A DNA stretch of 64,000 nt from Deltaproteobacteria bacterium (GTDB lineage: Bacteria; Myxococcota; Myxococcia; Myxococcales; Anaeromyxobacteraceae): assembly GCA_016214955.1 (NCBI GenBank), contig JACRMN010000002.1, positions 124,001 to 188,000 of the forward strand, read 5' to 3'. The position numbers were made by a program, and so were the translations under genes. Under the pieces are notes generated by a model that ran no database searches, was not told the origin of the DNA, and saw only the letters and a list, made by a program, of their open reading frames with translations. Of this stretch, positions 1-64,000 are shown one piece after another (positions within the stretch are counted from its first letter, which is position 1; the number at the start of each line of letters is the position of its first letter).

Positions 1-1076
1 GCGGAGATGCGCGCCTCCTCCTCCGGCGGCCAGTAGGGCAGGGGGAAGGAGCGCCCCAGAAGCTCCTCGGCCTCGTACCCCACCATCTTGCAGAAGGCCG
101 GGTTCACGTAGACCACCCGGCCCTCCATGTCGATGGCCCGCATGCCGGTGTGGAGCGAGTCCTCCATGCTCTTGCGGAAGGCGTGCTCGGCGCGCAGCTC
201 GTGCTCGGTGCGCAGCCGCCCCTGGATGTGGCGCCGCAGCGCCCACAGGTTCCAGAGCATCGCGCCCGCCAGCCCCACCAGCGCCGCGGTGATCAGCGTC
301 TGCAGGAGCCGCGTCTCCACCGGGTAGGAGGCCAGGTGGAGCACCAGGCCGTGGCCCGGCGGCTCCAGCACCACCTGGTGGGCGAGCTCGCCGGGCTCGT
401 CCACCTCGACGTTGGACTTGGCGGCCAGCACGTTGCCGGAGGCGTCGCGCACCGTCACCCGGTGCCGCTCGGCGAGCCACCAGGGCACCAGCCCGGCCAG
501 GAGCGCCTCGGCCGAGTAGACGCCCACCACCGCGCCCACCCGCTGCCCGCCGCGGTAGCGCGGCACGTAGACCTCGAAGCGGTGGACGCCGTCGGCGGCG
601 TAGGGCACGCCCCAGGCCGCCTTGCCGGTGCCCATCGCCAGCCGGTAGGGCGTCTCGCCGTCGGCGCCGGTGAAGGGCCAGGCGGTCCCGGCCGCCTGCG
701 GCACCGGGGCGCTGGCGGTGACCGCGCCCCACTCGTCGAGGAGCGCCACCTGGTAGAGGCCGGGGCTGGTGGGGAGCAGGTGGGCCACCTGCAGGTCGAG
801 CGCCGCCTGGTCGATGGGCCGGCCGGCGGCGCGCCGCTCCAGCTCCCGGAACTGCTCGACGTCGCGGTGCAGCGCGAAGCGGATGTTCTGCTCCACCCAG
901 AGGATGTCGCGGATCAGCGACTCGCGGGCCTCCTCGCTCTCCTGGCGGTGCTTGACCCAGAGGAGCCCCAGGAAGACGAGAACGAAGAGCGCGATGGAGA
1001 CCCGCGGCGCGTGCCAGAGCCAGTGGCTGCCGGGGCGCTCGCGGCGATCGCCGGGGGGTGGCGCGAGGGAGGTCAT
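1..1076 (-). CDS. PAS-containing sensor histidine kinase, N-terminal part (DctB-like), cut by window edge
   Basis: I read about 358 residues on the minus strand from an ATG at 1076; the protein continues beyond position 1. A hydrophobic segment lies near residues 25-40, then a periplasmic region of about 220 residues that looks like a Cache-type sensor, a second membrane segment near residues 255-280, and a PAS domain that reaches the edge (motifs RAIDMEGRVVYVNPAFCKMV and VGYEAEELLG). This order is typical of DctB-like kinases sensing organic acids. The kinase core lies outside the window, so histidine kinase is inferred from architecture. It is divergent from a TRAP binding protein 74 bp away; such pairs often regulate C4-dicarboxylate or related uptake. 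Confidence 0.8.
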   Translation of the reverse strand, partial: MTSLAPPPGDRRERPGSHWLWHAPRVSIALFVLVFLGLLWVKHRQESEEARESLIRDILWVEQNIRFALHRDVEQFRELERRAAGRPIDQAALDLQVAHLLPTSPGLYQVALLDEWGAVTASAPVPQAAGTAWPFTGADGETPYRLAMGTGKAAWGVPYAADGVHRFEVYVPRYRGGQRVGAVVGVYSAEALLAGLVPWWLAERHRVTVRDASGNVLAAKSNVEVDEPGELAHQVVLEPPGHGLVLHLASYPVETRLLQTLITAALVGLAGAMLWNLWALRRHIQGRLRTEHELRAEHAFRKSMEDSLHTGMRAIDMEGRVVYVNPAFCKMVGYEAEELLGRSFPLPYWPPEEEARIS

Positions 1077-1150
1077 GCGGCAGGGCCATCCTGCCGAGAG
1101 TGGGGCCGGGGGCGCAACCCCGCGCCCGCGGCTGCTATGCTCCCCGCCCC

Positions 1151-2164
1151 GTGCGCCGCCTCGCCCCGCTCCTGCTCGCCGCCCTGGCCCTGCCCGGCAC
1201 CGCCCGCGCCCAGCGCCCCATCGTGCTGCGCTTCAGCCACGTGGTGGCGCTGGACACGCCCAAGGGGCAGGCCGCCGAGCTCTTCCGGCGGCGCGCCGGG
1301 GAGCTGACGGGCGGCAAGGTGCGGGTGGAGGTGCACCCCGGCGGCCAGCTCTACAAGGACAACGAGGAGATCGAGGCGCTGCAGCTCGGGGCGGTGCAGA
1401 TGCTGGCCCCCTCGCTCTCCAAGTTCGGCGTGCTGGGGATGCGGGAGTTCGAGGCCTTCGACCTGCCGTTCCTCTTCGACGACTACGGCGAGCTGCGCCG
1501 GGTGGTGGACGGCCCGGTGGGACGGGCGCTGCTGCAGAAGCTGGAGCCGCGCGGCATCCTGGGCCTCGCCTACTGGGACAACGGCTTCAAGTCCTTCTCC
1601 GCCAACGTGCCGCTGCGCCGGCCCGAGGACTTCCGCGGCCTGCGGATGCGCATCCAGGCCTCGGGGGTGCTCGACGCCCAGATGCGGGCGCTGGGGGCGG
1701 TGCCGCAGGTGCTGCCCTTCCCCGACGTCTACGGCGCGCTGGCGGCCGGCGTGGTGGACGGCACCGAGAACCCCATCTCCAACCTCTACACCCAGCGGAT
1801 GCACGAGGTGCAGAAGCACCTCACCCTCACCCGCCACGGCTACCTGGGCTACGCCGTCATCGCCAACAAGCGCTTCTGGGAGGCGCTGCCGGCCGAGGTG
1901 CGCCGGGCGCTGCACCAGGCGCTGGCCGAGGCCACGCAGCACGCCAACCGCATCGCCCGCCAGGCCAACGACGAGGCGCTCCTGGCCGTGCGCCGCGCCG
2001 GCACCACCCAGGTGCACGAGCCCACCCGCGAGGAGCGGGCGCGGCTGCTGCGCGCGCTCCTCCCGGTGCACCGCGCCGCCGAGGAGCGCGTCGGCAAGGA
2101 CCTGGTGCGGGCCATCTACGCCGCCACCGGCTTCGACCCCGAGCAACGCGCTCCGGCCCCCTAA
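1151..2164 (+). CDS. TRAP transporter solute-binding protein, DctP family
   Basis: Periplasmic binding component of a TRAP uptake system for organic acids. The frame is open upstream, but the GTG at 1151 is chosen because it gives a clean signal peptide (MRRLAPLLLAALALPGTARA). The mature protein of about 317 residues has DctP hallmarks: a start rich in LRFSHVV, GGQLYKDNEEIEALQLGAVQM, and the ligand-binding Arg region RGLRMRIQASGV followed by VVDGTENP. No dctQ or dctM membrane genes follow; a terminator-poor gap leads into livK. It therefore looks like an orphan binding protein, perhaps a co-sensor for the divergent DctB-like kinase or the partner of permease genes elsewhere. The ligand cannot be told from the sequence. 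Confidence 0.88.
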   Translation: MRRLAPLLLAALALPGTARAQRPIVLRFSHVVALDTPKGQAAELFRRRAGELTGGKVRVEVHPGGQLYKDNEEIEALQLGAVQMLAPSLSKFGVLGMREFEAFDLPFLFDDYGELRRVVDGPVGRALLQKLEPRGILGLAYWDNGFKSFSANVPLRRPEDFRGLRMRIQASGVLDAQMRALGAVPQVLPFPDVYGALAAGVVDGTENPISNLYTQRMHEVQKHLTLTRHGYLGYAVIANKRFWEALPAEVRRALHQALAEATQHANRIARQANDEALLAVRRAGTTQVHEPTREERARLLRALLPVHRAAEERVGKDLVRAIYAATGFDPEQRAPAP

Positions 2165-2270
2165 GCTCCCGCCGGGCGGGCGGATTCGGCGGGATGCGGT
2201 TCTCCACAATGGCGGGAGCAGCCGCCGCTGTGCCACCGTCCGCACACCCGCATTCCCTCGGAGGACCAAC

Positions 2271-3425
2271 ATGCAGAAGCGAATTGCGTCGATGCTGGCC
2301 GCGCTGCTCGTCCCCGCACTGGCCGCCGCCGCCCCCGTGAAGATCGGCATCATCAACTCGATGACCGGCCCGCAGGCCCCCATCGGCGAGAGCCTGACCA
2401 ACGGCATGAAGCTGGCCGAGGAGGACCTCAAGGCCAAGGGCATCGACCTGCAGCTCGTCTGGGAGGACGACACCGGCAAGCCGCAGGTGGGCCTCTCGGC
2501 GGTGGAGAAGCTGGCCAGCCGCGACAACGTGGTCGGCATCGTCGGCGCCTACACCTCGGCGGTGACCAACGCCGTTGCCAAGAAGGCCAACGACTACAAG
2601 GTCCCGCTCGTCAACCCCGTGGCCTCCAAGGAGGAGATCACGCGGCAGGGCTACAAGTACGTCTTCCGCGTCTCGGCCACGACCGAGGACTACGCCGCCA
2701 TCCTCCTCGACATGGCCAACTCGCTCGGCAAGGCCGCCAGCATCGCCATCCTCAACGAGAACACCGACTTCGGCGTCTCCGGGGCCAAGAGCGCCAAGGC
2801 CATCGCCGAGAAGCGGGGCATCAAGGTGGTGTTCGAGGAGGCCTACTCGCCGGGCTCGCCCGACTACCGCTCCACCCTCTCCAAGGTGAAGGCCGCCAGC
2901 CCCGAGCTGGTGTTCATGGTCTCCTACGTGGCCGACGCCATCCTGCTCATGCGGCAGTCGCGCGAGATCGGCCTGTCCCCCAAGGCCTTCCTGGGCGCCG
3001 GCGCCGGTTTCTCCACCGACAAGTTCGCCAGCGAGCAGGAGATCTCCAACGCCGTCTTCTCCTCGACCCAGTGGACCCCCAGCGCCAGCTGGCCGGGCGC
3101 CAAGGAGTTCGGCGATCGCTACCAGAAGCGGTTCGGCAAGGTGCCGCCCTACCACGCCGCCAACGCCTACGCCGCGCTGATGGTCATGGCCGACGCCGCC
3201 TCCAAGGCCGGCGGCGACCGCGAGAAGCTGGCCGCCAACCTGCGCGCCGGCAAGTGGGACGGCATCTTCGGCGAGGTGAAGTTCCAGGACTTCGACGGGT
3301 ACCAGGGCCAGAACAAGCACCAGATGCTGGTGGAGCAGGTGCAGGCCGGGAAGTTCGTCACCGTCTGGCCGCAGAAGTTCGCCAACGGCAAGGCCATCTA
3401 CCCGTTCCCCGGCTGGAAGAAGTAG
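2271..3425 (+). CDS. livK: Branched-chain amino acid ABC transporter substrate-binding protein
   Basis: Periplasmic type I binding protein of 384 residues with a signal peptide ending near residue 20 (ALAAAA) and a mature start APVKIGIINSMTGPQAPIGE, characteristic of the LivK/Peripla_BP_6 family. A good ribosome site, GGAGGA, lies 5 bases before the ATG. It heads livK-livH-livM-livG-livF. The family binds Leu/Ile/Val, but related proteins bind amides, urea or aromatic acids, so the ligand is a family-level inference. A strong hairpin separates it from the membrane genes, which would allow the binding protein to be made in excess. Confidence 0.92.
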   Translation: MQKRIASMLAALLVPALAAAAPVKIGIINSMTGPQAPIGESLTNGMKLAEEDLKAKGIDLQLVWEDDTGKPQVGLSAVEKLASRDNVVGIVGAYTSAVTNAVAKKANDYKVPLVNPVASKEEITRQGYKYVFRVSATTEDYAAILLDMANSLGKAASIAILNENTDFGVSGAKSAKAIAEKRGIKVVFEEAYSPGSPDYRSTLSKVKAASPELVFMVSYVADAILLMRQSREIGLSPKAFLGAGAGFSTDKFASEQEISNAVFSSTQWTPSASWPGAKEFGDRYQKRFGKVPPYHAANAYAALMVMADAASKAGGDREKLAANLRAGKWDGIFGEVKFQDFDGYQGQNKHQMLVEQVQAGKFVTVWPQKFANGKAIYPFPGWKK

Positions 3426-3436
3426 CCACCCCGCCG

Positions 3437-3466
3437 CCACCCGCCCCGCCGTCGAGGGGCGGGTGG
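3437..3466 (+). terminator. Hairpin between livK and livH (attenuator-like)
   Basis: A perfect 11-bp stem (CCACCCGCCCC / GGGGCGGGTGG) with an 8-base loop lies between the livK stop and the livH ribosome site. There is no T-run, so it is more likely a partial terminator or a 3' stabiliser of the livK message than a full stop. Confidence 0.5.
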
Positions 3467-3497
3467 CCGCCACGCACCCTTCACCCCGGAGGACGGG

Positions 3498-4370
3498 ATG
3501 ATCGTGTTCTTGCAGTCGCTCCTGAGCGGCGTGCTGGTGGGCGGGGTCTACGCGCTCATCGGCATCGGGCTCACCATCATCTTCGGGGTGATGCGCATCA
3601 TCAACTTCGCCCACGGCGATCTCCTGATGGTGGGCATGTACCTGACCTTCTTCATCTTCACGCTGCTGGGGATCGACCCCTTCCTCTCCATCCTGGTCAG
3701 CATCCCGCTGATGTTCCTGCTCGGCGCCTTCCTGCAGAAGGTCTTCATCAACCGGGTGCTCAACGCCCTGCCCCAGAACCAGATCCTGCTGACCATCGGG
3801 CTCGGGCTGGTGATGAGCAACACCGCCATGCTGCTCTTCACCTCCGACTACCGCATCCTCACCACCAGCTACTCCTCGGGCTCGGTCAGCCTGGGCGGCC
3901 TCTCCATCTCCACCCCGCTCCTGCTCTCCTTCCTCATCACCGCCGCCATCACCGCCTTCCTCTACTGGTTCCTGCTCAAGACCGACATCGGCCAGGCCAT
4001 CCGCGCCACCGCCCAGGACCGCGACGCCGCCCAGCTCATGGGCATCAACGTCAAGCGCATGAGCGTGCTGGCCACCGGCCTGGGCGCGGCGCTGGCCGGT
4101 ACCGCCGGCGCCCTCATCTCACCCACCTACTACATCTACCCGCAGGTGGGCTCGGCCTTCACGCTCAAGGCCTTCGTCATCGTGGTGCTGGGCGGCATGG
4201 GCTCGATCATCGGCGCCACCATGGGGGGCATCATCATCGGCGTCACCGAGTCGCTGGCAGCCGTCACGCCCTTCATCGGCTCGGGCCTGAAGGAGGCGGT
4301 GGTCTTCCTGCTCTTCCTCCTGGTGCTGCTCTTCCGCCCTGCCGGCCTGCTCGGAAAGTCGAGGATGTGA
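3498..4370 (+). CDS. livH: Branched-chain amino acid ABC transporter permease LivH
   Basis: Inner membrane permease of 290 residues, the usual LivH length. It starts at an ATG preceded by GGAGGACGGG. Family signatures are visible: the N-terminal GGVYALIGIGLTIIFGVMRI INFAHGD region (residues about 14-41) and the cytoplasmic EAA-like loop around ATAQDRDAAQLMGINVKRM (residues about 172-191), which contacts the ATPase. About eight hydrophobic segments are present. It pairs with LivM to form the channel; its stop codon is followed 2 bases later by the livM start, so the two are translated together. Confidence 0.95.
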   Translation: MIVFLQSLLSGVLVGGVYALIGIGLTIIFGVMRIINFAHGDLLMVGMYLTFFIFTLLGIDPFLSILVSIPLMFLLGAFLQKVFINRVLNALPQNQILLTIGLGLVMSNTAMLLFTSDYRILTTSYSSGSVSLGGLSISTPLLLSFLITAAITAFLYWFLLKTDIGQAIRATAQDRDAAQLMGINVKRMSVLATGLGAALAGTAGALISPTYYIYPQVGSAFTLKAFVIVVLGGMGSIIGATMGGIIIGVTESLAAVTPFIGSGLKEAVVFLLFLLVLLFRPAGLLGKSRM

Positions 4371-4372
4371 CG

Positions 4373-5449
4373 ATGCTGCGTGCGCGAAAGCCGGCCCGTG
4401 GCCTGGCCGCCCTGCCGCTGGTCCTCGCCGTCGTGGCGACGATCCTGCTCTGCCTGTTCCCGGCGGTGGTGAGCAGCCCCTACACCCTCCACGTGATGAT
4501 CCTGATCTTCCTCTCCGTCGTGCAGGGGGAGAGCTGGAACGTCCTCGGTGGCTACACCGGCCAGTACTCGGTGGGCCACGCCGCCTACTTCGGCATGGGC
4601 GCCTACGTCACCATCATGCTGCTGCAGTTCAAGGGCATCGCCCCCTGGTACGGCATGTGGGCGGCGGTGGCGGCGGCCATCGTGCTGGGCCTGGTGATCG
4701 GCTCCATCACCTTCCGCCTGCGCGGCCCCTACTTCGTGCTGGCCTCCATCGCCGTGGCCGAGATCATCCGGCTCGTCACCCTCAACTGGAAGGAGGTCAC
4801 CAACGGTGCCGAGGGGATCCTGCTCTCCGGCGTGCCGCCTCTCAAGATCGGCGAGACGGTGATCACCGACTGGAGCAGCAAGGTGCCCTTCTACTACGCC
4901 GGACTGGCGCTGGCGGTGCTCACCATCCTGGTGAACTACGCGGTGCAGCACTCCAAGCTCGGCTACTACTTCCAGGCCATCCGCGAGGACCAGGACGCCG
5001 CCCACTCCCTGGGCATCCCGCTGGCCCGCTACAAGAACATCGCGCTGGCCATCTCGGCCTTCTTCACCGCCTGGTCCGGCGCCTTCTACGGCCTCTACGT
5101 GGGCTTCGTGGACCCGAGCACGGTGCAGACGGTGGAGGTCTCGGTCTCCATCGTCCTCATCTGCATCATCGGCGGCATCGGCACCATCCTCGGGCCCGTG
5201 GTCGGCTCCCTGGTGCTCGTGCCGCTGGCCGAGGCGCTGCGCTCCAACCTCATCGCCGACGGCCTCTTCGCCCTGGGGCTGGACCCGACCTCGCGCACCG
5301 GCCTCTTCCTCAAGGAGAACCTGGCCCACGCCCACGTCCTCATCTACGGCATCCTGGTGGTGGTGGTGATCCTCTTCATGCCCGACGGCGTCCTCGGCTA
5401 CGTGAAGGCCGTGACCCGCAAGCGCGCCACCCGGACGGAGGCGGCATGA
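4373..5449 (+). CDS. livM: Branched-chain amino acid ABC transporter permease LivM
   Basis: Second inner membrane permease, 358 residues from the ATG at 4373, immediately after the livH stop. It contains the LivM signatures GYTGQYSVGHAAYFGMGAYV (residues about 61-80), RLRGPYFVLASIAVAEI and the coupling loop REDQDAAHSLGIPLARYKN, with around ten hydrophobic segments. The frame is open far upstream inside livH, but the hydrophobic start and spacing support 4373. The last codons overlap the livG start (ATGA). It forms the heterodimeric channel with LivH. Confidence 0.95.
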   Translation: MLRARKPARGLAALPLVLAVVATILLCLFPAVVSSPYTLHVMILIFLSVVQGESWNVLGGYTGQYSVGHAAYFGMGAYVTIMLLQFKGIAPWYGMWAAVAAAIVLGLVIGSITFRLRGPYFVLASIAVAEIIRLVTLNWKEVTNGAEGILLSGVPPLKIGETVITDWSSKVPFYYAGLALAVLTILVNYAVQHSKLGYYFQAIREDQDAAHSLGIPLARYKNIALAISAFFTAWSGAFYGLYVGFVDPSTVQTVEVSVSIVLICIIGGIGTILGPVVGSLVLVPLAEALRSNLIADGLFALGLDPTSRTGLFLKENLAHAHVLIYGILVVVVILFMPDGVLGYVKAVTRKRATRTEAA

Positions 5450-6163
5450 GCGCGCCCATCCTGGAGATCAAGCAGGTCTACAAGCTCTTCGGCGGCCTGG
5501 CGGCCAACTCCGACGTCTCCTTCCAGATGGAGGAGGGCATGATCCTGGGGCTCATCGGCCCCAACGGCGCCGGCAAGACGACGCTCTTCAACTGCATCAC
5601 CGGCTACTACCCGCCCACCCGGGGCGAGGTGCTCTTCCAGGGCAAGCGCCTCAACGGGCTCGAGCCCGACCAGGTGTGCAAGCTGGGCATGGCCCGCACC
5701 TGGCAGAAGGTGCGGCCGCTCGCCAAGATGACGGTGCTCGACAACGTCATGGTGGGGGCGCTGTGCCGGACCGGCTCCCTCAAGGTGGCCCGCGACATCG
5801 CCCTGGAGCAGCTCCACGTCGTCAAGCTGGAGCACAAGAACGGCTTCCTGGCCGGCGGGTTGCCCATCGGCGAGCGCAAGAAGCTGGAGGTGGCCCGGGT
5901 GCTGGCCACCAAGCCGACGCTGCTCCTGCTCGACGAGGTCATGGGCGGCCTCAACCCGGCCGAGAGCGACGAGATCATCCAGCTCATCCTCGACCTCAAG
6001 AAGCGCGGTCTGACCCAGATGGTCATCGAGCACGACATGAAGGCCATCATGCGCATCAGCGACCGCATCGTGGTGCTCAACTCGGGCGCCAAGCTGGCCG
6101 AGGGGCTGCCGCAGGAGATCGTCAGCAACAAGGACGTGATCACCGCCTACCTGGGAGACGCCC

Positions 6164-6171
<8 letters not shown>
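5446..6171 (+). CDS. livG: Branched-chain amino acid ABC transporter ATP-binding protein LivG
   Basis: Cytoplasmic ATPase of 241 residues starting with an ATG that overlaps the livM stop by 4 bases. Walker A GPNGAGKTT is at residues about 38-46, Walker B LLLLDEVMGGL near 158-168, followed by the switch histidine in MVIEHDMKAIM. The signature loop is divergent: the expected LSxGQ is replaced by LPIGERKKLEVARVL, as in many LivG proteins. It is somewhat short for the family (about 250). It pairs with LivF to power LivHM. Confidence 0.95.
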
Positions 6172-6877
<706 letters not shown>

Positions 6878-6941
6878 CGCCCCCGGGCAGGCCCCCGGCT
6901 GCTTCTCCTGGGGCGGGGGGCCAGGGCCCCCGGCGACACGG

Positions 6942-8693
6942 CTACCGCGCGTCCCAGCCGAAGGCCTCGCGCTCGAAGGCGTCGTCGGCCAGCGACTTCA
7001 CCAGCTCGTCGTCGTTGACGTCGATCCGGCGGAGGTTGCCGCGCACGCTGTGGCGCACCCGCCGGGCGAAGACCCGGGCGATCTCCAGCTCCCGGGCCGC
7101 CTGCTCCTCGCCCTTCTCCTGCAGGGCGGCGCTGACGCGCGAGAGCACGCAGGCGAAGACGAACATGTCGATGAGGATGTCGGCCAGGCGCCTGGTGGCG
7201 AACTGCTTGCCGATGATGCCCTTGCCGTGCTTGCGCAGGATGCGGTCGGCGGCCCAGGCCACCTCGCGCACCTCCTCCTCGAACTCCTCGGCCTGCGGCT
7301 CCAGGGCCTTGTGCAGCTTGGTGAAGCCGCGGTTGTCGCCCACCAGGCCGGTGCGGATGGCGGCGGTCTTCTTGGCGTAGTCGGAGAGCACGCCGAAGCC
7401 CTTGATGGGGTCGGCCAGCACGCCCTTCATCGTCTGGGAGACGTCCTTGAGCTGGGCCGCCACCTGGTTGATGCCGGTGAGGGCGATGAAGAGCCGGAGG
7501 ATGTCGTTGGTGCCCTCGAAGAGGCGGTTGATGCGGGCGTCGCGGACCACGCGCTCGTAGGGGTATTCGCGCATGTAGCCGTTGCCGCCGGCCACCTGCA
7601 GCGCCTCGTCGGCGGTGCGCCACAGCGCCTCGGTGGCGAAGACCTTGGAGATGGCCGCCTCCACCGCGTAGTCCTCGTAGCCGCCGTCGATGAGGCCGGC
7701 CACCACGGTGACCACCGACTCCGAGGCGTAGCAGTCCACCACCATGTCGCCGATCTTCTGCTTCACCAGGCCGAAGCTGGAGATGGGCTGGCCGAACTGC
7801 TTGCGCTCCTTGGCCTGCTTGGTGGCGAGCGAGATCAGGGACTTCATGCCGCCGACGCAGCCCCCGCCCAGGCCGGTGCGGCCCGAGTTCAGGATCTTCA
7901 TGGCGTTCTTGAAGCCCTTGCCCACGCCGCCGAGCACGTGGTCGGCGGTGAGCCGCACGTCCTCGAAGAGCACGGTGGTGGTGTTGGAGGCGCGGATGCC
8001 CATCTTGTCCTCGTGGGGACCGTGGGAGACGCCCTTCATGTCGGAGGTGACGACGAAGGCGGTCAGCTGGGCCTTGCCGCCGTCGCCCGGGACCGGGGTC
8101 TTGGCGAACACCGTGTAGAACTGGGCGATCCCGCCGTTGGTGATCCAGAGCTTGTCGCCGTTGAGGACCCAGTCGTTGCCGTCGCGCACCGCGGTGGTGC
8201 GCACCGCGGCGGCGTCGGAGCCGGCGCCGGGCTCGGTGAGGCAGAAGGCGGCGATCATCTCGCCGGTGGCCAGCCTGGGCAGCCAGCGCTTCTTCTGCTC
8301 CGGGGTCCCGAAGAGGAGGAGCCCGCGCATGCCGATGGAGCTGTGGGCGCCGACGGTGAGGGCCACCGAGCCATCGTGGCGCGCGATCTCCTGCAGCACC
8401 CGCGAGTAGGCCGCCGAGCCGAAGCCCATGCCGCCGAACTCCTCGGGGATGATGAGGCCGAAGAGGCCGAAGGACTTGAGCTCCTCGATGAACTCCTTCG
8501 GCATCTCGCCGGCCAGGTCCCACTCGCGGAAGTCCTTCTGCCGCGGCGCCAGGAGCTGGTTCACCGAGGCCAGCACCTGCTCCAGCATCTCCTGCTCCCC
8601 CTTCTTCATGGTGGGGAAGGGGACGAGCATCTCCTCGAGCACCTGGCCCATGCACAGGGACTGCACGAAGCTGGCGCTGCTCTTGTCGATCAC
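6942..8693 (-). CDS. Acyl-CoA dehydrogenase (long, ACAD9/VLCAD-like form)
   Basis: FAD enzyme that would oxidise acyl-CoA to enoyl-CoA in beta-oxidation or in branched-chain or aromatic acid breakdown. It has 583 residues, against about 380 for short forms; the extra C-terminal helical domain (from about residue 430) is typical of VLCAD/ACAD9-like enzymes. Seen: the flavin signature AFCLTEPGAGSDAAAVRT (residues about 149-166), the substrate loop, and the second signature with the catalytic glutamate in NRLFEGTNDILRLFI (near 391-405). The start is GTG with GGGAGG 6 bases upstream. A TetR gene is divergent, with a 20-bp operator in the shared gap, so repression by that regulator is likely. Confidence 0.93.
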   Translation of the reverse strand: MIDKSSASFVQSLCMGQVLEEMLVPFPTMKKGEQEMLEQVLASVNQLLAPRQKDFREWDLAGEMPKEFIEELKSFGLFGLIIPEEFGGMGFGSAAYSRVLQEIARHDGSVALTVGAHSSIGMRGLLLFGTPEQKKRWLPRLATGEMIAAFCLTEPGAGSDAAAVRTTAVRDGNDWVLNGDKLWITNGGIAQFYTVFAKTPVPGDGGKAQLTAFVVTSDMKGVSHGPHEDKMGIRASNTTTVLFEDVRLTADHVLGGVGKGFKNAMKILNSGRTGLGGGCVGGMKSLISLATKQAKERKQFGQPISSFGLVKQKIGDMVVDCYASESVVTVVAGLIDGGYEDYAVEAAISKVFATEALWRTADEALQVAGGNGYMREYPYERVVRDARINRLFEGTNDILRLFIALTGINQVAAQLKDVSQTMKGVLADPIKGFGVLSDYAKKTAAIRTGLVGDNRGFTKLHKALEPQAEEFEEEVREVAWAADRILRKHGKGIIGKQFATRRLADILIDMFVFACVLSRVSAALQEKGEEQAARELEIARVFARRVRHSVRGNLRRIDVNDDELVKSLADDAFEREAFGWDAR

Positions 8694-8809
8694 GGGGAGC
8701 CTCCCAGGCCGTTGAGGAGTCGACGCTAGCAGAATGACGCGTCGCGTCCAAGGGGGACCGATTCGGGAATCAGTCGAAGGGGTCAGACCGCCCCGCGCGG
8801 GCCTTGAGA

Positions 8810-8829
8810 AACCGAACGGTCGTGCTATT
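8810..8829. promoter_or_regulatory. TetR operator copy 1
   Basis: A 20-base site, AACCGAACGGTCGTGCTATT, with the near-palindromic core ACCG-AA-CGGT lies in the gap between the acyl-CoA dehydrogenase and tetR. An identical copy in the opposite orientation is at 9498-9517, on the other side of tetR. This pattern is expected for autoregulation by a TetR repressor that also controls its neighbours. Confidence 0.7.
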
Positions 8830-8837
8830 CATGGCCG

Positions 8838-9449
8838 GTGCGAAAGGGCGAGGCCACGCGCGAGGCGGTGATCGGGCTGGCGCTCTCGCACGCCGCCGAG
8901 GTCGGGCTCAACGGCGTCACGCTGGGCGTGCTCGCCGGCAGGGCCCGGCTCTCCAAGAGCGGCCTCTTCGCCCACTTCCGCTCCAAGGAGGCGCTCCAGC
9001 TGGCGGTGCTGGAGGAGGCCATCCGCCGCTTCGGCGAGGCGGTGGTGGCGCCGGCGCTGGCCAGGCCCCGCGGCGAGCCGCGCCTGGCGGCCCTGTTCCG
9101 CAACTACCTGGTCTGGATCCGCGGCAACAAGGGTGGCACCGGCTGCATCTTCCAGTCGCTGAGCGAGGAGTACGACGACAGGCCCGGCCCGGTCCGCGAC
9201 CGGCTGGTGCGCGCCCTCTCCGACTGGCGCGCGGCGCTGGCCCGGGCCACGGCCCAGGCGGTGGAGGAGGGCCACTTCCGCGCCGGGGTCGAGCCCGACC
9301 AGGTGGCCTACGAGCTCGTCGGCATCGCCAAGGTCTACCACGAGTCGTACAAGCTGCTCGCCGACCCCGGCGCCCAGGACCGGGCGCAGCGCGCCTTCGA
9401 GCGGCTGCTCGCCGAGGCCCGCGCCGCGCCGGCCCGGCGCCGGCGCTGA
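8838..9449 (+). CDS. TetR/AcrR family transcriptional regulator
   Basis: Repressor of 203 residues starting at a GTG. The N-terminal helix-turn-helix is clear (residues about 8-55: GVTLGVLAGRARLSKSGLFA then HFRSKEALQLAVLEEA). The C-terminal ligand domain contains NYLVWIRGNKGGTGCIFQSL, seen in TetR members with a TetR_C_6-type domain. It lies between two inverted copies of a 20-bp operator, with acyl-CoA dehydrogenase on one side and an alpha/beta hydrolase on the other. That context suggests control of an acyl or ester degradation function with an acyl-CoA-like inducer; the inducer is a guess. Confidence 0.92.
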   Translation: MRKGEATREAVIGLALSHAAEVGLNGVTLGVLAGRARLSKSGLFAHFRSKEALQLAVLEEAIRRFGEAVVAPALARPRGEPRLAALFRNYLVWIRGNKGGTGCIFQSLSEEYDDRPGPVRDRLVRALSDWRAALARATAQAVEEGHFRAGVEPDQVAYELVGIAKVYHESYKLLADPGAQDRAQRAFERLLAEARAAPARRRR

Positions 9450-9497
9450 ACGGCACCGGGGCTCCCGGGGTGAATCCCGGGGCTCCCGCGCCCACTA

Positions 9498-9517
9498 AAT
9501 AGCACGACCGTTCGGTT
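9498..9517. promoter_or_regulatory. TetR operator copy 2
   Basis: AATAGCACGACCGTTCGGTT is the exact reverse complement of the site at 8810-8829. It sits 28 bases before the start codon of the alpha/beta hydrolase, where a bound repressor would cover the promoter or the early transcript. Confidence 0.7.
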
Positions 9518-9545
9518 GTGAATTGGGAGGGGAAGGAGCGAGGAG

Positions 9546-10463
9546 ATGGACGCTGCGCGCATCGTCGTCGAGAAGGGGCCGGGCTCGCCCGGCCGGTCCG
9601 GTCGAGGCTTCACCCTGCGCGCCCTGCGGGCGGGCATGGGGGCGCTGGGGGCGTTGGCGCCCGGAGCTGCCGCGCGGCTCGCCGAGCGGCTCTGGTTCAC
9701 GCCGCCGCGCCTGCCTCCGCCGCGGGACGCCGCGAGCCGCCACGGCGCTGCCCGGCCCTTCGCCCTCTACCCCGGAGGCCGCGAGGTGGTGGGCTGGACG
9801 CTGGGCGACGGCCCGGCGGTGCTGCTCATGCACGGCTGGGGCGGACGCGCCGCCCAGCTCCTGCCGCTCGCCGAGGCACTGGCGGCGCGCGGGCTGCGCG
9901 CGGTGGCCCTCGACGCCCCGGGCCACGGCGCCTCCGGGCCGAGCCGCCTGGGGCGCAGCCAGTCCACCTTCTTCGACTTCGCCGACGCGCTCCTCGAGGC
10001 CTCGGCCCTCCTCGGCCCGGCGGTGGCGCTGGCGGCCCACTCCGGCGGGGCCGTGGCCACGCTCCTGGCCCTGCGCGGCGGTCTCTCGCCGGAGCGGGTG
10101 GTGCTGCTCGCGCCCATGAGCCGCCCGGCGCGGTACGCCGACAGGTACCGGGAGGCGCTGGGGCTGCCGGCCCGGGTGGACGCGGCCTGGCGGGCGCAGG
10201 CCGCGGCGCGCCTGGGCTTCGCCTGGGAGGACCTGGACCTGGTCCGCTCGGCCCGCGAGGCGCCGCCGGCCACGCTGGTGATCCACGACCGCCAGGACCG
10301 GGAGGTGGAGTTCGCCGACGGCGAGGCGGTGGCGGAAGGCTGGCCCGGCGCGCGGCTCGTGGCCACGAGCGGGCTGGGCCACCGGCGACTCCTCAAGGAG
10401 CCGAGGGTGCTCGGGCTGGCGGCCGACTTCCTGGCCGGAGCGCGTCATCCCGACCCAGCGTGA
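9546..10463 (+). CDS. Alpha/beta hydrolase
   Basis: Cytoplasmic hydrolase of 305 residues. The oxyanion strand VLLMHGWGGRAAQLLPLAEA is near residues 91-110, the nucleophile elbow is AAHSGGA (Ser near 164), a candidate acid is in LVIHDRQDREV and the catalytic histidine is in GLGHRRLLKEP near 278-288. The first 70 residues are basic and poorly conserved. A purine-rich ribosome site (GGAGGGGAAGGAGCGAGGAG) precedes the ATG. The operator 28 bases upstream places it under the neighbouring TetR protein. The substrate is unknown; an ester or lipid is plausible beside an acyl-CoA dehydrogenase. Confidence 0.88.
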   Translation: MDAARIVVEKGPGSPGRSGRGFTLRALRAGMGALGALAPGAAARLAERLWFTPPRLPPPRDAASRHGAARPFALYPGGREVVGWTLGDGPAVLLMHGWGGRAAQLLPLAEALAARGLRAVALDAPGHGASGPSRLGRSQSTFFDFADALLEASALLGPAVALAAHSGGAVATLLALRGGLSPERVVLLAPMSRPARYADRYREALGLPARVDAAWRAQAAARLGFAWEDLDLVRSAREAPPATLVIHDRQDREVEFADGEAVAEGWPGARLVATSGLGHRRLLKEPRVLGLAADFLAGARHPDPA

Positions 10464-10502
10464 TCGCACCCCAAGTGCTGGAGACCACGGGGGGATGGAG
10501 TT

Positions 10503-10527
10503 CATGACGCGCTCCGGGCGCGTCATG
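10503..10527. terminator. Hairpin between convergent hydrolase and serS genes
   Basis: A perfect 10-bp stem (CATGACGCGC / GCGCGTCATG) with a 5-base loop lies between two convergent genes. It lacks a long T-run, but its location suits a bidirectional transcript end. Confidence 0.45.
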
Positions 10528-10535
10528 ATTACTCT

Positions 10536-10567
10536 GGGTAGGGGCAGGACCGGGTAGGGGCAGGACC
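10536..10567. repeat. Tandem 16-bp duplication
   Basis: GGGTAGGGGCAGGACC occurs twice head to tail (10536-10551 and 10552-10567), ending just before the serS stop codon. It looks like a recent replication-slippage duplication. Confidence 0.85.
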
Positions 10568-10569
10568 GC

Positions 10570-11988
<1,419 letters not shown>

Positions 11989-12093
11989 TTAACCTCGCGG
12001 CGTCCCGAGGGTCTCCCGGCCATGGCGCAGGCGCAGCACCGCGGGCACGAGGGAGGAGCGGGGCCGAGGCTTCGCCTCCTCGCGGGTGGCGGA

Positions 12094-12684
12094 GTGAGCG
12101 AGCCCAGTCCCACAGCCGAGCCCTCCGACGAGGTGCTCCTCGTCGCCTACCAGGCCGGCGACGACCGCGCCTTCGAGGAGCTGGTGCGGCGCCACCAGCG
12201 CACGGTGCGGGCAGTGGTGCGCCGCTACGCCGAGCGGCCCGACGACGTCCTCGACCTGGCGCAGAAGGCCTTCCTCCGCGCCCTCACCGCTGCCCGCCGC
12301 CCCCGCTGGATGCGGCTCGGCGCCAGCGCCCCCTTCCGCGCCATCCTGCTGCGCATCGCCGCCAACCTGGGCCGCAACCACGCCCGCGACGGCCGGCGCT
12401 GGGCCCGGGCGCCGGTGGAGGCGGTGGACGGCGCCGGCCACGCGGTGGCGCCCCGGGGCACGGCCGGGCTGGAGCGGGAGGAGCAGCGCGCCCGGCTCCG
12501 CCGGGCAGTGGTGGAGCTGCCGAGGCGCCAGCGCGAGGTGCTCACCCTGCGCATCGACGCCGAGCTGCCCTTCGCCGACATCGCCCGGGCGCTCTCGATC
12601 TCCGAGAACGCCGCCAAGGTCCACTACCACCACGCCACCCGGCGCCTGGCGGCGCTGCTGGCGGGCCGCGAGGAGGCGCCATGA
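12094..12684 (+). CDS. ECF-type RNA polymerase sigma factor
   Basis: Alternative sigma factor. The GTG at 12094 gives 196 residues starting MSEPSPTAEPSDEVLLVAYQ; the frame is open to an ATG at 12022, but the extra residues are not family-like. Region 2 covers residues about 20-95 (DDVLDLAQKAFLRAL binds the -10 element) and region 4 about 130-190 (LPRRQREVLTLRI, then the helix-turn-helix PFADIARALSISENAAKVHY). The stop overlaps the next start by 4 bases (ATGA), linking it to a zinc-finger-type anti-sigma gene. The Met-rich periplasmic protein that follows suggests a metal or envelope stress signal, as in Cnr-type systems. Confidence 0.9.
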   Translation: MSEPSPTAEPSDEVLLVAYQAGDDRAFEELVRRHQRTVRAVVRRYAERPDDVLDLAQKAFLRALTAARRPRWMRLGASAPFRAILLRIAANLGRNHARDGRRWARAPVEAVDGAGHAVAPRGTAGLEREEQRARLRRAVVELPRRQREVLTLRIDAELPFADIARALSISENAAKVHYHHATRRLAALLAGREEAP

Positions 12685-13127
12685 GCTGCCGCGACGTCGC
12701 CCCCCTTCTCTCCGAGCGGGCCTCCGGTGTGCTGGCCCCGGCCGACGAGGCCCGCCTGGCCGCCCACCTCGCCGGCTGCGGCGCCTGCCGCGCCGAGGCC
12801 GATAGGCTCCAGGATCTCGCGTCCCTGCTCCGCGTCCCCGAGGCCGACCCGGCCGAGGAGCGCGGCGCCGCCTTCCTTCCCGCCCGCTGCGCGGCGGCCG
12901 CCCGCGCCCCGGCGCCTGGCCGCCTGCGCTGGGCCACCGCCGGCGCCGCCGCCGCCCTGGCCGTCTCGCTGGGCGTGGCCGCCGGCGTGCGCGCCACCCG
13001 CCACCCGCCGCAGGGCGAGGTGGTGGCCGCCGCCGAGGTCGCGCCGGCGGCGTGGCAGGAGCCCGACCCCGACGAGCTCTGGGAGCTGTCTGGCCCGCTG
13101 GCCCTGGATTCCGACGACGCGCCCTAG
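12681..13127 (+). CDS. Membrane anti-sigma factor with zf-HC2-like N-terminus
   Basis: A 148-residue protein whose first 40 residues carry the zinc-binding pattern of anti-sigma domains (HLAGCGACRAEADRLQ, with an upstream Cys in MSCRDV). One membrane segment lies at about residues 85-103 (ATAGAAAALAVSLGVAAGV), followed by an acidic C-terminal tail of about 45 residues outside the membrane. It overlaps the sigma gene by 4 bases, the usual arrangement for a cognate anti-sigma factor that holds the sigma at the membrane until a periplasmic signal is sensed. Confidence 0.82.
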   Translation: MSCRDVAPLLSERASGVLAPADEARLAAHLAGCGACRAEADRLQDLASLLRVPEADPAEERGAAFLPARCAAAARAPAPGRLRWATAGAAAALAVSLGVAAGVRATRHPPQGEVVAAAEVAPAAWQEPDPDELWELSGPLALDSDDAP

Positions 13128-13157
13128 GGCGCCGCCTTCCGCACGAGGAGAACCGCC

Positions 13158-13793
13158 ATGAGGAATATCACGCTGCTCGCCGCGCTCGCCCTGCCGCTCG
13201 CCGCGCTGGCCGCGCCGTCCGCCGACCGCGGCCCCGCCGCGCCCGACGAGGCCGCCCGCCGCGCCCACGTGGAGAAGCGGATGCGCATGGCGCGCACGCT
13301 GGGGCTGGCCGAGGCCCTCGACCTCGGCGAGGCCGAGGCGCTGAAGATGCGGGAGACCCTGGCCGCCTTCGACGCCCGCTCGTCGCCGCTGCGCGCCCAG
13401 CTCCGCGAGTCGAAGGAGCTGGTGCGCCGGGCCGCGCGTGGCGACGCCGCCGCGCAGAAGGGGCTCGACGAGGCGCTGCGCAAGCTGCGCGACACGGCGA
13501 CCCAGCTCCGCGCGCTGCACGACGAGATGTTCCAGGCCCTCACCAGGGACCTGAGCCCGCAGCGCAAGGCCCGGGCCGCGCTCTTCCTGGAGCGGTTCCA
13601 CCAGCGCATGGGCGCCTTCGGGCGCGAGTGGAAGATGCGCCACGGGGCCGGCCGGGGCATGGGGCACGGCGCGGGCCCCGGGCCGCAGATGGGCATGGAG
13701 ATGGGGTCGGGGGCCGGGCCGCGGTGGGGCATGGCCTCTCCCGGCGGCGACGGCCCCGACCTGGAGTTCCTCCCGGACGACGAGGTGCCGTAG
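13158..13793 (+). CDS. Periplasmic Spy/CpxP- or CnrX-like protein with Met/Gly/His-rich tail
   Basis: A 211-residue secreted protein with a signal peptide (MRNITLLAALALPLAALAAP). The mature part is a run of charged helices (residues about 30-150) as in the Metal_resist/LTXXQ family, including LTRDLSPQRKARAALFLERF. The last 60 residues are rich in Gly, Met and His (MGHGAGPGPQMGMEMGSG), suggesting soft metal binding. It follows the ECF sigma and anti-sigma genes, 30 bases after the latter, with GAGGAG before the ATG. By analogy with CnrYXH it may be the periplasmic sensor or an effector of the regulon. The family assignment rests on architecture, not a confident motif. Confidence 0.65.
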   Translation: MRNITLLAALALPLAALAAPSADRGPAAPDEAARRAHVEKRMRMARTLGLAEALDLGEAEALKMRETLAAFDARSSPLRAQLRESKELVRRAARGDAAAQKGLDEALRKLRDTATQLRALHDEMFQALTRDLSPQRKARAALFLERFHQRMGAFGREWKMRHGAGRGMGHGAGPGPQMGMEMGSGAGPRWGMASPGGDGPDLEFLPDDEVP

Positions 13794-13803
13794 CAGCCCA
13801 CCG

Positions 13804-13829
13804 CCCCCCCCCCCCCCCCCCCCCCCCCC
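13804..13829. repeat. Homopolymer of 26 C residues
   Basis: An uninterrupted run of 26 cytosines starts 10 bases after the stop of the Spy-like gene, then GG, seven C and two G-rich blocks. The minus strand could form a G-quadruplex and the + strand RNA a C/G hairpin. Tract length may vary by slippage or be affected by sequencing. Confidence 0.9.
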
Positions 13830-13885
13830 GGCCCCCCCGGGGGTCGGGGGCGGGCGGCGCCGGGCCGCTCGGGTAGACTCCGCCG

Positions 13886-14680
13886 ATGGCCACGCGGGAC
13901 GGCAGGCGATCGAGGCGGGGAGCGGACGAGCGGGCGGGCATCCCGCCGGCCTACGAGGGGCCGGAGGCGCTGACCGCCCTCCTGGCGCGCGCGGGATCCC
14001 CCCTCGATGCCGGCGAGGTGCAGGGCCGCTTCGCCGAGGCCCAGGCGCGCGGCCTCGACCGCTCGACCGTCATCCCGGGCCTCTTCCCCAGCGAGCCGCG
14101 CTTCGGCTCTCCCGACGAGGCCCGCCGGCTCTACCAGAACCTCTTCGGCCTCTGGGAGCGCGTGGCCGCCGGCCCGCCCGGAGAGGAGGCCCCGCCGCCC
14201 CCGCCCCGGGAGCGTCCGCCGCTCCCGCCGCGCGGGTCGCTGCGGGGCGAGCTCGTCCCGCCGGAGCTGGTGGAGGCGGTGTGGCAGGAGCTCGACGCCC
14301 TGGGGCCGGCCGGGCGGCGCCGCGCCGACGCCCGCTTCGAGTCCTCGCAGCCCGATCTCTCGGCCTGGCTGGCGGCCGTGGAGCTGCCCGAGGCCGGCGG
14401 GGGCGCGGCGCTGGGGCTCAGCCTCGAGGCCTGGGCCATGCTGGACCGGGCCTTCGGAGACCGGCTCGGCCCCGCGGGCTGGCGCGACCTGACGGAGCTG
14501 GCCGCCGAGCCGCCCGCGCTGGAGCGGGCCCAGCCGGCGCTGGCCGCCTACGTGGCCGAGCAGCTCGAGAACCTTGCCGACGAGGAGCCGGCCCTGGGCG
14601 CCGGCGAGCGCGCCCAGGTGGAGCGGGTGGTGGCGACCGCCGTGGCGGCTCTGATGCGCACGCTGGCGCGGGACGCGTAG
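13886..14680 (+). CDS. Hypothetical protein, proline-rich linker between two helical parts
   Basis: I do not recognise this 264-residue protein. It starts at ATG 13886 without a strong ribosome site. Residues 1-95 and 125-264 look helical and soluble; between them is a Pro/Glu/Arg linker (about residues 97-118, EEAPPPPPRERPPLPP). There is no signal peptide or membrane segment. Base composition is like its neighbours, and codon use supports a real gene. It stands alone between the poly-C tract and a convergent hydrolase gene. Confidence 0.6.
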   Translation: MATRDGRRSRRGADERAGIPPAYEGPEALTALLARAGSPLDAGEVQGRFAEAQARGLDRSTVIPGLFPSEPRFGSPDEARRLYQNLFGLWERVAAGPPGEEAPPPPPRERPPLPPRGSLRGELVPPELVEAVWQELDALGPAGRRRADARFESSQPDLSAWLAAVELPEAGGGAALGLSLEAWAMLDRAFGDRLGPAGWRDLTELAAEPPALERAQPALAAYVAEQLENLADEEPALGAGERAQVERVVATAVAALMRTLARDA

Positions 14681-14699
14681 CGCGAGCGCCGGGCCCCGG

Positions 14700-15491
14700 C
14701 TACGGCGCCGCGGCGGCGAAGAAGGCGCCGAGCTGCTGGCTCACCGCCGCCGGCGCCTCGAGGTTGGGCAGGTGGCCGGCGCCGGGGACGACGGAGAGGC
14801 GCGAGCCGGGGATGCCCGCCTGCAGCACCTTGGCCTCCGAGGGCGGGATGAGCTGGTCGTGCTCCCCCACCACCACCAGCGTCGGCACCTGGATGCGCGA
14901 GAGGGTGGGCACCGAGTCCTTGCGCAGCGCCATGCCCCGCTGGGCCGCGGCCACGCCCTCGGGCGTGCCCTCGGCGGCGAGCGCCCTCACCCGCGCCAGC
15001 ACGGCCGCGTCGGGATCGGGCCTGAGGAGCTTGGGGCAGAACTCGTCCGCCACCCAGGAGAGCCCCTTCGCCAGCGCGTTCTGCGCGAAGGTCTCGCGGC
15101 CCTGGCGCCCCTCGACGGTGTCGGCGCCGGCGCGGGTGTCGCAGAGGGCCAGGGCGCGGACCAGCTCCGGGGCCCGGCGGTAGAGCTCGAAGGCCAGGTA
15201 GCCGCCCATGGAGCAGCCGGCCACCGAGGCCCGCCGCACGCCCAGGCTGCGCAGGAGCGAGATCACGTCGCCGGCCAGGAGCTCCATGGTCGAGGCGGCC
15301 GGCGCCGGGCGGCTCTGGCCCATGCCGCGGTAGTCGGGGGCGATGACCCGGAAGCGGGCCGCGAGGGCCTTCACCTGCGGCTCCCACATGCCCGCGTGCA
15401 GCGGGAAGGCGTGGAGCAGCAGCACCACGTCGTTGCCGGAGCCGGCGTCGAGGTAGTGCAGGGTCGCGTCCGAGAGGCGTGCGCTGGGCAT
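14700..15491 (-). CDS. Alpha/beta hydrolase, 3-oxoadipate enol-lactonase-like
   Basis: A 263-residue hydrolase. The oxyanion strand VVLLLHAFPLHAGMWEPQV is at residues about 21-39, YRGMGQSRP near 54-62, and the nucleophile elbow AGCSMGGYLAFE near 92-103. The acid is in VVVGEHDQLIPP near 209-220 and the histidine in GAGHLPNLE near 236-244. The pattern resembles PcaD-type lactonases and related esterases, but no other aromatic degradation gene is nearby, so the substrate is open. It converges on the preceding hypothetical gene. Confidence 0.85.
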   Translation of the reverse strand: MPSARLSDATLHYLDAGSGNDVVLLLHAFPLHAGMWEPQVKALAARFRVIAPDYRGMGQSRPAPAASTMELLAGDVISLLRSLGVRRASVAGCSMGGYLAFELYRRAPELVRALALCDTRAGADTVEGRQGRETFAQNALAKGLSWVADEFCPKLLRPDPDAAVLARVRALAAEGTPEGVAAAQRGMALRKDSVPTLSRIQVPTLVVVGEHDQLIPPSEAKVLQAGIPGSRLSVVPGAGHLPNLEAPAAVSQQLGAFFAAAAP

Positions 15492-15612
15492 GGCGGAGAT
15501 CTAGCACGCCGCTGGCCCGGCCACCGGCGTTGCGGTGCAGAGAGCGGGGCCCGGACGGGGTTCCCCGGCTATGGTAGGGGGGACGGCCCGCCGGCGCGGC
15601 CGAGGAGAGTCG

Positions 15613-17046
15613 ATGGCAAAGCGAGAGGGCATCGGGTACTTCGCCCGGTTCGGGGTCACGGAGCGGTGGATCGCCGAGGCGCTGGCCGAGGCCCTGTCGC
15701 GCGGCGCCGACCACGCCGATGTCTTCTTCCAGCACCGGGTCTCCACCAGCCTGGCGCTCCAGGACGGCGCCGTGAACCGGGCCTTCCAGGGCGTCTCGCT
15801 GGGCGTGGGCGTCCGGGCCGTGAAGGGGGACCAGCAGGGCTACGGCTTCACCGAGGACCTCTCCCCCGAGGCGCTGCGCGAGTGCGCCCGCACCGCCGCC
15901 GCCATCGCCGACGGCCCGGCGCGCCCCGGCCCGCAGGCCTTCCACGTCAGCCCCCGCCCGGCCCGCTACCCGGTGCAGCGCCCCTGGTCGCAGGTCCGGC
16001 CGGAGGAGCGGCTGCCGCTGCTCTCGGCCCTCAACGAGCGGGCCTTCGCCGCCGACCCGCGCATGGTCAAGGTCTCGGTGTCCCTCTCCGACGGCGAGGG
16101 CGCCATCCTGGTGGCCGACAGCCAGGGGCGCATCGTCGAGGACGACCAGCCCATGACCACGCTGGCCCTCTCCTGCGTGGCCGAGCAGGGCGGCCGGCGC
16201 GAGACAGGCGGCTACAACGTCGCCGGCCGGGCCGGCTTCGAGTTCTACGGCCCCGACCGGCTCGACAGGCTGGTGCACAGGGCGGTGGAGCGGACCTTGC
16301 TGCTCTTCGAGGCGGTGCCGGCGCCGGTGGGCGAGATGCCCGTGGTGCTGGCGGCCGGCTCCTCCGGCATCCTGCTCCACGAGGCCATCGGGCACGGCAT
16401 GGAGGCCGACTTCAACCGCAAGAACACCTCCATCTACGCCGACCGCATCGGCAAGCCGGTGGCCCGACCCTTCGTCTCCATCGTGGACGACGCCACCGTG
16501 CCCGGTGCCCGCGGCGCCATCAACGTGGACGACGAGGGCAACGCCGCCGGCCGCACCGTGCTGGTGGAGAACGGGGTGCTGGCCACCTACCTCCACGACG
16601 CCATCAGCGCCCGCCACTACGGCGTGGTGCCCACCGGCAACGGCCGCCGCGAGAGCTACCAGCACGCGCCGCTGCCGCGCATGCGGGCCACCTACATGCT
16701 GCCCGGGCCGCACCGCCACGACGAGATCGTGGCCTCGGTGAAGCGCGGCCTCTACTGCGACCACTTCCAGAACGGCCAGGTGAACATCGGGGCCGGCGAC
16801 TTCACCTTCTACGTGAAGAGCGGCTGGCTCATCGAGGACGGCAAGCGCACCCGGCCGGTGAAGGACGTGAACATCATCGGCAACGGGCCGCGGGTGCTGG
16901 AGCAGGTGGACATGGTGGGCGACGACCTGGTGGTGGACGAGGGCGGCTGGACCTGCGGGAAGGACGGGCAGTCGGTGCCGGTCTCCCAGGGGATGCCCAC
17001 CGTGCGGGTGGCCTCGCTCACGGTCGGCGGACAGGGGAAGGGGTAG
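15613..17046 (+). CDS. tldD: Metalloprotease TldD
   Basis: Catalytic subunit of the TldD/TldE zinc protease, which processes small peptides and helps degrade unfolded peptides; it acts in the cytoplasm as a heterodimer. From the ATG at 15613 (GAGGAGAG upstream; an earlier in-frame ATG adds a non-conserved tail) the protein has 477 residues. The zinc motif HEAIGHGMEADF is near residues 256-267, embedded in the diagnostic LLHEAIGHGME context. The C-terminal part has the family's glycine-rich sheets and ends in a Cys-containing GGWTCGKDGQSVPVSQGMP stretch. tldE starts 4 bases after its stop. Confidence 0.94.
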   Translation: MAKREGIGYFARFGVTERWIAEALAEALSRGADHADVFFQHRVSTSLALQDGAVNRAFQGVSLGVGVRAVKGDQQGYGFTEDLSPEALRECARTAAAIADGPARPGPQAFHVSPRPARYPVQRPWSQVRPEERLPLLSALNERAFAADPRMVKVSVSLSDGEGAILVADSQGRIVEDDQPMTTLALSCVAEQGGRRETGGYNVAGRAGFEFYGPDRLDRLVHRAVERTLLLFEAVPAPVGEMPVVLAAGSSGILLHEAIGHGMEADFNRKNTSIYADRIGKPVARPFVSIVDDATVPGARGAINVDDEGNAAGRTVLVENGVLATYLHDAISARHYGVVPTGNGRRESYQHAPLPRMRATYMLPGPHRHDEIVASVKRGLYCDHFQNGQVNIGAGDFTFYVKSGWLIEDGKRTRPVKDVNIIGNGPRVLEQVDMVGDDLVVDEGGWTCGKDGQSVPVSQGMPTVRVASLTVGGQGKG

Positions 17047-17050
17047 GGCG

Positions 17051-18376
17051 ATGAAGAGCGACATGCTCTCGACGGCCCGCGAAGGCGCCGCCCTGGCGCG
17101 GCGGTGCGGCGCCCAGGATGCGGCGGTGGTGGCCTACCGTTCGCGGCAGGTCTCGGTGGAGTGGCGCGACGGCAAGCTGGAGAAGATCGGCGAGTCCACC
17201 ACCCGAGGCCTGGCGCTGGAGCTCTTCGCCGACGGCCGCTGGGCCTCGGTGAGCACCTCCGACCTGCGGCCCGACGCCCTGGCCCGCTTCGTCGCCGACG
17301 CGGTGGCGCTCACGCGGAAGCTCGAGCCCGACCCCTTCCGCGCCCTGCCCGACCCGGCCCTCTACCGGGGCCAGGCCTCGCTGGCGCTCGACCTCGTGGA
17401 CCCGGGCGTGGGGAGCCTCTCCTCGGCGCGGCGTCGCGAGATGTGCCGCGAGGCCGAGGAGGCCGCCCGCGGCGGGCCCGGTGCCGACCGGCTGGTGTCG
17501 GTGAGCACCTCCTTCGGCGACGGCCTGCACGAGAGCTGGCGGGTGCACACCAACGGCTTCGAGGGCGAGCGGCGCGCCACCGACTTCTGGATCTCGGCGG
17601 TGGTCTCGGCCAGGGACGCCGACGGACGGCGGCCCGAGGAGTGGGACGCCGCCGGCGCCCGCCACCTGGCCGAGCTCCCCGCGGCCGGCGAGGTGGGCCG
17701 CCGCGCCGCCGAGCGGGCCCGCGCCCGGCTGGGCGCGCGCAAGGCGCCCTCGGAGGTCACGGCGCTGGTGGTCGACGGCCGCGCCGCCGGCCGGCTGGTG
17801 AGCGCGCTCCTCGATCCGATGGGCGGTGGCTCGCTGCAGCAGCGCCGCTCCTTCCTGGAGGGCAAGGTGGGCCAGGTCATCGGCAGCCCGCTGCTCTCGC
17901 TCGACGACGACCCGCTCCGGCCCCGGGCGCTGGGCTCGCGCCTCTTCGACTCGGAGGGGCTGGCCGCCCGCCGCTTCCCGCTCTTCGACGGGGGCCGGCT
18001 GGCCAGCTACTACCTCGACACCTACTACGCCCGGAAGCTGGGGCTCACCCCCACGACCCGATCCACCTCCAACCTCACCTGGCGCACCGGTCCCGAGGGC
18101 CAGGAGGGGCTGCTGCGCTCGGTCGGGGACGGGTTCCTGGTGACCGGCTTCCTGGGAGGCAACTCCAACTCCACCACCGGCGACTTCTCGCTGGGCATGA
18201 ACGGGTTCCGCATCCGGGGCGGGGCCCAGGCCGAGCCGGTCGCCGAGATGAACGCCTCCGGAAACCTCCTCACCCTGTGGAAGGCGCTCGCGGCCGTCGG
18301 GAACGACCCCTACCCCTGGTCTCCGCTCCGCACGCCCACCCTCGTGTTCGAGGGGGTGGCCGTGGCCGGGACCTGA
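17051..18376 (+). CDS. TldE/PmbA family protein, partner of TldD
   Basis: Non-catalytic partner of TldD, 441 residues, starting at an ATG with little spacer after tldD. It has the N-terminal domain (SRQVSVEWRDGKLEKIGEST, residues about 31-50) and C-terminal sheet (ALVVDGRAAGRLVSALLDPM, near 237-256; YYLDTYYARKLGLTPT near 319-334), but no HExxxH zinc motif, as expected for TldE. The pair is probably one operon. What it processes here (a RiPP-like peptide, an antitoxin, or general peptides) is not shown by the context. Confidence 0.9.
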   Translation: MKSDMLSTAREGAALARRCGAQDAAVVAYRSRQVSVEWRDGKLEKIGESTTRGLALELFADGRWASVSTSDLRPDALARFVADAVALTRKLEPDPFRALPDPALYRGQASLALDLVDPGVGSLSSARRREMCREAEEAARGGPGADRLVSVSTSFGDGLHESWRVHTNGFEGERRATDFWISAVVSARDADGRRPEEWDAAGARHLAELPAAGEVGRRAAERARARLGARKAPSEVTALVVDGRAAGRLVSALLDPMGGGSLQQRRSFLEGKVGQVIGSPLLSLDDDPLRPRALGSRLFDSEGLAARRFPLFDGGRLASYYLDTYYARKLGLTPTTRSTSNLTWRTGPEGQEGLLRSVGDGFLVTGFLGGNSNSTTGDFSLGMNGFRIRGGAQAEPVAEMNASGNLLTLWKALAAVGNDPYPWSPLRTPTLVFEGVAVAGT

Positions 18377-18872
18377 TCGCCGCCCACGTCATGCGCCCGA
18401 GCTTGTCCCTCGGGTCGGTTACGTCCTTGTGCCAGAGGCGTACCCTGATCAACCAGCGGACGGTTCGACGCATGGCACCCATGGTCGATACCCCGGGTCC
18501 CCGCGGTTGACCCCCGTCAACTCCGTCCAGTCCCCTCCCTCGCTCACGGTACAGGCCGAAATCACTTTTTATTCGTGAGCTGGTTCAGCCACTTGGCCTG
18601 TGGTGTGCCGCCGCAGCACCTCGGGGTACCCCACATCCGCCCGGCGTCAGATTGCCGCCAGCCACCGGCATCCCCAGTGTCCGCTTGCCCGCCAGCGGAC
18701 CACGAGGCGGGCGCGAGGGTAGCACGCGACATCGTCGAACCCCACCGCGGGTGCATTCGCATCCGCCCGGAGGAGTGCGTCCAGCGAGGGCTGGCGCGAC
18801 TCCGGGAGGCACCGGCGGCGCGGGCTCGAGAGCGAACGAGGGCAGCGGCAGCAAGAACCCGCAGGAGGCGAA
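18377..18872. other. Intergenic region, no gene recognised
   Basis: About 500 bases between tldE and the small secreted peptide gene. Reading frames here have no ribosome site or family signal. A short stem-loop near 18747-18768 (GCGGGTGC / GCATCCGC with one G-T pair) lies in the probable leader of the peptide/oxidase operon. A block near 18570 (CACTTTTTATTCGTGA) is unusually AT-rich for this genome and may hold a promoter. I see no tRNA and no riboswitch I can name. Confidence 0.5.
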
Positions 18873-19094
18873 ATGAACTGGAGCAAGACGATCATCCGGA
18901 CGGCCCTGGTGGCCCTGGCGCTCGGCGCGATGGCGCCGGGAAGCGCCGACGCGCAGGTCCGGGAGAAGAAGCAGCGCACCCGCATCACCCACGCCGACCG
19001 CAAGGCGGCGGCCGAGGCCCGCAAGGCCAAGGCGGCCCAGGCGAAGACCCAGGCCGGGACCAAGGCCGTGAAGAAGACGGGAGGTGCCCGGTGA
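18873..19094 (+). CDS. Small secreted, strongly basic protein
   Basis: A 73-residue protein with a good ribosome site (GGAGGCGAA before ATG) and a likely signal peptide ending at ADAQ (near residue 27). The mature part is dominated by Lys, Arg and Ala (REKKQRTRITHADRKAAAEA), with no cysteine or hydrophobic core. Its stop overlaps the GTG start of the giant multicopper oxidase by 4 bases, so the two are translated together. It may bind DNA, acidic polysaccharide or the oxidase, or act in its export; this is inference. It is not a family I recognise. Confidence 0.7.
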   Translation: MNWSKTIIRTALVALALGAMAPGSADAQVREKKQRTRITHADRKAAAEARKAKAAQAKTQAGTKAVKKTGGAR

Positions 19095-22000
19095 ACCGCG
19101 CCCTCCTCTCCCGGCTTGCCCTCCTCGTGGCCGTGGCCCCCATGGCGGTGGCCCAGGCCCAGACCCCCCCCGGCGGCTACGTCGTCGGGCCCGATGGCTA
19201 CCCCGTCGTCGACTACGTCGGCGTGGCCAACTGGGCCAACAGCCCGCAGCCCCGCACCGTCACCACCGACGTCATCACGCCGACCACCGTCGGCAACGCC
19301 CTGAACGATCGGGCCTACGCCAGCGACTTCCCGGTCGCGGTCGGCCAGGGCGCGCCGGTCCTCGTCGTCCTGCCGGGGACCCCGCTCCCGGCGGGCACCC
19401 TCCGGAGCTTCCAGACCTGGAACCAGGCGACCGGCGGCGCCAGCCCCTTCCCCTCGGCCGGCAACGTCTTCAACGCCTACGTGCTGCGGCCCACCGGTAC
19501 CGCCAACCAGTACACGGTGGCGTTCGACAGCGGCCAGCTCACCGTTCCCGCGCTCACCACGGCCGGCGTCTCCGAGGTGGCCACCTATCCCGTCCCGGCC
19601 TTCGCCACCCAGCCCGGCGACGTCCTGGCCTTCTACGGGCAGGGCGTGCCGCTCGACACCGTTGCCACCGGGACGGACCTGCTCGTCTACCCGGCTCCGG
19701 TGGCCCCGATCTCCGGGAGCACCATCACCCTGGGCGTCGACCCCGGCTATCCGATCTACCCGCAGGCGCGCAACTACGCCCTTGCCGCCACCGTCGACGT
19801 GGTCACCGGCACCACCACCACGCTCGTGGGCGGCATCCGCAAGTTCGTGGACGGCCTCCCCGGCCTGACCGCCGCCGGCGCCAACGGCCTGGGCCAGTAC
19901 ATCCCGGTGGCCGTCGCCGACACCGCCAGCTACCCCGGCAGCGACTTCTACGAGATCGGCCTCGTCGAGTACCAGGAGCGGATGCACTCCGACCTGCCCC
20001 CGACCCGGCTGCGCGGCTACGTGCAGCTGTCCGCCACCGGCCCGGTCGCCCTCACCAACGTGGACGGCTCCCCCGTCCTCCTGCCCGACGGGACGCAGGC
20101 CCGGTCCCTCGACACCCCGCACTACCTCGGGCCGGCGATCGTCGCCGTGAAGGACCACCCGGTGCGCATCAAGTTCCGCAACCTGCTGCCCACCGGCGCC
20201 GCCGGCAACCTCTTCGTCCCCGTGGACGAGACGGTGATGGGCGCCGGTACCGGTCCCAAGGACGCCAGCGGGGCCGACTGCGACAACACCATCGAGCCCA
20301 ACAACTGCGCCAAGTACCCGCAGAACCGCGCCACGCTGCACCTCCACGGCGGCCACACCCCGTGGATCAGCGACGGCACCCCGCACCAGTGGATCACGCC
20401 GTCGGGCGAGATCACCCCGTTCAAGAAGGGCGTCAGCGTCTTCGACGTGCCCGACATGCCTGCGGAGGGGGACGGCTCGCAGACCTTCTACTGGACCAAC
20501 CAGCAGTCGAGCCGGCTGATGTTCTACCACGACCACGCGTACGGCATCACCCGCCTCAACGTGTACGTGGGCGAGGCCGCTGCCTACGTCATCACCGATC
20601 CGGTGGAGCAGGAGCTGGTCGCCGGCGGGATCCTCCCCACCGAGACCATCCCGCTCGTCATCCAGGACAAGACCTTCGTCGACGCCGACGCCATCCTCGC
20701 GACCGACCCGACCTGGCGCTGGGGCACCGGCGCCCTGGGCGCGGATCCGGACGGCACCGGCCCGTGGAAGGCCGTCCCGCTGCCCAAGACCGGCGACCTC
20801 TGGTACCCGCACGTCTACGTCCCGGCCCAGAACCCGTTCGACCTGTCGGGCGCCAACCCCTTCGGCCGCTGGCACTACGGCCCCTGGTTCTGGCCGCCGA
20901 CGACCGGCATCACCCACGGCCCCGTCCCGAACCCGTACTACGACCCGATCAACGCGCCCTTCCAGCCGCCGGAGATGCCGGGCCTGCCGCATCCGTCCAC
21001 CCCGGGTGAGTCGTTCTTCGACGTCGCCATGGTGAACGGCACCGCCTACCCGACCATCACCGTCGATCCCAAGGCCGTCCGCTTCCGGATCCTCAACGCC
21101 GCCAACGACCGGTTCTGGAACCTCCAGCTCTACGTCGCCGCCGACAAGAACTCGCCCACCACCGCCGGCACCACCGGCGCCGTGCTGTGCGACACGCCGG
21201 CCAGCGTCCCCGCCAACTGCACCGAGGTGAAGATGGTGGACGCCGCTGCCACCGCCTTCAACACCGCCGCCAACCCGACCTGGCCGGTGGACGGCCGCGC
21301 CGGCGGCGTGCCCGACCCCGCCACCAAGGGCCCGTCGTTCATCCAGTTCGCCACCGAGGGCGGCTTCCTGCCCGCTCCCGTGGTGGTCGAGAACCAGCCC
21401 GTGGTGTGGAACGCCAACCCCACCACCTTCAACTTCGGCAACATCTCGGCCCACGCGCTGCTCGTGGCTCCGGCCGAGCGCGCCGACGTGGTGGTGGACT
21501 TCTCGGCTTACGCAGGCAAGACCCTCATCCTCTACAACGACGCCCCGGCCGCCTTCCCGGCGCTGGATCCGCGCTACGACTACTACACCGGCGCGCCCGA
21601 CATGAGCGCCGCCACCGGTGACGGCACCGGCGGCGCCGCCGGCGTCACCCCCGGCTACGGCCCCAACACCCGGACCATCATGCAGATCGTCGTCCGTCCG
21701 GGCACCCCGGCGCCGTACAACCTCACCGCCCTCGAGGACGCGTTCCGCACCGTCCCGGCCACCGCCACCACCCCCGAGGTCCCGGGCGTCTTCAAGCGCG
21801 CCCAGGATCCCGTCATCGTGGCGCAGGGCGACATCGCCGGCCGCGGCGCGGGCATGTCCGCCTACGACACCGCCTACGGCGCGCGCTTCCCCTTCGCCTT
21901 CCCGTACTGGGGCATCTCGCGCATCGGTGACACCTCGATCGCCTTCCAGGGCATCGACGGCACCTACAACCCGCCGCTGGGCACCGGCCTGCCGCTCGTG

Positions 22001-23566
22001 AACGGCCAGCTCCAGGGCGCCAAGGCGATGGAGCCCAAGGCCATCCAGGACGAGATGGGCGAGGTCTTCGATCCCGACTACGGCCGCATGAGCAGCCGCC
22101 TCGGTCTGGAGCTGCGCAACACCAACGCGCAGAACCAGAACTTCGTGACCCAGACCTACACCGACGCCCCGACCGAGATCATCCGGGCGGTGCCCCTCGT
22201 CAACCCGGCCACCGACGCCAACGACGCCCAGATCTGGAAGATCACCCACAACGGCGTCGACACCCACCCCATCCACTTCCACCTCTTCGAGGTCCAGCTC
22301 ATCAACCGCGTGGGCTGGGACGGGGCCATCCGCCTGCCCGACGCCAACGAGCTCGGCTGGAAGGACACCATCCGCATCAGCCCGCTCGAGGACACCATCG
22401 TCGCCCTGCGCTTCGTGGGCCCGAAGACTCCCTTCGGCATCCCCGACAGCAACCGGCCCATGAGCCCGGCCACTCCGCTCGGCTCGCCGATGGGGCTCAC
22501 CAACATCGACCCGTTCACCGGCCAGCCCCTGAATCCGCCGCCCGTGAACGCCATGGTCAACTTCTCGTGGGAGTACGTGTGGCACTGCCACATCCTCAGC
22601 CACGAGGAGATGGACATGATGCGGGCCGTCACCGTGCTCGCCGACCGGATCCTGCCCGCGGCCCCCGTGCTCGCGGCCGCCGGCACCGGCCCCGTGGCCC
22701 TCACCTGGACCGACGCCACCCCGGCCGCCGATCCGGCGACCGCTGGCAACCCCGCCAACGAGGTCGGCTTCCGCGTCGAGCGGGCCGACGGCCTGGGCGG
22801 CGCCTTCGCCGTCATCGGCCAGGCTCTCGCCAACGCCACCGGCTTCACCGACCCGACCGCCGTCTCCACCGGCTACTACCAGTACCGCGTGGCGGCCTAC
22901 AACGCGCTGGGTGACTCGTTCTCCAACGTGGTCGCCGTGGGCACCCCGCCCCCGGTGCCGGCGATTCCCACCAACCTGAGCGCCCGGATCGTCAGCGCCA
23001 CCCGGATCGACCTCACCTGGACCGACGCCTCGACCGACGAGACCCAGTTCCTGGTCTACCGGTCCACCAACGGCGGTCCGTTCGTGCAGATCGGCTCGCT
23101 GGCCCGCACCGCGGCGCAGTCGGCCGCGACCGGTGTCGTGGTGAGCTTCCGGAACAACGGCAACACGCCCGGGTTCACCCCGGCGGTCGGCAACACCTAC
23201 GCCTACTACGTGACCGCCGCCAACGGGATCGGGTCCTCGAACCCCACGGCGACCGTGACCGTCAACTTCCGGATCCCCGCCGCTCCGTCCGCGGTGACCG
23301 GTCTCGCCGTGCGCATCCCGGGCAACAACACCCAGGATGCGGTGACCCTCACCTGGACCGACAACGCCGACAACGAGACCTCGTTCCAGGTCCAGCGGTC
23401 CACCTCGGCGAACTTCACCAACCCGACCACGTACAACCTCGGCGCCAACGTCACCCAGTTCCTCCAGAACGTGAGCCGCAACAACGACTACTCGTACCGG
23501 GTCCGCGCCCGCAACGCGCTCGGCAACTCGGCCTGGGCGGTCTCGAACCGGGTGGACACGCCGTAG
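19091..23566 (+). CDS. Giant secreted multicopper oxidase with C-terminal fibronectin type III-like repeats
   Basis: A 1491-residue exported oxidase starting at GTG 19091. The signal peptide ends near AVAQAQ (about residue 24). Four copper motifs are visible: LHLHGGHTPW (near 416), FYHDHAYGI (near 478), THPIHFHLFE (near 1057) and WHCHILSHEEMDMM (near 1163), which together supply type 1, 2 and 3 ligands. After these come three beta-sandwich repeats (about 1187-1288, 1290-1393, 1397-1491) with the FN3 pattern VALTWTDAT...GFRVERADG...YYQYRVAAYNALGDS. The large spacer between copper pairs resembles OmpB/MofA-type oxidases linked to Mn(II) or Fe(II) oxidation or extracellular metal reduction in metal-active bacteria. 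The substrate is not proven by sequence. A strong terminator follows. Confidence 0.9.
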   Translation: MNRALLSRLALLVAVAPMAVAQAQTPPGGYVVGPDGYPVVDYVGVANWANSPQPRTVTTDVITPTTVGNALNDRAYASDFPVAVGQGAPVLVVLPGTPLPAGTLRSFQTWNQATGGASPFPSAGNVFNAYVLRPTGTANQYTVAFDSGQLTVPALTTAGVSEVATYPVPAFATQPGDVLAFYGQGVPLDTVATGTDLLVYPAPVAPISGSTITLGVDPGYPIYPQARNYALAATVDVVTGTTTTLVGGIRKFVDGLPGLTAAGANGLGQYIPVAVADTASYPGSDFYEIGLVEYQERMHSDLPPTRLRGYVQLSATGPVALTNVDGSPVLLPDGTQARSLDTPHYLGPAIVAVKDHPVRIKFRNLLPTGAAGNLFVPVDETVMGAGTGPKDASGADCDNTIEPNNCAKYPQNRATLHLHGGHTPWISDGTPHQWITPSGEITPFKKGVSVFDVPDMPAEGDGSQTFYWTNQQSSRLMFYHDHAYGITRLNVYVGEAAAYVITDPVEQELVAGGILPTETIPLVIQDKTFVDADAILATDPTWRWGTGALGADPDGTGPWKAVPLPKTGDLWYPHVYVPAQNPFDLSGANPFGRWHYGPWFWPPTTGITHGPVPNPYYDPINAPFQPPEMPGLPHPSTPGESFFDVAMVNGTAYPTITVDPKAVRFRILNAANDRFWNLQLYVAADKNSPTTAGTTGAVLCDTPASVPANCTEVKMVDAAATAFNTAANPTWPVDGRAGGVPDPATKGPSFIQFATEGGFLPAPVVVENQPVVWNANPTTFNFGNISAHALLVAPAERADVVVDFSAYAGKTLILYNDAPAAFPALDPRYDYYTGAPDMSAATGDGTGGAAGVTPGYGPNTRTIMQIVVRPGTPAPYNLTALEDAFRTVPATATTPEVPGVFKRAQDPVIVAQGDIAGRGAGMSAYDTAYGARFPFAFPYWGISRIGDTSIAFQGIDGTYNPPLGTGLPLVNGQLQGAKAMEPKAIQDEMGEVFDPDYGRMSSRLGLELRNTNAQNQNFVTQTYTDAPTEIIRAVPLVNPATDANDAQIWKITHNGVDTHPIHFHLFEVQLINRVGWDGAIRLPDANELGWKDTIRISPLEDTIVALRFVGPKTPFGIPDSNRPMSPATPLGSPMGLTNIDPFTGQPLNPPPVNAMVNFSWEYVWHCHILSHEEMDMMRAVTVLADRILPAAPVLAAAGTGPVALTWTDATPAADPATAGNPANEVGFRVERADGLGGAFAVIGQALANATGFTDPTAVSTGYYQYRVAAYNALGDSFSNVVAVGTPPPVPAIPTNLSARIVSATRIDLTWTDASTDETQFLVYRSTNGGPFVQIGSLARTAAQSAATGVVVSFRNNGNTPGFTPAVGNTYAYYVTAANGIGSSNPTATVTVNFRIPAAPSAVTGLAVRIPGNNTQDAVTLTWTDNADNETSFQVQRSTSANFTNPTTYNLGANVTQFLQNVSRNNDYSYRVRARNALGNSAWAVSNRVDTP

Positions 23567-23629
23567 CGAAGTGACGCGCGCGCCGGAGGGCTCCGTCCCC
23601 CCGTCGCCCGCGGCAGATCGCAGTGCCCC

Positions 23630-23666
23630 GCCGCGGGGAGGCCATGCCTCCCCGCGGCTTCTTTTC
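23630..23666 (+). terminator. Intrinsic terminator after the multicopper oxidase
   Basis: A perfect 13-bp stem (GCCGCGGGGAGGC / GCCTCCCCGCGGC) with a CAT loop is followed by TTCTTTTC. It is the clearest rho-independent terminator in the window and ends the peptide/oxidase operon. Confidence 0.9.
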
Positions 23667-23752
23667 ACGGCTCGCATCACCGCCGCACCCCGCCGGGCCG
23701 TGCCCTATACTCGCCGGCAGCGGCCTTGGGCCCGCGCAAGGGAGCAGGGAGC

Positions 23753-24385
23753 ATGAGCAGGAAGGTCGCCGTCCTCGGCGCCGCCATCGGTGTCCTCCTC
23801 CTCGCCAGCCTGGTGCTGATCTGGCGCGTGACCGCGCCGGCGGGCGAGGCACCCGCCGCCTTCGCCGGGCCCCAGGCCGGTCCGGCCCGACCGGTCCCGG
23901 GGAGCGCCGCGGCGGCGCCCGTGCCGGCGAGCCCCGGCGGCACGCCCTCCGCGCCGCCGCCGGGAGCGGTGGCGCCGCCCACCATCCCCCTCGAGACGGT
24001 GCCGGCCCCGGTGCCGACGCCGCCACCGGCCTGGCTGGAGGGCTCCACCGCCACCCTCGGCCAGGCGATGGATCCCACGCCGCTCGGCTCCCTGAAGCCC
24101 TTCGTGGCTTCGGGGATCGGCGCGCTGCAGCGGCGCGTGGCCGAGTGCGCCCACGAGGCGCCGGCCGGCGCGCCGGTGGGGACCGGCAGGCGCCGGACCA
24201 CCCTCACGCTCCACATCGAGAGCCTCGACAACTACCTGCGCATCGTGGACGCCACGCCCGGCGACCTGGAGAGCTCGACCGACTGGCGGGTGCAGTGCGC
24301 CCAGCGGAAGCTGCGGGAGCAGCTCATCCCCGCGCCCTCGAAGAAGGGGCAGTTCTTCGAGGTGCCCTTCGTGCTCAACCTGTGA
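23753..24385 (+). CDS. Membrane-anchored protein with Pro/Ala linker and AgmX/TonB-like C-terminal domain
   Basis: A 210-residue protein from the ATG at 23753 (GGGAGCAGGGAGC upstream). A single membrane anchor covers residues about 5-24 (VAVLGAAIGVLLLASLVLIW). A long Ala/Pro linker spans about 27-95. The C-terminal domain (about 115-210) has one Cys before and one inside an amphipathic block (LHIESLDNYLRIVDATPGDL, then CAQRKLREQLIPAP and FEVPFVLNL), reminiscent of the AgmX/PglI or TonB C-terminal fold common in myxobacteria. It probably spans the periplasm from the inner membrane. The function is unknown; the similarity is weak. Confidence 0.6.
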   Translation: MSRKVAVLGAAIGVLLLASLVLIWRVTAPAGEAPAAFAGPQAGPARPVPGSAAAAPVPASPGGTPSAPPPGAVAPPTIPLETVPAPVPTPPPAWLEGSTATLGQAMDPTPLGSLKPFVASGIGALQRRVAECAHEAPAGAPVGTGRRRTTLTLHIESLDNYLRIVDATPGDLESSTDWRVQCAQRKLREQLIPAPSKKGQFFEVPFVLNL

Positions 24386-24388
24386 CCG

Positions 24389-24414
24389 GAGGCGCGCCCG
24401 GCGCCCGGCGCCTC
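24389..24414. terminator. GC-rich hairpin between convergent genes
   Basis: GAGGCGC and GCGCCTC form a 7-bp stem around a 12-base loop, starting at the end of the anchored protein gene and touching the stop codon of the convergent gene at 24413. It has no T-run, so the role as bidirectional terminator is tentative. Confidence 0.35.
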
Positions 24415-24868
24415 AGACCGTCCGCGGCCGCAGCGCCAGGCCGCTGAACACCACCAGCCGCACCAGCCGCAGCGGCGCGCCTGCCTCGCCGTGCGCCGCG
24501 ATGAGCGAGGCGTCGCGGGCCGCCTGGGCCGCGTCGTCGAGCCAGGCCTCCACCGCCTTGGAGGCGCCCAGCGACTCGCAGGCCGCCCGCAGCACCTGCC
24601 GGGCCACCTCCCACTCCTCGCGCAGCGCGCCGTCGGCCCCCTCGGGCGGGAGCCGGAGCGCGCCGGCAAGGGCGTCGGCCACCTCGGCCGGCCGGGCGCT
24701 GCGGCTGAGCAGGGGGCCCAGGGCGTCGAAGAAGGAGGCCAGCGCGCCGTCGGCGAGGCCGGGCAGCATCTCCGGCTGGATGCTGTGGCGCGCCAGCCGC
24801 CAGATGCGCAGCATCTCGCCCGCCTGTACGGACAGGACCTCGGCCATCTCTCTGGGTCCGAGACTCAA
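24413..24868 (-). CDS. Hypothetical helical protein, coupled to an upstream hydrolase
   Basis: I do not recognise this 151-residue, largely helical soluble protein. Two starts are possible: TTG at 24868, which overlaps the hydrolase stop (TTGA) and has GGAGGG 7 bases upstream, or ATG at 24847 (144 residues, MAEVLSVQAGEMLRIWRLAR). The TTG is preferred for its ribosome site; the same overlap style is used by livF. No signal peptide, metal motif or membrane segment is seen. The tight coupling suggests it works with, or regulates, the small alpha/beta hydrolase. Confidence 0.6.
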   Translation of the reverse strand: MSLGPREMAEVLSVQAGEMLRIWRLARHSIQPEMLPGLADGALASFFDALGPLLSRSARPAEVADALAGALRLPPEGADGALREEWEVARQVLRAACESLGASKAVEAWLDDAAQAARDASLIAAHGEAGAPLRLVRLVVFSGLALRPRTV

Positions 24869-25377
24869 GCGGCGCCCTCCAGCAGCCAGACGAAGGCCGC
24901 CTGGGCCTCTCGCTCGAGGGTTCCGAGATCCTCGGTGAAGAGATGTGACGCGCCCGGCACCCGAACGAGCCGCCTCGGGAACGTGGGGGACCCGAGCAGG
25001 GTCTCCACCTCGTCGGGGCCCATGAACTGGTCCCCGTCGGCCTGGACGCAGGCCAGGGGCTTGGGGCACCCGCGGGGCTCCCCGGTGTCGAAGTCGCGGT
25101 GGGCCAGGCCGGCGAGGAGCAGCCCCGCCACCTCCGCGGCCGGGCACCCGGCCTCGAGCGCCATCCAGGCGCCGAAGGAGAAGCCGGCGAGGAAGATCGG
25201 CCGTCCGGCGGCGCGGGGGAGGACCCAGCCGAGCGCCGCGCGCACGTCGTCTCGCTCGCCCCGCCCGGCGTCGTGGCGCCCCTCGGAGCTGCCCACGCCC
25301 CGGAACTGGAAGCGGAGCGTGGAGGCGCCCGCCGAGCGGGCGGCCCGCGCGATGCGGTGCACCGCGTGCGTGTGCAT
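24865..25377 (-). CDS. Small alpha/beta hydrolase (COG2945-like), N-terminus uncertain
   Basis: From the first canonical ATG (25377) there are 170 residues with LRFQFRGVGSSEGRHDAG (near 22-39), the nucleophile elbow FLAGFSFGAWMALE (Ser near 68), an acid region in VQADGDQFMGP and the histidine in PGASHLFTED. The same frame is open upstream to a stop at 25516-25518 and encodes the conserved first strand (VVCHPHPLFGGTM) that belongs to this family. That extension has no ATG, GTG or TTG, only ATC and CTG. So the true start is either non-canonical or lost to an N-terminal frameshift. Cytoplasmic hydrolases of this family are usually 200-220 residues; the substrate is unknown. Confidence 0.7.
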   Translation of the reverse strand: MHTHAVHRIARAARSAGASTLRFQFRGVGSSEGRHDAGRGERDDVRAALGWVLPRAAGRPIFLAGFSFGAWMALEAGCPAAEVAGLLLAGLAHRDFDTGEPRGCPKPLACVQADGDQFMGPDEVETLLGSPTFPRRLVRVPGASHLFTEDLGTLEREAQAAFVWLLEGAA

Positions 25378-25727
25378 GGTGCCGCCGAAGAGCGGATGCG
25401 GGTGGCAGACGACGGCGGCGGCGCGGGCGCCCGGGGCCTCCTCCCAGAGCGCCTCCAGCCTCCCCGCAGGGCCTGCCAGCTCGACGTGCAGGATGCGCTC
25501 CCTGGCTCTCGCCGATCAGGCGGCCGCGAGGCGGCGCGGCGAGCGCCCGCCTCCCGGGGTGCAGCGCGTGGGCGTCGCATGGGCTCGAGCCGCCTCGGAC
25601 ATCGCGCGGAGCTTATCGCAGATCGCGGCCGGCGTGAGGCCGGTACGGCGCCCGCGGAGACGCACCACCCGCCCCGCCCGAGGCCCGGCGAGGCCTGCCC
25701 CGGGACCGGTGCTATGGTCGTCCCGGC

Positions 25728-27008
25728 ATGGACGAGACCACCCTCTGGCTCCTGTCGGGTGCCGTGGCGCTGCTGCTCCTGCGTGCCGCCTCGGCGTCCC
25801 TGGAGGCGGCCCTGGTGGCGGTCGGCCTGCCCCGCGCCCAGAAGCTGGCGGGAGAGCACGGGGCCGGCCGGCGGGCCCGTGCGCTCGCGGCCCTGCTCCA
25901 GTCCCGCGAGGACACCGAGGCGGCCCGCCGCACGCTCGACTCGGTCTCGGCGATGGGCGCGGCGGTGCTCTCGGCGCTGGCCGCCTGGCGGGCCCTGCCC
26001 GGCTGGGCCGGCGGTGTGGCCGCGGGGCTGGCGGTGGTGGTGGCGGCCCTCGTCTCGCTGGCGATGTCGGCGGGGGCGCGCGGCCTGGGCGCGCGCCAGG
26101 CCGAGCCCGTCGCCCTGGGCCTGGCCCTGCCGGCCCGGGGGCTGGCGGTGGCGCTGGCCCCGGCCGGCCGGCTGGCGGGAGCGCTCTCGCGGCTGCTGGG
26201 CCTGGGGCCGGGCCGCTTCTCGCTGCCCCAGCCCCCGCTCGACGAGATGGAGCGGGCGCTGGCCGAGTACGCGCAGGCGCAGGGCGGCAGCGGCGGCCAG
26301 TCCACCAGCGAGCTCATCCACCGGGTCTTCGAGTTCCGCGAGACGGTGGCCCGCGACGTGATGGTGCCGCGCACCGAGGTGGTGGCGGTGGACGTGGAGA
26401 CGCCGGTGCCGGAGCTGCTCCTCCTGCTGTCCGAGCAGGGTCACTCGCGCCTGCCGGTCTACGCCGGCAGCCTGGACCACGTGGTGGGCACCCTGCACGT
26501 GCGCGACCTCGTCCCGCTGCTGCAGCACCCCGAGCTCATCGTGCTCCGCGACCTGCTGCGGCCGGCCACCTTCGTGCCCTGGACCAAGCCGGTGGAGCAG
26601 CTCCTGCGCGAGATGCAGCGCCGGCGCCTCCACATGGCCATGGTGGTGGACGAGTACGGCGGCGTGATGGGGCTCTGCACGCTGGAGGACGTGCTGGAGG
26701 TCATCGTCGGCGACATCGGCGACGAGTTCGAGGAAGGGGACCGCGGCGAGGTGGAGCCGCTCTCCGACGGCACCTTCACCGCGCGTGGCAGCGCCTCGCT
26801 CGCCGAGTTCAACCGGGTGACGGGGGCCGGCGTGCCCGAGGGGCGAGGAAGCGAGACGGTGGGCGGCTTCGTCACCGGCCTGGCCGGGGCCATCCCCTCG
26901 GCCGGCGACCGGCTCTTCTGGCGCGGCTGGGTGTTCACCGTCAGCGAAGCGACGCCGCGCCGCGTCGGCCGGGTGCGGGCCGCCCGGGTGAAGCGCCAGG
27001 TGTCCTAG
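25728..27008 (+). CDS. CNNM/CorC-type membrane protein with paired CBS domains (HlyC/CorC family)
   Basis: A 426-residue inner membrane protein. Residues 1-160 hold the CNNM-like membrane domain, with hydrophobic segments near 7-25, 80-110 and 120-145. The CBS pair covers about 205-325 (motifs [40 protein letters not shown] and [29 protein letters not shown]), and the C-terminal CorC_HlyC domain about 340-420. Such proteins take part in Mg2+ or Co2+ efflux and homeostasis; the hemolysin label is historical. It starts at ATG 25728 and stands alone upstream of the pomYZX-like operon. Confidence 0.88.
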
Positions 27009-27058
27009 GGCATCCCGGCAGGGGGCCCGCCGGCCGGGCCCGGGGCGTGGTCCTGCGA

Positions 27059-27087
27059 TTGCATTTCGCGATCCGCTCGCCTATCCT
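27059..27087 (+). promoter_or_regulatory. Sigma70-type promoter for the pomYZX-like operon
   Basis: TTGCAT and TATCCT are separated by exactly 17 bases, placing a start of transcription near 27094 and a leader of about 95 bases before the GTG of the first gene. It is one of the few consensus-like promoters visible in this GC-rich window. Confidence 0.6.
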
Positions 27088-27107
27088 GCGCGATATCGAT
27101 GCAAGAT

Positions 27108-27132
27108 CCTGGGATCACAAGATGATCCCAGG
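27108..27132. promoter_or_regulatory. Perfect 10-bp dyad in the leader of the pomYZX-like operon
   Basis: CCTGGGATCA and TGATCCCAGG form a perfect inverted repeat with a 5-base spacer, 14-38 bases downstream of the predicted transcription start. It could be an operator for a dimeric regulator or a leader hairpin; no T-run follows, so a simple terminator is unlikely. Confidence 0.6.
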
Positions 27133-27187
27133 AGCTGGGCGCGAGGGTCGCGCCGCGTGGGTTGGGGTGGCACTGGGCGGAGGTGGG

Positions 27188-28786
27188 GTGAGCGGCAGTC
27201 CCGAGGAGATCCTGCGCGGCGCGCTCGAGAAGATCGTCTTCTTCGAGTGCCGCGTGGATCAGCTGGAGAGCGAGCTGCGCACCGCGCGCGCGACGGCGTC
27301 GCGCGCCCGCGAGGAGGCAGGCGAGGCTCGCAGGCGCGAGGCCGAGGCCCAGGCGCGGCTGGCCGAGGCGGGCGTGCAGGCCGAGGCGCTGCGCCGCGAG
27401 ATCGGCGAGCTCACCGACCGCACCCGCCTGCTGGAGGAGGAGCGCAGCCGCTTCCTCACCGGCCTGGTAGAGCAGGCCCGCGTGGCCGGCGCCACCGGCA
27501 CCGAGCCGGGTGAGGGTCGCGACGCCGACCTGGCAGGCTTCATCGCCGAGCTGCGCGCCGAGATCGACAGGCTCTCCCGCTGGAAGGCCGCCGCCGAGGG
27601 GGCCGGCATCGCCCTGGAGGACGGCGGCGGGCGCAGCCTCTCCGAGGCCGCCGCCCCGCGCCGCCCGGTGAGCCTGCCGGAGCTGGCCGAGCGCTTCGCC
27701 GAGAGCGGGCGGGCCCGGCTCGGCGGCGCCGAGGCCGCCTCCCTCCCCGCCGCCTTCCCCACCCGCAGCGAGCGGACCCTGTACCTGCGCTCGCTCGAGG
27801 AGCTCTCCTCCGGCGACGCCAGCGTGCGCAAGCGCGCCTCCGGCTGCCTGAAGGCGCTGGGTGCAGGCGCTGCGGTGCCGGTGCTGGGTGCGGCCCTGGG
27901 CCGCGAGCGCGATGCCGGCGCCCGGGCCGCCATCGTCGAGGCGCTGGGCGGACTGGGCGAGCGGGCCGCCGCGCCGCTCCTCGAGCGGGAGCTGGGGCAC
28001 GAGCAGGCCGTGGTGCGGGCCGCGGCCCTCGACGCGCTGGCCGCGCTGCTCGGCGCCGAGGCCACCCCGGCGCTCTCCGCCGGCCTGGGCGACGAGAGCG
28101 CGGCGGTGCGGCGGCGCGCGGCCATGCTCCTCGGCTTCGCGGCCGGCGACGGGGCCGACGAGGCCCTGTCGTCGGCCCTGGCCGACGCCGACCCGGGTGT
28201 GGCCCGCGCGGCGGCGGCGGCGCTCGGCGGCCGCACCAGCACCCGGGCGCAGGCGGCGCTGGCGCGGGCGCTCGATCACGGCGAGGCGGCGGTGCGCCGG
28301 GTGGCGGCGCGGGCGGTGGAGCGCTGGTCGGGGGAGCAGGTGAACCCGGGCGCCGAACCGGCCGAGCGGCGGCGGGTCTCGCGGCGCATCGCCGAGCGGC
28401 TCCACGCCCTGCAGCGGAGCGACCTGCGCGGCGCGCTGGTGAAGGCGGCGACGGCGATGGCGCCGAGCAGGACTGCGACCCAGACCCCGACCGCAACCCG
28501 GATCGCGACCCCGACCCCGACCGCAACCCCGACCTCGACCTCGACTCCGATCCCGACCCCGGTCGCCGCCGCTCCCGCCGCGAGGAGCGCGGTCGCGGTG
28601 GCCGAGGTGGAGCCGGGCCTGGCCGAGGCCATCCTGCTCGAGGTGCGGGCCGCGCTGCGCGGCTGCACCGAGGCCGACCTGGCAGCGGCCCTGGGCCGCA
28701 GGGGCGGCGAGCTCGCGGGGAGCCTTGCCACCCTGGTGGCCCGCGGCGAGCTCGTCGCGCGCGGCCCACGCTACTTCCAGCGCTGA
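27188..28786 (+). CDS. pomY: PomY-like cell-division positioning protein (coiled coil, HEAT repeats, Pro/Thr tail)
   Basis: A 532-residue cytoplasmic protein from a GTG with GGCGGAGG upstream. Residues about 5-140 form a coiled coil (LEKIVFFECRVDQLESELRT), residues about 190-385 are HEAT-like repeats (VRKRASGCLKALGAGAAVPV, AVVRAAALDALAALLGAEAT, AAVRRRAAMLLGFA), and residues about 428-458 are a Thr/Pro tract encoded by a hexamer repeat. A short helical C-terminal domain follows. Coiled coil, HEAT and Pro-rich in this order, directly before a ParA-like gene and an Ala/Pro-plus-coiled-coil gene, is the plan of Myxococcus PomY, PomZ and PomX. PomY is known to help form the cluster that marks the division site and to stimulate PomZ. 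The assignment is by architecture and gene order. Confidence 0.75.
   Translation: MSGSPEEILRGALEKIVFFECRVDQLESELRTARATASRAREEAGEARRREAEAQARLAEAGVQAEALRREIGELTDRTRLLEEERSRFLTGLVEQARVAGATGTEPGEGRDADLAGFIAELRAEIDRLSRWKAAAEGAGIALEDGGGRSLSEAAAPRRPVSLPELAERFAESGRARLGGAEAASLPAAFPTRSERTLYLRSLEELSSGDASVRKRASGCLKALGAGAAVPVLGAALGRERDAGARAAIVEALGGLGERAAAPLLERELGHEQAVVRAAALDALAALLGAEATPALSAGLGDESAAVRRRAAMLLGFAAGDGADEALSSALADADPGVARAAAAALGGRTSTRAQAALARALDHGEAAVRRVAARAVERWSGEQVNPGAEPAERRRVSRRIAERLHALQRSDLRGALVKAATAMAPSRTATQTPTATRIATPTPTATPTSTSTPIPTPVAAAPAARSAVAVAEVEPGLAEAILLEVRAALRGCTEADLAAALGRRGGELAGSLATLVARGELVARGPRYFQR
28471..28562 (+). repeat. GACCCC/GACCGC hexamer repeat inside pomY-like gene
   Basis: Degenerate hexanucleotide units (GACCCC, GACCGC, GACCTC, AACCCC) run through this stretch and encode alternating Thr-Pro/Thr-Ala. 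Because the unit is 6 bases, gain or loss keeps the frame, so tail length can vary without inactivating the gene. The same unit forms the tract at 59491-59625. Confidence 0.8.
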
Positions 28787-28796
28787 CGGAGACGCC

Positions 28797-29744
28797 ATGG
28801 AGAACGTCCGCTACAGCCTGAAGAGGATGGCCGAGGTCCTGGGCGCCGGGCCGAAGGTCGTGGCCGAGGCGCTGGGCAAGAAGGACGGCTTCACGCCGGA
28901 CGATCTCGCCGCGGCCCGCGAGAAGCTGCGCAAGGTGCCGGGCCACCGTCCGCTGCGCGTGCAGCTCTTCCTCAACTTCAAGGGCGGCACCGGCAAGACC
29001 AGCCTCTCCACCAGCTACGCCTACCGGCTCGCCGAGCGCGGCCACCGGGTGCTGATGGTGGACCTGGACAGCCAGGGGCACGCCACCAAGTGCCTGGGGC
29101 AGGAGGGGAGCGTGGCCCGCACCCTCCACGACGTGCTCATCCGCAAGGTGCCCATCGCCGAGGCCACGGTGCCCACCGGCATGCCGGGCCTGGATCTCGT
29201 GCCCTCCAACCTGGCGATGAGCACCATCGACCTGGCCCTGATGCCGCTCGCCGGCCGCGAGTTCCGCCTCCGCAAGGCGCTCGAGGAGATCTCCGGAAAG
29301 TACGACTACGTGGTCATGGATGCGCCGCCCTCCTTCGGCCTCCTCAACCTCAACGCCCTGATGGCGGCCGGCGACCTGGTCATCCCGGTGCTGGCCGACT
29401 TCCTCAGCTACGACGGCCTGCGGCTGCTCTTCGAGACGGTGCAGGGGCTGGAGGACGACCTCTCGCACCAGCTGGAGCACATCTTCATCGTCGTCAACGC
29501 CTACAACCAGACCTTCAAGATCGCCCGGGAGGCCCTGGAGGCGCTCCGGACCCACTACGCCGACTACCTGCTGGCGAGCGTGGTGCGCCAGTGCACCAAG
29601 TTCGCCCAGGCCTCCTCCGAGGGCTGGCCCATCTTCGCCTTCGACCCGGACTCCAAGGGCGCGGGCGACCTCGAGGCGATGATCGACGAGATCGAGGAGC
29701 GCACCGGCGCGGCCCAGGCCGCCGCCGGCGCCGCGGGAGCCTGA
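28797..29744 (+). CDS. pomZ: PomZ-like ParA/MinD-family ATPase
   Basis: A 315-residue ATPase from the ATG at 28797. Residues 1-50 form a short N-terminal helical region (YSLKRMAEVLGAGPKVVAEA). The deviant Walker A KGGTGKTS is near 63-70, followed by VLMVDLDSQGHATKCLG (A' motif with the catalytic Asp) and VVMDAPPSFGLLNLNAL (Walker B). ParA-type proteins dimerise with ATP and bind DNA; PomZ uses this to carry the PomX/PomY cluster over the nucleoid to midcell and to stimulate Z-ring formation. The 10-base gap from the HEAT gene and the 1-base gap to the next gene make one operon. No parB or parS is nearby, which fits an orphan ParA. Confidence 0.8.
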   Translation: MENVRYSLKRMAEVLGAGPKVVAEALGKKDGFTPDDLAAAREKLRKVPGHRPLRVQLFLNFKGGTGKTSLSTSYAYRLAERGHRVLMVDLDSQGHATKCLGQEGSVARTLHDVLIRKVPIAEATVPTGMPGLDLVPSNLAMSTIDLALMPLAGREFRLRKALEEISGKYDYVVMDAPPSFGLLNLNALMAAGDLVIPVLADFLSYDGLRLLFETVQGLEDDLSHQLEHIFIVVNAYNQTFKIAREALEALRTHYADYLLASVVRQCTKFAQASSEGWPIFAFDPDSKGAGDLEAMIDEIEERTGAAQAAAGAAGA

Positions 29745-29745
29745 C

Positions 29746-30657
29746 ATGCGCAAGGCCTTCGACGCCAACGTCCCCAAGCTCCGCCCGCGCCTGCGCGGCA
29801 ACGGGGCCCCCGCCGCCGAGGTCGAGGCCGCCGCCCCCGAGGCCGCGGCCCCGGAGGCGATGCCCGAGGCGCCGCGCGCGGCCGAGCCGGCGGCCGCCCC
29901 CGAGCAGCCGGCGCTCCACCCCGCCACCCGCATCGCCGAGGCGATGGCGGCCAAGGTTGCCGCCGAGCCGGCCGAGATCCTCTCCGACCTCTCGGCCCGC
30001 CGGGCGCGCCTGGAGAAGATCAAGCGCAAGGTGGCCGAGGCGGCCCGGGTCCGCCCCCGGATCGAGGCGGCGCCCGAGAGCACCTCCGAGGCGGCCGAGA
30101 GCGTGCTGGGCCTGGCGCGCGACCTGGAGACCCAGCTCACCCGCTCCCGCGAGACCGAGGAGGCGCTGCGCGCCGACCTGGAGGCGGCCCGCGCCGAGCT
30201 GGCCCGCGCCGCCGTCGAGGCCCGGGGCCATGCCGAGCGGGTCGGCGTCGCCGAGCGCGAGGCCGAGGAGAAGCGGGCGGTGCTGACCGAGCTCCTGGGC
30301 GAGCTCTCGGCGCTGGAGGAGGAGCGGGACCGGGCGCTGGAGCGGGCCCAGGCCCTCGCGGCCCTCGACGAGGAGCGGCAGCAGGTGGCCGACGGGCTGG
30401 CCGCCCGCGCCGAGGCCGCCGAGCAGGCGCGGGCCCAGGCCCGCGACGAGGCCGACAGGCTCGCCGAGGAGCTGGACCAGAAGAACGCCGAGGGCGCCCG
30501 CCTCCGGGCCACGCTGGCCGAGGTGACCCGCGAGCGGGACGAGCTGCACCGCGAGCTCTCGCGCACGCGCAAGGAGCGGGACGAGCTCACCGAGGCCCGG
30601 CGCGCCCTGGAGCAGGTGCACCAGGCGCTGTCCACCGCCCGCTCCCGCCTCGGGTAG
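29746..30657 (+). CDS. pomX: PomX-like scaffold protein (conserved N-terminal peptide, Ala/Pro region, coiled coil)
   Basis: A 303-residue protein. It begins MRKAFDANVPKLRPRLRG, close to the conserved N-terminal peptide of Myxococcus PomX that activates PomZ (as I recall it, with basic residues at 13 and 15; here Arg13 and Arg15). Residues about 20-60 are Ala/Pro/Glu-rich and about 85-300 form one long coiled coil (RERDELHRELSRTRKERDEL). It is shorter than the Myxococcus protein of about 400 residues. PomX makes filaments that scaffold the division-site cluster. It ends the operon. Confidence 0.78.
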   Translation: MRKAFDANVPKLRPRLRGNGAPAAEVEAAAPEAAAPEAMPEAPRAAEPAAAPEQPALHPATRIAEAMAAKVAAEPAEILSDLSARRARLEKIKRKVAEAARVRPRIEAAPESTSEAAESVLGLARDLETQLTRSRETEEALRADLEAARAELARAAVEARGHAERVGVAEREAEEKRAVLTELLGELSALEEERDRALERAQALAALDEERQQVADGLAARAEAAEQARAQARDEADRLAEELDQKNAEGARLRATLAEVTRERDELHRELSRTRKERDELTEARRALEQVHQALSTARSRLG

Positions 30658-30822
30658 ACGGCCGGGCGCGACCGGGAAGACGCCACCACCGCACACCCTG
30701 GCCCGCGGCGGCCCTGGCGCAGCCCAGGGCGCCGGCCCGGGAGGGCGTCGGTGGCCGCCGGCCCGGGGCAGCCCGGCGCCGCCTGGACGCCCACCCGGGC
30801 GCCGGGAGGCACCCCGGGGCGC

Positions 30823-32265
30823 CTAGGCCTTGGCGCGCTTCCCCTCGGCCCGCGACGGCACCGGCGTGGCGGTGGGCGTGAGCCGCCGCGCCGCCTCCAG
30901 CGCCTCGTGGGCCGCCGGCTTGTACGCCTCGCCCAGGGTCGGGTAGTTGAACACCGCCTCGATGAAGTAGCGGATGCTGCCGCCGTGGGCCATCACCGCG
31001 TTGCCCAGGTGGATGAGCTCCGAGGCGTGGGGCCCTACGCAGTGGACGCCCAGCAGGCCGCCGTCGGCGCCGGCGATGAGCTTCAGGAAGCCCACCGCCT
31101 CGCCCACCAGGTTGGCGCGCGCATTCTCGGCGAGCTGTGCCCGGCCCACCACGTAGGGGATGCCCTTCTTCTGCAGGCTCTCCTCGGTCTCGCCGGCGCT
31201 GGAGACCTCGGGGATGGTGTAGATGCCCACCGGCAGCATCTCGTTCACCTTGCGCTTCGAGACCCGGCCGCAGGCGTGGGTCATGGCCACCACGCCCTGG
31301 TCCTTGGAGGTGGAGGCCAGGCCGGGGAAGCCGACGAGGTCGCCGGCGGCGTAGACGTGGGGCACCTTGGTCTGGAAGTGCTCGTTCACCTCCAGGAAAC
31401 CCCGCTCGGTGGCGGAGAGGCCGGCGGCCGGCAGGTCGAGCGCCTCGACGTTGCCGATGCGGCCGCTGGCGACCAGCACCTTCTCGGCGATGAGCCGCTT
31501 TCCGGAGGAGAGGGTGATGAGCACGTCGTGCTCGCCCGACTCCACCCGCGTGGCCCTCACCTCCTGGTGGATCTCCATGCCCGACTGGAGGAAGAGCTCC
31601 TGCACCGCGTGCGAGAGCTCGGCGTCGAGCCAGGGCAGCAGCCGGGGCTTGGTGTCCACGATGGTCACGTGGACGCCCAGCGCCTGGAAGATGGAGGCGT
31701 ACTCGCACGCCGCCACCCCGCCGCCGATCACCGCCAGGGAGCGCGGCACGTGGTCGAGCATGAGGATGGAGTCGGAGTCGTAGACGCGCGCGTGGTCGAA
31801 GACGATCTGCGGCGGGTGGAAGGGGCGGGTGCCGGTGGCCAGGAGCACGTGCTCGGCCTGCAGCTCCTGGGTGCTGCCGTCGGGGATGGTGACCCGGAGG
31901 GTGTGGGGGTCCACGAAGCTGGCCACGCCGCGGAAGGACTCGACGCCGACGCGGGTGAGGGCGTTGCGGATGCGGGCGTGCTCGCGGGCGGTGACCAGGC
32001 CGCGGCGGCCCATGAGCTCGGGGATGGTGACGGTGCCCGAGACCTTCACCTCGAGGCCGTGGGCGTCGCGGCTGCGGGCCTGGAGGATGGCCAGGGCTGT
32101 CTCGCGGAGCGCCTTGGAGGGGATGGTGCCGGTGTTGGCGCAGGCGCCGCCCGGCACCGCCTCCTTCTCCACCAGGGCCACCCGCTTGCCCAGCGAGGCC
32201 GCCTGAACGGCGCCGTTCTCGCCTGCGGGACCCGATCCGATGACCACCACGTCGTACCGGAGCAT
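30823..32265 (-). CDS. sthA: Soluble pyridine nucleotide transhydrogenase (Si-specific)
   Basis: FAD enzyme of 480 residues that exchanges hydride between NADPH and NAD+ in the cytoplasm. FAD-binding VVVIGSGPAGENGAVQAASL is near residues 6-25. The redox site reads GACANTGTIPSKALRE: the second cysteine of the disulfide reductases is Thr, which separates SthA from lipoamide dehydrogenase. A second nucleotide motif, LAVIGGGVAACEYASIFQAL, is near 180-199, and FAD motif VYAAGDLVGFPGLAS near 308-322. The C-terminal dimerisation domain carries GPHASELIHLG. It is divergent from dapC with only 50 bp between start codons. Confidence 0.93.
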   Translation of the reverse strand: MLRYDVVVIGSGPAGENGAVQAASLGKRVALVEKEAVPGGACANTGTIPSKALRETALAILQARSRDAHGLEVKVSGTVTIPELMGRRGLVTAREHARIRNALTRVGVESFRGVASFVDPHTLRVTIPDGSTQELQAEHVLLATGTRPFHPPQIVFDHARVYDSDSILMLDHVPRSLAVIGGGVAACEYASIFQALGVHVTIVDTKPRLLPWLDAELSHAVQELFLQSGMEIHQEVRATRVESGEHDVLITLSSGKRLIAEKVLVASGRIGNVEALDLPAAGLSATERGFLEVNEHFQTKVPHVYAAGDLVGFPGLASTSKDQGVVAMTHACGRVSKRKVNEMLPVGIYTIPEVSSAGETEESLQKKGIPYVVGRAQLAENARANLVGEAVGFLKLIAGADGGLLGVHCVGPHASELIHLGNAVMAHGGSIRYFIEAVFNYPTLGEAYKPAAHEALEAARRLTPTATPVPSRAEGKRAKA

Positions 32266-32273
32266 GGCCCGCT

Positions 32274-32279
32274 TATAAT
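32274..32279 (+). promoter_or_regulatory. Possible -10 box for the dap operon
   Basis: TATAAT lies 36 bases before the dapC start codon in the short divergent gap with sthA. I do not see a good -35 element at the right distance, so this is a single-box guess supported by how rare such AT-rich words are here. Confidence 0.35.
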
Positions 32280-32315
32280 GCCTTTTTCCCGCTCCGACGA
32301 TAATCTGGCGCGCCC

Positions 32316-33464
32316 GTGAAGAGCCCTCCCCAGAATCCGGTCCTCTCCGCCCTGCCCGTGGGTCTCATGTCGGCGCTGGAGGAGCGCAAGCAGGCGCTGC
32401 GCGCCGCCGGCAAGACGCTCCACGACTTCGGCCTGGGCGATCCCATGGAGCCCACCCCCGAGTTCCTGCGCCAGGCGCTCCGCGACGCGGTGCCCGAGGT
32501 CTCGCAGTACCCGAGCGCCCAGGGCACGCCGGCGCTGCGCCGCGCCTGCGCCGGCTACCTGGAGCGGCGCTTCGGGGTCCGGGTGGACCCGGACCGGCAG
32601 GTGCTCCCGGCCACCGGCGCCAAGGAGACCATCTTCCACCTGCCGCTGGCCTTCGCTGGCGGGACGCGCCGCAAGGTGGTGATGCCCGACCCCGGCTACC
32701 CCACCTACGAGGCCGGGACGCGCTTCGCGGGCCTGGAGCCGATCAAGATCCCGCTGGGCGAGCACAACCGCTTCCTGCTCGAGCCCGAGGCGCTGGGCGA
32801 GGCGGTGCTGGCCGAGACGCTGCTCTTCTGGATCTGCTACCCCCACAACCCCACCGGCGCGGTGGCCACGCGCGCCTACCTGGGGCGGGTGGGCGAGGCG
32901 GCGCGGCGCCACGGCTTCATCGTGGTCTCCGACGAGTGCTACGCCGACATCTACTTCGGCGAGCGGCCGGCCTCGATGCTCGAGGTGCAGGTGGAGAACG
33001 TGCTGGCCATCCACTCCTGCTCGAAGCGCAGCGGCATGACCGGGTACCGCAGCGGGTTCCTGGCCGGCGACCCCGACCTGGTGGCGGTCCTCCGGCGCAT
33101 GCGCTCCCACCCCGGCGTGGCCTCGCCCGACTTCGTCAGCGCCGCGGCCACGGCGGCCTGGTCGGACGACGCCCACGCGGCGGCGCGGCGCGAGCGCTTC
33201 GGCGAGAAGCGGGAGCGGTTCCTCCGCTTCTTCGCCGCCCACGGCCTGGAGGTCCACGCCTCCGAGGCCGGGCTGTATCTCTGGGTGAAGGTCCCGCGCG
33301 GCCACACCTCCGGCTCGTACGCGGCGGCGCTGCTGGAGGAGGGGGTGGTGGTGGCGCCGGGAACGGCCTTCGGGGCCGGTGAAGGGTACGTGCGGGTGGC
33401 GCTGGCCCCCGCCCTCGAGGCCTGCGACGCCGCCTGCGCCGCCTGGGCCAGGGTGAAGACATGA
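32316..33464 (+). CDS. dapC: Succinyldiaminopimelate aminotransferase-like PLP enzyme
   Basis: A 382-residue fold-type I aminotransferase starting at GTG. PLP-site motifs: the aromatic/Asp region YPHNPTGAVA (residues about 180-189), VVSDECYADIYFG near 204-216, the Schiff-base lysine in SCSKRSGMTGYRSG near 231-244, and the distal arginine in VRVALAP. It overlaps dapD by 4 bases (ATGA), and dapE follows. The context points to transamination of N-succinyl-2-amino-6-ketopimelate in the succinylase branch of lysine and diaminopimelate synthesis. By sequence alone it is one of many class I aminotransferases. Confidence 0.85.
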   Translation: MKSPPQNPVLSALPVGLMSALEERKQALRAAGKTLHDFGLGDPMEPTPEFLRQALRDAVPEVSQYPSAQGTPALRRACAGYLERRFGVRVDPDRQVLPATGAKETIFHLPLAFAGGTRRKVVMPDPGYPTYEAGTRFAGLEPIKIPLGEHNRFLLEPEALGEAVLAETLLFWICYPHNPTGAVATRAYLGRVGEAARRHGFIVVSDECYADIYFGERPASMLEVQVENVLAIHSCSKRSGMTGYRSGFLAGDPDLVAVLRRMRSHPGVASPDFVSAAATAAWSDDAHAAARRERFGEKRERFLRFFAAHGLEVHASEAGLYLWVKVPRGHTSGSYAAALLEEGVVVAPGTAFGAGEGYVRVALAPALEACDAACAAWARVKT

Positions 33465-34282
33465 ACGTGAGCGATCTGGAGAAGCGGGTCTCGGCGGCCT
33501 GGGTGGACCGCGAGAAGCTCAAGGAGCCGGTGTCCCGGGCGGCGGTGCTGCAGGCCGTCCACCTGCTCGACAAGGGCGAGCTGCGGGTGGCCGAGAAGGT
33601 GGAAGGCGAGTGGAAGGTGAACGCCTGGGTGATGCAGGCGGTGAACCTGTACTTCGCGGTCACCGCCCTCGACGTCCACGACTACGGCCCCTTCCAGGCC
33701 CGCGACAAGATCCCGCTCAAGACCGGCCTGGAGGAGGCGGGCATCCGCCTCGTGCCCGGGGCGGTGGTCCGCTACGGCTCCTACGTGGCCCCCGGCTCGG
33801 TGGTCATGCCCGGCTTCGTGAACATCGGTGCCCGGGTGGGCAAGGGCAGCATGGTGGACACCTGGGCCACCGTCGGCTCCTGCGCCCAGGTGGGCGAGAA
33901 CGTGCACCTGGCCGGCGGCGTGGGCATCGGCGGCGTGCTCGAGCCGCCCGGAGCCCGGCCCAACATCATCGAGGACGGCTGCTTCATCGGCAGCCGCTGC
34001 ATCGTGGTGGAGGGGGTGCTGGTGGAGGAGGACGCCGTGCTGGGCGCCAACACGGTCATCACCGCCTCCACGCCCATCATCGACGTCACCGGCCCCCAGG
34101 AGATCGTCCACAAGGGGCGCGTGCCGGCCCGCTCGGTGGTCATCCCCGGCACCCGCCCGAAGCAGTACCCGGCCGGCACCTACCAGATCCCCTGCGCCCT
34201 CATCGTCGGCAAGCGCAGCGCCACCACCGACAAGAAGGTCTCGCTCAACCAGGCGCTCCGCGAGTTCGAGGTCCAGGTGTGA
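33461..34282 (+). CDS. dapD: 2,3,4,5-tetrahydropyridine-2,6-dicarboxylate N-succinyltransferase
   Basis: Succinylates tetrahydrodipicolinate in diaminopimelate synthesis. It has 273 residues, the normal length. A helical N-terminal domain (about 1-100) is followed by a left-handed beta helix of hexapeptide turns (GSYVAPGSVVMPGFVNIGAR VGKGSMVDTWATVGS, then GVGIGGVLEP and IIEDGCFIGSRCIVVEGVLV). The start overlaps the dapC stop by 4 bases and its stop overlaps the dapE start by 4 bases, so the three are translated together. Confidence 0.96.
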   Translation: MNVSDLEKRVSAAWVDREKLKEPVSRAAVLQAVHLLDKGELRVAEKVEGEWKVNAWVMQAVNLYFAVTALDVHDYGPFQARDKIPLKTGLEEAGIRLVPGAVVRYGSYVAPGSVVMPGFVNIGARVGKGSMVDTWATVGSCAQVGENVHLAGGVGIGGVLEPPGARPNIIEDGCFIGSRCIVVEGVLVEEDAVLGANTVITASTPIIDVTGPQEIVHKGRVPARSVVIPGTRPKQYPAGTYQIPCALIVGKRSATTDKKVSLNQALREFEVQV

Positions 34283-35397
34283 GCCTGGTGCTCCCGCCCG
34301 GCCTGCCCCTGTCCGAGGCGCTGGCGGCGCGGGCGGAGGCGCTCTGCGCCGTGCCCTCGCCCATCGGCGAGGAGCGGGCCCTCTGCGACGCGGTCGAGGC
34401 CTGGGCCCGGCCGCGCGCCGCCCACCTGCGGCGCGTGAAGGACTCGCTGGTGCTCTCCTTCGACGCCGGGCGCGACCTCCCGGGCGGAGCCAGCGGCCGC
34501 CCGCTGGTGCTGCTCTGCGGCCACCTCGACACCATCCCGGTGCCCGAGGCCGACCGCGGGAAGGCGCCGCGGCGCGAGGGCGGCAGGCTGGTGGCCACCG
34601 GCAGCTCCGACATGAAGGGCGGCCTCTCCGTGATGCTGGAGCTGGCGGAGCGGCTGCCCTCCGCGGCGCGCTCCTGCGATCTCGCGCTGGTGCTCTACGC
34701 CCGCGAGGAGGGGCCGTTCCTGGAGAACGAGCTCGGCGACGTGCTCCGCGAGGTGCCGGCGCTGGCCGGGGCCGAGCTGGCCGTCTGCCTCGAGCCCACC
34801 GACCTGGCGCTGCAGCTCGGCTGCGTGGGCTCCATCCACGCCACCTTCACCTTCCGGGGCCGCTCGGCCCACTCGGCCCGGCCCTGGCAGGGCGAGAACG
34901 CGGTGCACAGGGCTGGTGCGCTCCTCTCCGAGCTGCAGGCGCGGCCGCCGCGCGAGGCCAGCTCCGGCGGGCTGCCCTTCCGCGAGGTGCTCTCCTGCAC
35001 CCGCATCGAGGGCGGCCGGGCCCGCAACGTGGTGCCCGACGAGTGCCGCCTCAACCTCAACTTCCGCTTCGCCCCCGACCGCACGCTGGAGGCGGCCTGC
35101 GAGGAGCTGCGCGGGCTCGGCGCCCGCCACGGCGCCCAGGTGGCCTTCACCGACCTCTCGCCGGCGGCGCCGGCCTTCGCCGACAGGCCGCTGGTGCAGC
35201 GGCTCGCCGCCGCCACCTGCAGGCCGCCCGAGCCCAAGCAGGCCTGGACCGACGTGGCGCGGCTCGCGGCCGCCGGCATCCCGGCGGTGAACTACGGCCC
35301 GGGCGCCACCGCCCAGGCCCACCAGGCGGGCGAGTGGCTGGAGCTCGATGCGCTCCCGCGCTGCTACCGGGTGCTGGAGGGTGTGCTCACCGGGTGA
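34279..35397 (+). CDS. dapE: Succinyl-diaminopimelate desuccinylase
   Basis: Zinc peptidase-fold (M20) enzyme of 372 residues that removes succinate to give LL-diaminopimelate. The start is the GTG overlapping the dapD stop (GTGA). Metal ligands: CGHLDTIPVP (His and Asp near 73-82), the bridging Asp in GSSDMKGG near 112-119, the catalytic Glu pair in YAREEGPFLEN near 147-157, and EPTD near 172. The dimerisation (lid) domain follows, with FRGRSAHSARPWQGENAV. It completes a dapC-dapD-dapE operon feeding cell wall and lysine synthesis. Confidence 0.93.
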   Translation: MSLVLPPGLPLSEALAARAEALCAVPSPIGEERALCDAVEAWARPRAAHLRRVKDSLVLSFDAGRDLPGGASGRPLVLLCGHLDTIPVPEADRGKAPRREGGRLVATGSSDMKGGLSVMLELAERLPSAARSCDLALVLYAREEGPFLENELGDVLREVPALAGAELAVCLEPTDLALQLGCVGSIHATFTFRGRSAHSARPWQGENAVHRAGALLSELQARPPREASSGGLPFREVLSCTRIEGGRARNVVPDECRLNLNFRFAPDRTLEAACEELRGLGARHGAQVAFTDLSPAAPAFADRPLVQRLAAATCRPPEPKQAWTDVARLAAAGIPAVNYGPGATAQAHQAGEWLELDALPRCYRVLEGVLTG

Positions 35398-35466
35398 GGG
35401 GCGCGCCGTCCGGGGCGCACCCGCGTGGTCGTCGCATCCGCTCCCGCCCCGCGCTACCCTCGGCAG

Positions 35467-35955
35467 GTGCTGCCGCTCGCCCTCGCCCTCACGCTGGCGC
35501 TCCAGGCCTCCACCGACTGGGACGGCGACGAGCCGCGCTGGGACGCACCGGCGGACCGCCACCTGGAGCTGGGCCTCTGGGGCGGCACCTCGCTCGACCT
35601 GCAGCCCGGCGGCGCCTTCGCGCCCTGGGCCGGCGCCGAGCTGGGCTGGCGCTTCACCGAGTCGACCGTCTCCCTGCTCTTCGAGGGGCACCGCTACGCC
35701 GCCCCCCGAGCCGATCGCGCCTGGACTCCGGTGATCCTGGCCCGCGTCGAGCAGCGCTTCGAGACCATGCGCGGACTGCAGGGCACCTTCGCCTTCGGCG
35801 CCGGCGCCGGCCGCCCGTTCCGGTCGTGGGAGCTGTGGCTGCAGGTGGCCTTCGGGCTGCGGGTGGAGCGCGGTCCGCTGTTCCTGCGCGCCGAGCTGGG
35901 CTTCGAGCGCCAGAGCGACCTGCGGCTCGGCGCCGGGGCGGGGCTGGCCTTCTAG
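35467..35955 (+). CDS. Hypothetical secreted protein, beta-barrel-like
   Basis: A protein of about 162 residues that I cannot assign to a family. GTG 35467 is preferred because it places a signal peptide at the very start (LPLALALTLALQA); the frame is open to another GTG at 35425. The mature part alternates short strands with aromatic ends (LELGLWGGTSLDLQPG, AGAELGWRFTESTVSLLFEG, LWLQVAFGLRVERGPLFLRA) and ends in Phe (GAGAGLAF), as outer membrane barrel proteins often do. It is shorter than most barrels. It follows dapE by 69 bases and may be unrelated to it. Confidence 0.6.
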   Translation: MLPLALALTLALQASTDWDGDEPRWDAPADRHLELGLWGGTSLDLQPGGAFAPWAGAELGWRFTESTVSLLFEGHRYAAPRADRAWTPVILARVEQRFETMRGLQGTFAFGAGAGRPFRSWELWLQVAFGLRVERGPLFLRAELGFERQSDLRLGAGAGLAF

Positions 35956-36138
35956 CTCGGGCCCGCGGCGATCCGTCCGCTCCCCCCAGGGGGGTTGCGC
36001 GCCGCCCTTTTGCCATTAAGTGAACCGAGCCCGCGCCCCCCGGGCTCCGACGGGTCGCGGCGCACCACTGGCGAACCGGCTCCGGCGGAGCGGCATCGAA
36101 GCGCTGCCGGACCGATCTCGAAACTCAGGGAGGATGGA

Positions 36139-36723
36139 ATGAACCGCATCACTGCTCTGGCCGTCGCCGTCCTGGCGCCCGCCCTGGCCCTTGCCGACAC
36201 CAGCACCTGGAACATCGACACCGCCCACACCGAGGCCGGCTTCAGCGTGCGGCACCTCGTGATCAGCACCGTCAAGGGCTCCTTCGGGAAGACCACCGGC
36301 ACGGTGAAGCTCGACCCAGCCGACCTCACCAAGTCGAGCGTCGAGGCCACCATCGACGTGGCCAGCGTCAACACCCGCAACGAGGACCGCGACAAGCACC
36401 TCAAGTCGCCCGACTTCTTCGACGTCGCCAAGTTTCCCACCATCACCTTCAAGTCCACCAAGGTGGAGAAGGCCGGCGACGGCCTCAAGGTGACCGGCGA
36501 CCTGACCATGAAGGGCGTCACCAAGCCGGTGGTGCTCACGGTGGCCGGGCCCACCGGCGAGGTGAAGGATCCGTGGGGCAACACCCGCCGCGGCCTCCAG
36601 GCCAAGGGGAAGGTCAACCGGCAGGACTTCGGGGTCACCTGGAGCAAGGTGGTCGAGGCCGGGCCGGTGGTCGGCGACGAGATCACCATCGACATCGAGG
36701 CCGAGCTCATCAAGGCCAAGTAG
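36139..36723 (+). CDS. YceI family periplasmic lipid-binding-like protein
   Basis: A 194-residue secreted protein; the signal peptide ends at ALALAD (near residue 20). The lipocalin-like fold has the family signatures WNIDTAHTEAGFSVRHLVIS (about 23-42), FFDVAKFPTITFKSTKVEKA (about 94-113) and GDLTMKGVTKPVVLTV (about 120-135). The ATG at 36139 has GGAGGATG upstream; the frame is open further but without a signal. YceI relatives bind isoprenoid or other apolar molecules, and some support stress tolerance; the ligand here is unknown. An intrinsic terminator follows. Confidence 0.93.
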   Translation: MNRITALAVAVLAPALALADTSTWNIDTAHTEAGFSVRHLVISTVKGSFGKTTGTVKLDPADLTKSSVEATIDVASVNTRNEDRDKHLKSPDFFDVAKFPTITFKSTKVEKAGDGLKVTGDLTMKGVTKPVVLTVAGPTGEVKDPWGNTRRGLQAKGKVNRQDFGVTWSKVVEAGPVVGDEITIDIEAELIKAK

Positions 36724-36748
36724 CGAGCTACCGCGGGGGAGCAACCGG

Positions 36749-36780
36749 GGCCCGGTCGCGCCGCGCGGCCGGGCCTTCTT
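36749..36780 (+). terminator. Intrinsic terminator after yceI
   Basis: GGCCCGGTCGCG and CGCGGCCGGGCC pair (one G-T) around a 3-base loop, followed by TTCTT. It ends the yceI transcript before radC. Confidence 0.75.
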
Positions 36781-36846
36781 GCGTCCGGGCAGCCTGGGAC
36801 GCGCCGCGAACCGCCGCCCGCGCACCGGACCGGCGAGCTGGCGCAG

Positions 36847-37435
36847 GTGGCGGAGATCGCTGGGCCACCCGCGGCACGCGGCCTGCTCCCCGCGGGCCGC
36901 ATGGACGGGAACGATGCCGACAGGGCGCCGGCCGACGGCCCGCGCGAGCGGCTGGTGCGGGAGGGAGCCCGGGCCCTCTCCGACGCCGACCTGGTGGCGC
37001 TGGTGCTGGGCACGGGGAGCCGTCGGCTCTCGGCGCGGGCGGTGGCCCTGTCGCTCGTCGAGGCGCTGCCGCTGCCGGAGCTTGCCTGGGCCCAGCCCGA
37101 CGCCATCGCCCGGCTGCCCGGCATCGGCCTGGCGCGGGGCGCGGCCCTGGCGGCCGCCTTCGAGCTGGGGAGGCGCGGCGCCTGGGCGCCGCCGCGGCGG
37201 GGCGAGCGCTGCCTCGATCCGGGGCGCGTGCACGAGCTGCTCCGCCACGCCGCCCACGCCGAGAAGGAGGGCTTCTGGACGGTGATGCTCGACGTGCGGG
37301 GCCGGCTGCTGCGGGCGGTGCAGGTGGCAGAGGGCTCGCTCAGCCAGTGCCCGGTGAGCCCGCGCGATGCGCTCCGGCCGGCGGTGAAGGAGGGGGCGCA
37401 CTCGGTGGTGTTCGCGCACAACCACCCGAGCGGCG
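36847..37435 (+). pseudogene. radC: radC, 5' part, interrupted by the mobile element
   Basis: The first about 196 residues of a RadC-family protein: N-terminal helix-hairpin-helix (LPGIGLARGAALAAAFELGR) then the MPN/JAMM domain up to AHNHPSG. The frame runs from a GTG at 36847 (an ATG at 36901 is an alternative start). After the Gly codon the coding sequence enters the element and stops at 37516-37518, adding 27 unrelated residues. The missing 49 codons lie at 58683-58832 on the far side. The break falls inside the metal-binding HxHPSG...D motif, so the fragment must be inactive as a JAMM protein. Joining at the shared AGCGGCG gives HNHPSGDPAPSAEDVDL without any base gained or lost. Confidence 0.95.
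37429..37435. repeat. Left junction repeat (attL core)
   Basis: AGCGGCG at the left boundary is repeated exactly at 58680-58686. It is the radC sequence at the Ser-Gly codons of HNHPSG; the crossover must lie within these 7 bases. Confidence 0.85.
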
Positions 37436-37522
37436 TTATGCGGACTACCGACCTATGCGCAGGCGCGTCCGGCACGTCGCGCCCCTCAGCGCTTCCTCGC
37501 CGTTGCGCCTGCACATAATGCG
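37436..37522. repeat. Left end of the element: subterminal repeats
   Basis: Right after the core are TTATGCGG (37436-37443) and TATGCGCAGGCGC (from 37454), and further in GCGCCTGCACATA (about 37504-37516), which is the reverse complement of the second motif with one mismatch. The right end carries related words (CATAA at 58676-58680, TTATGCGC at 58661-58668). They are probable recombinase binding sites. Confidence 0.6.
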
Positions 37523-37607
37523 GGCTGGTAGCTCCCCTACGCGGCGTGCCGAAGCAGCTCTCGAGCGGCGCGCCGACCTCGCACGACCCTCGATCAGCAC
37601 GCGACCG

Positions 37608-38042
37608 CTAGTCCCGGTGAAGCCACCTTCGCAGCAACCCCTGGGGCGTATGCCCGGAAGTCGCCTCGTTCGGTTCGGGCGCCGAATGGCCTCCCTGGTC
37701 GTCGTGAACGATAGCTGTGCGCCCCTCGAGTCCGCGGCCACGCTGGGGCTTCTTCGCCTTCGGCGCATCACGCCAGCCTGCCCAGACGACCTTGTTGCTC
37801 TCGATCCAGTAGTGCGATCGACACGGCAGTGCGCGGTTGCCGATCGAGGGGTGCAGCGAGATGGACTCGCCGTCGAACGTGAGCTGCCAGCCGGTCTTTC
37901 GGGATAACGGGGTCACGATCTCGTGCCCGCAGCCGCAACAGCACTTGTGGATGACCGTGGAGAACCGGATCGAGACGTACAAAACCCCGTCCTCCAGGAC
38001 CTCCGGCACCTGGTCGACGAACCTGTGGACGAGGGTATTCAC
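37608..38042 (-). CDS. DUF6527-type protein of the ubiquitin-like cassette
   Basis: A 144-residue protein starting at a GTG that overlaps the ThiF stop by 4 bases. It has the family core: HRFVDQVPEVLEDGVLYVSI, then a cysteine cluster HKCCCGCGHEIVTPLS (residues about 33-48) that could bind zinc or act as a thiol acceptor, then LTFDGESISLHPSIGNRALP CRSHYWIESNKVVWA. The last 50 residues are basic and Pro/Gly-rich. Proteins of this family are repeatedly found beside multiubiquitin and ThiF genes in bacteria. Its biochemical role is not settled as far as I know. A direct link to protein or DNA modification is inference. Confidence 0.8.
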   Translation of the reverse strand: MNTLVHRFVDQVPEVLEDGVLYVSIRFSTVIHKCCCGCGHEIVTPLSRKTGWQLTFDGESISLHPSIGNRALPCRSHYWIESNKVVWAGWRDAPKAKKPQRGRGLEGRTAIVHDDQGGHSAPEPNEATSGHTPQGLLRRWLHRD

Positions 38043-39217
38043 TGGTCCTCGCTCAGCAACTGGTTCACGTTGATGCTGAAGAGGCTGTTGTGCTCGCGTT
38101 CGGCGTCGTTGTAGACGCCGTAAAGCTTCTTCCACTTCAGCACCGCGAACGCCGCGTTGAGCATGTTGAGCTCGGCGATCTGGATGTTCGAGGCGTAATC
38201 ATCGTCCGGCCCATCGCCGAAAGGCACCCGGCGCCGGAGATGATCGCGCTTCGCGTTCGTGCTCAGGGTGGTGCGAACGACGCCGACGAGCGCGCCGTTC
38301 TCGGCCGTGATGCCCATCCCGACATCGATGAACGAGAGCCCGCGCGCCTCCATGTGCGCGTACAGCGACTCCTTCAGACGCCCGCGGTCGATGCAGACGA
38401 AGACGAAGTCGAGACCCAGAACGACGTCGATGTTCGACACGTCGACGTACGTCGGATGCGAAATAGTCTTCCTGTGCATGCGGCCGTACTGCTCCTTGAA
38501 GTACTCGGTCTTCAGCGGCTTGCGACAGAGCTCCTCGAGGGACGGTGCCCCGGGCGCCCTGAACGCGTTGTGCTGAAGGAACTCGTCCCCGTCGAAGAGG
38601 TGGATCTCCCGGACCGGCGTCTTCGCGACAAGATCGAGGATGTACGCCCCCGTTCCACCGAGGCCGATGATGCCGACCTTTAGCGGCTTCAGCCGCTCGG
38701 TGATCGCGAGGATCCCGGATCTGCTCGCGGCAGTGTCGACGTAGTGGAACACGGACGGCTCCTCGCTGGCCTCCTCGGTCACCGGCGCGAACGTGCACGC
38801 GGTCGCGCCGGGATCGATCGCGCGCGCCGGCGCCGATATCATCTCGATGTACCGCGTCATCTTCGAGTGATAGTCGCGGTACCCGTCGGGCGGCTTGCAC
38901 GAGAACGAATGCCTCGAGACGAGCCCCTTTGCGAGCTCCTGGTCGGCAGTCTGGTGCTTGATCTGTGCGATCTCGATCCCATCCTTGGTGCAGGGGTGCT
39001 CGCCTTCCCAGTGGACCACGTGGGTGTTCGGCGCGGTCGCGATGCCCTGCGGGTCCACGTTGAGGTTCGAGATGAGGGTGCCGAACCGGACCTCCCGCCT
39101 CGAGTTGACGTACGGCACGTGCGACACAAGAAGGTGATCGGACTGGATCCGAACCTCATATCCTTCGTCCCTGAGACGCTTCAGGTCAGGGCTACGAGCG
39201 AGTGCTGAACTGGACAT
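38039..39217 (-). CDS. ThiF/E1-like adenylyltransferase with N-terminal E2-like or DUF6791-type domain
   Basis: A 392-residue protein. The C-terminal half is a Rossmann E1 domain: VGIIGLGGTGAYILDLVAKT (near 178-197), HLFDGDEFLQHNAFRAPGAP (near 202-221) and FVFVCIDRGRLKES, as in enzymes that adenylate the C-terminus of ubiquitin-like proteins. The N-terminal about 165 residues contain HVVHWEGEHPCTKDG and YHSKMTRYIEMISAPA, a domain found fused to ThiF in these cassettes. The Cys in the HPC motif is a candidate transfer residue; that is a guess. It overlaps the multiubiquitin gene by 26 bases and the DUF6527 gene by 4. It would activate the neighbouring ubiquitin-like protein. Confidence 0.85.
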   Translation of the reverse strand: MSSSALARSPDLKRLRDEGYEVRIQSDHLLVSHVPYVNSRREVRFGTLISNLNVDPQGIATAPNTHVVHWEGEHPCTKDGIEIAQIKHQTADQELAKGLVSRHSFSCKPPDGYRDYHSKMTRYIEMISAPARAIDPGATACTFAPVTEEASEEPSVFHYVDTAASRSGILAITERLKPLKVGIIGLGGTGAYILDLVAKTPVREIHLFDGDEFLQHNAFRAPGAPSLEELCRKPLKTEYFKEQYGRMHRKTISHPTYVDVSNIDVVLGLDFVFVCIDRGRLKESLYAHMEARGLSFIDVGMGITAENGALVGVVRTTLSTNAKRDHLRRRVPFGDGPDDDYASNIQIAELNMLNAAFAVLKWKKLYGVYNDAEREHNSLFSINVNQLLSEDQ

Positions 39218-39482
39218 TGAACTGCATCTCCTTCTTCACCTTGATGGTGTCGCCCTCGACCATGCTGCCGCCGCGCTTGTCCCCGTCGGCGTACCGATAC
39301 GTCACCGTGTACAGGGTGTTCGGGTTCTGGAAGGCGTCGGCGAAGGCGAGCTTCACAATCTCGGCGTAGGAGATTTCCTTCTCGCTCACCGTCTTGGGCC
39401 GCGAGTTGACGAAGACCTGGACCTCCTTCGTGTGCCCGGGGCCGTCGGAGGAGGTCGCGTTGTGGATGTCGGGAGTGCTCAT
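39192..39482 (-). CDS. Ubiquitin-like protein (multiubiquitin family, single domain)
   Basis: A 96-residue protein with a single beta-grasp domain at residues about 20-96: KEVQVFVNSRPKTVSEKEIS YAEIVKLAFADAF, then TLYTVTYRYADGDKRGGSMV EGDTIKVKKEMQFNVQFSTR. This matches the multiubiquitin family found beside ThiF genes. The C-terminus is Ser-Thr-Arg-Ser, not Gly-Gly, so either the ligation chemistry differs or processing is needed. It is first in a three-gene leftward operon and divergent from an XRE regulator. Confidence 0.82.
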   Translation of the reverse strand: MSTPDIHNATSSDGPGHTKEVQVFVNSRPKTVSEKEISYAEIVKLAFADAFQNPNTLYTVTYRYADGDKRGGSMVEGDTIKVKKEMQFNVQFSTRS

Positions 39483-39548
39483 GGATCGATTTCCTTGTGT
39501 TTCGGGGTGATGTGCTCGTCCTGCTCCTTCTCTTCACCTGACTCCGCG

Positions 39549-39640
39549 ACGCTGCGTGAGTCGCGCAGCGTTGCGAGAGTCGAACAGCGACTACTGTAAG
39601 GGCCCTTTCGGAATGTTGCAAGTGCGGCCCAGTGTTGCGA
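39549..39640. promoter_or_regulatory. Divergent control region with inverted repeat and three GTTGC[G/A]A copies
   Basis: The 190-bp gap between the ubiquitin-like operon and the XRE gene holds an 8-bp perfect inverted repeat (ACGCTGCG / CGCAGCGT, 39549-39571) and three direct copies of GTTGCRA (39570, 39615, 39634). TTGCAA ... TATAAG upstream of the XRE gene could be its promoter. These are candidate binding sites for the XRE protein controlling both directions. Confidence 0.5.
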
Positions 39641-39671
39641 TATAAGAACGGAATCCCGGGGAGGAGACAGC

Positions 39672-40034
39672 ATGCAAAATCAGGGACTTGACGTGGCAAG
39701 CCTCTACGCCGCCCTTGATTCAAAGCGGAGGAGCTCCAACAAGTCGTGGAGACAGGTTGCGAAGGAGGCGGGCGTCAGCGCGTCCACCATCACGCGCATG
39801 AAGTCCAACAAGCGCCCCGACGTCGACGGGTTCGCGTCGCTCGTACAGTGGCTCGGAATGAAGGCCGACTCGTTCTTGCCCACAGGCACTCCGAGGAGAA
39901 GGAGCGAGGCCGACCCAGCGGCGGAGATCATGACGTTCTTGCGTGCTCGCAAGGAACTCGAGCCCGCAAGCGTGGAGGCAATCCAGGACCTGATACAGGC
40001 AGCGTGCAAGCTGCTTCAGAAGCGCTCAAGGTAG
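39672..40034 (+). CDS. XRE-family helix-turn-helix regulator
   Basis: A 120-residue DNA-binding protein. The helix-turn-helix covers residues about 8-60 (SWRQVAKEAGVSASTITRMK is the recognition part). The C-terminal 40 residues form an amphipathic helix (EIMTFLRARKELEPASVEAI), often used for dimerisation. A strong ribosome site (GGGGAGGAGACAGC) precedes the ATG. The next gene, 10 bases on, is an ImmA/IrrE-type protease; such pairs act as repressor plus antirepressor. It faces the ubiquitin-like operon and probably silences it until a signal arrives. Confidence 0.85.
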   Translation: MQNQGLDVASLYAALDSKRRSSNKSWRQVAKEAGVSASTITRMKSNKRPDVDGFASLVQWLGMKADSFLPTGTPRRRSEADPAAEIMTFLRARKELEPASVEAIQDLIQAACKLLQKRSR

Positions 40035-40044
40035 AGGCCACACG

Positions 40045-40608
40045 ATGCCGTTCCGCTACGGGTTCAAGGCCGAATCCGAACGCCGGGCTGCTGAATGGCG
40101 AGCCAGGTTCAAGTTGCGTTCGGAAGAGCCGCTAGATCCGAGGCGCATCGCCCAGCATATGGGTATCGAGGTTGTGAAGATCAGCGACCTCGTCGGGCTA
40201 AAGAAGACGTCACTCGCTCATCTGATGGGCGCCGGGGCGAAGGACTTCTCGGCGGCTGCAGTGGGATTGGGTTCGCAGTGGCTCATCGTCGAGAACGAGG
40301 CGCACAGCATTGGGAGGCGGACCAACTCGGTCGCGCACGAGCTGTCGCATCTGCTGCTGAAGCATCCCCCTCATCCCCAGTTCGGTAACGGCGGCATGCG
40401 GAATCACTGGAAGCAGATCGAGGATGAGGCTGACTGGTTGGGGGGAACGCTCCTTGTCCCGCGCCCGGCGGCGCTCGCCGTGGCGGTCGAGGGCCTTGAT
40501 ATCGACACGGCCGCGACGCGCTACGGCGTCAGCGTTCCGCTAATGCGCCAGAGGCTGAACGCGACGGGGGCTATGATCCAAGTCAAGCGATCGCGCGGAG
40601 TGAACTGA
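40045..40608 (+). CDS. ImmA/IrrE-family metallopeptidase
   Basis: A 187-residue protease with the zinc motif HELSH in SVAHELSHLLLKH (near residues 94-106) and a third ligand region QIEDEADWLGGTLLVPRPA (near 129-147). The family (DUF955, including ImmA of ICEBs1 and IrrE/PprI) cleaves XRE-type repressors to release damage or mobile-element responses. Its position right after the XRE gene makes that repressor the likely substrate, so cleavage may switch on the ubiquitin-like cassette. No membrane segment is seen. Confidence 0.88.
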   Translation: MPFRYGFKAESERRAAEWRARFKLRSEEPLDPRRIAQHMGIEVVKISDLVGLKKTSLAHLMGAGAKDFSAAAVGLGSQWLIVENEAHSIGRRTNSVAHELSHLLLKHPPHPQFGNGGMRNHWKQIEDEADWLGGTLLVPRPAALAVAVEGLDIDTAATRYGVSVPLMRQRLNATGAMIQVKRSRGVN

Positions 40609-41095
40609 GCTCCGCCGACCGACTGCGGGATGGTGAGCACGGCTACAGCGCGGCGAAGAGGCCGTGGAGGTCGCGGGGTCGGTGCCCGGCGGGATGCGCA
40701 GCGCGATACCAAACGGGAAAGCCAGTTCCACGAGCGCCGCGCTCGAATCGACCAACCGCGCCTTCGGCGCGGACGCTACCACGTGGACCCGCACCAGACG
40801 CGAGCCTCCCGAGACGAGCTCCTTCCAGCGGTCCGGCGGGTCTTCTAGAACAGTGAGCGGTTTGAAATCGATCTGTCGACATGCGCAAGCGGTGGTCATT
40901 CAAGGCGGTCCGAGCCGGTCGGTGTTCTAGCCGTAGAACCGCCCTCTGTCTCCCCCGGCAGCAGGTACGCCAACTGCACCAGCACAAGGATGCCGATTGC
41001 GGCGGCCTTCTCGTCGAACCGCGCCAGTCGCCCTTCGCAAGGTAGGGGCCTTCCAGGCCTGAGGCCCGCCACTCGCTGGTCAATCGGCGCTGCTG
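40609..41095. other. Probable decayed gene fragments, minus strand
   Basis: About 490 bases without a convincing intact gene. On the minus strand one frame reads LTVLEDPPDRWKELVSGGSR and LVDSSAALVELAFPFGIALR (about 40690-40870), which looks like real protein, then is continued by the end of another frame. A second frame reads RLARFDEKAAAIGILVLVQL (about 40960-41040). The pieces look like frameshifted remains of one or two small genes. I cannot name the family. Confidence 0.4.
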
Positions 41096-42442
41096 CTATG
41101 TGGGTAGCTGGATCCCCGAAAGGCGCTGATAGAGCTCTACAGCATAGGAATCCGTCATGCCGGACACAAAGTCCGTAACAGCAAGAACCCGCTGATACCG
41201 AGACAAAGCCAGCCTGTTGCCCATCGGAATGCCTGGTCTGTCGAAAAGGTCCTCCGGCAAGAGCATGAGGAGCTTCTCCTGCTGGCGCGTCGGCGCCTCC
41301 GCGACCGCCGCCTCTCCGAACATGTCGAGGAGCCCACCGATTGTCTTGTACCCAGCGTACTCGATTTGCAGAACGCGCTCGTGGGTGTAGACGTGCTTCT
41401 GCTCGAAGGCCTTGAGATCCTTATGCCTCTTCGCAAATGGCGTCACCGTGATCAACGGGACGTCAAAGCGCCCCTCTTCGATCTCGTCCAGGTTCTCCTC
41501 AAACGCCCTGGCGCACGCCATCGTCAACGAGTGAACCGCAGCGGCCCGAAGTCGCGCGATGTCTGAACTGGCTCGGTACTCGCCCTGGGGCTCCTTAGGC
41601 TCTGCGACCAGCGAATGAAGAAGTTCGCGTGCATCACTGAAGGATACGATCTTGAGCTTGAACGCATCCTCAAGGTCCATGACCACATAGCAAATGTCAT
41701 CGGCTGCCTCGGTGAGGAAGGCGAGAGGGTGGCGAGCGAACAGCCCAGGCGCTCGTTCGACAAGCCCGAGGCCCTTGAATGTCTGCAGCGCTGCCTCGGC
41801 GTCGTCCTGAAAGTAGCCGTACTTCTTCTCGGAGGCGCGGCCTTCGGTGGGAGGCCTCGATGGACTGGAGTTCCGCGGGTACTTCGTCATGGCGCCGAGC
41901 AGAGCGAGCGTTGGTCGAATCCCACCTCGACGGAGTCGGTTCTGCAGACGAGCCATGATGCGAAAGCCCTGGGCGTTGCCTTCGAAGCCCGCAACATCGC
42001 GGTGCTCCTGTTCGGACAGGTCGAGCAACGCCCGGCGCCCCTCCGCCCAGCGTCCAATGGCGTCCTCTCCAGAGTGGCCAAAGGGTGGATTGCCGATGTC
42101 ATGGGCCAAGCAGGCGGTGGCTACCAGCGTAGAGATGTCTACGTCAGGCGCGCACCTTCCCGTGCGCCGAAGCACCAGGGCTGCCAAGGACCCCAGCGAG
42201 CGCCCAACGCAGGAGGCCTCAAGGCTGTGTGTAAGGCGCGTGCGGGTGTAGTCGGTCGGGGACAGGGGGAAGACTTGAGTCTTGTCCTTCAGCCTACGAA
42301 AGGCGCTCGAGAAAACAACGCGATCGTGGTCGCGTTCGAACTCTGAGCGCCCCTCCGTGGGTCCACTTCCATCATCCTCGTGGAAGAGCCTGCTCGTAGT
42401 GAGCAGGCGCTCCCATCGAGCCGCGCGTTCGCCATTCGCCAC
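41096..42442 (-). CDS. dgt: dGTPase-like HD-domain triphosphohydrolase
   Basis: A 448-residue HD-domain enzyme that would split dNTPs (classically dGTP) into the nucleoside and triphosphate. It shows the family start DHDRVVFSSAFRRLKDKTQV (residues about 38-57), TRLTHSLEASCVGRS with the first metal His (near 68-82), and the HD pair in CLAHDIGNPPFGHSGED (near 110-126). A further metal-binding Asp is in AADDICYVVMDLEDA. It is the last gene of a leftward operon headed by type I restriction genes. dGTPases deplete nucleotides during phage infection in other bacteria, so a defence role here is likely but inferred. Confidence 0.9.
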   Translation of the reverse strand: MANGERAARWERLLTTSRLFHEDDGSGPTEGRSEFERDHDRVVFSSAFRRLKDKTQVFPLSPTDYTRTRLTHSLEASCVGRSLGSLAALVLRRTGRCAPDVDISTLVATACLAHDIGNPPFGHSGEDAIGRWAEGRRALLDLSEQEHRDVAGFEGNAQGFRIMARLQNRLRRGGIRPTLALLGAMTKYPRNSSPSRPPTEGRASEKKYGYFQDDAEAALQTFKGLGLVERAPGLFARHPLAFLTEAADDICYVVMDLEDAFKLKIVSFSDARELLHSLVAEPKEPQGEYRASSDIARLRAAAVHSLTMACARAFEENLDEIEEGRFDVPLITVTPFAKRHKDLKAFEQKHVYTHERVLQIEYAGYKTIGGLLDMFGEAAVAEAPTRQQEKLLMLLPEDLFDRPGIPMGNRLALSRYQRVLAVTDFVSGMTDSYAVELYQRLSGIQLPT

Positions 42443-42494
42443 TTGTGTCCTCCTCGTGAGCCCGGTCGACTGTGCCGGACTCGTGTGGACCCAG

Positions 42495-43694
42495 CTACGA
42501 CACCCGCGTTAGCCCCGAGGTGCGTAGGAAGTCCGCAACTCTCGCGATGAGTTGGCCAATGTCCCCGGCAAAGCGCTCGGTCAGGGCGGCAGCGGCCTGC
42601 TGGATGACCTCCTCGGGGGGAGCGTCGAAGTCGTCCTTCTCAACGAGGGGGCGCGAGTAGACCTGCGTGAACATCGGGTAGAGCTTGGACGGGATGCCCT
42701 TGAACGGATCCTTGTGAGTCTTCGCGAAGTCGAAGAGCCGTTCCCGGACTGCTGGGTCCCCCGGCCCGATGATGAGCTTCAGGCGCACGGAGTCCGGCTT
42801 GTTCTGAAGCTCGAAGAGGAGGAGCCGGCCCGACCGGGTCCAGGCGGTGCCGGTCTTCAGCCGCTGATCCTGGTCCCACGACCTGTGGAAGAAGCGGACG
42901 AACGCCTTGGAGCAGAAGTCCAGCTCGAAGTCAGGCTGGCTTCGAATGACCCTCTCCAGGGCCTCGCGCATGTCGCCCTGCTGATCGGGCCGGTGCTCGA
43001 GGATGAGGTCGAAGGCCTTCTGGTGGGCGCGGTAGAGCTTCCTGCACAGCTCGGCGACGTCCGACTCGCTCACGATGTGCCTCCGGACCATGGTCTCGTA
43101 GTGGGTGAGGGCGGTGACCACGTCGCCGCCGAGCGTGCTCCGCCGCGCCCGGGAAACGGACCCGGTCGTCGCGAGCACGTCGTCGTAGGACAGGGCGATC
43201 CAGTCGGGGTCGGAGGGATCCTGGCCGTCGGGGGTCAGGAAGAGCAGGACTGCCTTGTGGCTCGGGTACTCCCGCCGGATCGACTCCTTGTAGCGACGGA
43301 GCTGGTCCGAGTGCTCGTCGGCGCCGATCTTGTTCTCGATGGCGATGACGATTCCTGCAGGGTCACCGTGGATGAGGACGTCGATGGCGAAGCGCTCCCG
43401 CTCCGCGTAGGACTCGGAGAGGTCGGCGACGTCGATGTCGATGACGCCCAGCTCCGGGTGCTGGTGGCGTTGCAGCGCCCGCTTGAGCAATGCCTTCAGC
43501 ATCGTGTCGCCGAGGCCGTGGTTCTCCGAGGGGTCGAGCAGGAATCGCAGGAAGTCCGAGTGCCGGACCTCCTGTCGAACCACCCCGAGCGCCTCGAACA
43601 GGTTGAACTCGCCGAGCAGCTGCTCCAGGCGCTCGAGGTCCTCGTTGCCGACGATGAGGCGCTCGAGATGCTGCTGTTCCTCACTCCCTGACAC
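42495..43694 (-). CDS. PD-(D/E)XK nuclease superfamily protein
   Basis: A 399-residue protein of the PDDEXK_4 type. The nuclease core is ERFAIDVLIHGDPAGIVIAI followed by ENKIGADEHSDQLRRYKESI (Asp near 104, Glu and Lys in the IENK motif near 117-120). The N-terminus (NEDLERLEQLLGEFNLFEAL) and the C-terminal half (AWTRSGRLLLFELQNKPDSV) are typical of this family, often linked to restriction and other defence genes. It lies between a small unknown gene and the dGTPase in the restriction operon, with 52 and 36-base gaps. The target is unknown. Confidence 0.8.
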   Translation of the reverse strand: MSGSEEQQHLERLIVGNEDLERLEQLLGEFNLFEALGVVRQEVRHSDFLRFLLDPSENHGLGDTMLKALLKRALQRHQHPELGVIDIDVADLSESYAERERFAIDVLIHGDPAGIVIAIENKIGADEHSDQLRRYKESIRREYPSHKAVLLFLTPDGQDPSDPDWIALSYDDVLATTGSVSRARRSTLGGDVVTALTHYETMVRRHIVSESDVAELCRKLYRAHQKAFDLILEHRPDQQGDMREALERVIRSQPDFELDFCSKAFVRFFHRSWDQDQRLKTGTAWTRSGRLLLFELQNKPDSVRLKLIIGPGDPAVRERLFDFAKTHKDPFKGIPSKLYPMFTQVYSRPLVEKDDFDAPPEEVIQQAAAALTERFAGDIGQLIARVADFLRTSGLTRVS

Positions 43695-43730
43695 TCCCCC
43701 TCCTGACTCCCAGTGCAGCCTGGGGCGCCT

Positions 43731-44261
43731 TCAGATGACGAAGTGGCGCTCGGAATCGCGGCGGACGTGGACTACGCGAATGGGACTGCCACCACGCCGC
43801 CTTGCACTCCACTTGAGATAGCCGGCCTTTAGGTCCTGGTGGTCCAGCCCTCGGAGGTCCAGAAGGAGAAGGTAGCGCTTCCTCGCCTTGGCCTGGGCTA
43901 CTCGCGCCAGCTTCCTGAGTTCGGAGCGGTTCTGACTAGCGTAGAGCTGTGTTGCGGAGATGTGGCCAGGGAACCGCTGTTGCTTGTGGCACGCGTCGGC
44001 AAGTGCCCGCGGGGCGACGGCCAGTTCAAGGACCGACGGGTTCGTACCGCCGAGCCTGAAGTCGATTGCACCCTCCTTCACCCTGTGCTCGGCAGACACT
44101 CCAGGAAACCGACCGTGGAGGTACGCGCGAGCCAGCGAAAAGAAGTCCCTCTCGGTCAGGAATTGCGTTGGGTACTCATCGGCGACGGCGATGAGCGCCT
44201 TCCCCAGGTCCACGACGTCGCTGGTGGCGCAGAGACGTGCGCTCTGCTTGGCCTTGGCCAT
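43731..44261 (-). CDS. Hypothetical protein after hsdM, possible small nuclease-like fold
   Basis: I do not recognise this 176-residue protein. It starts 4 bases after the hsdM stop. A helical start (SDVVDLGKALIAVADEYPTQ) is followed by HRVKEGAIDFRLGGTNPSVL ELAVAPRAL (near 62-90), in which Asp and Glu are spaced as in minimal PD-(D/E)XK cores, but the usual Lys is replaced by Ala/Val. Later strands are RYLLLLDLRG and IRVVHVRRD. It may be an inactive nuclease fold or an accessory of the restriction system; both are guesses. Confidence 0.65.
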   Translation of the reverse strand: MAKAKQSARLCATSDVVDLGKALIAVADEYPTQFLTERDFFSLARAYLHGRFPGVSAEHRVKEGAIDFRLGGTNPSVLELAVAPRALADACHKQQRFPGHISATQLYASQNRSELRKLARVAQAKARKRYLLLLDLRGLDHQDLKAGYLKWSARRRGGSPIRVVHVRRDSERHFVI

Positions 44262-44265
44262 CCGC

Positions 44266-45750
44266 CTAGTCCTTCCTCTCCAAGTCCGCCTGTATCGCCT
44301 CGAACTGCTCCAGCGCCGCCCGCAGGTCCTCGGCGATCTCGGCCGCGATGACTTCGGGCGGCGGCAGGTTGGCCGAGTCCTCCAGGCTCTCGTCCTTGAG
44401 CCAGAAGATGTCGAGGCTGGCCTTGTCGCGGGCGAGCAGCTCGTCGATGCCGTAGCTGCGCCAGCGGCCCTCGGGCTTCTTCTCGCCCCAGGTCGCCTTG
44501 CGGGTCTGGACCGCGCCGGGCTTGCAGACCTCGACGAACTCGTCGAGGTCCTCGCGCTTCAGGGGGTTGGTCTTGAGGGTGAAGTCCTTGTTGGTCCGCA
44601 GGTCGTAGATCCACAGCTTCTGGGTCCACGGCTTCGCGGCGCCGGGCTTCTTGGTGAAGAAGAGGACGTTCGCCTTCACGCCCTGGGCATAGAAGATGCC
44701 GGTGGGCAGCCGCAGCAGGGTGTGGACGTCGCACTCGGCGAGGAGCTTCCGCCGCACCACCTCGCCGGCCCCGCCCTCGAAGAGCACGTTGTCGGGCACC
44801 ACGACCGCGGCGCGCCCGTTCACGTCGAGCAGAGTCCGCACGTGCTGGACGAAGTTGAGCTGCTTGTTGGAGGTGCTGGCCCAGAAGTCCTGGCGCTCCA
44901 CCTGGAGGCTCGCCTTCTCGGCCTCCCCCTCCTCGGTGACATAGGTGATGCTCGACTTCCGGCCAAAGGGCGGGTTGGTGAGCACCATCGAGAAGCGCGC
45001 ACCGGGGTCGGAGCGCAGGGCGTCGTCGACAGCGATGGGGGAGTCGTCGCCGCCGATGCCGTGGAGCACCAGGTTCATGGCGCAGAGCCGCGCCGTGCTG
45101 TCCACGATCTCCCAGCCGCGGAGCGCCTCGAGCCGCAGGTGCTTCTTCTGGTCCTTGTCGAGCTTGTGGTGCTTCTGGATGTAGTCGTGGGCGGCCAGGA
45201 GGAAGCCGCCGGTGCCGCAGGCCGGGTCGCAGACGGTCTCGTCGGGCCCGGGTTGCATGACGTCCACGATGGCCCGGATGAGGGCGCGCGGCGTGAAGTA
45301 CTGGCCGGCGCCGCTCTTCGTGTCCTGGGCGTTCTTCTCGAGGAGCCCCTCGTAGGCGTCGCCCTTCACGTCGGCGTCGAGCGTGGACCACTGCTCCCCG
45401 TCGATGAGGTCGGCGATGAGGCGGCGAAGCTTGGCGGGGTCCTGGATCTTGTTCTGGGCCTTCCGGAAGATGATGCCGAGCATTCCGGGCTGCTTGCCGA
45501 GCCGCTCGAGGACGTGCCGGTAGTGGGTCTCCAGCTCGTCGCCGTCCCGCTTCCTGAGGCTCGGCCAGTCGCAGTCCTTGGGGAACGGCGACGGCTTGTT
45601 CCACGGCGCCTGCGTCTGCTCGTGCGCCATCTTCAGGAAGAGGAGGCACGTGAGCTGCTCGACGTAGTCGCCGTAGGAGAGGCCATCGTCACGGAGGACG
45701 GCGCAGTAGTTCCAGAGCTTGGTGACGATCTGTTGCGTATCTTGCGGCAT
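44266..45750 (-). CDS. hsdM: Type I restriction-modification system DNA methyltransferase subunit
   Basis: N6-adenine methyltransferase, 494 residues. The N-terminal helical HsdM_N domain (residues about 8-140; WNYCAVLRDDGLSYGDYVEQ) is followed by the SAM-binding motif VCDPACGTGGFLLAAHDY (near 175-192) and the catalytic TNPPFGRKS (near 258-266). QYFTPRALIRAIVDVMQPGP precedes motif I as expected. It forms the M2S methylase with HsdS and, with HsdR, the restriction complex. It lies 3 bases after the hsdS stop. Confidence 0.95.
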   Translation of the reverse strand: MPQDTQQIVTKLWNYCAVLRDDGLSYGDYVEQLTCLLFLKMAHEQTQAPWNKPSPFPKDCDWPSLRKRDGDELETHYRHVLERLGKQPGMLGIIFRKAQNKIQDPAKLRRLIADLIDGEQWSTLDADVKGDAYEGLLEKNAQDTKSGAGQYFTPRALIRAIVDVMQPGPDETVCDPACGTGGFLLAAHDYIQKHHKLDKDQKKHLRLEALRGWEIVDSTARLCAMNLVLHGIGGDDSPIAVDDALRSDPGARFSMVLTNPPFGRKSSITYVTEEGEAEKASLQVERQDFWASTSNKQLNFVQHVRTLLDVNGRAAVVVPDNVLFEGGAGEVVRRKLLAECDVHTLLRLPTGIFYAQGVKANVLFFTKKPGAAKPWTQKLWIYDLRTNKDFTLKTNPLKREDLDEFVEVCKPGAVQTRKATWGEKKPEGRWRSYGIDELLARDKASLDIFWLKDESLEDSANLPPPEVIAAEIAEDLRAALEQFEAIQADLERKD

Positions 45751-45753
45751 CCC

Positions 45754-47100
45754 TTAGCCTCCCAACGTGGCGCGAAGCGGGATGTCGCCCAGGCCCAGTC
45801 GGCCTTCGAAGGCCGCGTGCAGCAACGACGACCGCAGTGTTGTCGCGCGATGCAAACTGGATTCGACGGTTCGACCGACGGCGTCACAGAGCGAGAGACG
45901 TCGCTGGACCTCGGCCACAATGAGTCGTCGCTCACTCGGTGGCGGGATCGGAATCGGCGTCGCCCGCAAGTCAGCCCCCGAGATCCCCGCTTGGCCTGCG
46001 GTGGTGCGTACGCGTGACGCGACAAAGGCCCTCGATACGCCAGCGTTCGCTGCAATTTCAACGTAGCGACCCAGGTCCTGATCGAGGAGGCATGCGCGAA
46101 TCAGCTTGTCCGGATGGACTAGGGGCCCGGCGAGGGCGGGCACGCGGCCGCAGACGCCAACCAAGTCGTAGTTGCCGTTGTAGCGAGTGAAGAGGAGATC
46201 CCCCTCGCTGAGCAGGTAGTCTGACTCACCTCCCCGCATGTCGGGCAGGTAGCGCACATCAGAAACGTCCACCCTCAGCGGGCGCACCGCTGAGATACGA
46301 AGAATCTTGAGCCCCTGGTCGCGGTCGGGCTTGGCCGAGATTCCGTTGCGAATCACACCAGTCAGTTGATCCAACGTGGCCCACTCCCAGCCCCTCGGGA
46401 GACTCGGAAGACCTGATTCCGGGGCCAGCGCCTGCCGCTTCTGTCTCGCCGCCCTCAGGGTCGCCATACGCCCCAAGAAGTCGTGTGCAGACTCGTCACT
46501 CGCCGCACGCCGCGGGGGCGGAACCAAGGAGCCGCTACATGCGGCGATAAGCACCGCCGCCCGGTACCGCCGCAGGTGGGCCTGGAGCCGCTTGAGCGCC
46601 TCGACGCCGACATCGAGGCGGGTGAACTGCTTCTCGATCTCGGCGACGATCCGGGCCTGCTGGTCAGGCGGCGGCACTACCAGCGAGAGCTTCTTCATCG
46701 GCGCCTGCGGAAGCTTGAGGCGCGTCGTCCCTGTAACGGCGCCGTGGTAGTCGAGGGCGTTCAGCTGGTGCATCAGGAAGAGGTTCGAGACGCCCCTTCC
46801 GCGAAGAACATGGGCGTGGTTGTTCACCCAGGACTTCCCGCGAACGACGTACGCCTTGGGCTTCGAGGGATGGAGGAAGGGGGCTCCGTCCTCTCCGAGA
46901 AGGACCAGTTCCTCATCGAATAGATGCTTGTCAATCCAGCCTACCTGGCCGGTCGCCCCGTAGTAGGGGATGGACCCGCTGCGCTTCTCCCGCTCCTCCG
47001 CGTTCACTGGGACGCGAAGCCGGTCAAGAATGTCAACCACATCCCCGAGGGGCCTCCGGGCCCACCCGCTGGGAAGAACCGCGTTGCTAGGATCACTCAC
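45754..47100 (-). CDS. hsdS: Type I restriction-modification specificity subunit
   Basis: DNA recognition subunit, 448 residues, with two target recognition domains: residues about 10-190 (LPSGWARRPLGDVVDI ... KLSLVVPPPDQQARIVAEIE) and about 230-440 (LPRGWEWATLDQLTGVI ... IPIPPPSERRLIVAEVQRRL). Each ends in the helical spacer that fixes the gap in the bipartite site. Both halves look intact, so an asymmetric two-part target is expected; the sequence recognised cannot be read off. The GTG start overlaps the hsdR stop by 4 bases (GTGA). Confidence 0.94.
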   Translation of the reverse strand: MSDPSNAVLPSGWARRPLGDVVDILDRLRVPVNAEEREKRSGSIPYYGATGQVGWIDKHLFDEELVLLGEDGAPFLHPSKPKAYVVRGKSWVNNHAHVLRGRGVSNLFLMHQLNALDYHGAVTGTTRLKLPQAPMKKLSLVVPPPDQQARIVAEIEKQFTRLDVGVEALKRLQAHLRRYRAAVLIAACSGSLVPPPRRAASDESAHDFLGRMATLRAARQKRQALAPESGLPSLPRGWEWATLDQLTGVIRNGISAKPDRDQGLKILRISAVRPLRVDVSDVRYLPDMRGGESDYLLSEGDLLFTRYNGNYDLVGVCGRVPALAGPLVHPDKLIRACLLDQDLGRYVEIAANAGVSRAFVASRVRTTAGQAGISGADLRATPIPIPPPSERRLIVAEVQRRLSLCDAVGRTVESSLHRATTLRSSLLHAAFEGRLGLGDIPLRATLGG

Positions 47101-49973
47101 GCGACGAGGACCTCATTCAGCTCCTCCAGCATCGGCTCCAACTCCTCCCCGAAAAGCGCGTACACCCTTCCCAGCCCGCCCTTCTGGCTGAACGGCACCT
47201 CGTCGAAGTCGTCCTTCTCGATGCCGAAGCTCGTGGCGACATGGTCCTTGATGGCCGCGAGCCACTCGAGCTGCTCGGGCGTGAAGCGCTGCCCCCGGTT
47301 TGCCTGCTGCGCGAGCCAGGCCTGGTACCGCGTCTCGACCCGCTCGACGAACGGGACCAGGGCTGGGTCGCGATGAAGCGCATACCGGACCAGCGAGACC
47401 ACGTCGGTGAGTAGCCGCTTGGCGCCGGCGCCCCGGACCTTGGAGCGGTCCAGCTGCTCGTAGGCCCGCCAGAGGAGGTCGGGCGTCCAGGAGCGGGGCG
47501 GCGCCTGGATGGCCTCGGCTAGCGCCCGGATGTCCTTGAATCGGAGGCGCCTGGCGTAGGGCTGCGAATAGAGAACCTGGAGGGCGACGATCTCGTCCTT
47601 GTTCTGCTCGATGAACTTCTCGAAGTCGGCCACGAGCCCCTTGGCCTTCTCGCGTGCCTCGGCCGAGTAGCCCGCCTCGAGCAGCTCGTCCTGGGTCACG
47701 GTGTCGATGGTCTGCTCGTACTTGCTCTTCAGGTCGACGAGGGCGTTCCGCAGCTTGGGGTTGGTCGCCAGCGGGGCCACCGCCTCCTTGAGGAGCGCCG
47801 CGGCAGCCTTTGCCACCGCCTCCGGCGCTGGCTCCGCGCCTTTGGGGAGCTTCCCGGCTGCCCGCGCCTCCTCGATGTGACGGTCGGGGTCGAGCGCGGT
47901 CACCAGCCGCTGCACCAGCTCCGGAAGCGGGACGCCCCCGGCAAGCTCGGCGATGCGGCCCTGCTCGGCCTTGCCGAGCTGCCGGCTCAGGCGGGCCAGG
48001 CGGCTCGCCAGCGAGGAGACGATCTCGGTGCTGGTGTTGCCGAAGGTGACGGCGTTCACGAGCTTCTCGAAGGAGACGGTGGGGTTCTTCTCGAGCGGCT
48101 TCGAGTCCATCATCTCCGTCTCACAGACACCGACGGCGTCCACGATGACGAAGTGGTCCTTGGTCCTGGCGTCGGGCGTCACCGCCTGGAGGTCGGCGTC
48201 GTCGATGACCCGGACGCCCCGCCCCTTCATCTGCTCGAAGAAGTTCCGGCTCCTCACCGATCGCATGAACATCACCACCTCGAGCGGCTTCACGTCGGTG
48301 CCGGTGGCGATCATGTCGACGGTGACCACGATGCGGGGGTTGAAGCTGTTCCGGAAGGCCGAGAGCAGGTGCTCGGGCTGCACGCCGGTGGACTTGTAGG
48401 TGACGGCGCCGGTGACGGGGTCCACTACGCGGGCGGTGCCCGTGCGATAGGTGATCTTCTCGCAGAATTCGTTGCCGCGGCCGAAGACCTCGCGCACGTG
48501 CTTCACGATGTCGTCGGCGTGCGCGTCGTCCACCGCGAAGATGAGGGTCTTCGGGACCTCGGTGCGCCCCGGGAAGATCTCGGTGAAGAGCCGGTCCTTG
48601 AAGGTGCGGACCACGGTGCGGATCTGGTCGGGCGCCACCACGTCGCGGTTGAGGTCGCTCGCCTCGTAGGTGAACGGCTCGTCGAGCTTCTCCCAGCGGA
48701 CCTTCCGGGTGTCGCGCTCCCGCTTGTCCACGTAGTTCTCGGCCTCGACCGTCGCGCCGCCCTCGCCGATGCGGGTCCGGATCCGGTAAACCGTGAAGTC
48801 GACGTTGCAGCCGTCGGCCACGGCAGCCTCGTGGCCGTACTCCTGGACCAGGTTCTGGTCGAAGAAGCCGAAGGTCTGCTTCGACGGCGTCGCGGTGAGG
48901 CCGACGAGGTAGCTGTCGAAGTACTCGAGGACCTGGCGCCAGAGGTTGTAGATGGACCGGTGGGCCTCGTCAGTCCAGATGAAGTCGAAGGTCTCGATGG
49001 GGATGGCCGGATTGTAGGCAACCGGCACCGGGTCCTTGCGCAGGTCGTCGAGGGTGAAGGCCGAGGCCTCGTCCAGCTCGGGCGGCAGCTCCTCGCCCTT
49101 CAGCATCGAGTAGAGGCGCTGGATGGTGCAGATGCAGACCCGGGCCACCGGGTCGAGCTTGTTGGACGTGAGGAGCTGGACGTTGAACAGGTCCGTGAAC
49201 TTCCGGCCGTCGTCGGGCGTGACGTACTGCTGGAACTCCTTGAGGGCCTGACGGCCGAGGTTGCCGCGGTCCACCAGGAAGAGCACCCGGCGTGCCTTGG
49301 CCTCCTTGACGAGCCGGTAGATGGACGAGACCGCCGTGAAGGTCTTGCCCGACCCCGTGGCCATCTGGATGAGGGCGCGCGGGCGGTCGGCGGCGAGGGA
49401 CAGCTCGAGGTTCCGGATGGCCCGAGCCTGCGCGGGCCAGAGCCCCTTCTCGTCGAGGGCGGGGAGGTGGCGCAGCCGGGCGCGGAGCGTGGCCGGGCGC
49501 TGGCTCTCCGGCTGCGGCTTGCCGTTCACGAGGGGCAGCCAGAGCGGCTCCTCCTCGAGCCAGGCGGCCAGGGTCTCCGGCCGGTGGAAGGAGAAGACCC
49601 GGCGGCTGCGCGGCTCGGGGTCGAGGAGGTTGATGAACCGTGTCTCGACGCCGGTGGACAGGTACAGGAAGGGCAGCGGCCGACGATGGGCGGGGAAGCT
49701 GGCCGGGAAGCCGGTGGCGTACTTCTCGGCCTGGACCTCGACCCCGGAGAGCGCCACACCCGCCTTCTTGGCCTCGACGATGCCGGCGGCCTTGCCGTCC
49801 ACGAAGAGTGCGTAGTCCGCGTGGCCGTGGCCCTTGGCGAGGGGGAACTCGCAGACCGCGACTCCGCGGCTCGCGGACAGGTTCACCTGGTCGGCGGTCT
49901 GCACCACCCAGCCGGCGGTCGTGAGGGCGGCGTCGATGACCTCTCGCGCCTGCTGTTCGGGAGTGAGCGGCAG
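47097..49973 (-). CDS. hsdR: Type I restriction endonuclease / translocase subunit
   Basis: ATP-driven translocase and nuclease, about 958 residues. The N-terminal nuclease core is HADYALFVDGKAAGIVEAKK (Asp...Glu-x-Lys). The helicase domain follows: MATGSGKTFTAVSS (Walker A), IWTDEAHRSIYNLWRQV (DEAH) and LVGLTATPSK. The C-terminal part is the helical EcoEI-type HsdR domain. No ATG, GTG or TTG lies before GTG 49907, yet the same frame upstream encodes the conserved family start PLTPEQQAREVIDAALTTAG. A CTG at 49973 with GAGG 7 bases before it fits, so I place the start there; 49907 is the conservative alternative. It is first in the six-gene leftward operon. Confidence 0.93.
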   Translation of the reverse strand: MPLTPEQQAREVIDAALTTAGWVVQTADQVNLSASRGVAVCEFPLAKGHGHADYALFVDGKAAGIVEAKKAGVALSGVEVQAEKYATGFPASFPAHRRPLPFLYLSTGVETRFINLLDPEPRSRRVFSFHRPETLAAWLEEEPLWLPLVNGKPQPESQRPATLRARLRHLPALDEKGLWPAQARAIRNLELSLAADRPRALIQMATGSGKTFTAVSSIYRLVKEAKARRVLFLVDRGNLGRQALKEFQQYVTPDDGRKFTDLFNVQLLTSNKLDPVARVCICTIQRLYSMLKGEELPPELDEASAFTLDDLRKDPVPVAYNPAIPIETFDFIWTDEAHRSIYNLWRQVLEYFDSYLVGLTATPSKQTFGFFDQNLVQEYGHEAAVADGCNVDFTVYRIRTRIGEGGATVEAENYVDKRERDTRKVRWEKLDEPFTYEASDLNRDVVAPDQIRTVVRTFKDRLFTEIFPGRTEVPKTLIFAVDDAHADDIVKHVREVFGRGNEFCEKITYRTGTARVVDPVTGAVTYKSTGVQPEHLLSAFRNSFNPRIVVTVDMIATGTDVKPLEVVMFMRSVRSRNFFEQMKGRGVRVIDDADLQAVTPDARTKDHFVIVDAVGVCETEMMDSKPLEKNPTVSFEKLVNAVTFGNTSTEIVSSLASRLARLSRQLGKAEQGRIAELAGGVPLPELVQRLVTALDPDRHIEEARAAGKLPKGAEPAPEAVAKAAAALLKEAVAPLATNPKLRNALVDLKSKYEQTIDTVTQDELLEAGYSAEAREKAKGLVADFEKFIEQNKDEIVALQVLYSQPYARRLRFKDIRALAEAIQAPPRSWTPDLLWRAYEQLDRSKVRGAGAKRLLTDVVSLVRYALHRDPALVPFVERVETRYQAWLAQQANRGQRFTPEQLEWLAAIKDHVATSFGIEKDDFDEVPFSQKGGLGRVYALFGEELEPMLEELNEVLVA

Positions 49974-50036
49974 GTGGGTGCCTCGATGGAGTCGGACGAG
50001 GGGTGATTCTGCCTCAAGGACGGACGGGGGTCGACC

Positions 50037-50189
50037 ATGGAACTGGAGGCCGAGGGCCTCTATCGCGCAGCGTCCTCAGGAGCCGCGCTCGACCCGCTCC
50101 GCCGCCTACCCGAACTGACGCCGCCCGCGCCTTCCCTCTACGCCGAGCAGATAGCCAGGCGCTATTGCGGAAACCGCCAACCGAGATAG
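50037..50189 (+). CDS. Possible small ORF of 50 residues
   Basis: An ATG with an upstream GGACGGGGG begins a 50-codon frame (MELEAEGLYRAASSGAALDP and so on) between divergent hsdR and the 417-residue gene. It has no recognised family; it could be a remnant or a small regulator of the flanking systems. An inverted repeat (CGCTAT / ATAGCG, about 50159-50191) overlaps its end. Confidence 0.25.
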   Translation: MELEAEGLYRAASSGAALDPLRRLPELTPPAPSLYAEQIARRYCGNRQPR

Positions 50190-50226
50190 CGGAATCCGCA
50201 GCGCGTGCCGCGTCAGGCTAACCGCA

Positions 50227-50232
50227 TACAAT
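50227..50232 (+). promoter_or_regulatory. Possible -10 box giving a near-leaderless transcript
   Basis: TACAAT ends 7 bases before the ATG at 50240, so transcription would begin at or next to the start codon. No good -35 is visible, and no ribosome site precedes the ATG, which fits leaderless translation. Confidence 0.35.
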
Positions 50233-50239
50233 AGATTGA

Positions 50240-51493
50240 ATGAAGGAGGAACTGATTCAGCTCATGCAGAGCGACTGGAGTGCGTCGCCTTGGTTTACGC
50301 AAGGTGAAGACGAGATCTTCACCGCAATGGGCTTTCCGCTCCACGCGCGCCGAGACGCGGTCGCTCACCTGAGGCGTGTCTTCACGACCGAAGTCTGTCG
50401 CGAGATTGCGGTTGATCCCAAGCGCTTCTACGGGAAGGCCGCCCTGTTCTTTCAGGAGTGCTGGCCAGGTCTTCTGGTCCCGCTGCTCGACGTAGGGACA
50501 GATCTCGGAGTCACGCAGCCCTGGAGCGACGAAGGGCTCCTGAAGCGCCTGACCAGGCGGGCCACCTTCGATGATGCTGCGTTCGAGCTGCGCGTGCTTT
50601 CGAACCTTCTCCGGGGTCGCTATCCGGCTCGACGGATCCCCGAGGCGCCGCCGCAGAAGACTCCGGATCTCGAGGTGCAGGTAGGTCTCGACAGATACGA
50701 GGTCGAGCTGAAGGCCGTCAACGATTCGCCACTAGACGTCGCCGCCGAGACCATCAACGAGCAGCTGCTCAGAGCCGATGTGATCGCGCCGGGTCTCCAC
50801 CTGGAACTGCGCGGATCCGAGGAGTTGGCGGAAAGGGCGTTCGAGGACCTCGATGGCGTCCTCGCCGAAGCGCGAGCTGTCGTCGCGGCATACGAGGCTT
50901 GCGTATCCGGCATCCGCCGCGAGGGTGCCAAGCCGGGCGTGTACGAAGCCCCACCCTACGGCACCATCCATGCGGTGTCGGGTCCAGAGGGAGGCTCGGT
51001 GACCCCGGTGGTCCTGCCCGCCCTCCCCGACTACAAGCGAATCAACAAGCTGGTTCGGTTGGTGCGGGACGCCTGTCGGCAGTTCTCTCGTCGAAAGGGC
51101 GTGGCGGTGGTCGGGGTCCATCGAACCGCCGACATGCTCGACACCAGTGAAGCGATCAAGGCGGCGGCCGCCGCCGACCCGGCCGCGTTCTCCAAGTGTC
51201 AGATGGTCGTCCTGGTCGACAGCGTGAAGGACCCGAATCGGGAGTACGGGGCCATTCCGCTGGTGGTGGCAGTTCAGGTGCACGCCAGGCGCGAGCTGTC
51301 CAAGGCCCTAGTTCGAATGGCCGCGGTTGCCGCCGGCAGACGGGGGCGAAGCGCGAGCTTCATCCGCCGGACGCTCCCCGGCGAGGAAGGTTTTGCCATG
51401 GGGACGGTTCGCCGAGCGATGACGGCCGCCACCATTCCGGCGGACGGCAAGATCGATGTCGGCAAGATGATCCCGGGAGCGGCGAGCAAGTAG
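50240..51493 (+). CDS. Uncharacterised protein with possible restriction-endonuclease-like core
   Basis: A 417-residue protein I cannot assign to a family. Residues about 112-160 (FELRVLSNLLRGRYPARRIP then TPDLEVQVGLDRYEVELKAV) place Glu, Asp and Glu-x-Lys in the order of a PD-(D/E)XK nuclease: Asp near 143, Glu near 153 and Lys near 155. The C-terminal 200 residues hold strands such as GVAVVGVHRTADM and MVVLVDSVKDPN. There is no signal peptide or membrane segment. It is followed 183 bases later by ParA and SIR2 genes in the same direction, suggesting one functional cassette. The nuclease idea is inference from spacing only. Confidence 0.65.
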   Translation: MKEELIQLMQSDWSASPWFTQGEDEIFTAMGFPLHARRDAVAHLRRVFTTEVCREIAVDPKRFYGKAALFFQECWPGLLVPLLDVGTDLGVTQPWSDEGLLKRLTRRATFDDAAFELRVLSNLLRGRYPARRIPEAPPQKTPDLEVQVGLDRYEVELKAVNDSPLDVAAETINEQLLRADVIAPGLHLELRGSEELAERAFEDLDGVLAEARAVVAAYEACVSGIRREGAKPGVYEAPPYGTIHAVSGPEGGSVTPVVLPALPDYKRINKLVRLVRDACRQFSRRKGVAVVGVHRTADMLDTSEAIKAAAAADPAAFSKCQMVVLVDSVKDPNREYGAIPLVVAVQVHARRELSKALVRMAAVAAGRRGRSASFIRRTLPGEEGFAMGTVRRAMTAATIPADGKIDVGKMIPGAASK

Positions 51494-51676
51494 CTCCCTA
51501 AGCGGGAGCGGCTGTCCGTTCGCGCCCTGCATGGCGTTCATCCTGTAGGTGTCGATGACAGTAGGTGGAGGAGCCAGGGAGGCGATATTTCAGGAACCAC
51601 GGTGAAGGCGGCTGGGTTCCTGAGGCATACTGCTGCTCCGCGAGTGCTAGGTGCCATAGGGTTCACTGGGGGAGCC

Positions 51677-52714
51677 ATGAAGTCTGTCGTGTTCTTCAAC
51701 AACAAGGGCGGGGTTGGAAAGACGACGCTTGCCTGCAACGTCGGTGCTGCACTCGCCGGGCTCCTCAAGCAGCGAGTGCTCCTCGTCGACTGCGATCCTC
51801 AGTGCAACTCGACTCAGCTCGTCGTGGACGAAGACACGTGCTCCAGGCTGTACTGGGACGCCGACGCCAAGTCCGCAACCACGGTGATGAGTGTCCTGCA
51901 ACCCATCCAGGACGGCGACGCATCTATCAGCAAGAATGCAACGCCGCTGCTGGGGAGCAAGAACCGATTCGGAATCGACATACTCCCAGGGCACCCGCGC
52001 CTTTCCGTCGTCGAAGACAAGCTCAGCCTCGCTTGGGGCGAAACCATCGCGGGCGACATCGGCGGGATCAGAAAGACGAACTGGTGCCTCTATCTCTGCC
52101 GAGAGCTGCAGGACAGGTACGACGTCATTCTGTTCGACGTTGGCCCATCACTAGGGTCACTGAACCGGACCGTCCTGCTCGGCGCGGACTACTTCGTGAC
52201 GCCGATGGGGTCGGACATCTTCTCGATCGTGGGCGTGCGCAACATCGCCGAGTGGCTCAAGCAGTGGCTTGACCTCTATGACGCCGGCGTCCTCGCGTGC
52301 GAGCGGCGACACCCGAAGGCGCTTGAGCAGTACAACCTCGTTCGGAACCTCGCGATTCGCCGCGGCTTCGCCGGCTACACGGTCCAGCAGTACATCGCCA
52401 AGTCCATCAAAGGCGAGCGCCGACCTACGCTGGCATTCGACCAAATCCTCCAGCAGATGCCGACCGAGATGGCCGGGCGGCTAGGAGAGTTCGCGGTCGA
52501 CAAAATCGACGCCGCAGCGCTGAAGCTCGGCGACGTGCCCAACATGTACTCGTTGGTTCCACTGGCACAGTCGGCTCATGCGCCGATCCTTGACCTGTCT
52601 GGCGGCGACGGCATCCGGGGAAGTGGGTACAAGCAGGTCGAGAAGTACGCGAAGATCATCGACACGGTTGCGCGCGCTCTCGCGCGGAACATCGGCATCG
52701 GAGGGAAGGCGTGA
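51677..52714 (+). CDS. ParA/Soj-type ATPase, partner of SIR2 gene
   Basis: A 345-residue P-loop ATPase from the ATG at 51677 (GGGGGAGCC upstream). The deviant Walker A is FFNNKGGVGKTTLACNVG (residues about 6-23), the A' motif is VLLVDCDPQCNSTQLVV (near 35-51) and Walker B is VILFDVGPSLGSLNRTVL (near 152-169). The length is greater than plasmid partition ParA (about 260) because of a long C-terminal half with IGVRNIAEWLKQWLDLY-like helices. No parB or centromere repeats are present. The stop overlaps the SIR2 gene by 4 bases, so this is a dedicated pair rather than a partition locus. Confidence 0.85.
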   Translation: MKSVVFFNNKGGVGKTTLACNVGAALAGLLKQRVLLVDCDPQCNSTQLVVDEDTCSRLYWDADAKSATTVMSVLQPIQDGDASISKNATPLLGSKNRFGIDILPGHPRLSVVEDKLSLAWGETIAGDIGGIRKTNWCLYLCRELQDRYDVILFDVGPSLGSLNRTVLLGADYFVTPMGSDIFSIVGVRNIAEWLKQWLDLYDAGVLACERRHPKALEQYNLVRNLAIRRGFAGYTVQQYIAKSIKGERRPTLAFDQILQQMPTEMAGRLGEFAVDKIDAAALKLGDVPNMYSLVPLAQSAHAPILDLSGGDGIRGSGYKQVEKYAKIIDTVARALARNIGIGGKA

Positions 52715-53586
52715 GTCCCGTCATCCGGTGGCCGAGCACGCTCGTCGTCGAGGTCGCTGAGCGACGGTGCATTCCGTTCTTGGGGGCCGGCGTATCTGCT
52801 GGATGCGAGTCGACCGTTGCGCCGGGTAAGCGGCCAGTGCCATGGAAAGCCTTCCTGGAAGGCGCGCTGCCGCTGCTTCGGAATCCAGCCGACCAGACGG
52901 CTGTCACGGAGCTAATTGGGAAGGAGCAGTACCTAGACGCCGCCCAGGTGGTGGTTGATGAGGCGGATCGCGCCGAGTTCGAGCAGTACATCCGTAGCGA
53001 ATTCATGCTGCCGAAGTACAAGCCCTCGCCCGTTCACGAAATACTGCTTGAGCTCGATCCCAAGATCGTTATCACCACCAACTACGACGACATCTACGAG
53101 CAGTACTGCAAGTCCGGCAAAGCTGAAGAGGGTTACAACGTTTGCAGATACTACGAGTCACACGCCATCAATGACATTCGTTCGGATGTACGGCTGATCC
53201 TGAAGGCACACGGGTGCATTTCGGATCCGAGCAAGGTAGTTCTCAGCCGCTCCCAGTACTTCGACGCGAAGCGATTGCACCACGGGTTCTACGACGTGCT
53301 CGATGCGTTGTTCCTCACGAACACGCTCCTATTTGTCGGGTGTGGGCTCTCCGACCCAGATATCCAACTCGTGCTCGAGAACGCAAACATCTCGGCGCCG
53401 AGCACGCATCCTCACTACGCGCTCGTGCCAGGAGGACGTCATCGCGCGCTCACCGGAGCGATCAGGAAGAGCTACAACATCGAACTGCTCGAGTACCCTA
53501 CACCCGGCGGCGACCACACAGCCCTCATCACCGCGCTGCGTGAGTTGCAGGACGCGGTTGCAGCGGAGCGCGCGACTTCGCCTTAG
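52711..53586 (+). CDS. SIR2-family NAD-processing protein
   Basis: A 291-residue protein starting at a GTG that overlaps the ParA stop. SIR2 motifs are clear: IPFLGAGVSAGCES (residues about 21-34), IVITTNYDDIYEQYCKSG (near 117-134) with the Asn and Asp, LILKAHGCISDPSKVVLSRS with the catalytic His (near 163-182), and LLFVGCGLSDPDIQLVLENA (near 207-226). This is the SIR2_2 type found in phage defence, where infection triggers NAD+ loss and cell death. There is no added sensor domain, so the coupled ParA-like protein may supply the sensing or the control. Function in defence is inferred from family and neighbourhood. Confidence 0.88.
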   Translation: MSPVIRWPSTLVVEVAERRCIPFLGAGVSAGCESTVAPGKRPVPWKAFLEGALPLLRNPADQTAVTELIGKEQYLDAAQVVVDEADRAEFEQYIRSEFMLPKYKPSPVHEILLELDPKIVITTNYDDIYEQYCKSGKAEEGYNVCRYYESHAINDIRSDVRLILKAHGCISDPSKVVLSRSQYFDAKRLHHGFYDVLDALFLTNTLLFVGCGLSDPDIQLVLENANISAPSTHPHYALVPGGRHRALTGAIRKSYNIELLEYPTPGGDHTALITALRELQDAVAAERATSP

Positions 53587-53673
53587 CCAGAGGTACCTCG
53601 CGTAGCGGTTGGCAGGCCAGTCACCGAGAACGCGGATGCGACTGCGAAGGCTCGCTTCCGCGCGACAGCGCGC

Positions 53674-54342
53674 CTACAGCCTCCACCGCCCGGCCTCGAC
53701 GAAGCTGAAGTAGCCGGTGGCGGCGACGACCACATGGTCGCGCGCCAGCACCCCGACCAGCTCTGCGGCGGCTCTCAGACGCTCCGTGAGGTCCACGTCA
53801 TCAGCGCTTGGGGTCGCGTCGCCGCTGCTCGGATGATTGTGGACGAAGACGATACCGTGGGCCGAGGCGCGCAGCGCCTCCCTGAGAACGTCCCTGGGTG
53901 ACACCGGGCACTGGGTGAGCGAGCCCTCTGCGATCCGGGCGGTCTTGATGAGGCGCCCCCGAACGTCCAGGAGGACGACGTGGAATTCCTCGCGCTCGGC
54001 GTGCGCGACGTGGCGCATAAGCTCCCAGACCCTGGCCGGGTCCAGGACGCGGTCGCCGCGTCGCGGCGGGGCCCAGGCCCCACGGCGTCCCAGCTCGAAC
54101 GCCGCTGCGATGGCGGCAGCTCTGACCGGGCCGATCCCGGGGGTGCCCTGCAACTCCTCCGGTGTGCTCCAGGCCATCTGGGCCAGGGTGGTCTTGGCGA
54201 GCAGCTGGTGTGCAGCATCGCGGGTGCTGTTGCTTCCCGAGGCGGGGCCCAGGAGCACGGTGATGAGCTCGTGGTCGGCCAGTGAACGGGGGCCATGGGT
54301 GTGGAGTCGGTCGTAGGCCGAGAGAACGGCGGGGCAAGTCAC
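53674..54342 (-). CDS. radC: Element-borne RadC family protein (intact)
   Basis: A complete 222-residue RadC from a GTG with GGAGG 6 bases upstream; the frame is open further but unlike the family. The helix-hairpin-helix (LQGTPGIGPVRAAAIAAAFE) is followed by the MPN/JAMM motif VHNHPSSGDATPSADDVDL (near 167-185) and the terminal ARDHVVVAATGYFSFVEAGR. The central 90 residues are strikingly similar to the interrupted chromosomal radC (ELGRRGAWAPPRRG and EGSLTQCPVSPRDVLREAL). It may replace the lost host gene. One oddity is an extra Ser in HNHPSSGD. It lies between the SIR2 and recombinase genes. Confidence 0.93.
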   Translation of the reverse strand: MTCPAVLSAYDRLHTHGPRSLADHELITVLLGPASGSNSTRDAAHQLLAKTTLAQMAWSTPEELQGTPGIGPVRAAAIAAAFELGRRGAWAPPRRGDRVLDPARVWELMRHVAHAEREEFHVVLLDVRGRLIKTARIAEGSLTQCPVSPRDVLREALRASAHGIVFVHNHPSSGDATPSADDVDLTERLRAAAELVGVLARDHVVVAATGYFSFVEAGRWRL

Positions 54343-54546
54343 ATCGAACCTCCAGATGCGGGGTGACGGCGGGCAGCTCGGCGAAGCGGGCTGCCCGTCG
54401 GCGCACCGGCGAGCCGCAGGCCGTTGCCAAGCCCGTGCCAGGCCATGCATCCCCGATCTACAGGGATGGGCGAAGCGGGGGGTTGCGTGGCGGCCGGCAG
54501 GCTGTTCCCCGGACGCCTGAACGAGTCATCGCGTCACAACGGAGCC
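54343..54546. other. Gap between element radC and helicase remnant
   Basis: About 200 bases on the far side of the radC start. It should contain the promoter of the element radC; I see no gene and no clear consensus boxes. Confidence 0.4.
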
Positions 54547-54858
54547 CTACGGTCGCCGCGGCACGTTAGCGTCATCGCGGAGGGCTCGCTGCCACCGGGT
54601 GAGTACCTCGTCACCCTCGACGTCGGCCTGGGGCATGACGAGGTGGACCTCCTCGCAGGCCCGGCTGACGGCGATGTGGAGGCGAACGCGCCGCGACGGG
54701 ACGCCGATCGGGGCCTCGACGATGACGATCGCGCGCGCGACCTCGTCATCGGAGAGGAGTGGCAGACCACCTCGCCAAGCGAGCGGCATTTCGTAGGTGC
54801 GCTGGTCGGAGGAGGGGCCTTCCTCAGCTGACCGAGCCCTCATCGATGGCCGGCACAC
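54547..54858 (-). pseudogene. Remnant of a superfamily 1 helicase (C-terminal end)
   Basis: About 100 codons whose last two thirds read LLSDDEVARAIVIVEAPIGV then VRLHIAVSRACEEVHLVMPQ, which resembles helicase motif VI of UvrD/Rep-like proteins (VxVSRAxExxxLV). No upstream helicase domains are present: 18 bases beyond is the end of a recombinase gene. It is probably the leftover of an earlier cargo gene truncated when the recombinase module or radC was joined. Confidence 0.45.
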
Positions 54859-54876
54859 GGCCTGCGACAGCTTCGC

Positions 54877-56103
54877 CTACTGGCTCGGGCTCGAACGGTT
54901 GGTGCGTCTATCGCGGATTCTCAGGGTCAAGCCGGCCCAGTTGCTACGGGCCGCGAGGCTGCCCCCCCCCCGAGGCCGGGGCGTCCTCCTGGCGTCGGTG
55001 CTCGTCGCCGCGCCTAGGCCATTGCCTGCCAGCGCCCGAAGCGCCTCCCGACTCGCCGCCCCGAGATCCGGGACCGCCGCGCGCCCTGAGCGCTTCAGGG
55101 CATCCAGGAAGCCAAAGGCCTCCTCACGCTGCGCCTTCGACCATCGACGAGATGGGCTGAGCGTCGGCAGCGCCTCGAGAGTCTTTCGCTTGAGCCTTAG
55201 GCTTGCCTCCAGGTACTTGTGTGTCGTCTCCAGGCTCTCGTGGCCCATGAACAGCGAGATGGCCGCGAGGCTCATCCCCTCATTCAAAATGTGCATCGCC
55301 GTCGTGTGTCGGATGACGTGCGGGGAGACGCGACGCCCCTGGAGCGAGGGGCACTCCTTCGCCGCAAACTCGGCAGCCGCCGAGAGGCGAAGAGAAACTC
55401 CGGACCTGGTCATCCGGTTCCCGGTGCGGTTGGGGAAGAGCGGAGCGACACCGGAAGCCAGGCTCTCCTCCCATGCCCGCAACATGGCCGCGACCTTGGT
55501 CGGCAGCACCAGGACCCGCTCCTTTCGGCCCTTGCCGTGGACACGGACGTGGGCCAAGCCATCTCGCAGAAGGAAGTCACGTCGATCGATGTTGACCAGT
55601 TCCGTGACGCGGCAGGCCGTGTAGTACGCAGTTGTCAGCAGTGCCCGATCGCGGCGGCCACTCCACGTGGGCCTGTCCGCGGCCCGCAGGACCGCATCCA
55701 TCTCCTCGCGACTCAAGTAGCCGACGAGGCGCTCGTCGAACCTCTTCTGGGGTATCGCGAGCACCTGCTGAACCTGTACCAGCGCCGACGGCACCCTCAC
55801 CCCGACATAGGTGAAGAAGGACTTGATCGCTGCAAGGCGCTGGTTTCGGGTCCGCGGGGCGTTCCCGCGATTCTTCTCCAGGTGCAGCAAGAACCCCAGG
55901 ACCGTCGACGAGCTCCAGTCGGCGAGCTCGAGGGCCGCAAGATCAAGGTTGAGTTCATCGCAACAGTACGCGACGACCAGCTGAAATGTTGTGGAGTAGC
56001 TCTGGACCGTGCTGCGGCTTGCGCCTCGCTCGTGTGGCAGGTGCTCCGTCAGGAACTCCTCGAGGAGCTGCGGAAGAGACGGTACCTGACCCGGGCGCTT
56101 CAT
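54877..56103 (-). CDS. Tyrosine recombinase, third gene of the trio
   Basis: A 408-residue recombinase. The N-terminal SAM-like core-binding domain spans residues about 10-120 (LLEEFLTEHLPHERGASRST). The catalytic domain has TACRVTELVNIDRRDF (Arg near 166), HGKGRKERVLVLP (Lys), PHVIRHTTAMHIL (His-x-x-Arg near 262-267) and FMGHESLETTHKYLEA (His and nucleophile Tyr near 285-295), so all catalytic residues are present. A 60-residue basic tail follows, containing a run of ten C in the DNA (54962-54971). The start ATG overlaps the preceding gene's stop (ATGA). Confidence 0.93.
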   Translation of the reverse strand: MKRPGQVPSLPQLLEEFLTEHLPHERGASRSTVQSYSTTFQLVVAYCCDELNLDLAALELADWSSSTVLGFLLHLEKNRGNAPRTRNQRLAAIKSFFTYVGVRVPSALVQVQQVLAIPQKRFDERLVGYLSREEMDAVLRAADRPTWSGRRDRALLTTAYYTACRVTELVNIDRRDFLLRDGLAHVRVHGKGRKERVLVLPTKVAAMLRAWEESLASGVAPLFPNRTGNRMTRSGVSLRLSAAAEFAAKECPSLQGRRVSPHVIRHTTAMHILNEGMSLAAISLFMGHESLETTHKYLEASLRLKRKTLEALPTLSPSRRWSKAQREEAFGFLDALKRSGRAAVPDLGAASREALRALAGNGLGAATSTDARRTPRPRGGGSLAARSNWAGLTLRIRDRRTNRSSPSQ

Positions 56104-57053
56104 AGGACTGGGCTGTGCGGCCGGATATCGACGAGACGTTCCATGTTCCCTGCCACGAGGTAGTGGAGCTCCGGTACCGCGGTCAGGTACCAGTAGGTGC
56201 TGCCTGGCGAGGTGTGGCCCATGTACGCCGAGAGCGCTGGCATCTCGGCATCGACGTCCTTCCCCGACCGCATCCATGCGAGGAGAACTCGCACCGCGAA
56301 GGTGTGGCGAAGGTCGTGCAGGCGCGGACGAGGGGTCGGGCGCTCCCAAAGTACCGACCCTCGAAGCTGGCGGAACGTCCTGTTGACGAGGCCGTAGTCG
56401 AGCCTCGAGGCGCGGGTCTCGGTGAGAAGGAAGGCTGAAGCTCTGGGGACCGGGTGTCGCAACGTGCGGCGTCGACGATACTCGCGCAGCGCATGCACGG
56501 TTGAGTTGCAGAGTGGGAGTAGCCTTGAGCGGCCGGCCTTGTCCTCTCGAACGAGGAGGGTCCCTGCCTCCAGATCCACATCCCGATCGTCGAGCGCCAG
56601 CGCTTCGCCGATGCGGAGGCCGACTGCATCCAGGAGCCCACACAACGTCTCATAGGTGTGGGGGCGGAGCCCCTTGTTGGGACCCAAGGTAAGAGCAGCG
56701 TTCATCAGGGAGTCGACCTCGGCATCGGAGTACACATACGGGCTACGTCGCCTATGTTGGGGGCCGAGGTACCCCGGGGGGAGAAACGGCGTGCCGGGGC
56801 GCTTCGCGGCGATGCAAGCTAGGACGCGGCGAACGGCCTCGTAGCGCTGAGCAGCGTACCGCGCCGAGCCCTGCGGCGTAGCTCGAGCCCAGTCCACAAC
56901 GGTCTTGAGCGTGACTTCTCTGCACCGCGAGTTGTCGACATATCGCGCGAATCTCAGGACCTCGTCGCGCTCGCCGCGCAACTTGAAGCCAAGCTTCCTG
57001 CGCCAGGAGAAGTGGTCCTCGACCAGAGAAACCAGCGACGCCGACCTACTCAT
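56100..57053 (-). CDS. Tyrosine recombinase, second gene of the trio
   Basis: A 317-residue recombinase. The core-binding domain is at residues about 5-95, and the catalytic domain has VGLRIGEALALDDRDVDL (Arg near 148), EDKAGRSRLLPL (Lys region), RLHDLRHTFAVRVLL (His-x-x-Arg near 243-250) and YMGHTSPGSTYWYLTAVPEL (Tyr near 290). The shorter length and YWYL nucleophile region are typical of the middle gene of RIT-like trios. It overlaps its upstream partner by 8 bases and its downstream partner by 4, so the three proteins are made together. Confidence 0.93.
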   Translation of the reverse strand: MSRSASLVSLVEDHFSWRRKLGFKLRGERDEVLRFARYVDNSRCREVTLKTVVDWARATPQGSARYAAQRYEAVRRVLACIAAKRPGTPFLPPGYLGPQHRRRSPYVYSDAEVDSLMNAALTLGPNKGLRPHTYETLCGLLDAVGLRIGEALALDDRDVDLEAGTLLVREDKAGRSRLLPLCNSTVHALREYRRRRTLRHPVPRASAFLLTETRASRLDYGLVNRTFRQLRGSVLWERPTPRPRLHDLRHTFAVRVLLAWMRSGKDVDAEMPALSAYMGHTSPGSTYWYLTAVPELHYLVAGNMERLVDIRPHSPVL

Positions 57054-58320
57054 GATGAAGCTCCATCCGAGTCCTTGCGGGCCACGGACGGGCTGCGCTC
57101 CTCAACCGCCCTAGATCGACGCGGACGTACCGAGTCGTAGTATCGATGGAGGCGTGCCCCAGCAGGTCGGCGACGCCTTTCAGAGAAACTTTCCGAGCCA
57201 CGAGGTTGGTCGCAAGGCTGTGACGAAGAACGTGTGACCCAAGAGACACATGCCGAATCCCGGCGCGTCTGAATGCCCGCCTAACTATGGCTGACACGCC
57301 CGCTGGCGTGACCCGCTTGTCGAACGGGTGGTTCTCGGCGAGGAAAAGTGCCGCGCAACGTGTGGCACGCCTGTAGCGTCGGACATAGTCCAGAATCGCA
57401 TCCGCTGCTGCCCTGGGAAGAGGAACCACTCGGCCTCGTCGCGACTTGCTCTTGCGGATCCTCAGCGTCGATCCACGCGCATCGAAGTCGTCGAGGTCGA
57501 GTCGAGTGAGGTCCGAGCGCCTGAGGCCTCCCGACGCAAGCACCAGAAGAACCGCGAAGTCGCGCGCCGCGGTCCTCGTCCTCTCCCGAAGAGGCCGCAA
57601 GAGAAGCCGGACCTGCGGCAGAGTCAGGGCCTTCGTCGACCATTGTCGCGAGCGGAGCTTGGGCCCAAGAATGCCTGAACGGGCTGCCGGCGCCGGGCGA
57701 CCGATTGCCTCGAGGTAGCGGCAGAAGCCGCGCAGGACGTTGGCGACGTGCCTAGAATTGGGCACATGGCCAGCTTCGGCAATTGAAAGAATGTAGCGGT
57801 TGATCCGTTCAGTTGTCAGCATCGACCTGTGGAACCTGGCGCTCGGCATCAACGCTACAAGAGCGGGGCGCAGCAGTTTCGCAGCAAGCTTCCTGGTGTC
57901 ATCGGCAGCGCCCCGCACTTCTGCCAGGTACTCATCGTACCTCGCGAGTTCATCGCTGAACGGGGCAACCCGAGCTGGTGGAGCGAGTCCGATCCTCTGC
58001 AGGAAGAGCGCGAAGCTCTTCATCGCGGGCTGCGCATTGGAGTTGGGAGCCTCCGGGAAGGCGCACCCACACGATCGCGGGAAACCCCTTACGAACCTGA
58101 TGAGGCGCCCGAGGACGAGGTCCGTGCGTCTGAGCTTCTGGTGTTCAAGGCACCAGGTAACGTGGCGCGCCACTCGGACGTAGGCGCCTATCGTCTTTAC
58201 AGCGTAGCCCTTTGACTCCAGTTCAAGAGCCCAGTCGCTCAGCGTCTCGGCGTATGGCCCCGATTCGATGTACTCGCGAAGGCCACGGTAGGAGGAGAAG
58301 TATCGGCCAGCAGTCGACAT
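57046..58320 (-). CDS. Tyrosine recombinase, first gene of the trio
   Basis: A 424-residue recombinase when read from the ATG at 58320 (MSTAGRYFSSYRGLREYIES); the frame is open further but unlike the family. An extended N-terminal domain (residues about 1-200, with Cys-containing FPRSCGCAFPEAPN) precedes the catalytic domain: ASGGLRRSDLTRLDLDDF (Arg near 262), RKSKSRRGRVVPLP (Lys), GSHVLRHSLATNLVA (His-x-x-Arg near 365-372) and LLGHASIDTTTRYVRVDL (Tyr near 395). It is the gene nearest the right end of the element and heads the operon. Confidence 0.93.
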   Translation of the reverse strand: MSTAGRYFSSYRGLREYIESGPYAETLSDWALELESKGYAVKTIGAYVRVARHVTWCLEHQKLRRTDLVLGRLIRFVRGFPRSCGCAFPEAPNSNAQPAMKSFALFLQRIGLAPPARVAPFSDELARYDEYLAEVRGAADDTRKLAAKLLRPALVALMPSARFHRSMLTTERINRYILSIAEAGHVPNSRHVANVLRGFCRYLEAIGRPAPAARSGILGPKLRSRQWSTKALTLPQVRLLLRPLRERTRTAARDFAVLLVLASGGLRRSDLTRLDLDDFDARGSTLRIRKSKSRRGRVVPLPRAAADAILDYVRRYRRATRCAALFLAENHPFDKRVTPAGVSAIVRRAFRRAGIRHVSLGSHVLRHSLATNLVARKVSLKGVADLLGHASIDTTTRYVRVDLGRLRSAARPWPARTRMELHHE

Positions 58321-58679
58321 GCGCTGAGCCTGGCATCGGTGCCCAAGAACGCAAATTCTCCGACGTTTGCAGCCGTCGTCAAACGAAGATCTATCGTACG
58401 GTATATCGAACATTGCATCGTATTGGGCCTGAGGAGCGCCTGTTTCGTGAGGCGGCGCTTGTCTGATACGCACTACCGGTCACACGCACCCGGATGGGTG
58501 CAGCGTGCGGCGCCGGCGCCACATGGCTAGCGCCATCAGTCCCAGGAGTCGGGACGGGCGCCCAGCCCCTGTTATGCTGAGTCTGGCGGCGTGTCGTGGT
58601 CCGGTTCGTAGGCATCGCACAGGACGAATGTCGATAACTGGAGGCTCGCCATAATCCCGCTTATGCGCTGCAATCCATA
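58321..58679. other. Right end of the element: recombinase promoter region and terminal repeats
   Basis: About 360 bases without a gene. It should hold the promoter of the recombinase trio; GTACGATAGATCTTCG-like AT-richer sequence lies near 58387-58400 on the minus side. Near the edge are TTATGCGC (58661-58668) and CCATAA (58675-58680), an inverted pair related to words at the left end. Several GC hairpins (near 58505-58530) are also present. Confidence 0.5.
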
Positions 58680-58686
58680 AGCGGCG
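58680..58686. repeat. Right junction repeat (attR core)
   Basis: AGCGGCG, identical to 37429-37435. Downstream the radC coding sequence resumes in frame. Confidence 0.85.
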
Positions 58687-58832
58687 ACCCGGCGCCCTCC
58701 GCCGAGGACGTGGACCTGACCGACAGGCTGCGGGTGGCGGCCGAGATCGTGGGGGTGCTGGCGCGCGACCACGTGATCGTGGCGACGGGCGGGTACTACA
58801 GCTTCGTGGCGGCAGGGAGGTGGAGGAGGTAG
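58683..58832 (+). pseudogene. radC: radC, 3' part, separated from its start by the element
   Basis: Forty-nine codons plus stop: GDPAPSAEDVDLTDRLRVAA and ARDHVIVATGGYYSFVAAGR, the exact continuation of the radC fragment that ends at 37435. It contains the JAMM aspartate (D after HxHPSG). It has no start of its own. Precise excision of 21,251 bp would regenerate one full radC. Confidence 0.95.
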
Positions 58833-58878
58833 GGGAGCGCGTCCCGACCTCGACCGCGACCTGAAACGGAACCGGGGC

Positions 58879-59082
58879 TCACCGCTTCCGCTCGACCTCG
58901 GTGGGGAGGTTCTGCGGGGTGTGAGGCGGCCGGTAACGCGGGCCGGCGAGGCCGCGGGCGATGGCGAGCAGGACGGCGACGAAGGAGATGGAGAACGGGC
59001 GAACGAACAGCAGCAGGGTGCTGCCGAGGCGCTGGAGGAGGCGCGAGGCGAGGCCGCGCCGCGGCGCGGTAGGCGAGGACAT
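58879..59082 (-). CDS. Small single-span membrane protein
   Basis: A 67-residue protein with AGGAG upstream of its ATG. A basic start (MSSPTAPRRGLASRLLQRLG) precedes one hydrophobic segment at residues about 20-45 (LLLFVRPFSISFVAVLLAIA), then a short basic Pro-rich tail (RPPHTPQNLPTEVERKR) that would be cytoplasmic or periplasmic depending on topology. I do not recognise a family. The tail style is seen in small myxobacterial membrane proteins. Confidence 0.6.
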   Translation of the reverse strand: MSSPTAPRRGLASRLLQRLGSTLLLFVRPFSISFVAVLLAIARGLAGPRYRPPHTPQNLPTEVERKR

Positions 59083-59133
59083 GGGGGCTCCTGGGGAGAG
59101 AGGTGGCCTTCGCGAGGGGACGCGGGGCTGCTC

Positions 59134-59430
59134 TCAGCGGAGGAGCGCGCAGTGGGCGAGGAAGCGGGGGGCGGGCGGCGCAGCCACCGGCCGGCAGGCG
59201 GCGGGGCGCTCGATGGAGAGGTGCCGGGAGGCGGGCAGCGCGGAGAGGCGGTGCGCTGCGGGGCGCAGCGCCCGCCGGGCGGGAGCCGGGGCCGCGATCC
59301 GGACACACCGCTCGACGTGCGGCGGCTCGACGGTGGCCGCTGCCGGAGCGGGCGCGGTTGCCAGGGCGAGCGAGACCCCGAGGAGGGCGGTGCGGAGGGC
59401 GTGCGCCAGGCTGCGGGGGAGGAGCGCCAC
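59134..59430 (-). CDS. Possible small secreted protein
   Basis: A 98-residue frame from a GTG that would give a plausible signal peptide (ALRTALLGVSLALATAPAPA) and an Arg/Ala/Pro-rich mature part with three cysteines. The ribosome site is poor and the composition could be a by-chance open frame in GC-rich DNA. It lies between the small membrane protein gene and the hexamer repeat tract. Confidence 0.35.
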   Translation of the reverse strand: MALLPRSLAHALRTALLGVSLALATAPAPAAATVEPPHVERCVRIAAPAPARRALRPAAHRLSALPASRHLSIERPAACRPVAAPPAPRFLAHCALLR

Positions 59431-59490
59431 CTCGACAAGGTAAGCACGGGGAAGGGGCAGTCAAACGAGTGCGGCGCGGTGCCATCCCCG

Positions 59491-59625
<135 letters not shown>

Positions 59626-59640
59626 CAGCCGCGGCGCGCC

Positions 59641-62202
59641 CTACCTCTTCGGCAACCGGGACAGCTCAGCCCTGGCCTGCTCGCCCAGCCGGCTCTTCCC
59701 GGCGAGCCTCGCCGCCTGGGCGAGCTCGCGCCGCGCGGTGGCCACCTTGCCCTGAGCCGCGGCCACCTTGCCGGCGAGGAGCCACGAGGCGGGGTCGCCG
59801 GGCGCCGACGACACCGCCCGCTCTGCGGCGCCGCGCGCGGCCACCTGGTCGCCCAGGGCGAGGCGCGCCTGCGCCAGGAGCCGCGCGGCCTCGGCGTCGC
59901 GCGGCCGGTCCTCCAGCACCCGCTCGGCCCCGGAGGCCGCGGCGCTGGCGTTGCCGGTCTCGAGCCTCGCCTGGGCCAGCGCCAGCCTGGCGCCGGCGTG
60001 GAAGGGGTTCCTCGCCACCACCGGCTCCAGCAGCTCGGCAGCCTCGCCGGAGCGCTGCCGCGCCCGCAGCACCTGCGCCAGCTCCAGCGTCGCCAGCACC
60101 GGCGCGCCGGGCGTCGCCACCGCCGCCCGCAGTCGCCGCTCGGCCTCGGGCAGCTTGTTCTCGGCGGCCAGCAGGCGGGCCCGCGCCACGCCGGCCACCG
60201 CCGGCGGGTGGGCCGAGGCCTCGAGCGCCTGCAGGATGGCGGCGGCCTGCGAGCGGCGGCCGCTCACCACCTCGCAGAGCGCCAGCCAGGCTGCAGCCTC
60301 GGCGGGCATGCGCCCGTCGCGGCGGGTGCCCTCCAGCTCCTGCCGCGCGCGGTCCCACTCGGAGAGCTCGATGCGGGCCTGGGCGCGCAGGAGGTGGAGC
60401 GGCCGCGTGGTCGCGCCCTCGGTCTCCCGGAGCAGCTCGCGGTACCGGCCGCGCCCCAGGCGCGCCCGGGCCAGCAGCTCCTTCATGGCGGGGTCGCGGG
60501 GCGCGGCGCGGATCGCCCGCTCGGCCGCCGCCTCGGCCCGGTCGTAGGCCCCACGCGTCATCTCCACGTCGGCCACGGCCGCCGGCACCTCGGGGCGGCC
60601 GGGGAACTTGTCGGCGCAGCGGGTGAGCTCGTGGATGGCCTCGTCGGGCCGCTCCAGCGCCACCAGGACCCTGGCGTGGAGCAGCTCGGCCCGGAGCCGG
60701 TCGGCGCCGGGCGGCTGGCTGCGCTCGTCGGCGTCGAGCGCGGTGATTTCCCTGAGCGAGTCCTCCAGCCCCTTCCCCAGCGCCAGCCGGGCCTCGGCCG
60801 CGCCCAGCACCGAGCGAGGGTGGGTGGCGTGGGCCTGCAGCGCCGAGCGGTAGAAGCGCAGCGCCTCCTCGAGATCGCCGGCCGCCCGGAGCATGTCGCC
60901 CAGCTCGGCCAGGGCGCGGAGCATGGGGGGCTGGGCGCGCGCCGCCGCCTCCAGGTGATGCCGGGCGCCGTCGCGATCGCCGCGGCCGCGCAGCACGCCG
61001 GCCGCCAGGATGCGCAGGAGCGGCCCGGAGCCCTGGGCCCCGGAGAGCAGGGCCTCGGCTGCCTGGTCCCGCTCGGCGGCGCCCGGCGCGGTGAGGTACC
61101 GGGCCACCAGGGCCCCCTCGCCGGCGGCCGGCGAGGAGGCAAGCGCCCGCGCCCGCTCCAGCGCCTTCTCGTCGGCGAAGTCGGTCCAGAGCAGGGCCGC
61201 CACCTGGGCCTGCAGCGAGGTGACGTCGGCCACCGAGGGGTCGAGCGCCCGCGCCTCCTCCAGCACCCGCGCCGCCTCGCGCAGCGAGCCCAGCGTGTCG
61301 CGCGCCAGCCCGGCGCGAGCCGCGGTCACCGCCGAGCGCGCCTCCTCGGTCCGCAGCGCGCGGCGCACCAGGGCGTAGGTGACGATGCTCCCCACCACCA
61401 GGAGCGCCACCAGCGCCAGCAGGAAGCCGGGCCGGCGCGAGCGCTCCGGCGCCTCCTGGGCGACGCTCATCTTGTCGCGGAGCTGCCGCTCGTACTCGGC
61501 GGCGATGCGGGCCGCCTCGGCCGGGTCGGGCGGGAGCCCGATGCTGATGGCCTCCTTCCCCTTCTCCTCCTTGCGCTCCATCCGCGGCAGGTGGCGAAGG
61601 GGCCCGGCCTCGGCCGGCGGCAGGGGCGGCGGCGCGGGCGGGGTCCCGCTCGCCAGGGCAGGGGCCGGGATCGGGGGCGGCGGCGTCGCCGGAGCCTCCG
61701 GCGACGGTGGCGCGCGCGGTGGCGCGGCGGAGGGCGGCGCGTCGAGCGGGATGGAGCCGGTGGGCTCCCTGCGCTCCGGAGCGTCGGCGCCGAGCAGCGC
61801 CAGGTCGAGCGCCGCCGGGAGCGGCGTCGCGAGCGGCCCCCCGGCGGCGACCGGGGCGGCCTCGGCCTCGACCAGCTCCACCATCTCGGGCGGCTCCGCG
61901 GCCCGGGCCGAGGCCATGGCCTGGTCCAGGAGGAGCTGGATGCGCGGGTCGCCCGGTGTCAGCGCCAGGGCCTGGGCCAGCGGGTCCACCGCCTCGGCGG
62001 GCCGCTGCATCGAGAGCAGCGCCCGCCCCAGCAGCACCCGCGCCTGAACCGAGTCGGTGTGGTGGACGAGGCCGCCGCGCAGCACCTCCACCGCCCGGGG
62101 GTGGTCCCCGCGCTCGATGAGCGCCCGCCCCAGCTCCACGAAGATGCGGGAGCGCGGGTCTGCGGAGAGGATGAGCTCGTACTTCTCGACCGGCGAGGCC
62201 AT
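59641..62202 (-). CDS. Large membrane-anchored TPR repeat protein
   Basis: An 853-residue protein. Residues 1-105 hold TPR units (SRIFVELGRALIERGDHPRA, VQARVLLGRALLSMQRPAEA). A Pro/Ala-rich disordered stretch (about 110-215) includes the charged block RMERKEEKGKEAI. One membrane segment lies near 257-280 (FLLALVALLVVGSIVTYALV). From about 290 to the end come a dozen or more TPR-like units (ADVEMTRGAYDRAEAAAERA, LAQVLRARQRSGEAAELLEP, ARLALGDQVAARGAAERAVS), probably periplasmic. The layout, cytoplasmic TPR, linker, anchor and long TPR solenoid, fits a scaffold for envelope protein complexes such as secretion or motility machinery; the partner is unknown. It is probably transcribed with ssb or alone. 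Confidence 0.85.
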   Translation of the reverse strand: MASPVEKYELILSADPRSRIFVELGRALIERGDHPRAVEVLRGGLVHHTDSVQARVLLGRALLSMQRPAEAVDPLAQALALTPGDPRIQLLLDQAMASARAAEPPEMVELVEAEAAPVAAGGPLATPLPAALDLALLGADAPERREPTGSIPLDAPPSAAPPRAPPSPEAPATPPPPIPAPALASGTPPAPPPLPPAEAGPLRHLPRMERKEEKGKEAISIGLPPDPAEAARIAAEYERQLRDKMSVAQEAPERSRRPGFLLALVALLVVGSIVTYALVRRALRTEEARSAVTAARAGLARDTLGSLREAARVLEEARALDPSVADVTSLQAQVAALLWTDFADEKALERARALASSPAAGEGALVARYLTAPGAAERDQAAEALLSGAQGSGPLLRILAAGVLRGRGDRDGARHHLEAAARAQPPMLRALAELGDMLRAAGDLEEALRFYRSALQAHATHPRSVLGAAEARLALGKGLEDSLREITALDADERSQPPGADRLRAELLHARVLVALERPDEAIHELTRCADKFPGRPEVPAAVADVEMTRGAYDRAEAAAERAIRAAPRDPAMKELLARARLGRGRYRELLRETEGATTRPLHLLRAQARIELSEWDRARQELEGTRRDGRMPAEAAAWLALCEVVSGRRSQAAAILQALEASAHPPAVAGVARARLLAAENKLPEAERRLRAAVATPGAPVLATLELAQVLRARQRSGEAAELLEPVVARNPFHAGARLALAQARLETGNASAAASGAERVLEDRPRDAEAARLLAQARLALGDQVAARGAAERAVSSAPGDPASWLLAGKVAAAQGKVATARRELAQAARLAGKSRLGEQARAELSRLPKR

Positions 62203-62322
62203 CAGGAAGCGCGGATGGTACCACGCGCTCCGCGGCCGGTCGCCGGGAGGTCCCGGGGGACGATGTAGACGGGGGTGCGACGCGGGCGGGATCGCACCGC
62301 GCCGACCCCCGCAGGCGGCGCG

Positions 62323-62784
62323 CTAGAAGGGGATGTCCTCGCCGCCGGGGCCACCGCCGCCGCCGCCGCTGTCCTCGAACGGTCCCGGAGGGGAGCCCGG
62401 ATCCTCGGCCTGCGGGCGGGGACCGCCCCGGCCCGCGCCCGCACCCTCGCCGCGGCCGCCGCCCAGGAACCGGACGGTGTCGGCCACCACCTTCACGCGG
62501 TAGCGGTCCTGGCCCGACTGCTTGTCCTGCCACTTGTCGGTCTTGAGCCGGCCCTCGACGTAGACCATGCGGCCCTTGGAGAGGTACTCGCCGCACTGCT
62601 CGGCCTGCTTGCCCCAGACCTCGACGTCGTGCCACTCCGTCTCCTCGCGGCGCTGGCCCGACTGCTTGTCGGTCCAGCTCCGGGAGGTGGCGATGCGCAG
62701 CGAGGCAACCGCCTGGCCGCCGGTGGTGTAGCGGACCTCGGGGTCCTTCCCGAGGTTGCCGACGAGGATGACCTTGTTGACCAT
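62323..62784 (-). CDS. ssb: Single-stranded DNA-binding protein
   Basis: A 153-residue protein from the ATG at 62784 (the frame is open upstream but unlike the family). The OB fold covers residues about 1-105: [40 protein letters not shown] and [21 protein letters not shown] Gly-rich linker of about 40 residues leads to the acidic tip GGEDIPF, which binds partner proteins; the tip is less acidic than the usual DDDIPF. It protects ssDNA in replication and repair. Confidence 0.96.
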
Positions 62785-62923
62785 GGCGAAACCCTTTCCG
62801 TTCCGTCGCCTGGCTTCATGCGTGGCGAAGGTCGGAAAGCTAGCAGCCGCCCCTGACACCGCAACCGCGACACGGGTCGCCGCTCCTCGATCCGATCGGC
62901 CGCGCGCAGCGCGCCCCGGTCCG

Positions 62924-64000
62924 CTACCCGCCGGGGCGCGTCTCGGGTGCGGGCGGCGGGGCAGCCGGCGCCGGTGGCGCTTCGGGTGGCTCGGGCGGCG
63001 CGAGTGGCTCGGGCGGCACGGGTGGCTCGGGCGGCACGGGTGGTGGCGCGGCGGCGGAGGCCGCGCCGGTGAGCCGCTGCAGGAGCTCGCGGCCTGGCGC
63101 GGCCCGGCCCTCGTCGGGATCCCGGGCCGCGGCCCGCAGGCTCTCGAGCAGGGCATGGCCCCTGTCGCGGGCGAGCCGGGGGCCCAGCGCCAGCACCGCG
63201 GCCTCCGCGGCGGCAGGCGGGGCGAGCCGCAGGCCGGCCGCCAGCTCGTCGGGCGCGTTCTGGGCCACCTCGTCGAGGGCCTCGGACCAGCTCTCGATGG
63301 CGGCGGGATCGGCGGCCAGCGCGGGGCCGAGCTCCAGGAAGCGGGCCACGGCCTCGGTCATGCCCTCGCTCGCCAGGTCGGCCAGAGACCCCAGCACGGG
63401 CGCCGCCAGCGCCGGGCCGGCGGCCAGGCCCCGCAGGCTCGCCAGCGCCTCGCCGTCGGGCGCCACCGCCTCGACGAAGGCGCGCCGGGCGGCGTCGGAG
63501 TCGGGTTCGGAGAGGTAGACCGCCTCGCTGGCGGCCATGCGCACCACCGGATCGCGCTCCGAGCGCAGCGCGCTGCGGAGGAAGCGGAGGTTGCGCCGGT
63601 CGCGGGCCAGCCCGAGCCGGTAGTAGGTGGCCACGCGGACCGGCACGTCCTCGGCGAGGGCCGGCGCCTCGGCGGCGGGCGCCGCCGCCGGCCGGCCCGC
63701 CTCGGCGAGCAGCGCCGCCACCCCGTCCACGGCCCGGGCCACGCCCGGCGTCCGCGGCGGCAGATCGTTCACCAGGATGACGAAGGCGAGCAGCTCCCCG
63801 GTGCCGGCCTCGACGTAGCCCGAGAGGCTCGACACCCCCTCGGCCGAGAGCGTGCCGGTCTTGGCCCGCAGCCGCCCCTCGGCGGCGGTGCCTTCCATGC
63901 GGTAGCGCACCGTGCCGTCGCGGCCGGCCACCGGCAGCGAGCCGGCGAAGTCGGCGGCCAGGGGGAAGCGGCGCCACAGGGCGCGCAGCAGCGCGGCGAG
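62924..64000 (-). CDS. PBP4-type D-alanyl-D-alanine carboxypeptidase with HEAT-like and proline-rich extension, 5' end outside window
   Basis: About 358 residues are visible; the protein begins beyond 64000. The edge sequence reads [20 protein letters not shown] and continues to the third penicillin-binding motif [20 protein letters not shown], typical of DacB/PBP4. The SxxK and SxN motifs must lie outside the window. After the usual end of the transpeptidase fold (LLAEAG) comes an extension of about 200 residues of HEAT-like helices ([47 protein letters not shown]) and a final Pro-Glu-Pro tail with [19 protein letters not shown]. The extension is not part of standard PBP4 and may anchor the enzyme to partners in the periplasm. 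Confidence 0.8.

Follow-up and report, generated by a model that had tools for sequence, protein, structure and literature searches.

Does a cluster of three tightly packed forward ORFs at positions 27188-30657 of a 64,000-nucleotide stretch of bacterial DNA (the window) encode the PomXYZ system, by which Myxococcus xanthus finds the cell middle for division (PMC7993993, PMC10307791, PMC13170346), and which of its parts are held fixed in this lineage? An earlier note on this DNA had read the cluster as a pomY-pomZ-pomX division-site operon, with coordinates that coincide exactly with the ORF bounds. The intergenic gaps are 10 bp (pomY/pomZ) and 1 bp (pomZ/pomX), the start chosen for pomY agrees with the aligned starts of relatives, and a scan for promoters and terminators at the operon returned nothing. 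We conclude from sequence comparison that these genes almost certainly form a pomY-pomZ-pomX operon (Table 1), whose most likely role is the M. xanthus one of placing the FtsZ ring at midcell. The operon itself is an expected, ordinary member of an already known system.

Table 1 Features of the pom operon in the window
Feature	Position	Strand	Description and evidence
pomY	27188..28786	+	532 aa, GTG start; reciprocal best hit with M. xanthus PomY, alignment, AF2 model
PomY N-terminal coiled-coil helix	27200..27493	+	aa 5-102; opens with LL/IxxALEKIVxFE signature; AF2 model, alignment
PomY HEAT-repeat domain	27764..28459	+	aa 193-424; PF13646 4e-20; AF2 pLDDT mostly >90; PDB alphaRep/HEAT matches
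CCSCGA hexamer tract	28471..28561	+	Codes Thr/Pro/Ala-rich disordered linker; TRF, pLDDT <50
Linker motif ARSAVAVAE	28580..28606	+	aa 465-473; consensus [RK]xA[VIL][AVL]x[VLA]E; Gibbs versus shuffles, regex counts, MAFFT; place of M. xanthus alpha5
PomY C-terminal gD winged-helix domain	28613..28780	+	aa 476-531; AF2 pLDDT 92; PDB top match 4wcg Zalpha, Z 10.8
pomZ	28797..29744	+	315 aa, ParA/MinD-type ATPase; Walker G63/K67/D91, K268, both proposed activator pockets
pomX	29746..30657	+	303 aa; reciprocal best hit with M. xanthus PomX, alignment
PomX N-terminal activating peptide	29746..29799	+	MRKAFDANVPKLRPRLRG; conserved in ~90 PomX; R13/R15 at M. xanthus K13/R15
PomX C-terminal coiled-coil domain	29986..30654	+	About aa 81-303; BLAST region common to relatives, alignment

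The assignment draws on reciprocal best hits, synteny, residue conservation and predicted folds. Searched against M. xanthus AM003, window PomY had PomY as its top match (E 2e-27; the runner-up, another HEAT-type protein, 2e-8) and window PomX had PomX as its sole match (E 4e-15). In the reverse search, M. xanthus PomY (queried without its first 15 residues) and PomX each had one match across the window genome, namely the pom genes described here. Identity to the M. xanthus counterparts is low for PomX and PomY (about 32-35%), the similarity of PomX lying chiefly in the coiled coil and the N-terminal peptide; PomZ is 63% identical (forward search only). The order pomY-pomZ-pomX is that of the M. 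xanthus locus (L031) and of nearly all of the ~90 loci with neighbours on hand, and because homologs of all three proteins stand in this conserved order in dozens of genomes, the cluster is more than a chance association. Alignment with the Myxococcus proteins thus bears out the earlier reading: similarity is reciprocal for PomX and PomY, and we found no other ParA system that the cluster matches better. That the cluster is some other ParA cargo-positioning system (ParA/ParB, McdA/McdB, PpfA/TlpT, ParC-like or bactofilin-linked) beside chance coiled-coil and HEAT proteins is very improbable, for although orphan ParAs with coiled-coil partners are common and generic HMMs take PomZ no further than ‘ParA family’, well below every equivalog cut-off, PomX and PomY are reciprocal best hits, PomY carries its specific gD domain, the gene order is that of M. 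xanthus, and the alpha5- and peptide-pocket residues of PomZ mostly differ in the genome’s other ParAs.

Two better-known systems share features with this operon. MinCDE has in common with it a ParA/MinD-type ATPase and a basic N-terminal activating peptide, but is a negative regulator on the membrane, whereas PomZ is described in the literature as positive and on the nucleoid. The window genome (5.3 Mb in 30 contigs, one copy of FtsZ) gave no MinC_C match in a search whose control was positive in 6 of 14 reference genomes. ParA/ParB partition likewise uses a DNA-bound ParA dimer and a cargo-borne activator with a basic N-terminal peptide, but the pom operon is without ParB: no ParB domain lies next to pomZ, whose neighbours are the HEAT/coiled-coil PomY and the coiled-coil PomX, and PomZ has its own specific pockets.

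The host is a closer relative of Myxococcus than had been supposed. The nearest relatives of window PomZ are those of Anaeromyxobacter and its kin (81-83% identity), and genomes with Myxococcus-type PomZ, including that of the M. xanthus AM003 contig, are classed in the window organism’s order, which together place the organism in another family, Anaeromyxobacteraceae, of Myxococcus’s order. Anaeromyxobacter belongs to the suborder Cystobacterineae. PomXYZ has been published for Cystobacterineae (PMC7993993), and given this and the shared order, the organism is no distant test case, contradicting the earlier suggestion that it is probably distant from Myxococcus. Relative to the window, other Anaeromyxobacteraceae pom clusters (L009-L022, L043, L109-L113) show about 69-88% identity in PomZ, 44-58% in PomX and 40-68% in PomY; they share gD and a MRKAFDxNVPKxxPRL peptide, and most share an RxAVAVxE motif in PomY, but linker length and composition vary genome by genome. 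Across the ~90 loci compared, the fixed parts are the PomX peptide, the PomZ pockets, the PomY coiled coil and HEAT domain and, usually, gD; the drifting parts are PomX length and the length and repeats of the PomY linker. With M. xanthus itself the window operon has in common the gene order, all domains, the activating peptide, the PomZ pocket residues and the winged-helix fold of gD.

The window copy of PomZ has a ParA fold (PF13614, 7.5e-44), and its ATPase and DNA-binding residues are present, with G63, K67 and D91 corresponding to M. xanthus G62, K66 and D90, together with K268. The pocket proposed for the PomY helix alpha5, taken from the model in PMC13170346 (L139, L146, F180, L182, L185, L210 and D221), is (near-)invariant in 98 PomZs of the order, window included, and in the window protein is identical to M. 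xanthus. In the pocket for the PomX peptide, nearly all contact residues are present and the changes are conservative only.

By alignment, PomX consists of an N-terminal peptide, an Ala/Pro region and a C-terminal coiled coil. Its first 17 residues rank among the most conserved parts of PomX (n = 92), with F5, N8 and P14 in 90 of 92, K or R at position 13 in 90 and R or K at position 15 in 89, counts in which two of the 92 rows are shifted by one. Both K13 and R15 are required in M. xanthus (PMC7993993). The window peptide reads letter for letter as first reported and retains the basic residues as R13 and R15, K13 being replaced by R; it stops at residue 17-18, and the LGALTG that follows in Myxococcus is missing from Anaeromyxobacteraceae PomX. 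Window PomX is about 100 aa shorter than that of M. xanthus, the loss falling mainly in the Ala/Pro region. A ‘shortened PomX’, as the earlier note had it, holds in that the other 19 proteins of its family are longer (313-424 aa), but all 20 form a continuum of 303-424 aa with no distinct short form; outside Anaeromyxobacteraceae, PomX ranges from 205 to 630 aa.

The coiled coil and HEAT domain claimed for PomY were recovered by AlphaFold2, in a model built on a 29-row alignment, and the HEAT domain also by the PF13646 match. The model leaves aa 429-471 disordered (pLDDT <50), and gD predicted alone reached pLDDT 92 with three helices and two strands. In the PDB this domain most resembles CyHV-3 ORF112 Zalpha, MepR and O-methyltransferases, among them the matches already reported for the M. 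xanthus gD (ORF112 Zalpha, MepR and a B. thailandensis methyltransferase). In M. xanthus, gD is essential for PomY activity (PMC13170346) and is needed for activating PomZ.

Between the HEAT domain and gD lies the hexamer tract that the earlier note assigned to the PomY tail. The tract is real (14.3 copies, period 6), but since a folded winged-helix domain follows it, the ‘tail’ is an inner disordered linker. Nor do the data bear out an unstable tract special to PomY: the copies are only 72% matching, the CCSCGA unit also builds a 131-bp intergenic tract at 59486-59616, and a 20-mer of the unit occurs 147 times in the window genome versus 6 for the reversed pattern. Counts of this 20-mer across Anaeromyxobacteraceae genomes run from 0 to 711, with sharp differences inside one genus; a search of the literature on hexanucleotide tracts of this genus, Anaeromyxobacter, turned up nothing of relevance. 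The dispersed copies mark the pomY tract as one copy of a lineage-wide repeat that happens to fall in frame, in a variable linker that tolerates it. The hexamer-coded linker is about 45 aa long versus about 200 aa in M. xanthus, and PomY linker length and sequence were already known as unconserved (PMC13170346).

We found PomZ in 133 of 195 Myxococcota genomes searched, three of the 133 lying outside Myxococcus’s class. At each of these three loci, a PomY-like gene and a gene for a PomX that bears the N-terminal peptide keep the usual order; HMM E-values run from 1e-56 to 2e-32, subject to coiled-coil bias, and the PomX of one locus (L127) is recognised by its peptide only. In the tree, the out-of-class PomZs group with other deep Pom lineages, one of which is a single-contig 4.35 Mb genome of the window’s order, perhaps Vulgatibacter. 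As judged from these sequences, complete pom clusters are present also in another class of Myxococcota, beyond the group first described. Two of the three out-of-class PomYs (L127, L128) and some in-order ones (L023, L026, L050, L054) end without gD, suggesting that PomY may be no activator of PomZ in some natural systems. The out-of-class clusters and the gD-less PomYs let one ask if two ATPase activators are needed. We did not count four loci labelled as Fibrobacter, Chitinispirillaceae, Comamonas or Gemmatimonadetes (L015, L017, L035, L088) as representatives of other phyla, since they are probably mislabelled or come from mixed bins: the tree puts L015 among Anaeromyxobacteraceae and L088 among Myxococcota PomZs, L017 is similar to L015, and L035 is very similar to Myxococcus.

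The candidate PomZ-contacting element of PomY differs from that of M. xanthus. There, alpha5 is P-V584-Q-A-A587-L588-V-A590-M591, and the stretch from M591 to the C terminus, 91 residues, agrees with published numbering. An alpha5 of this type (VQAALVAM) is absent from window PomY, as alpha5 is missing from some published PomY orthologs. An unbiased Gibbs search of the linkers of PomYs without VQAALVAM returned RxAVAVxE with a score of 266.8 (shuffles 207.6 ± 6.8, maximum 221.7), and of 63 alpha5-less linkers 31 match its pattern, where 2.2 would be expected and the reversed linkers give 3, although such shuffle tests assume unrelated sequences and are inflated by shared ancestry. With position 2 of the pattern left free, R or K stood there in 28 of 30 (background 11%). 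The motif is spread over Anaeromyxobacteraceae and several Myxococcaceae and Archangiaceae lineages, mostly 4-20 residues before gD, and is retained across several families where the flanking linker is not alignable. About half of the alpha5-less PomYs are also without RxAVAVxE, and their PomZs have the same alpha5 pocket. The comparison thus establishes RxAVAVxE as a conserved Arg-containing motif before gD in about half of alpha5-less PomYs, and this is new.

The position of the motif invites comparison with alpha5. MAFFT and a Gibbs search of all linkers both place RxAVAVxE where M. xanthus has alpha5, with the Arg on Q585, which was modelled facing PomZ D221 (PMC13170346). A profile of the motif failed to pick out M. 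xanthus alpha5, which ranked 137 of 217 profile windows, and only Hyalangium-type linkers bridge the two (rank 2 of 121). As homology with alpha5 failed a held-out profile test, in which the alpha5 site of Myxococcus/Corallococcus-type linkers ranked about 90-190 of 137-335 windows, we do not claim that the two are identical; we infer, through a weak link, that RxAVAVxE might be an alpha5 counterpart binding PomZ. A second segment taken for alpha5 by eye, ALVKAATAMA directly after the HEAT domain, was rejected: relatives place it in the HEAT-end segment LRxAV, and it is unconserved as such.

Three readings of the motif bear weighing. In one, the genes are pom orthologs but PomY here, lacking alpha5, has ceased to act as a second activator of PomZ; PomX activates alone, and RxAVAVxE serves another role, such as binding FtsZ or PomX. 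The want of an M. xanthus-type alpha5, the failure of the motif profile to recognise alpha5 and the existence of gD-less lineages, which means that a PomY can do without the published activating region, all speak for this, but window PomY keeps gD, essential in M. xanthus, and window PomZ keeps the entire alpha5 pocket, so that we hold the reading as tentative. Equally doubtful is a second, that RxAVAVxE is no binding motif but a neutral or structural stretch, extending gD at its N terminus, that these PomYs share only by descent. Its proximity to gD, its disorder in the AF2 model and the inflation of the shuffle test by kinship would fit this; its retention across several families amid unalignable linker and its basic residue in 28 of 30 would not. 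The third reading, speculative and rather unlikely as a whole, is that outside the Myxococcus-Corallococcus lineage RxAVAVxE activates PomZ by filling the alpha5 pocket with its Arg near D221. The M. xanthus alpha5 has been noted as being without arginine; the ancestral PomY would then be a canonical basic-residue activator, the ‘non-canonical’ mechanism of M. xanthus derived, and the gD-less lineages natural single-activator Pom systems. RxAVAVxE is in any case a testable candidate for the PomY-PomZ contact in alpha5-less lineages, a point left open by a 2026 mBio paper.

By extension from M. xanthus, PomX in the window organism would build a coiled-coil scaffold on which PomY docks, condenses and attracts FtsZ, and ATP-bound PomZ dimers would tether this assembly to the nucleoid. 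Together, the N-terminal peptide of PomX and the linker/gD region of PomY would trigger ATP hydrolysis by PomZ, so that the assembly drifts to mid-nucleoid. Much less certainly, the PomZ-binding element of PomY in this lineage would be the RxAVAVxE before gD, not an alpha5 helix, and the hexamer-coded Thr/Pro linker would act as a length-tolerant spacer. What the comparison shows for the window operon is homology, synteny, the domain plan and conservation of the residues on which these steps depend.

Pom clusters that include the conserved N-terminal, PomZ-activating peptide of PomX were found in three genomes of another Myxococcota class (L126, L127 and L128), outside the Cystobacterineae, the range given for PomXYZ in PMC7993993. 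At position 15 of the L126 PomX, R is replaced by L. PomY lacked gD, its C-terminal winged-helix domain, at L023, L026, L050, L054, L127 and L128, with PomZ and the PomX peptide retained at these loci. The final HEAT repeats of PomY are apparently missing from L018, where the disordered linker begins early.

Repeat DNA seems to accumulate in the PomY linker. In L013, L112, L110 and L070, linker peptides such as RQAHHERP, RPEPVEGRAG, PSTGSGRAD and SPQPLSLRERE resemble dispersed palindromic repeats read in frame. Hexanucleotide (CCSCGA)n tracts are dispersed throughout the genome that carries the window, with 147 genome-wide matches to a 20-mer of the repeat versus 6 for a reversed control. Genome-wide counts reached 711 and 498 in two relatives; no 20-mer matches were counted in other genomes of the same genus.

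(CCSCGA)n tracts in the window
Feature	Position	Context
(CCSCGA)n tract	28471-28561	pomY, disordered linker
(CCSCGA)n tract	59486-59616	between genes

Myxobacterial pom clusters also occurred under the names Fibrobacter, Chitinispirillaceae, Comamonas and Gemmatimonadetes (L015, L017, L035 and L088); these records are probably mislabelled or mixed bins.

Follow-up and report, generated by a model that had tools for sequence, protein, structure and literature searches.

A conserved ParA-SIR2 gene pair as a probable two-gene anti-phage module with a ParA-type regulator

The question posed by the locus

In a bacterium of the Anaeromyxobacteraceae (Myxococcota) the gene for a SIR2-domain protein overlaps that for a ParA-type ATPase, and the question raised by this arrangement is what a member of a protein class viewed as DNA-segregation machinery is doing beside an enzyme of a kind used in immunity. 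SIR2 NADases are known effectors, and the sensing part here appears to be the ParA ATPase; SIR2-effector immunity is the known part of such a system and the kind of regulator the new one. With a probability of about 0.76 the pair is a two-gene anti-phage module of the abortive-infection type, in which ParA serves as sensor or regulator and SIR2 as effector, and which is one branch of a family of ParA-plus-effector units. The stretch of DNA that was analysed, referred to here as the window, is 64,000 nucleotides long, and positions are those of the window unless another locus is named.

The locus and its flanks

An earlier note on this DNA, made from the sequence alone, had described three co-directional genes with a ParA-like ATPase among them, and the ORF list bears out their positions (50240-51493, about 51602-52714 and 52711-53586) with one correction. 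The start of ParA is most likely the ATG at 51674, and not that of the longer frame from 51602, because homologues begin there. The features to which the argument refers are as follows.

44266-49907, strand opposite to the pair: complete type I restriction-modification (R-M) system, to the left of the pair
50240-51493, + strand: 417-residue protein, 180 bases upstream of ParA
51674-52714, + strand: ParA-like deviant Walker-A ATPase, 346 residues; AAA_31/ParA domain, E 2.6e-28; motifs KGGVGKTT, DCDPQ and FDVGPS
52711-52714, + strand: GTGA stop/start overlap of four bases between ParA and SIR2, read from the sequence
52711-53586, + strand: predicted SIR2-family NADase-like effector, 291 residues; GTG start; single domain; SIR2_2, E 5.9e-27

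As bases 52711-52714 read GTGA, the start of SIR2 overlaps the stop of ParA, just as the earlier note had it. To the right of the pair are RadC and three tyrosine recombinases; the latter are consecutive (54877-58473, - strand) and are arranged like a recombinase-in-trio (RIT) element. The G+C content is 0.64-0.68 between about 36000 and 59000, against 0.71-0.78 over most of the remainder of the window, and this drop suggests that the stretch, which carries both the type I R-M system and ParA-SIR2, is an acquired island.

The 417-residue protein had been counted, as nuclease-like, among the members of the cassette, and on this point the earlier note is not supported. The gene is on the same strand and close to ParA, and PD142-143 and (E/D)LK156-158 are kept in the protein and in its only two relatives among 195 Myxococcota genomes, so that a nuclease is possible from the PD...(D/E)xK motif kept in all three sequences. 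However, both of those genomes lack a close ParA-SIR2 pair, and no relative was found in 92 homologous pair loci, in the plasmid set or, by peptide patterns, in the species-genome contigs. The protein matched no curated family, and its structure model (pLDDT 44) was too weak for a fold search. A three-gene cassette with this protein as its nuclease component is hardly credible. The gene is a neighbour and not a component, since the homologous pair loci carry no relative of it, and it was rejected as a third component.

The two proteins and the known SIR2 systems

The ATPase is of the ParA/MinD type, both by its Walker motifs and by its fold. The structure model (pLDDT 92) has as its best solved match PDB 3pg5, the C. 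diphtheriae (Corynebacterium diphtheriae) protein DIP2308 (fold E 1.3e-19, profile E 6.8e-89), followed by Soj and pNOB8 ParA, with a DNA-bound form among these matches. The structure of DIP2308, labelled uncharacterised when it came out in 2010, belongs to the same or a sister ParA family; a crystal structure from that family has therefore been public since 2010, as a structural-genomics entry without a function. Residues K11, K16, D39, D41 and D155 (deviant Walker A signature Lys, Walker A' Asp and Walker B Asp) are invariant in 84 of 84 homologues, and the same is true of G25, G27, N124, H167, D215 and P216 in SIR2. The earlier description of SIR2 as having intact catalytic residues and no sensor domain stands: the catalytic Asn124 and His167 and the Rossmann glycines (Gly25 and Gly27) are kept in a bare domain, and on these motifs the protein is predicted to be a SIR2 NADase. 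Its nearest solved relatives by profile are ThsA, DSR2, FAM118B and KomC, mostly phage-defence NADases; ThsA, DSR2 and KomC are bacterial defence proteins, FAM118B is not. Against PADLOC-DB the SIR2 protein gave partial matches only (ThsA, LmuA and Dsr) and ParA nothing specific, and neither protein matched NCBIfam above any cut-off, the Dsr2 model reaching 26.5 bits against SIR2 where its cut-off is 1400.

The pair falls outside the known SIR2 pairings, as had been supposed. SIR2-HerA (Nezha) is similar in that two genes, one for a SIR2 NADase and one for a P-loop ATPase, form a unit located among defence genes, but the ATPase here is of the ParA/MinD type and not the hexameric HerA, and the SIR2 subfamily differs; no window protein matched HerA, and the partner is an AAA_31/ParA protein in all loci. 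Thoeris ThsA and DSR1/DSR2 have the nearest SIR2 domains by profile and solved structure. The window protein, however, has neither the SLOG domain nor the TIR partner of Thoeris (ThsA models match its SIR2 part only, and there is no TIR gene among the scanned window neighbours), and it lacks the long phage-sensing C-terminus of the DSR proteins, which are about 1000 residues long against a bare domain of 291. With SLOG domain, TIR partner and phage-sensing C-terminus all missing, sensing would have to be the task of ParA. Neither the pair nor its scanned neighbours contain the Argonaute or APAZ component that would mark a SIR2-APAZ/short pAgo system. The earlier note knew of no published ParA-SIR2 system, and a search limited to PADLOC-DB 2.0, NCBIfam and the searchable open literature turned up none with these components.

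Conservation of the pair

ParA-SIR2 is a genuine conserved two-gene unit. ParA lies directly upstream of SIR2 in 109 of 112 homologous loci, a few of which are near-duplicates of one another (e.g. L039 and L115), and the remaining three are cut off there by a contig edge. In 195 Myxococcota genomes there were seven close SIR2 matches (above 140 bits), the window included, all with the same ParA directly upstream, and many distant ones besides, which were without that ParA within the upstream DNA examined. When one genome per species was scanned with a profile, 80 loci were obtained, 78 with ParA directly upstream and two (L071 and L098) at a contig edge; viral contigs contributed 19 members (ParA present in 18, contig edge in one) and plasmid records six more groups (Salmonella, Spirosoma, Vibrio, Burkholderia, Neorhizobium and Photobacterium). 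The spread over nine phyla and the 109 loci exclude the possibility, against which the earlier note had staked its proposal, that the pair is unique to this genome. That note had suggested a search for pairs with a four-base overlap and defence neighbours, and both were seen: the overlap is present in 38 of 84 pairs, most of the others being spaced within a few tens of bases, and defence contexts are described below. Pairwise identities of ParA and SIR2 are strongly correlated over the 84 pairs (Mantel r 0.79, where permutations reached at most 0.11), so the two proteins travel and evolve together. On viral contigs a ParA scoring above 260 bits with the profile always has a SIR2 partner, unless truncated, and one scoring below 260 bits never does. 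The SIR2 protein matched no phage GenBank record, although viral contigs carry the pair.

It might be asked whether this is simply a partition or segregation locus, with ParA at work in DNA partition and SIR2 either a bystander or a protein modifier. The ParA fold and all the partition ATPase motifs are present, the likeness to Soj and pNOB8 ParA extending to fold and Walker motifs, and a plasmid of V. ponticus carries the pair; but that plasmid has a separate ParA-ParB pair, and no ParB-like gene was found near the pair in the window, in line with the earlier note. Where a ParABS locus would have an adjacent ParB, the gene downstream of ParA is SIR2 in every complete locus, and this fixed partner is always retained. 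No parS was noted, and a search for clustered iterons or repeats, which a single parS would escape, found no array in 49900-54500. In a tree of 87 ParAs, whose outgroup branches are long and in which the deep order among clades is weakly resolved, the SIR2-linked proteins form one clade (support 99), and the outgroup of annotated or putative partition ParAs stands apart (94). A role in partition is thus very improbable.

Defence hotspots and restriction-modification neighbours

The pair resides in defence hotspots. Of 5426 complete E. coli genomes 12 carry it, and in each of the three that were inspected it occupies a P2-like prophage. There it lies between the portal gene and the region of the gpA replication endonuclease and dinI, a slot that is a hotspot of experimentally validated anti-phage systems (PMC9122126, PMC9519451). 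Among the contents of the P2 hotspot Rousset et al. name SIR2 genes as well as a putative partition system, and the pair may figure as an untested cassette entry in their supplementary list. The Enterobacter pair, used as a query, recovered the E. coli copies; the DNA of the Salmonella pair had no match in the E. coli genomes.

Elsewhere the neighbours are modification genes. A BamHI-type methyltransferase lies beside the pair in ten loci from several proteobacterial and Bacillota lineages (L073, L075, L077, L079, L080, L082, L087, L088, L096 and L097), accompanied in nine by an endonuclease of the BamHI family, and such an endonuclease was found in 10 of 50 pair-bearing genomes (nine at the pair) compared with 2 of 397 other Bacillota genomes. 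A lone N4/N6 DNA methyltransferase, without an obvious endonuclease, lies within 18 bases of the pair in seven loci (L032 at 8863-9993, L039 at 10875-12017, L040, L041, L067, L102 and L115). On the ParA tree the BamHI link needs at least two changes and the lone-methyltransferase link at least three, and from these few changes the links are judged recurrent but not general; many homologues have ordinary metabolic neighbours. The defence setting claimed for the pair is nevertheless real, in that it takes in the hotspot of P2-like prophages, R-M systems of type I and of the BamHI type, and lone methyltransferases.

Such neighbours bring to mind PrrC and PARIS, which guard restriction, and the pair could in the same way be an R-M accessory, a second line that fires once restriction-modification or methylation has been breached. 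This would account for the BamHI-type systems beside the pair in nine of the 50 genomes, for a lone-methyltransferase link gained several times and for the complete type I system that adjoins the pair in the window; most loci, however, have no methyltransferase next to the pair, and the E. coli copies in P2-like prophages have no R-M genes with them in that slot. The idea is a special form of the anti-phage module and not wholly exclusive of it, and as an explanation of the pair it is on the doubtful side. PARIS (AriA-AriB) is itself comparable as an ATPase with a toxic enzyme in P2/P4 hotspots and as a possible restriction guard, but AriA is an AAA_15/AAA_21-type ATPase and AriB a Toprim nuclease.

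A possible mechanism

For the preferred reading, an abortive-infection module, we infer a sequence of events in which ParA would, in the uninfected cell, hold SIR2 inactive, or SIR2 would be without the assembly that it needs. On infection the nucleotide- or DNA-bound state of ParA would change and SIR2 would be activated, the simplest guess for the active state of ParA being a dimer or filament on DNA. Activated SIR2 would then destroy NAD+, and with the cell halted or killed phage growth would be stopped. Partition ParAs bind DNA as ATP dimers without sequence preference, and by analogy with that fold, taken with the methyltransferase links, it is plausible that ParA senses incoming DNA. The links are compatible with a ParA that reads the state of DNA; a protein trigger is as possible. 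In the wider ParA-plus-effector set the effector may instead be a RelA/SpoT-domain (alarmone-synthetase-like) or a Schlafen/AlbA_2 protein.

Related ParA clades with other partners

There is a lower-scoring group of ParAs on viral contigs that has a tightly coupled partner of about 225 residues with a RelA/SpoT domain, nearest among solved structures to the small alarmone synthetases. In E. coli this pair occupies exactly the same P2-like slot as ParA-SIR2, in other strains, where it is annotated as 'ParA family protein / RelA/SpoT domain-containing protein', and it appears to be another ParA-plus-toxin unit not described so far. The toxSAS toxins and CapRel likewise have a RelA/SpoT-domain effector, but the regulator here is a separate ParA ATPase, neither a classical antitoxin nor a fused sensor. 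The order ParA then RelA/SpoT protein was observed in L186-L211 (viral contigs), L258 (5662-7445), L259 and L285 (4079-5769). In a third group the partner lies upstream of ParA; it has about 395 residues, with SLFN_AlbA_2 and HATPase_c_4 domains, and is joined to ParA by a four-base overlap in most loci. This group is found in Myxococcota and Mycobacteriales genomes and on the viral contig L181, where the pair (3758-5984) lies within a BREX operon, flanked by PglX and PglZ, the one such case. Loci of this Schlafen/AlbA_2-ParA type, besides that on L181, are L242-L249, L254, L256, L257 and L275-L281. In the tree of 87 ParAs the RelA-linked proteins form a clade of their own (100) and the Schlafen-linked ones fall within a third (99); the toxic partner has been exchanged between ParA clades.

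These findings bear on the suggestion that the pair is a toxin-antitoxin or addiction unit, a SIR2 toxin restrained by ParA for the upkeep of a mobile element rather than against phage. A coupled pair of small genes on plasmids and prophages, one of the two from families common on plasmids, is what would be expected of such a unit. However, most copies are on genome contigs, across nine phyla, those of E. coli sit in a slot known for defence genes, and effector exchange together with BREX and R-M neighbours fits immunity better. Addiction and immunity overlap mechanistically as ideas, but as the purpose of this pair addiction is improbable.

A broader proposal, which we put forward tentatively as possible rather than probable, is that ParA-type ATPases form an unrecognised class of infection sensors that pair stably with toxic effectors of at least three kinds (a SIR2 NADase, a RelA/SpoT-domain synthetase and a Schlafen/AlbA_2 protein). 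These ATPases would sense the state of DNA, such as unmethylated or exposed phage DNA, by a partition-like DNA-dependent dimerisation, the linked methyltransferases marking self. If ParA is indeed an immune switch with exchangeable toxic partners, many of the 'ParA family' genes of prophages and plasmids have been assigned the wrong role. Relatives of the SIR2-linked ParA that stand alone, without a recognisable partner, were also observed on viral and plasmid contigs (L044 at 5995-7002, L179, L180 and L182-L185), and one of these adjoins type I R-M genes.
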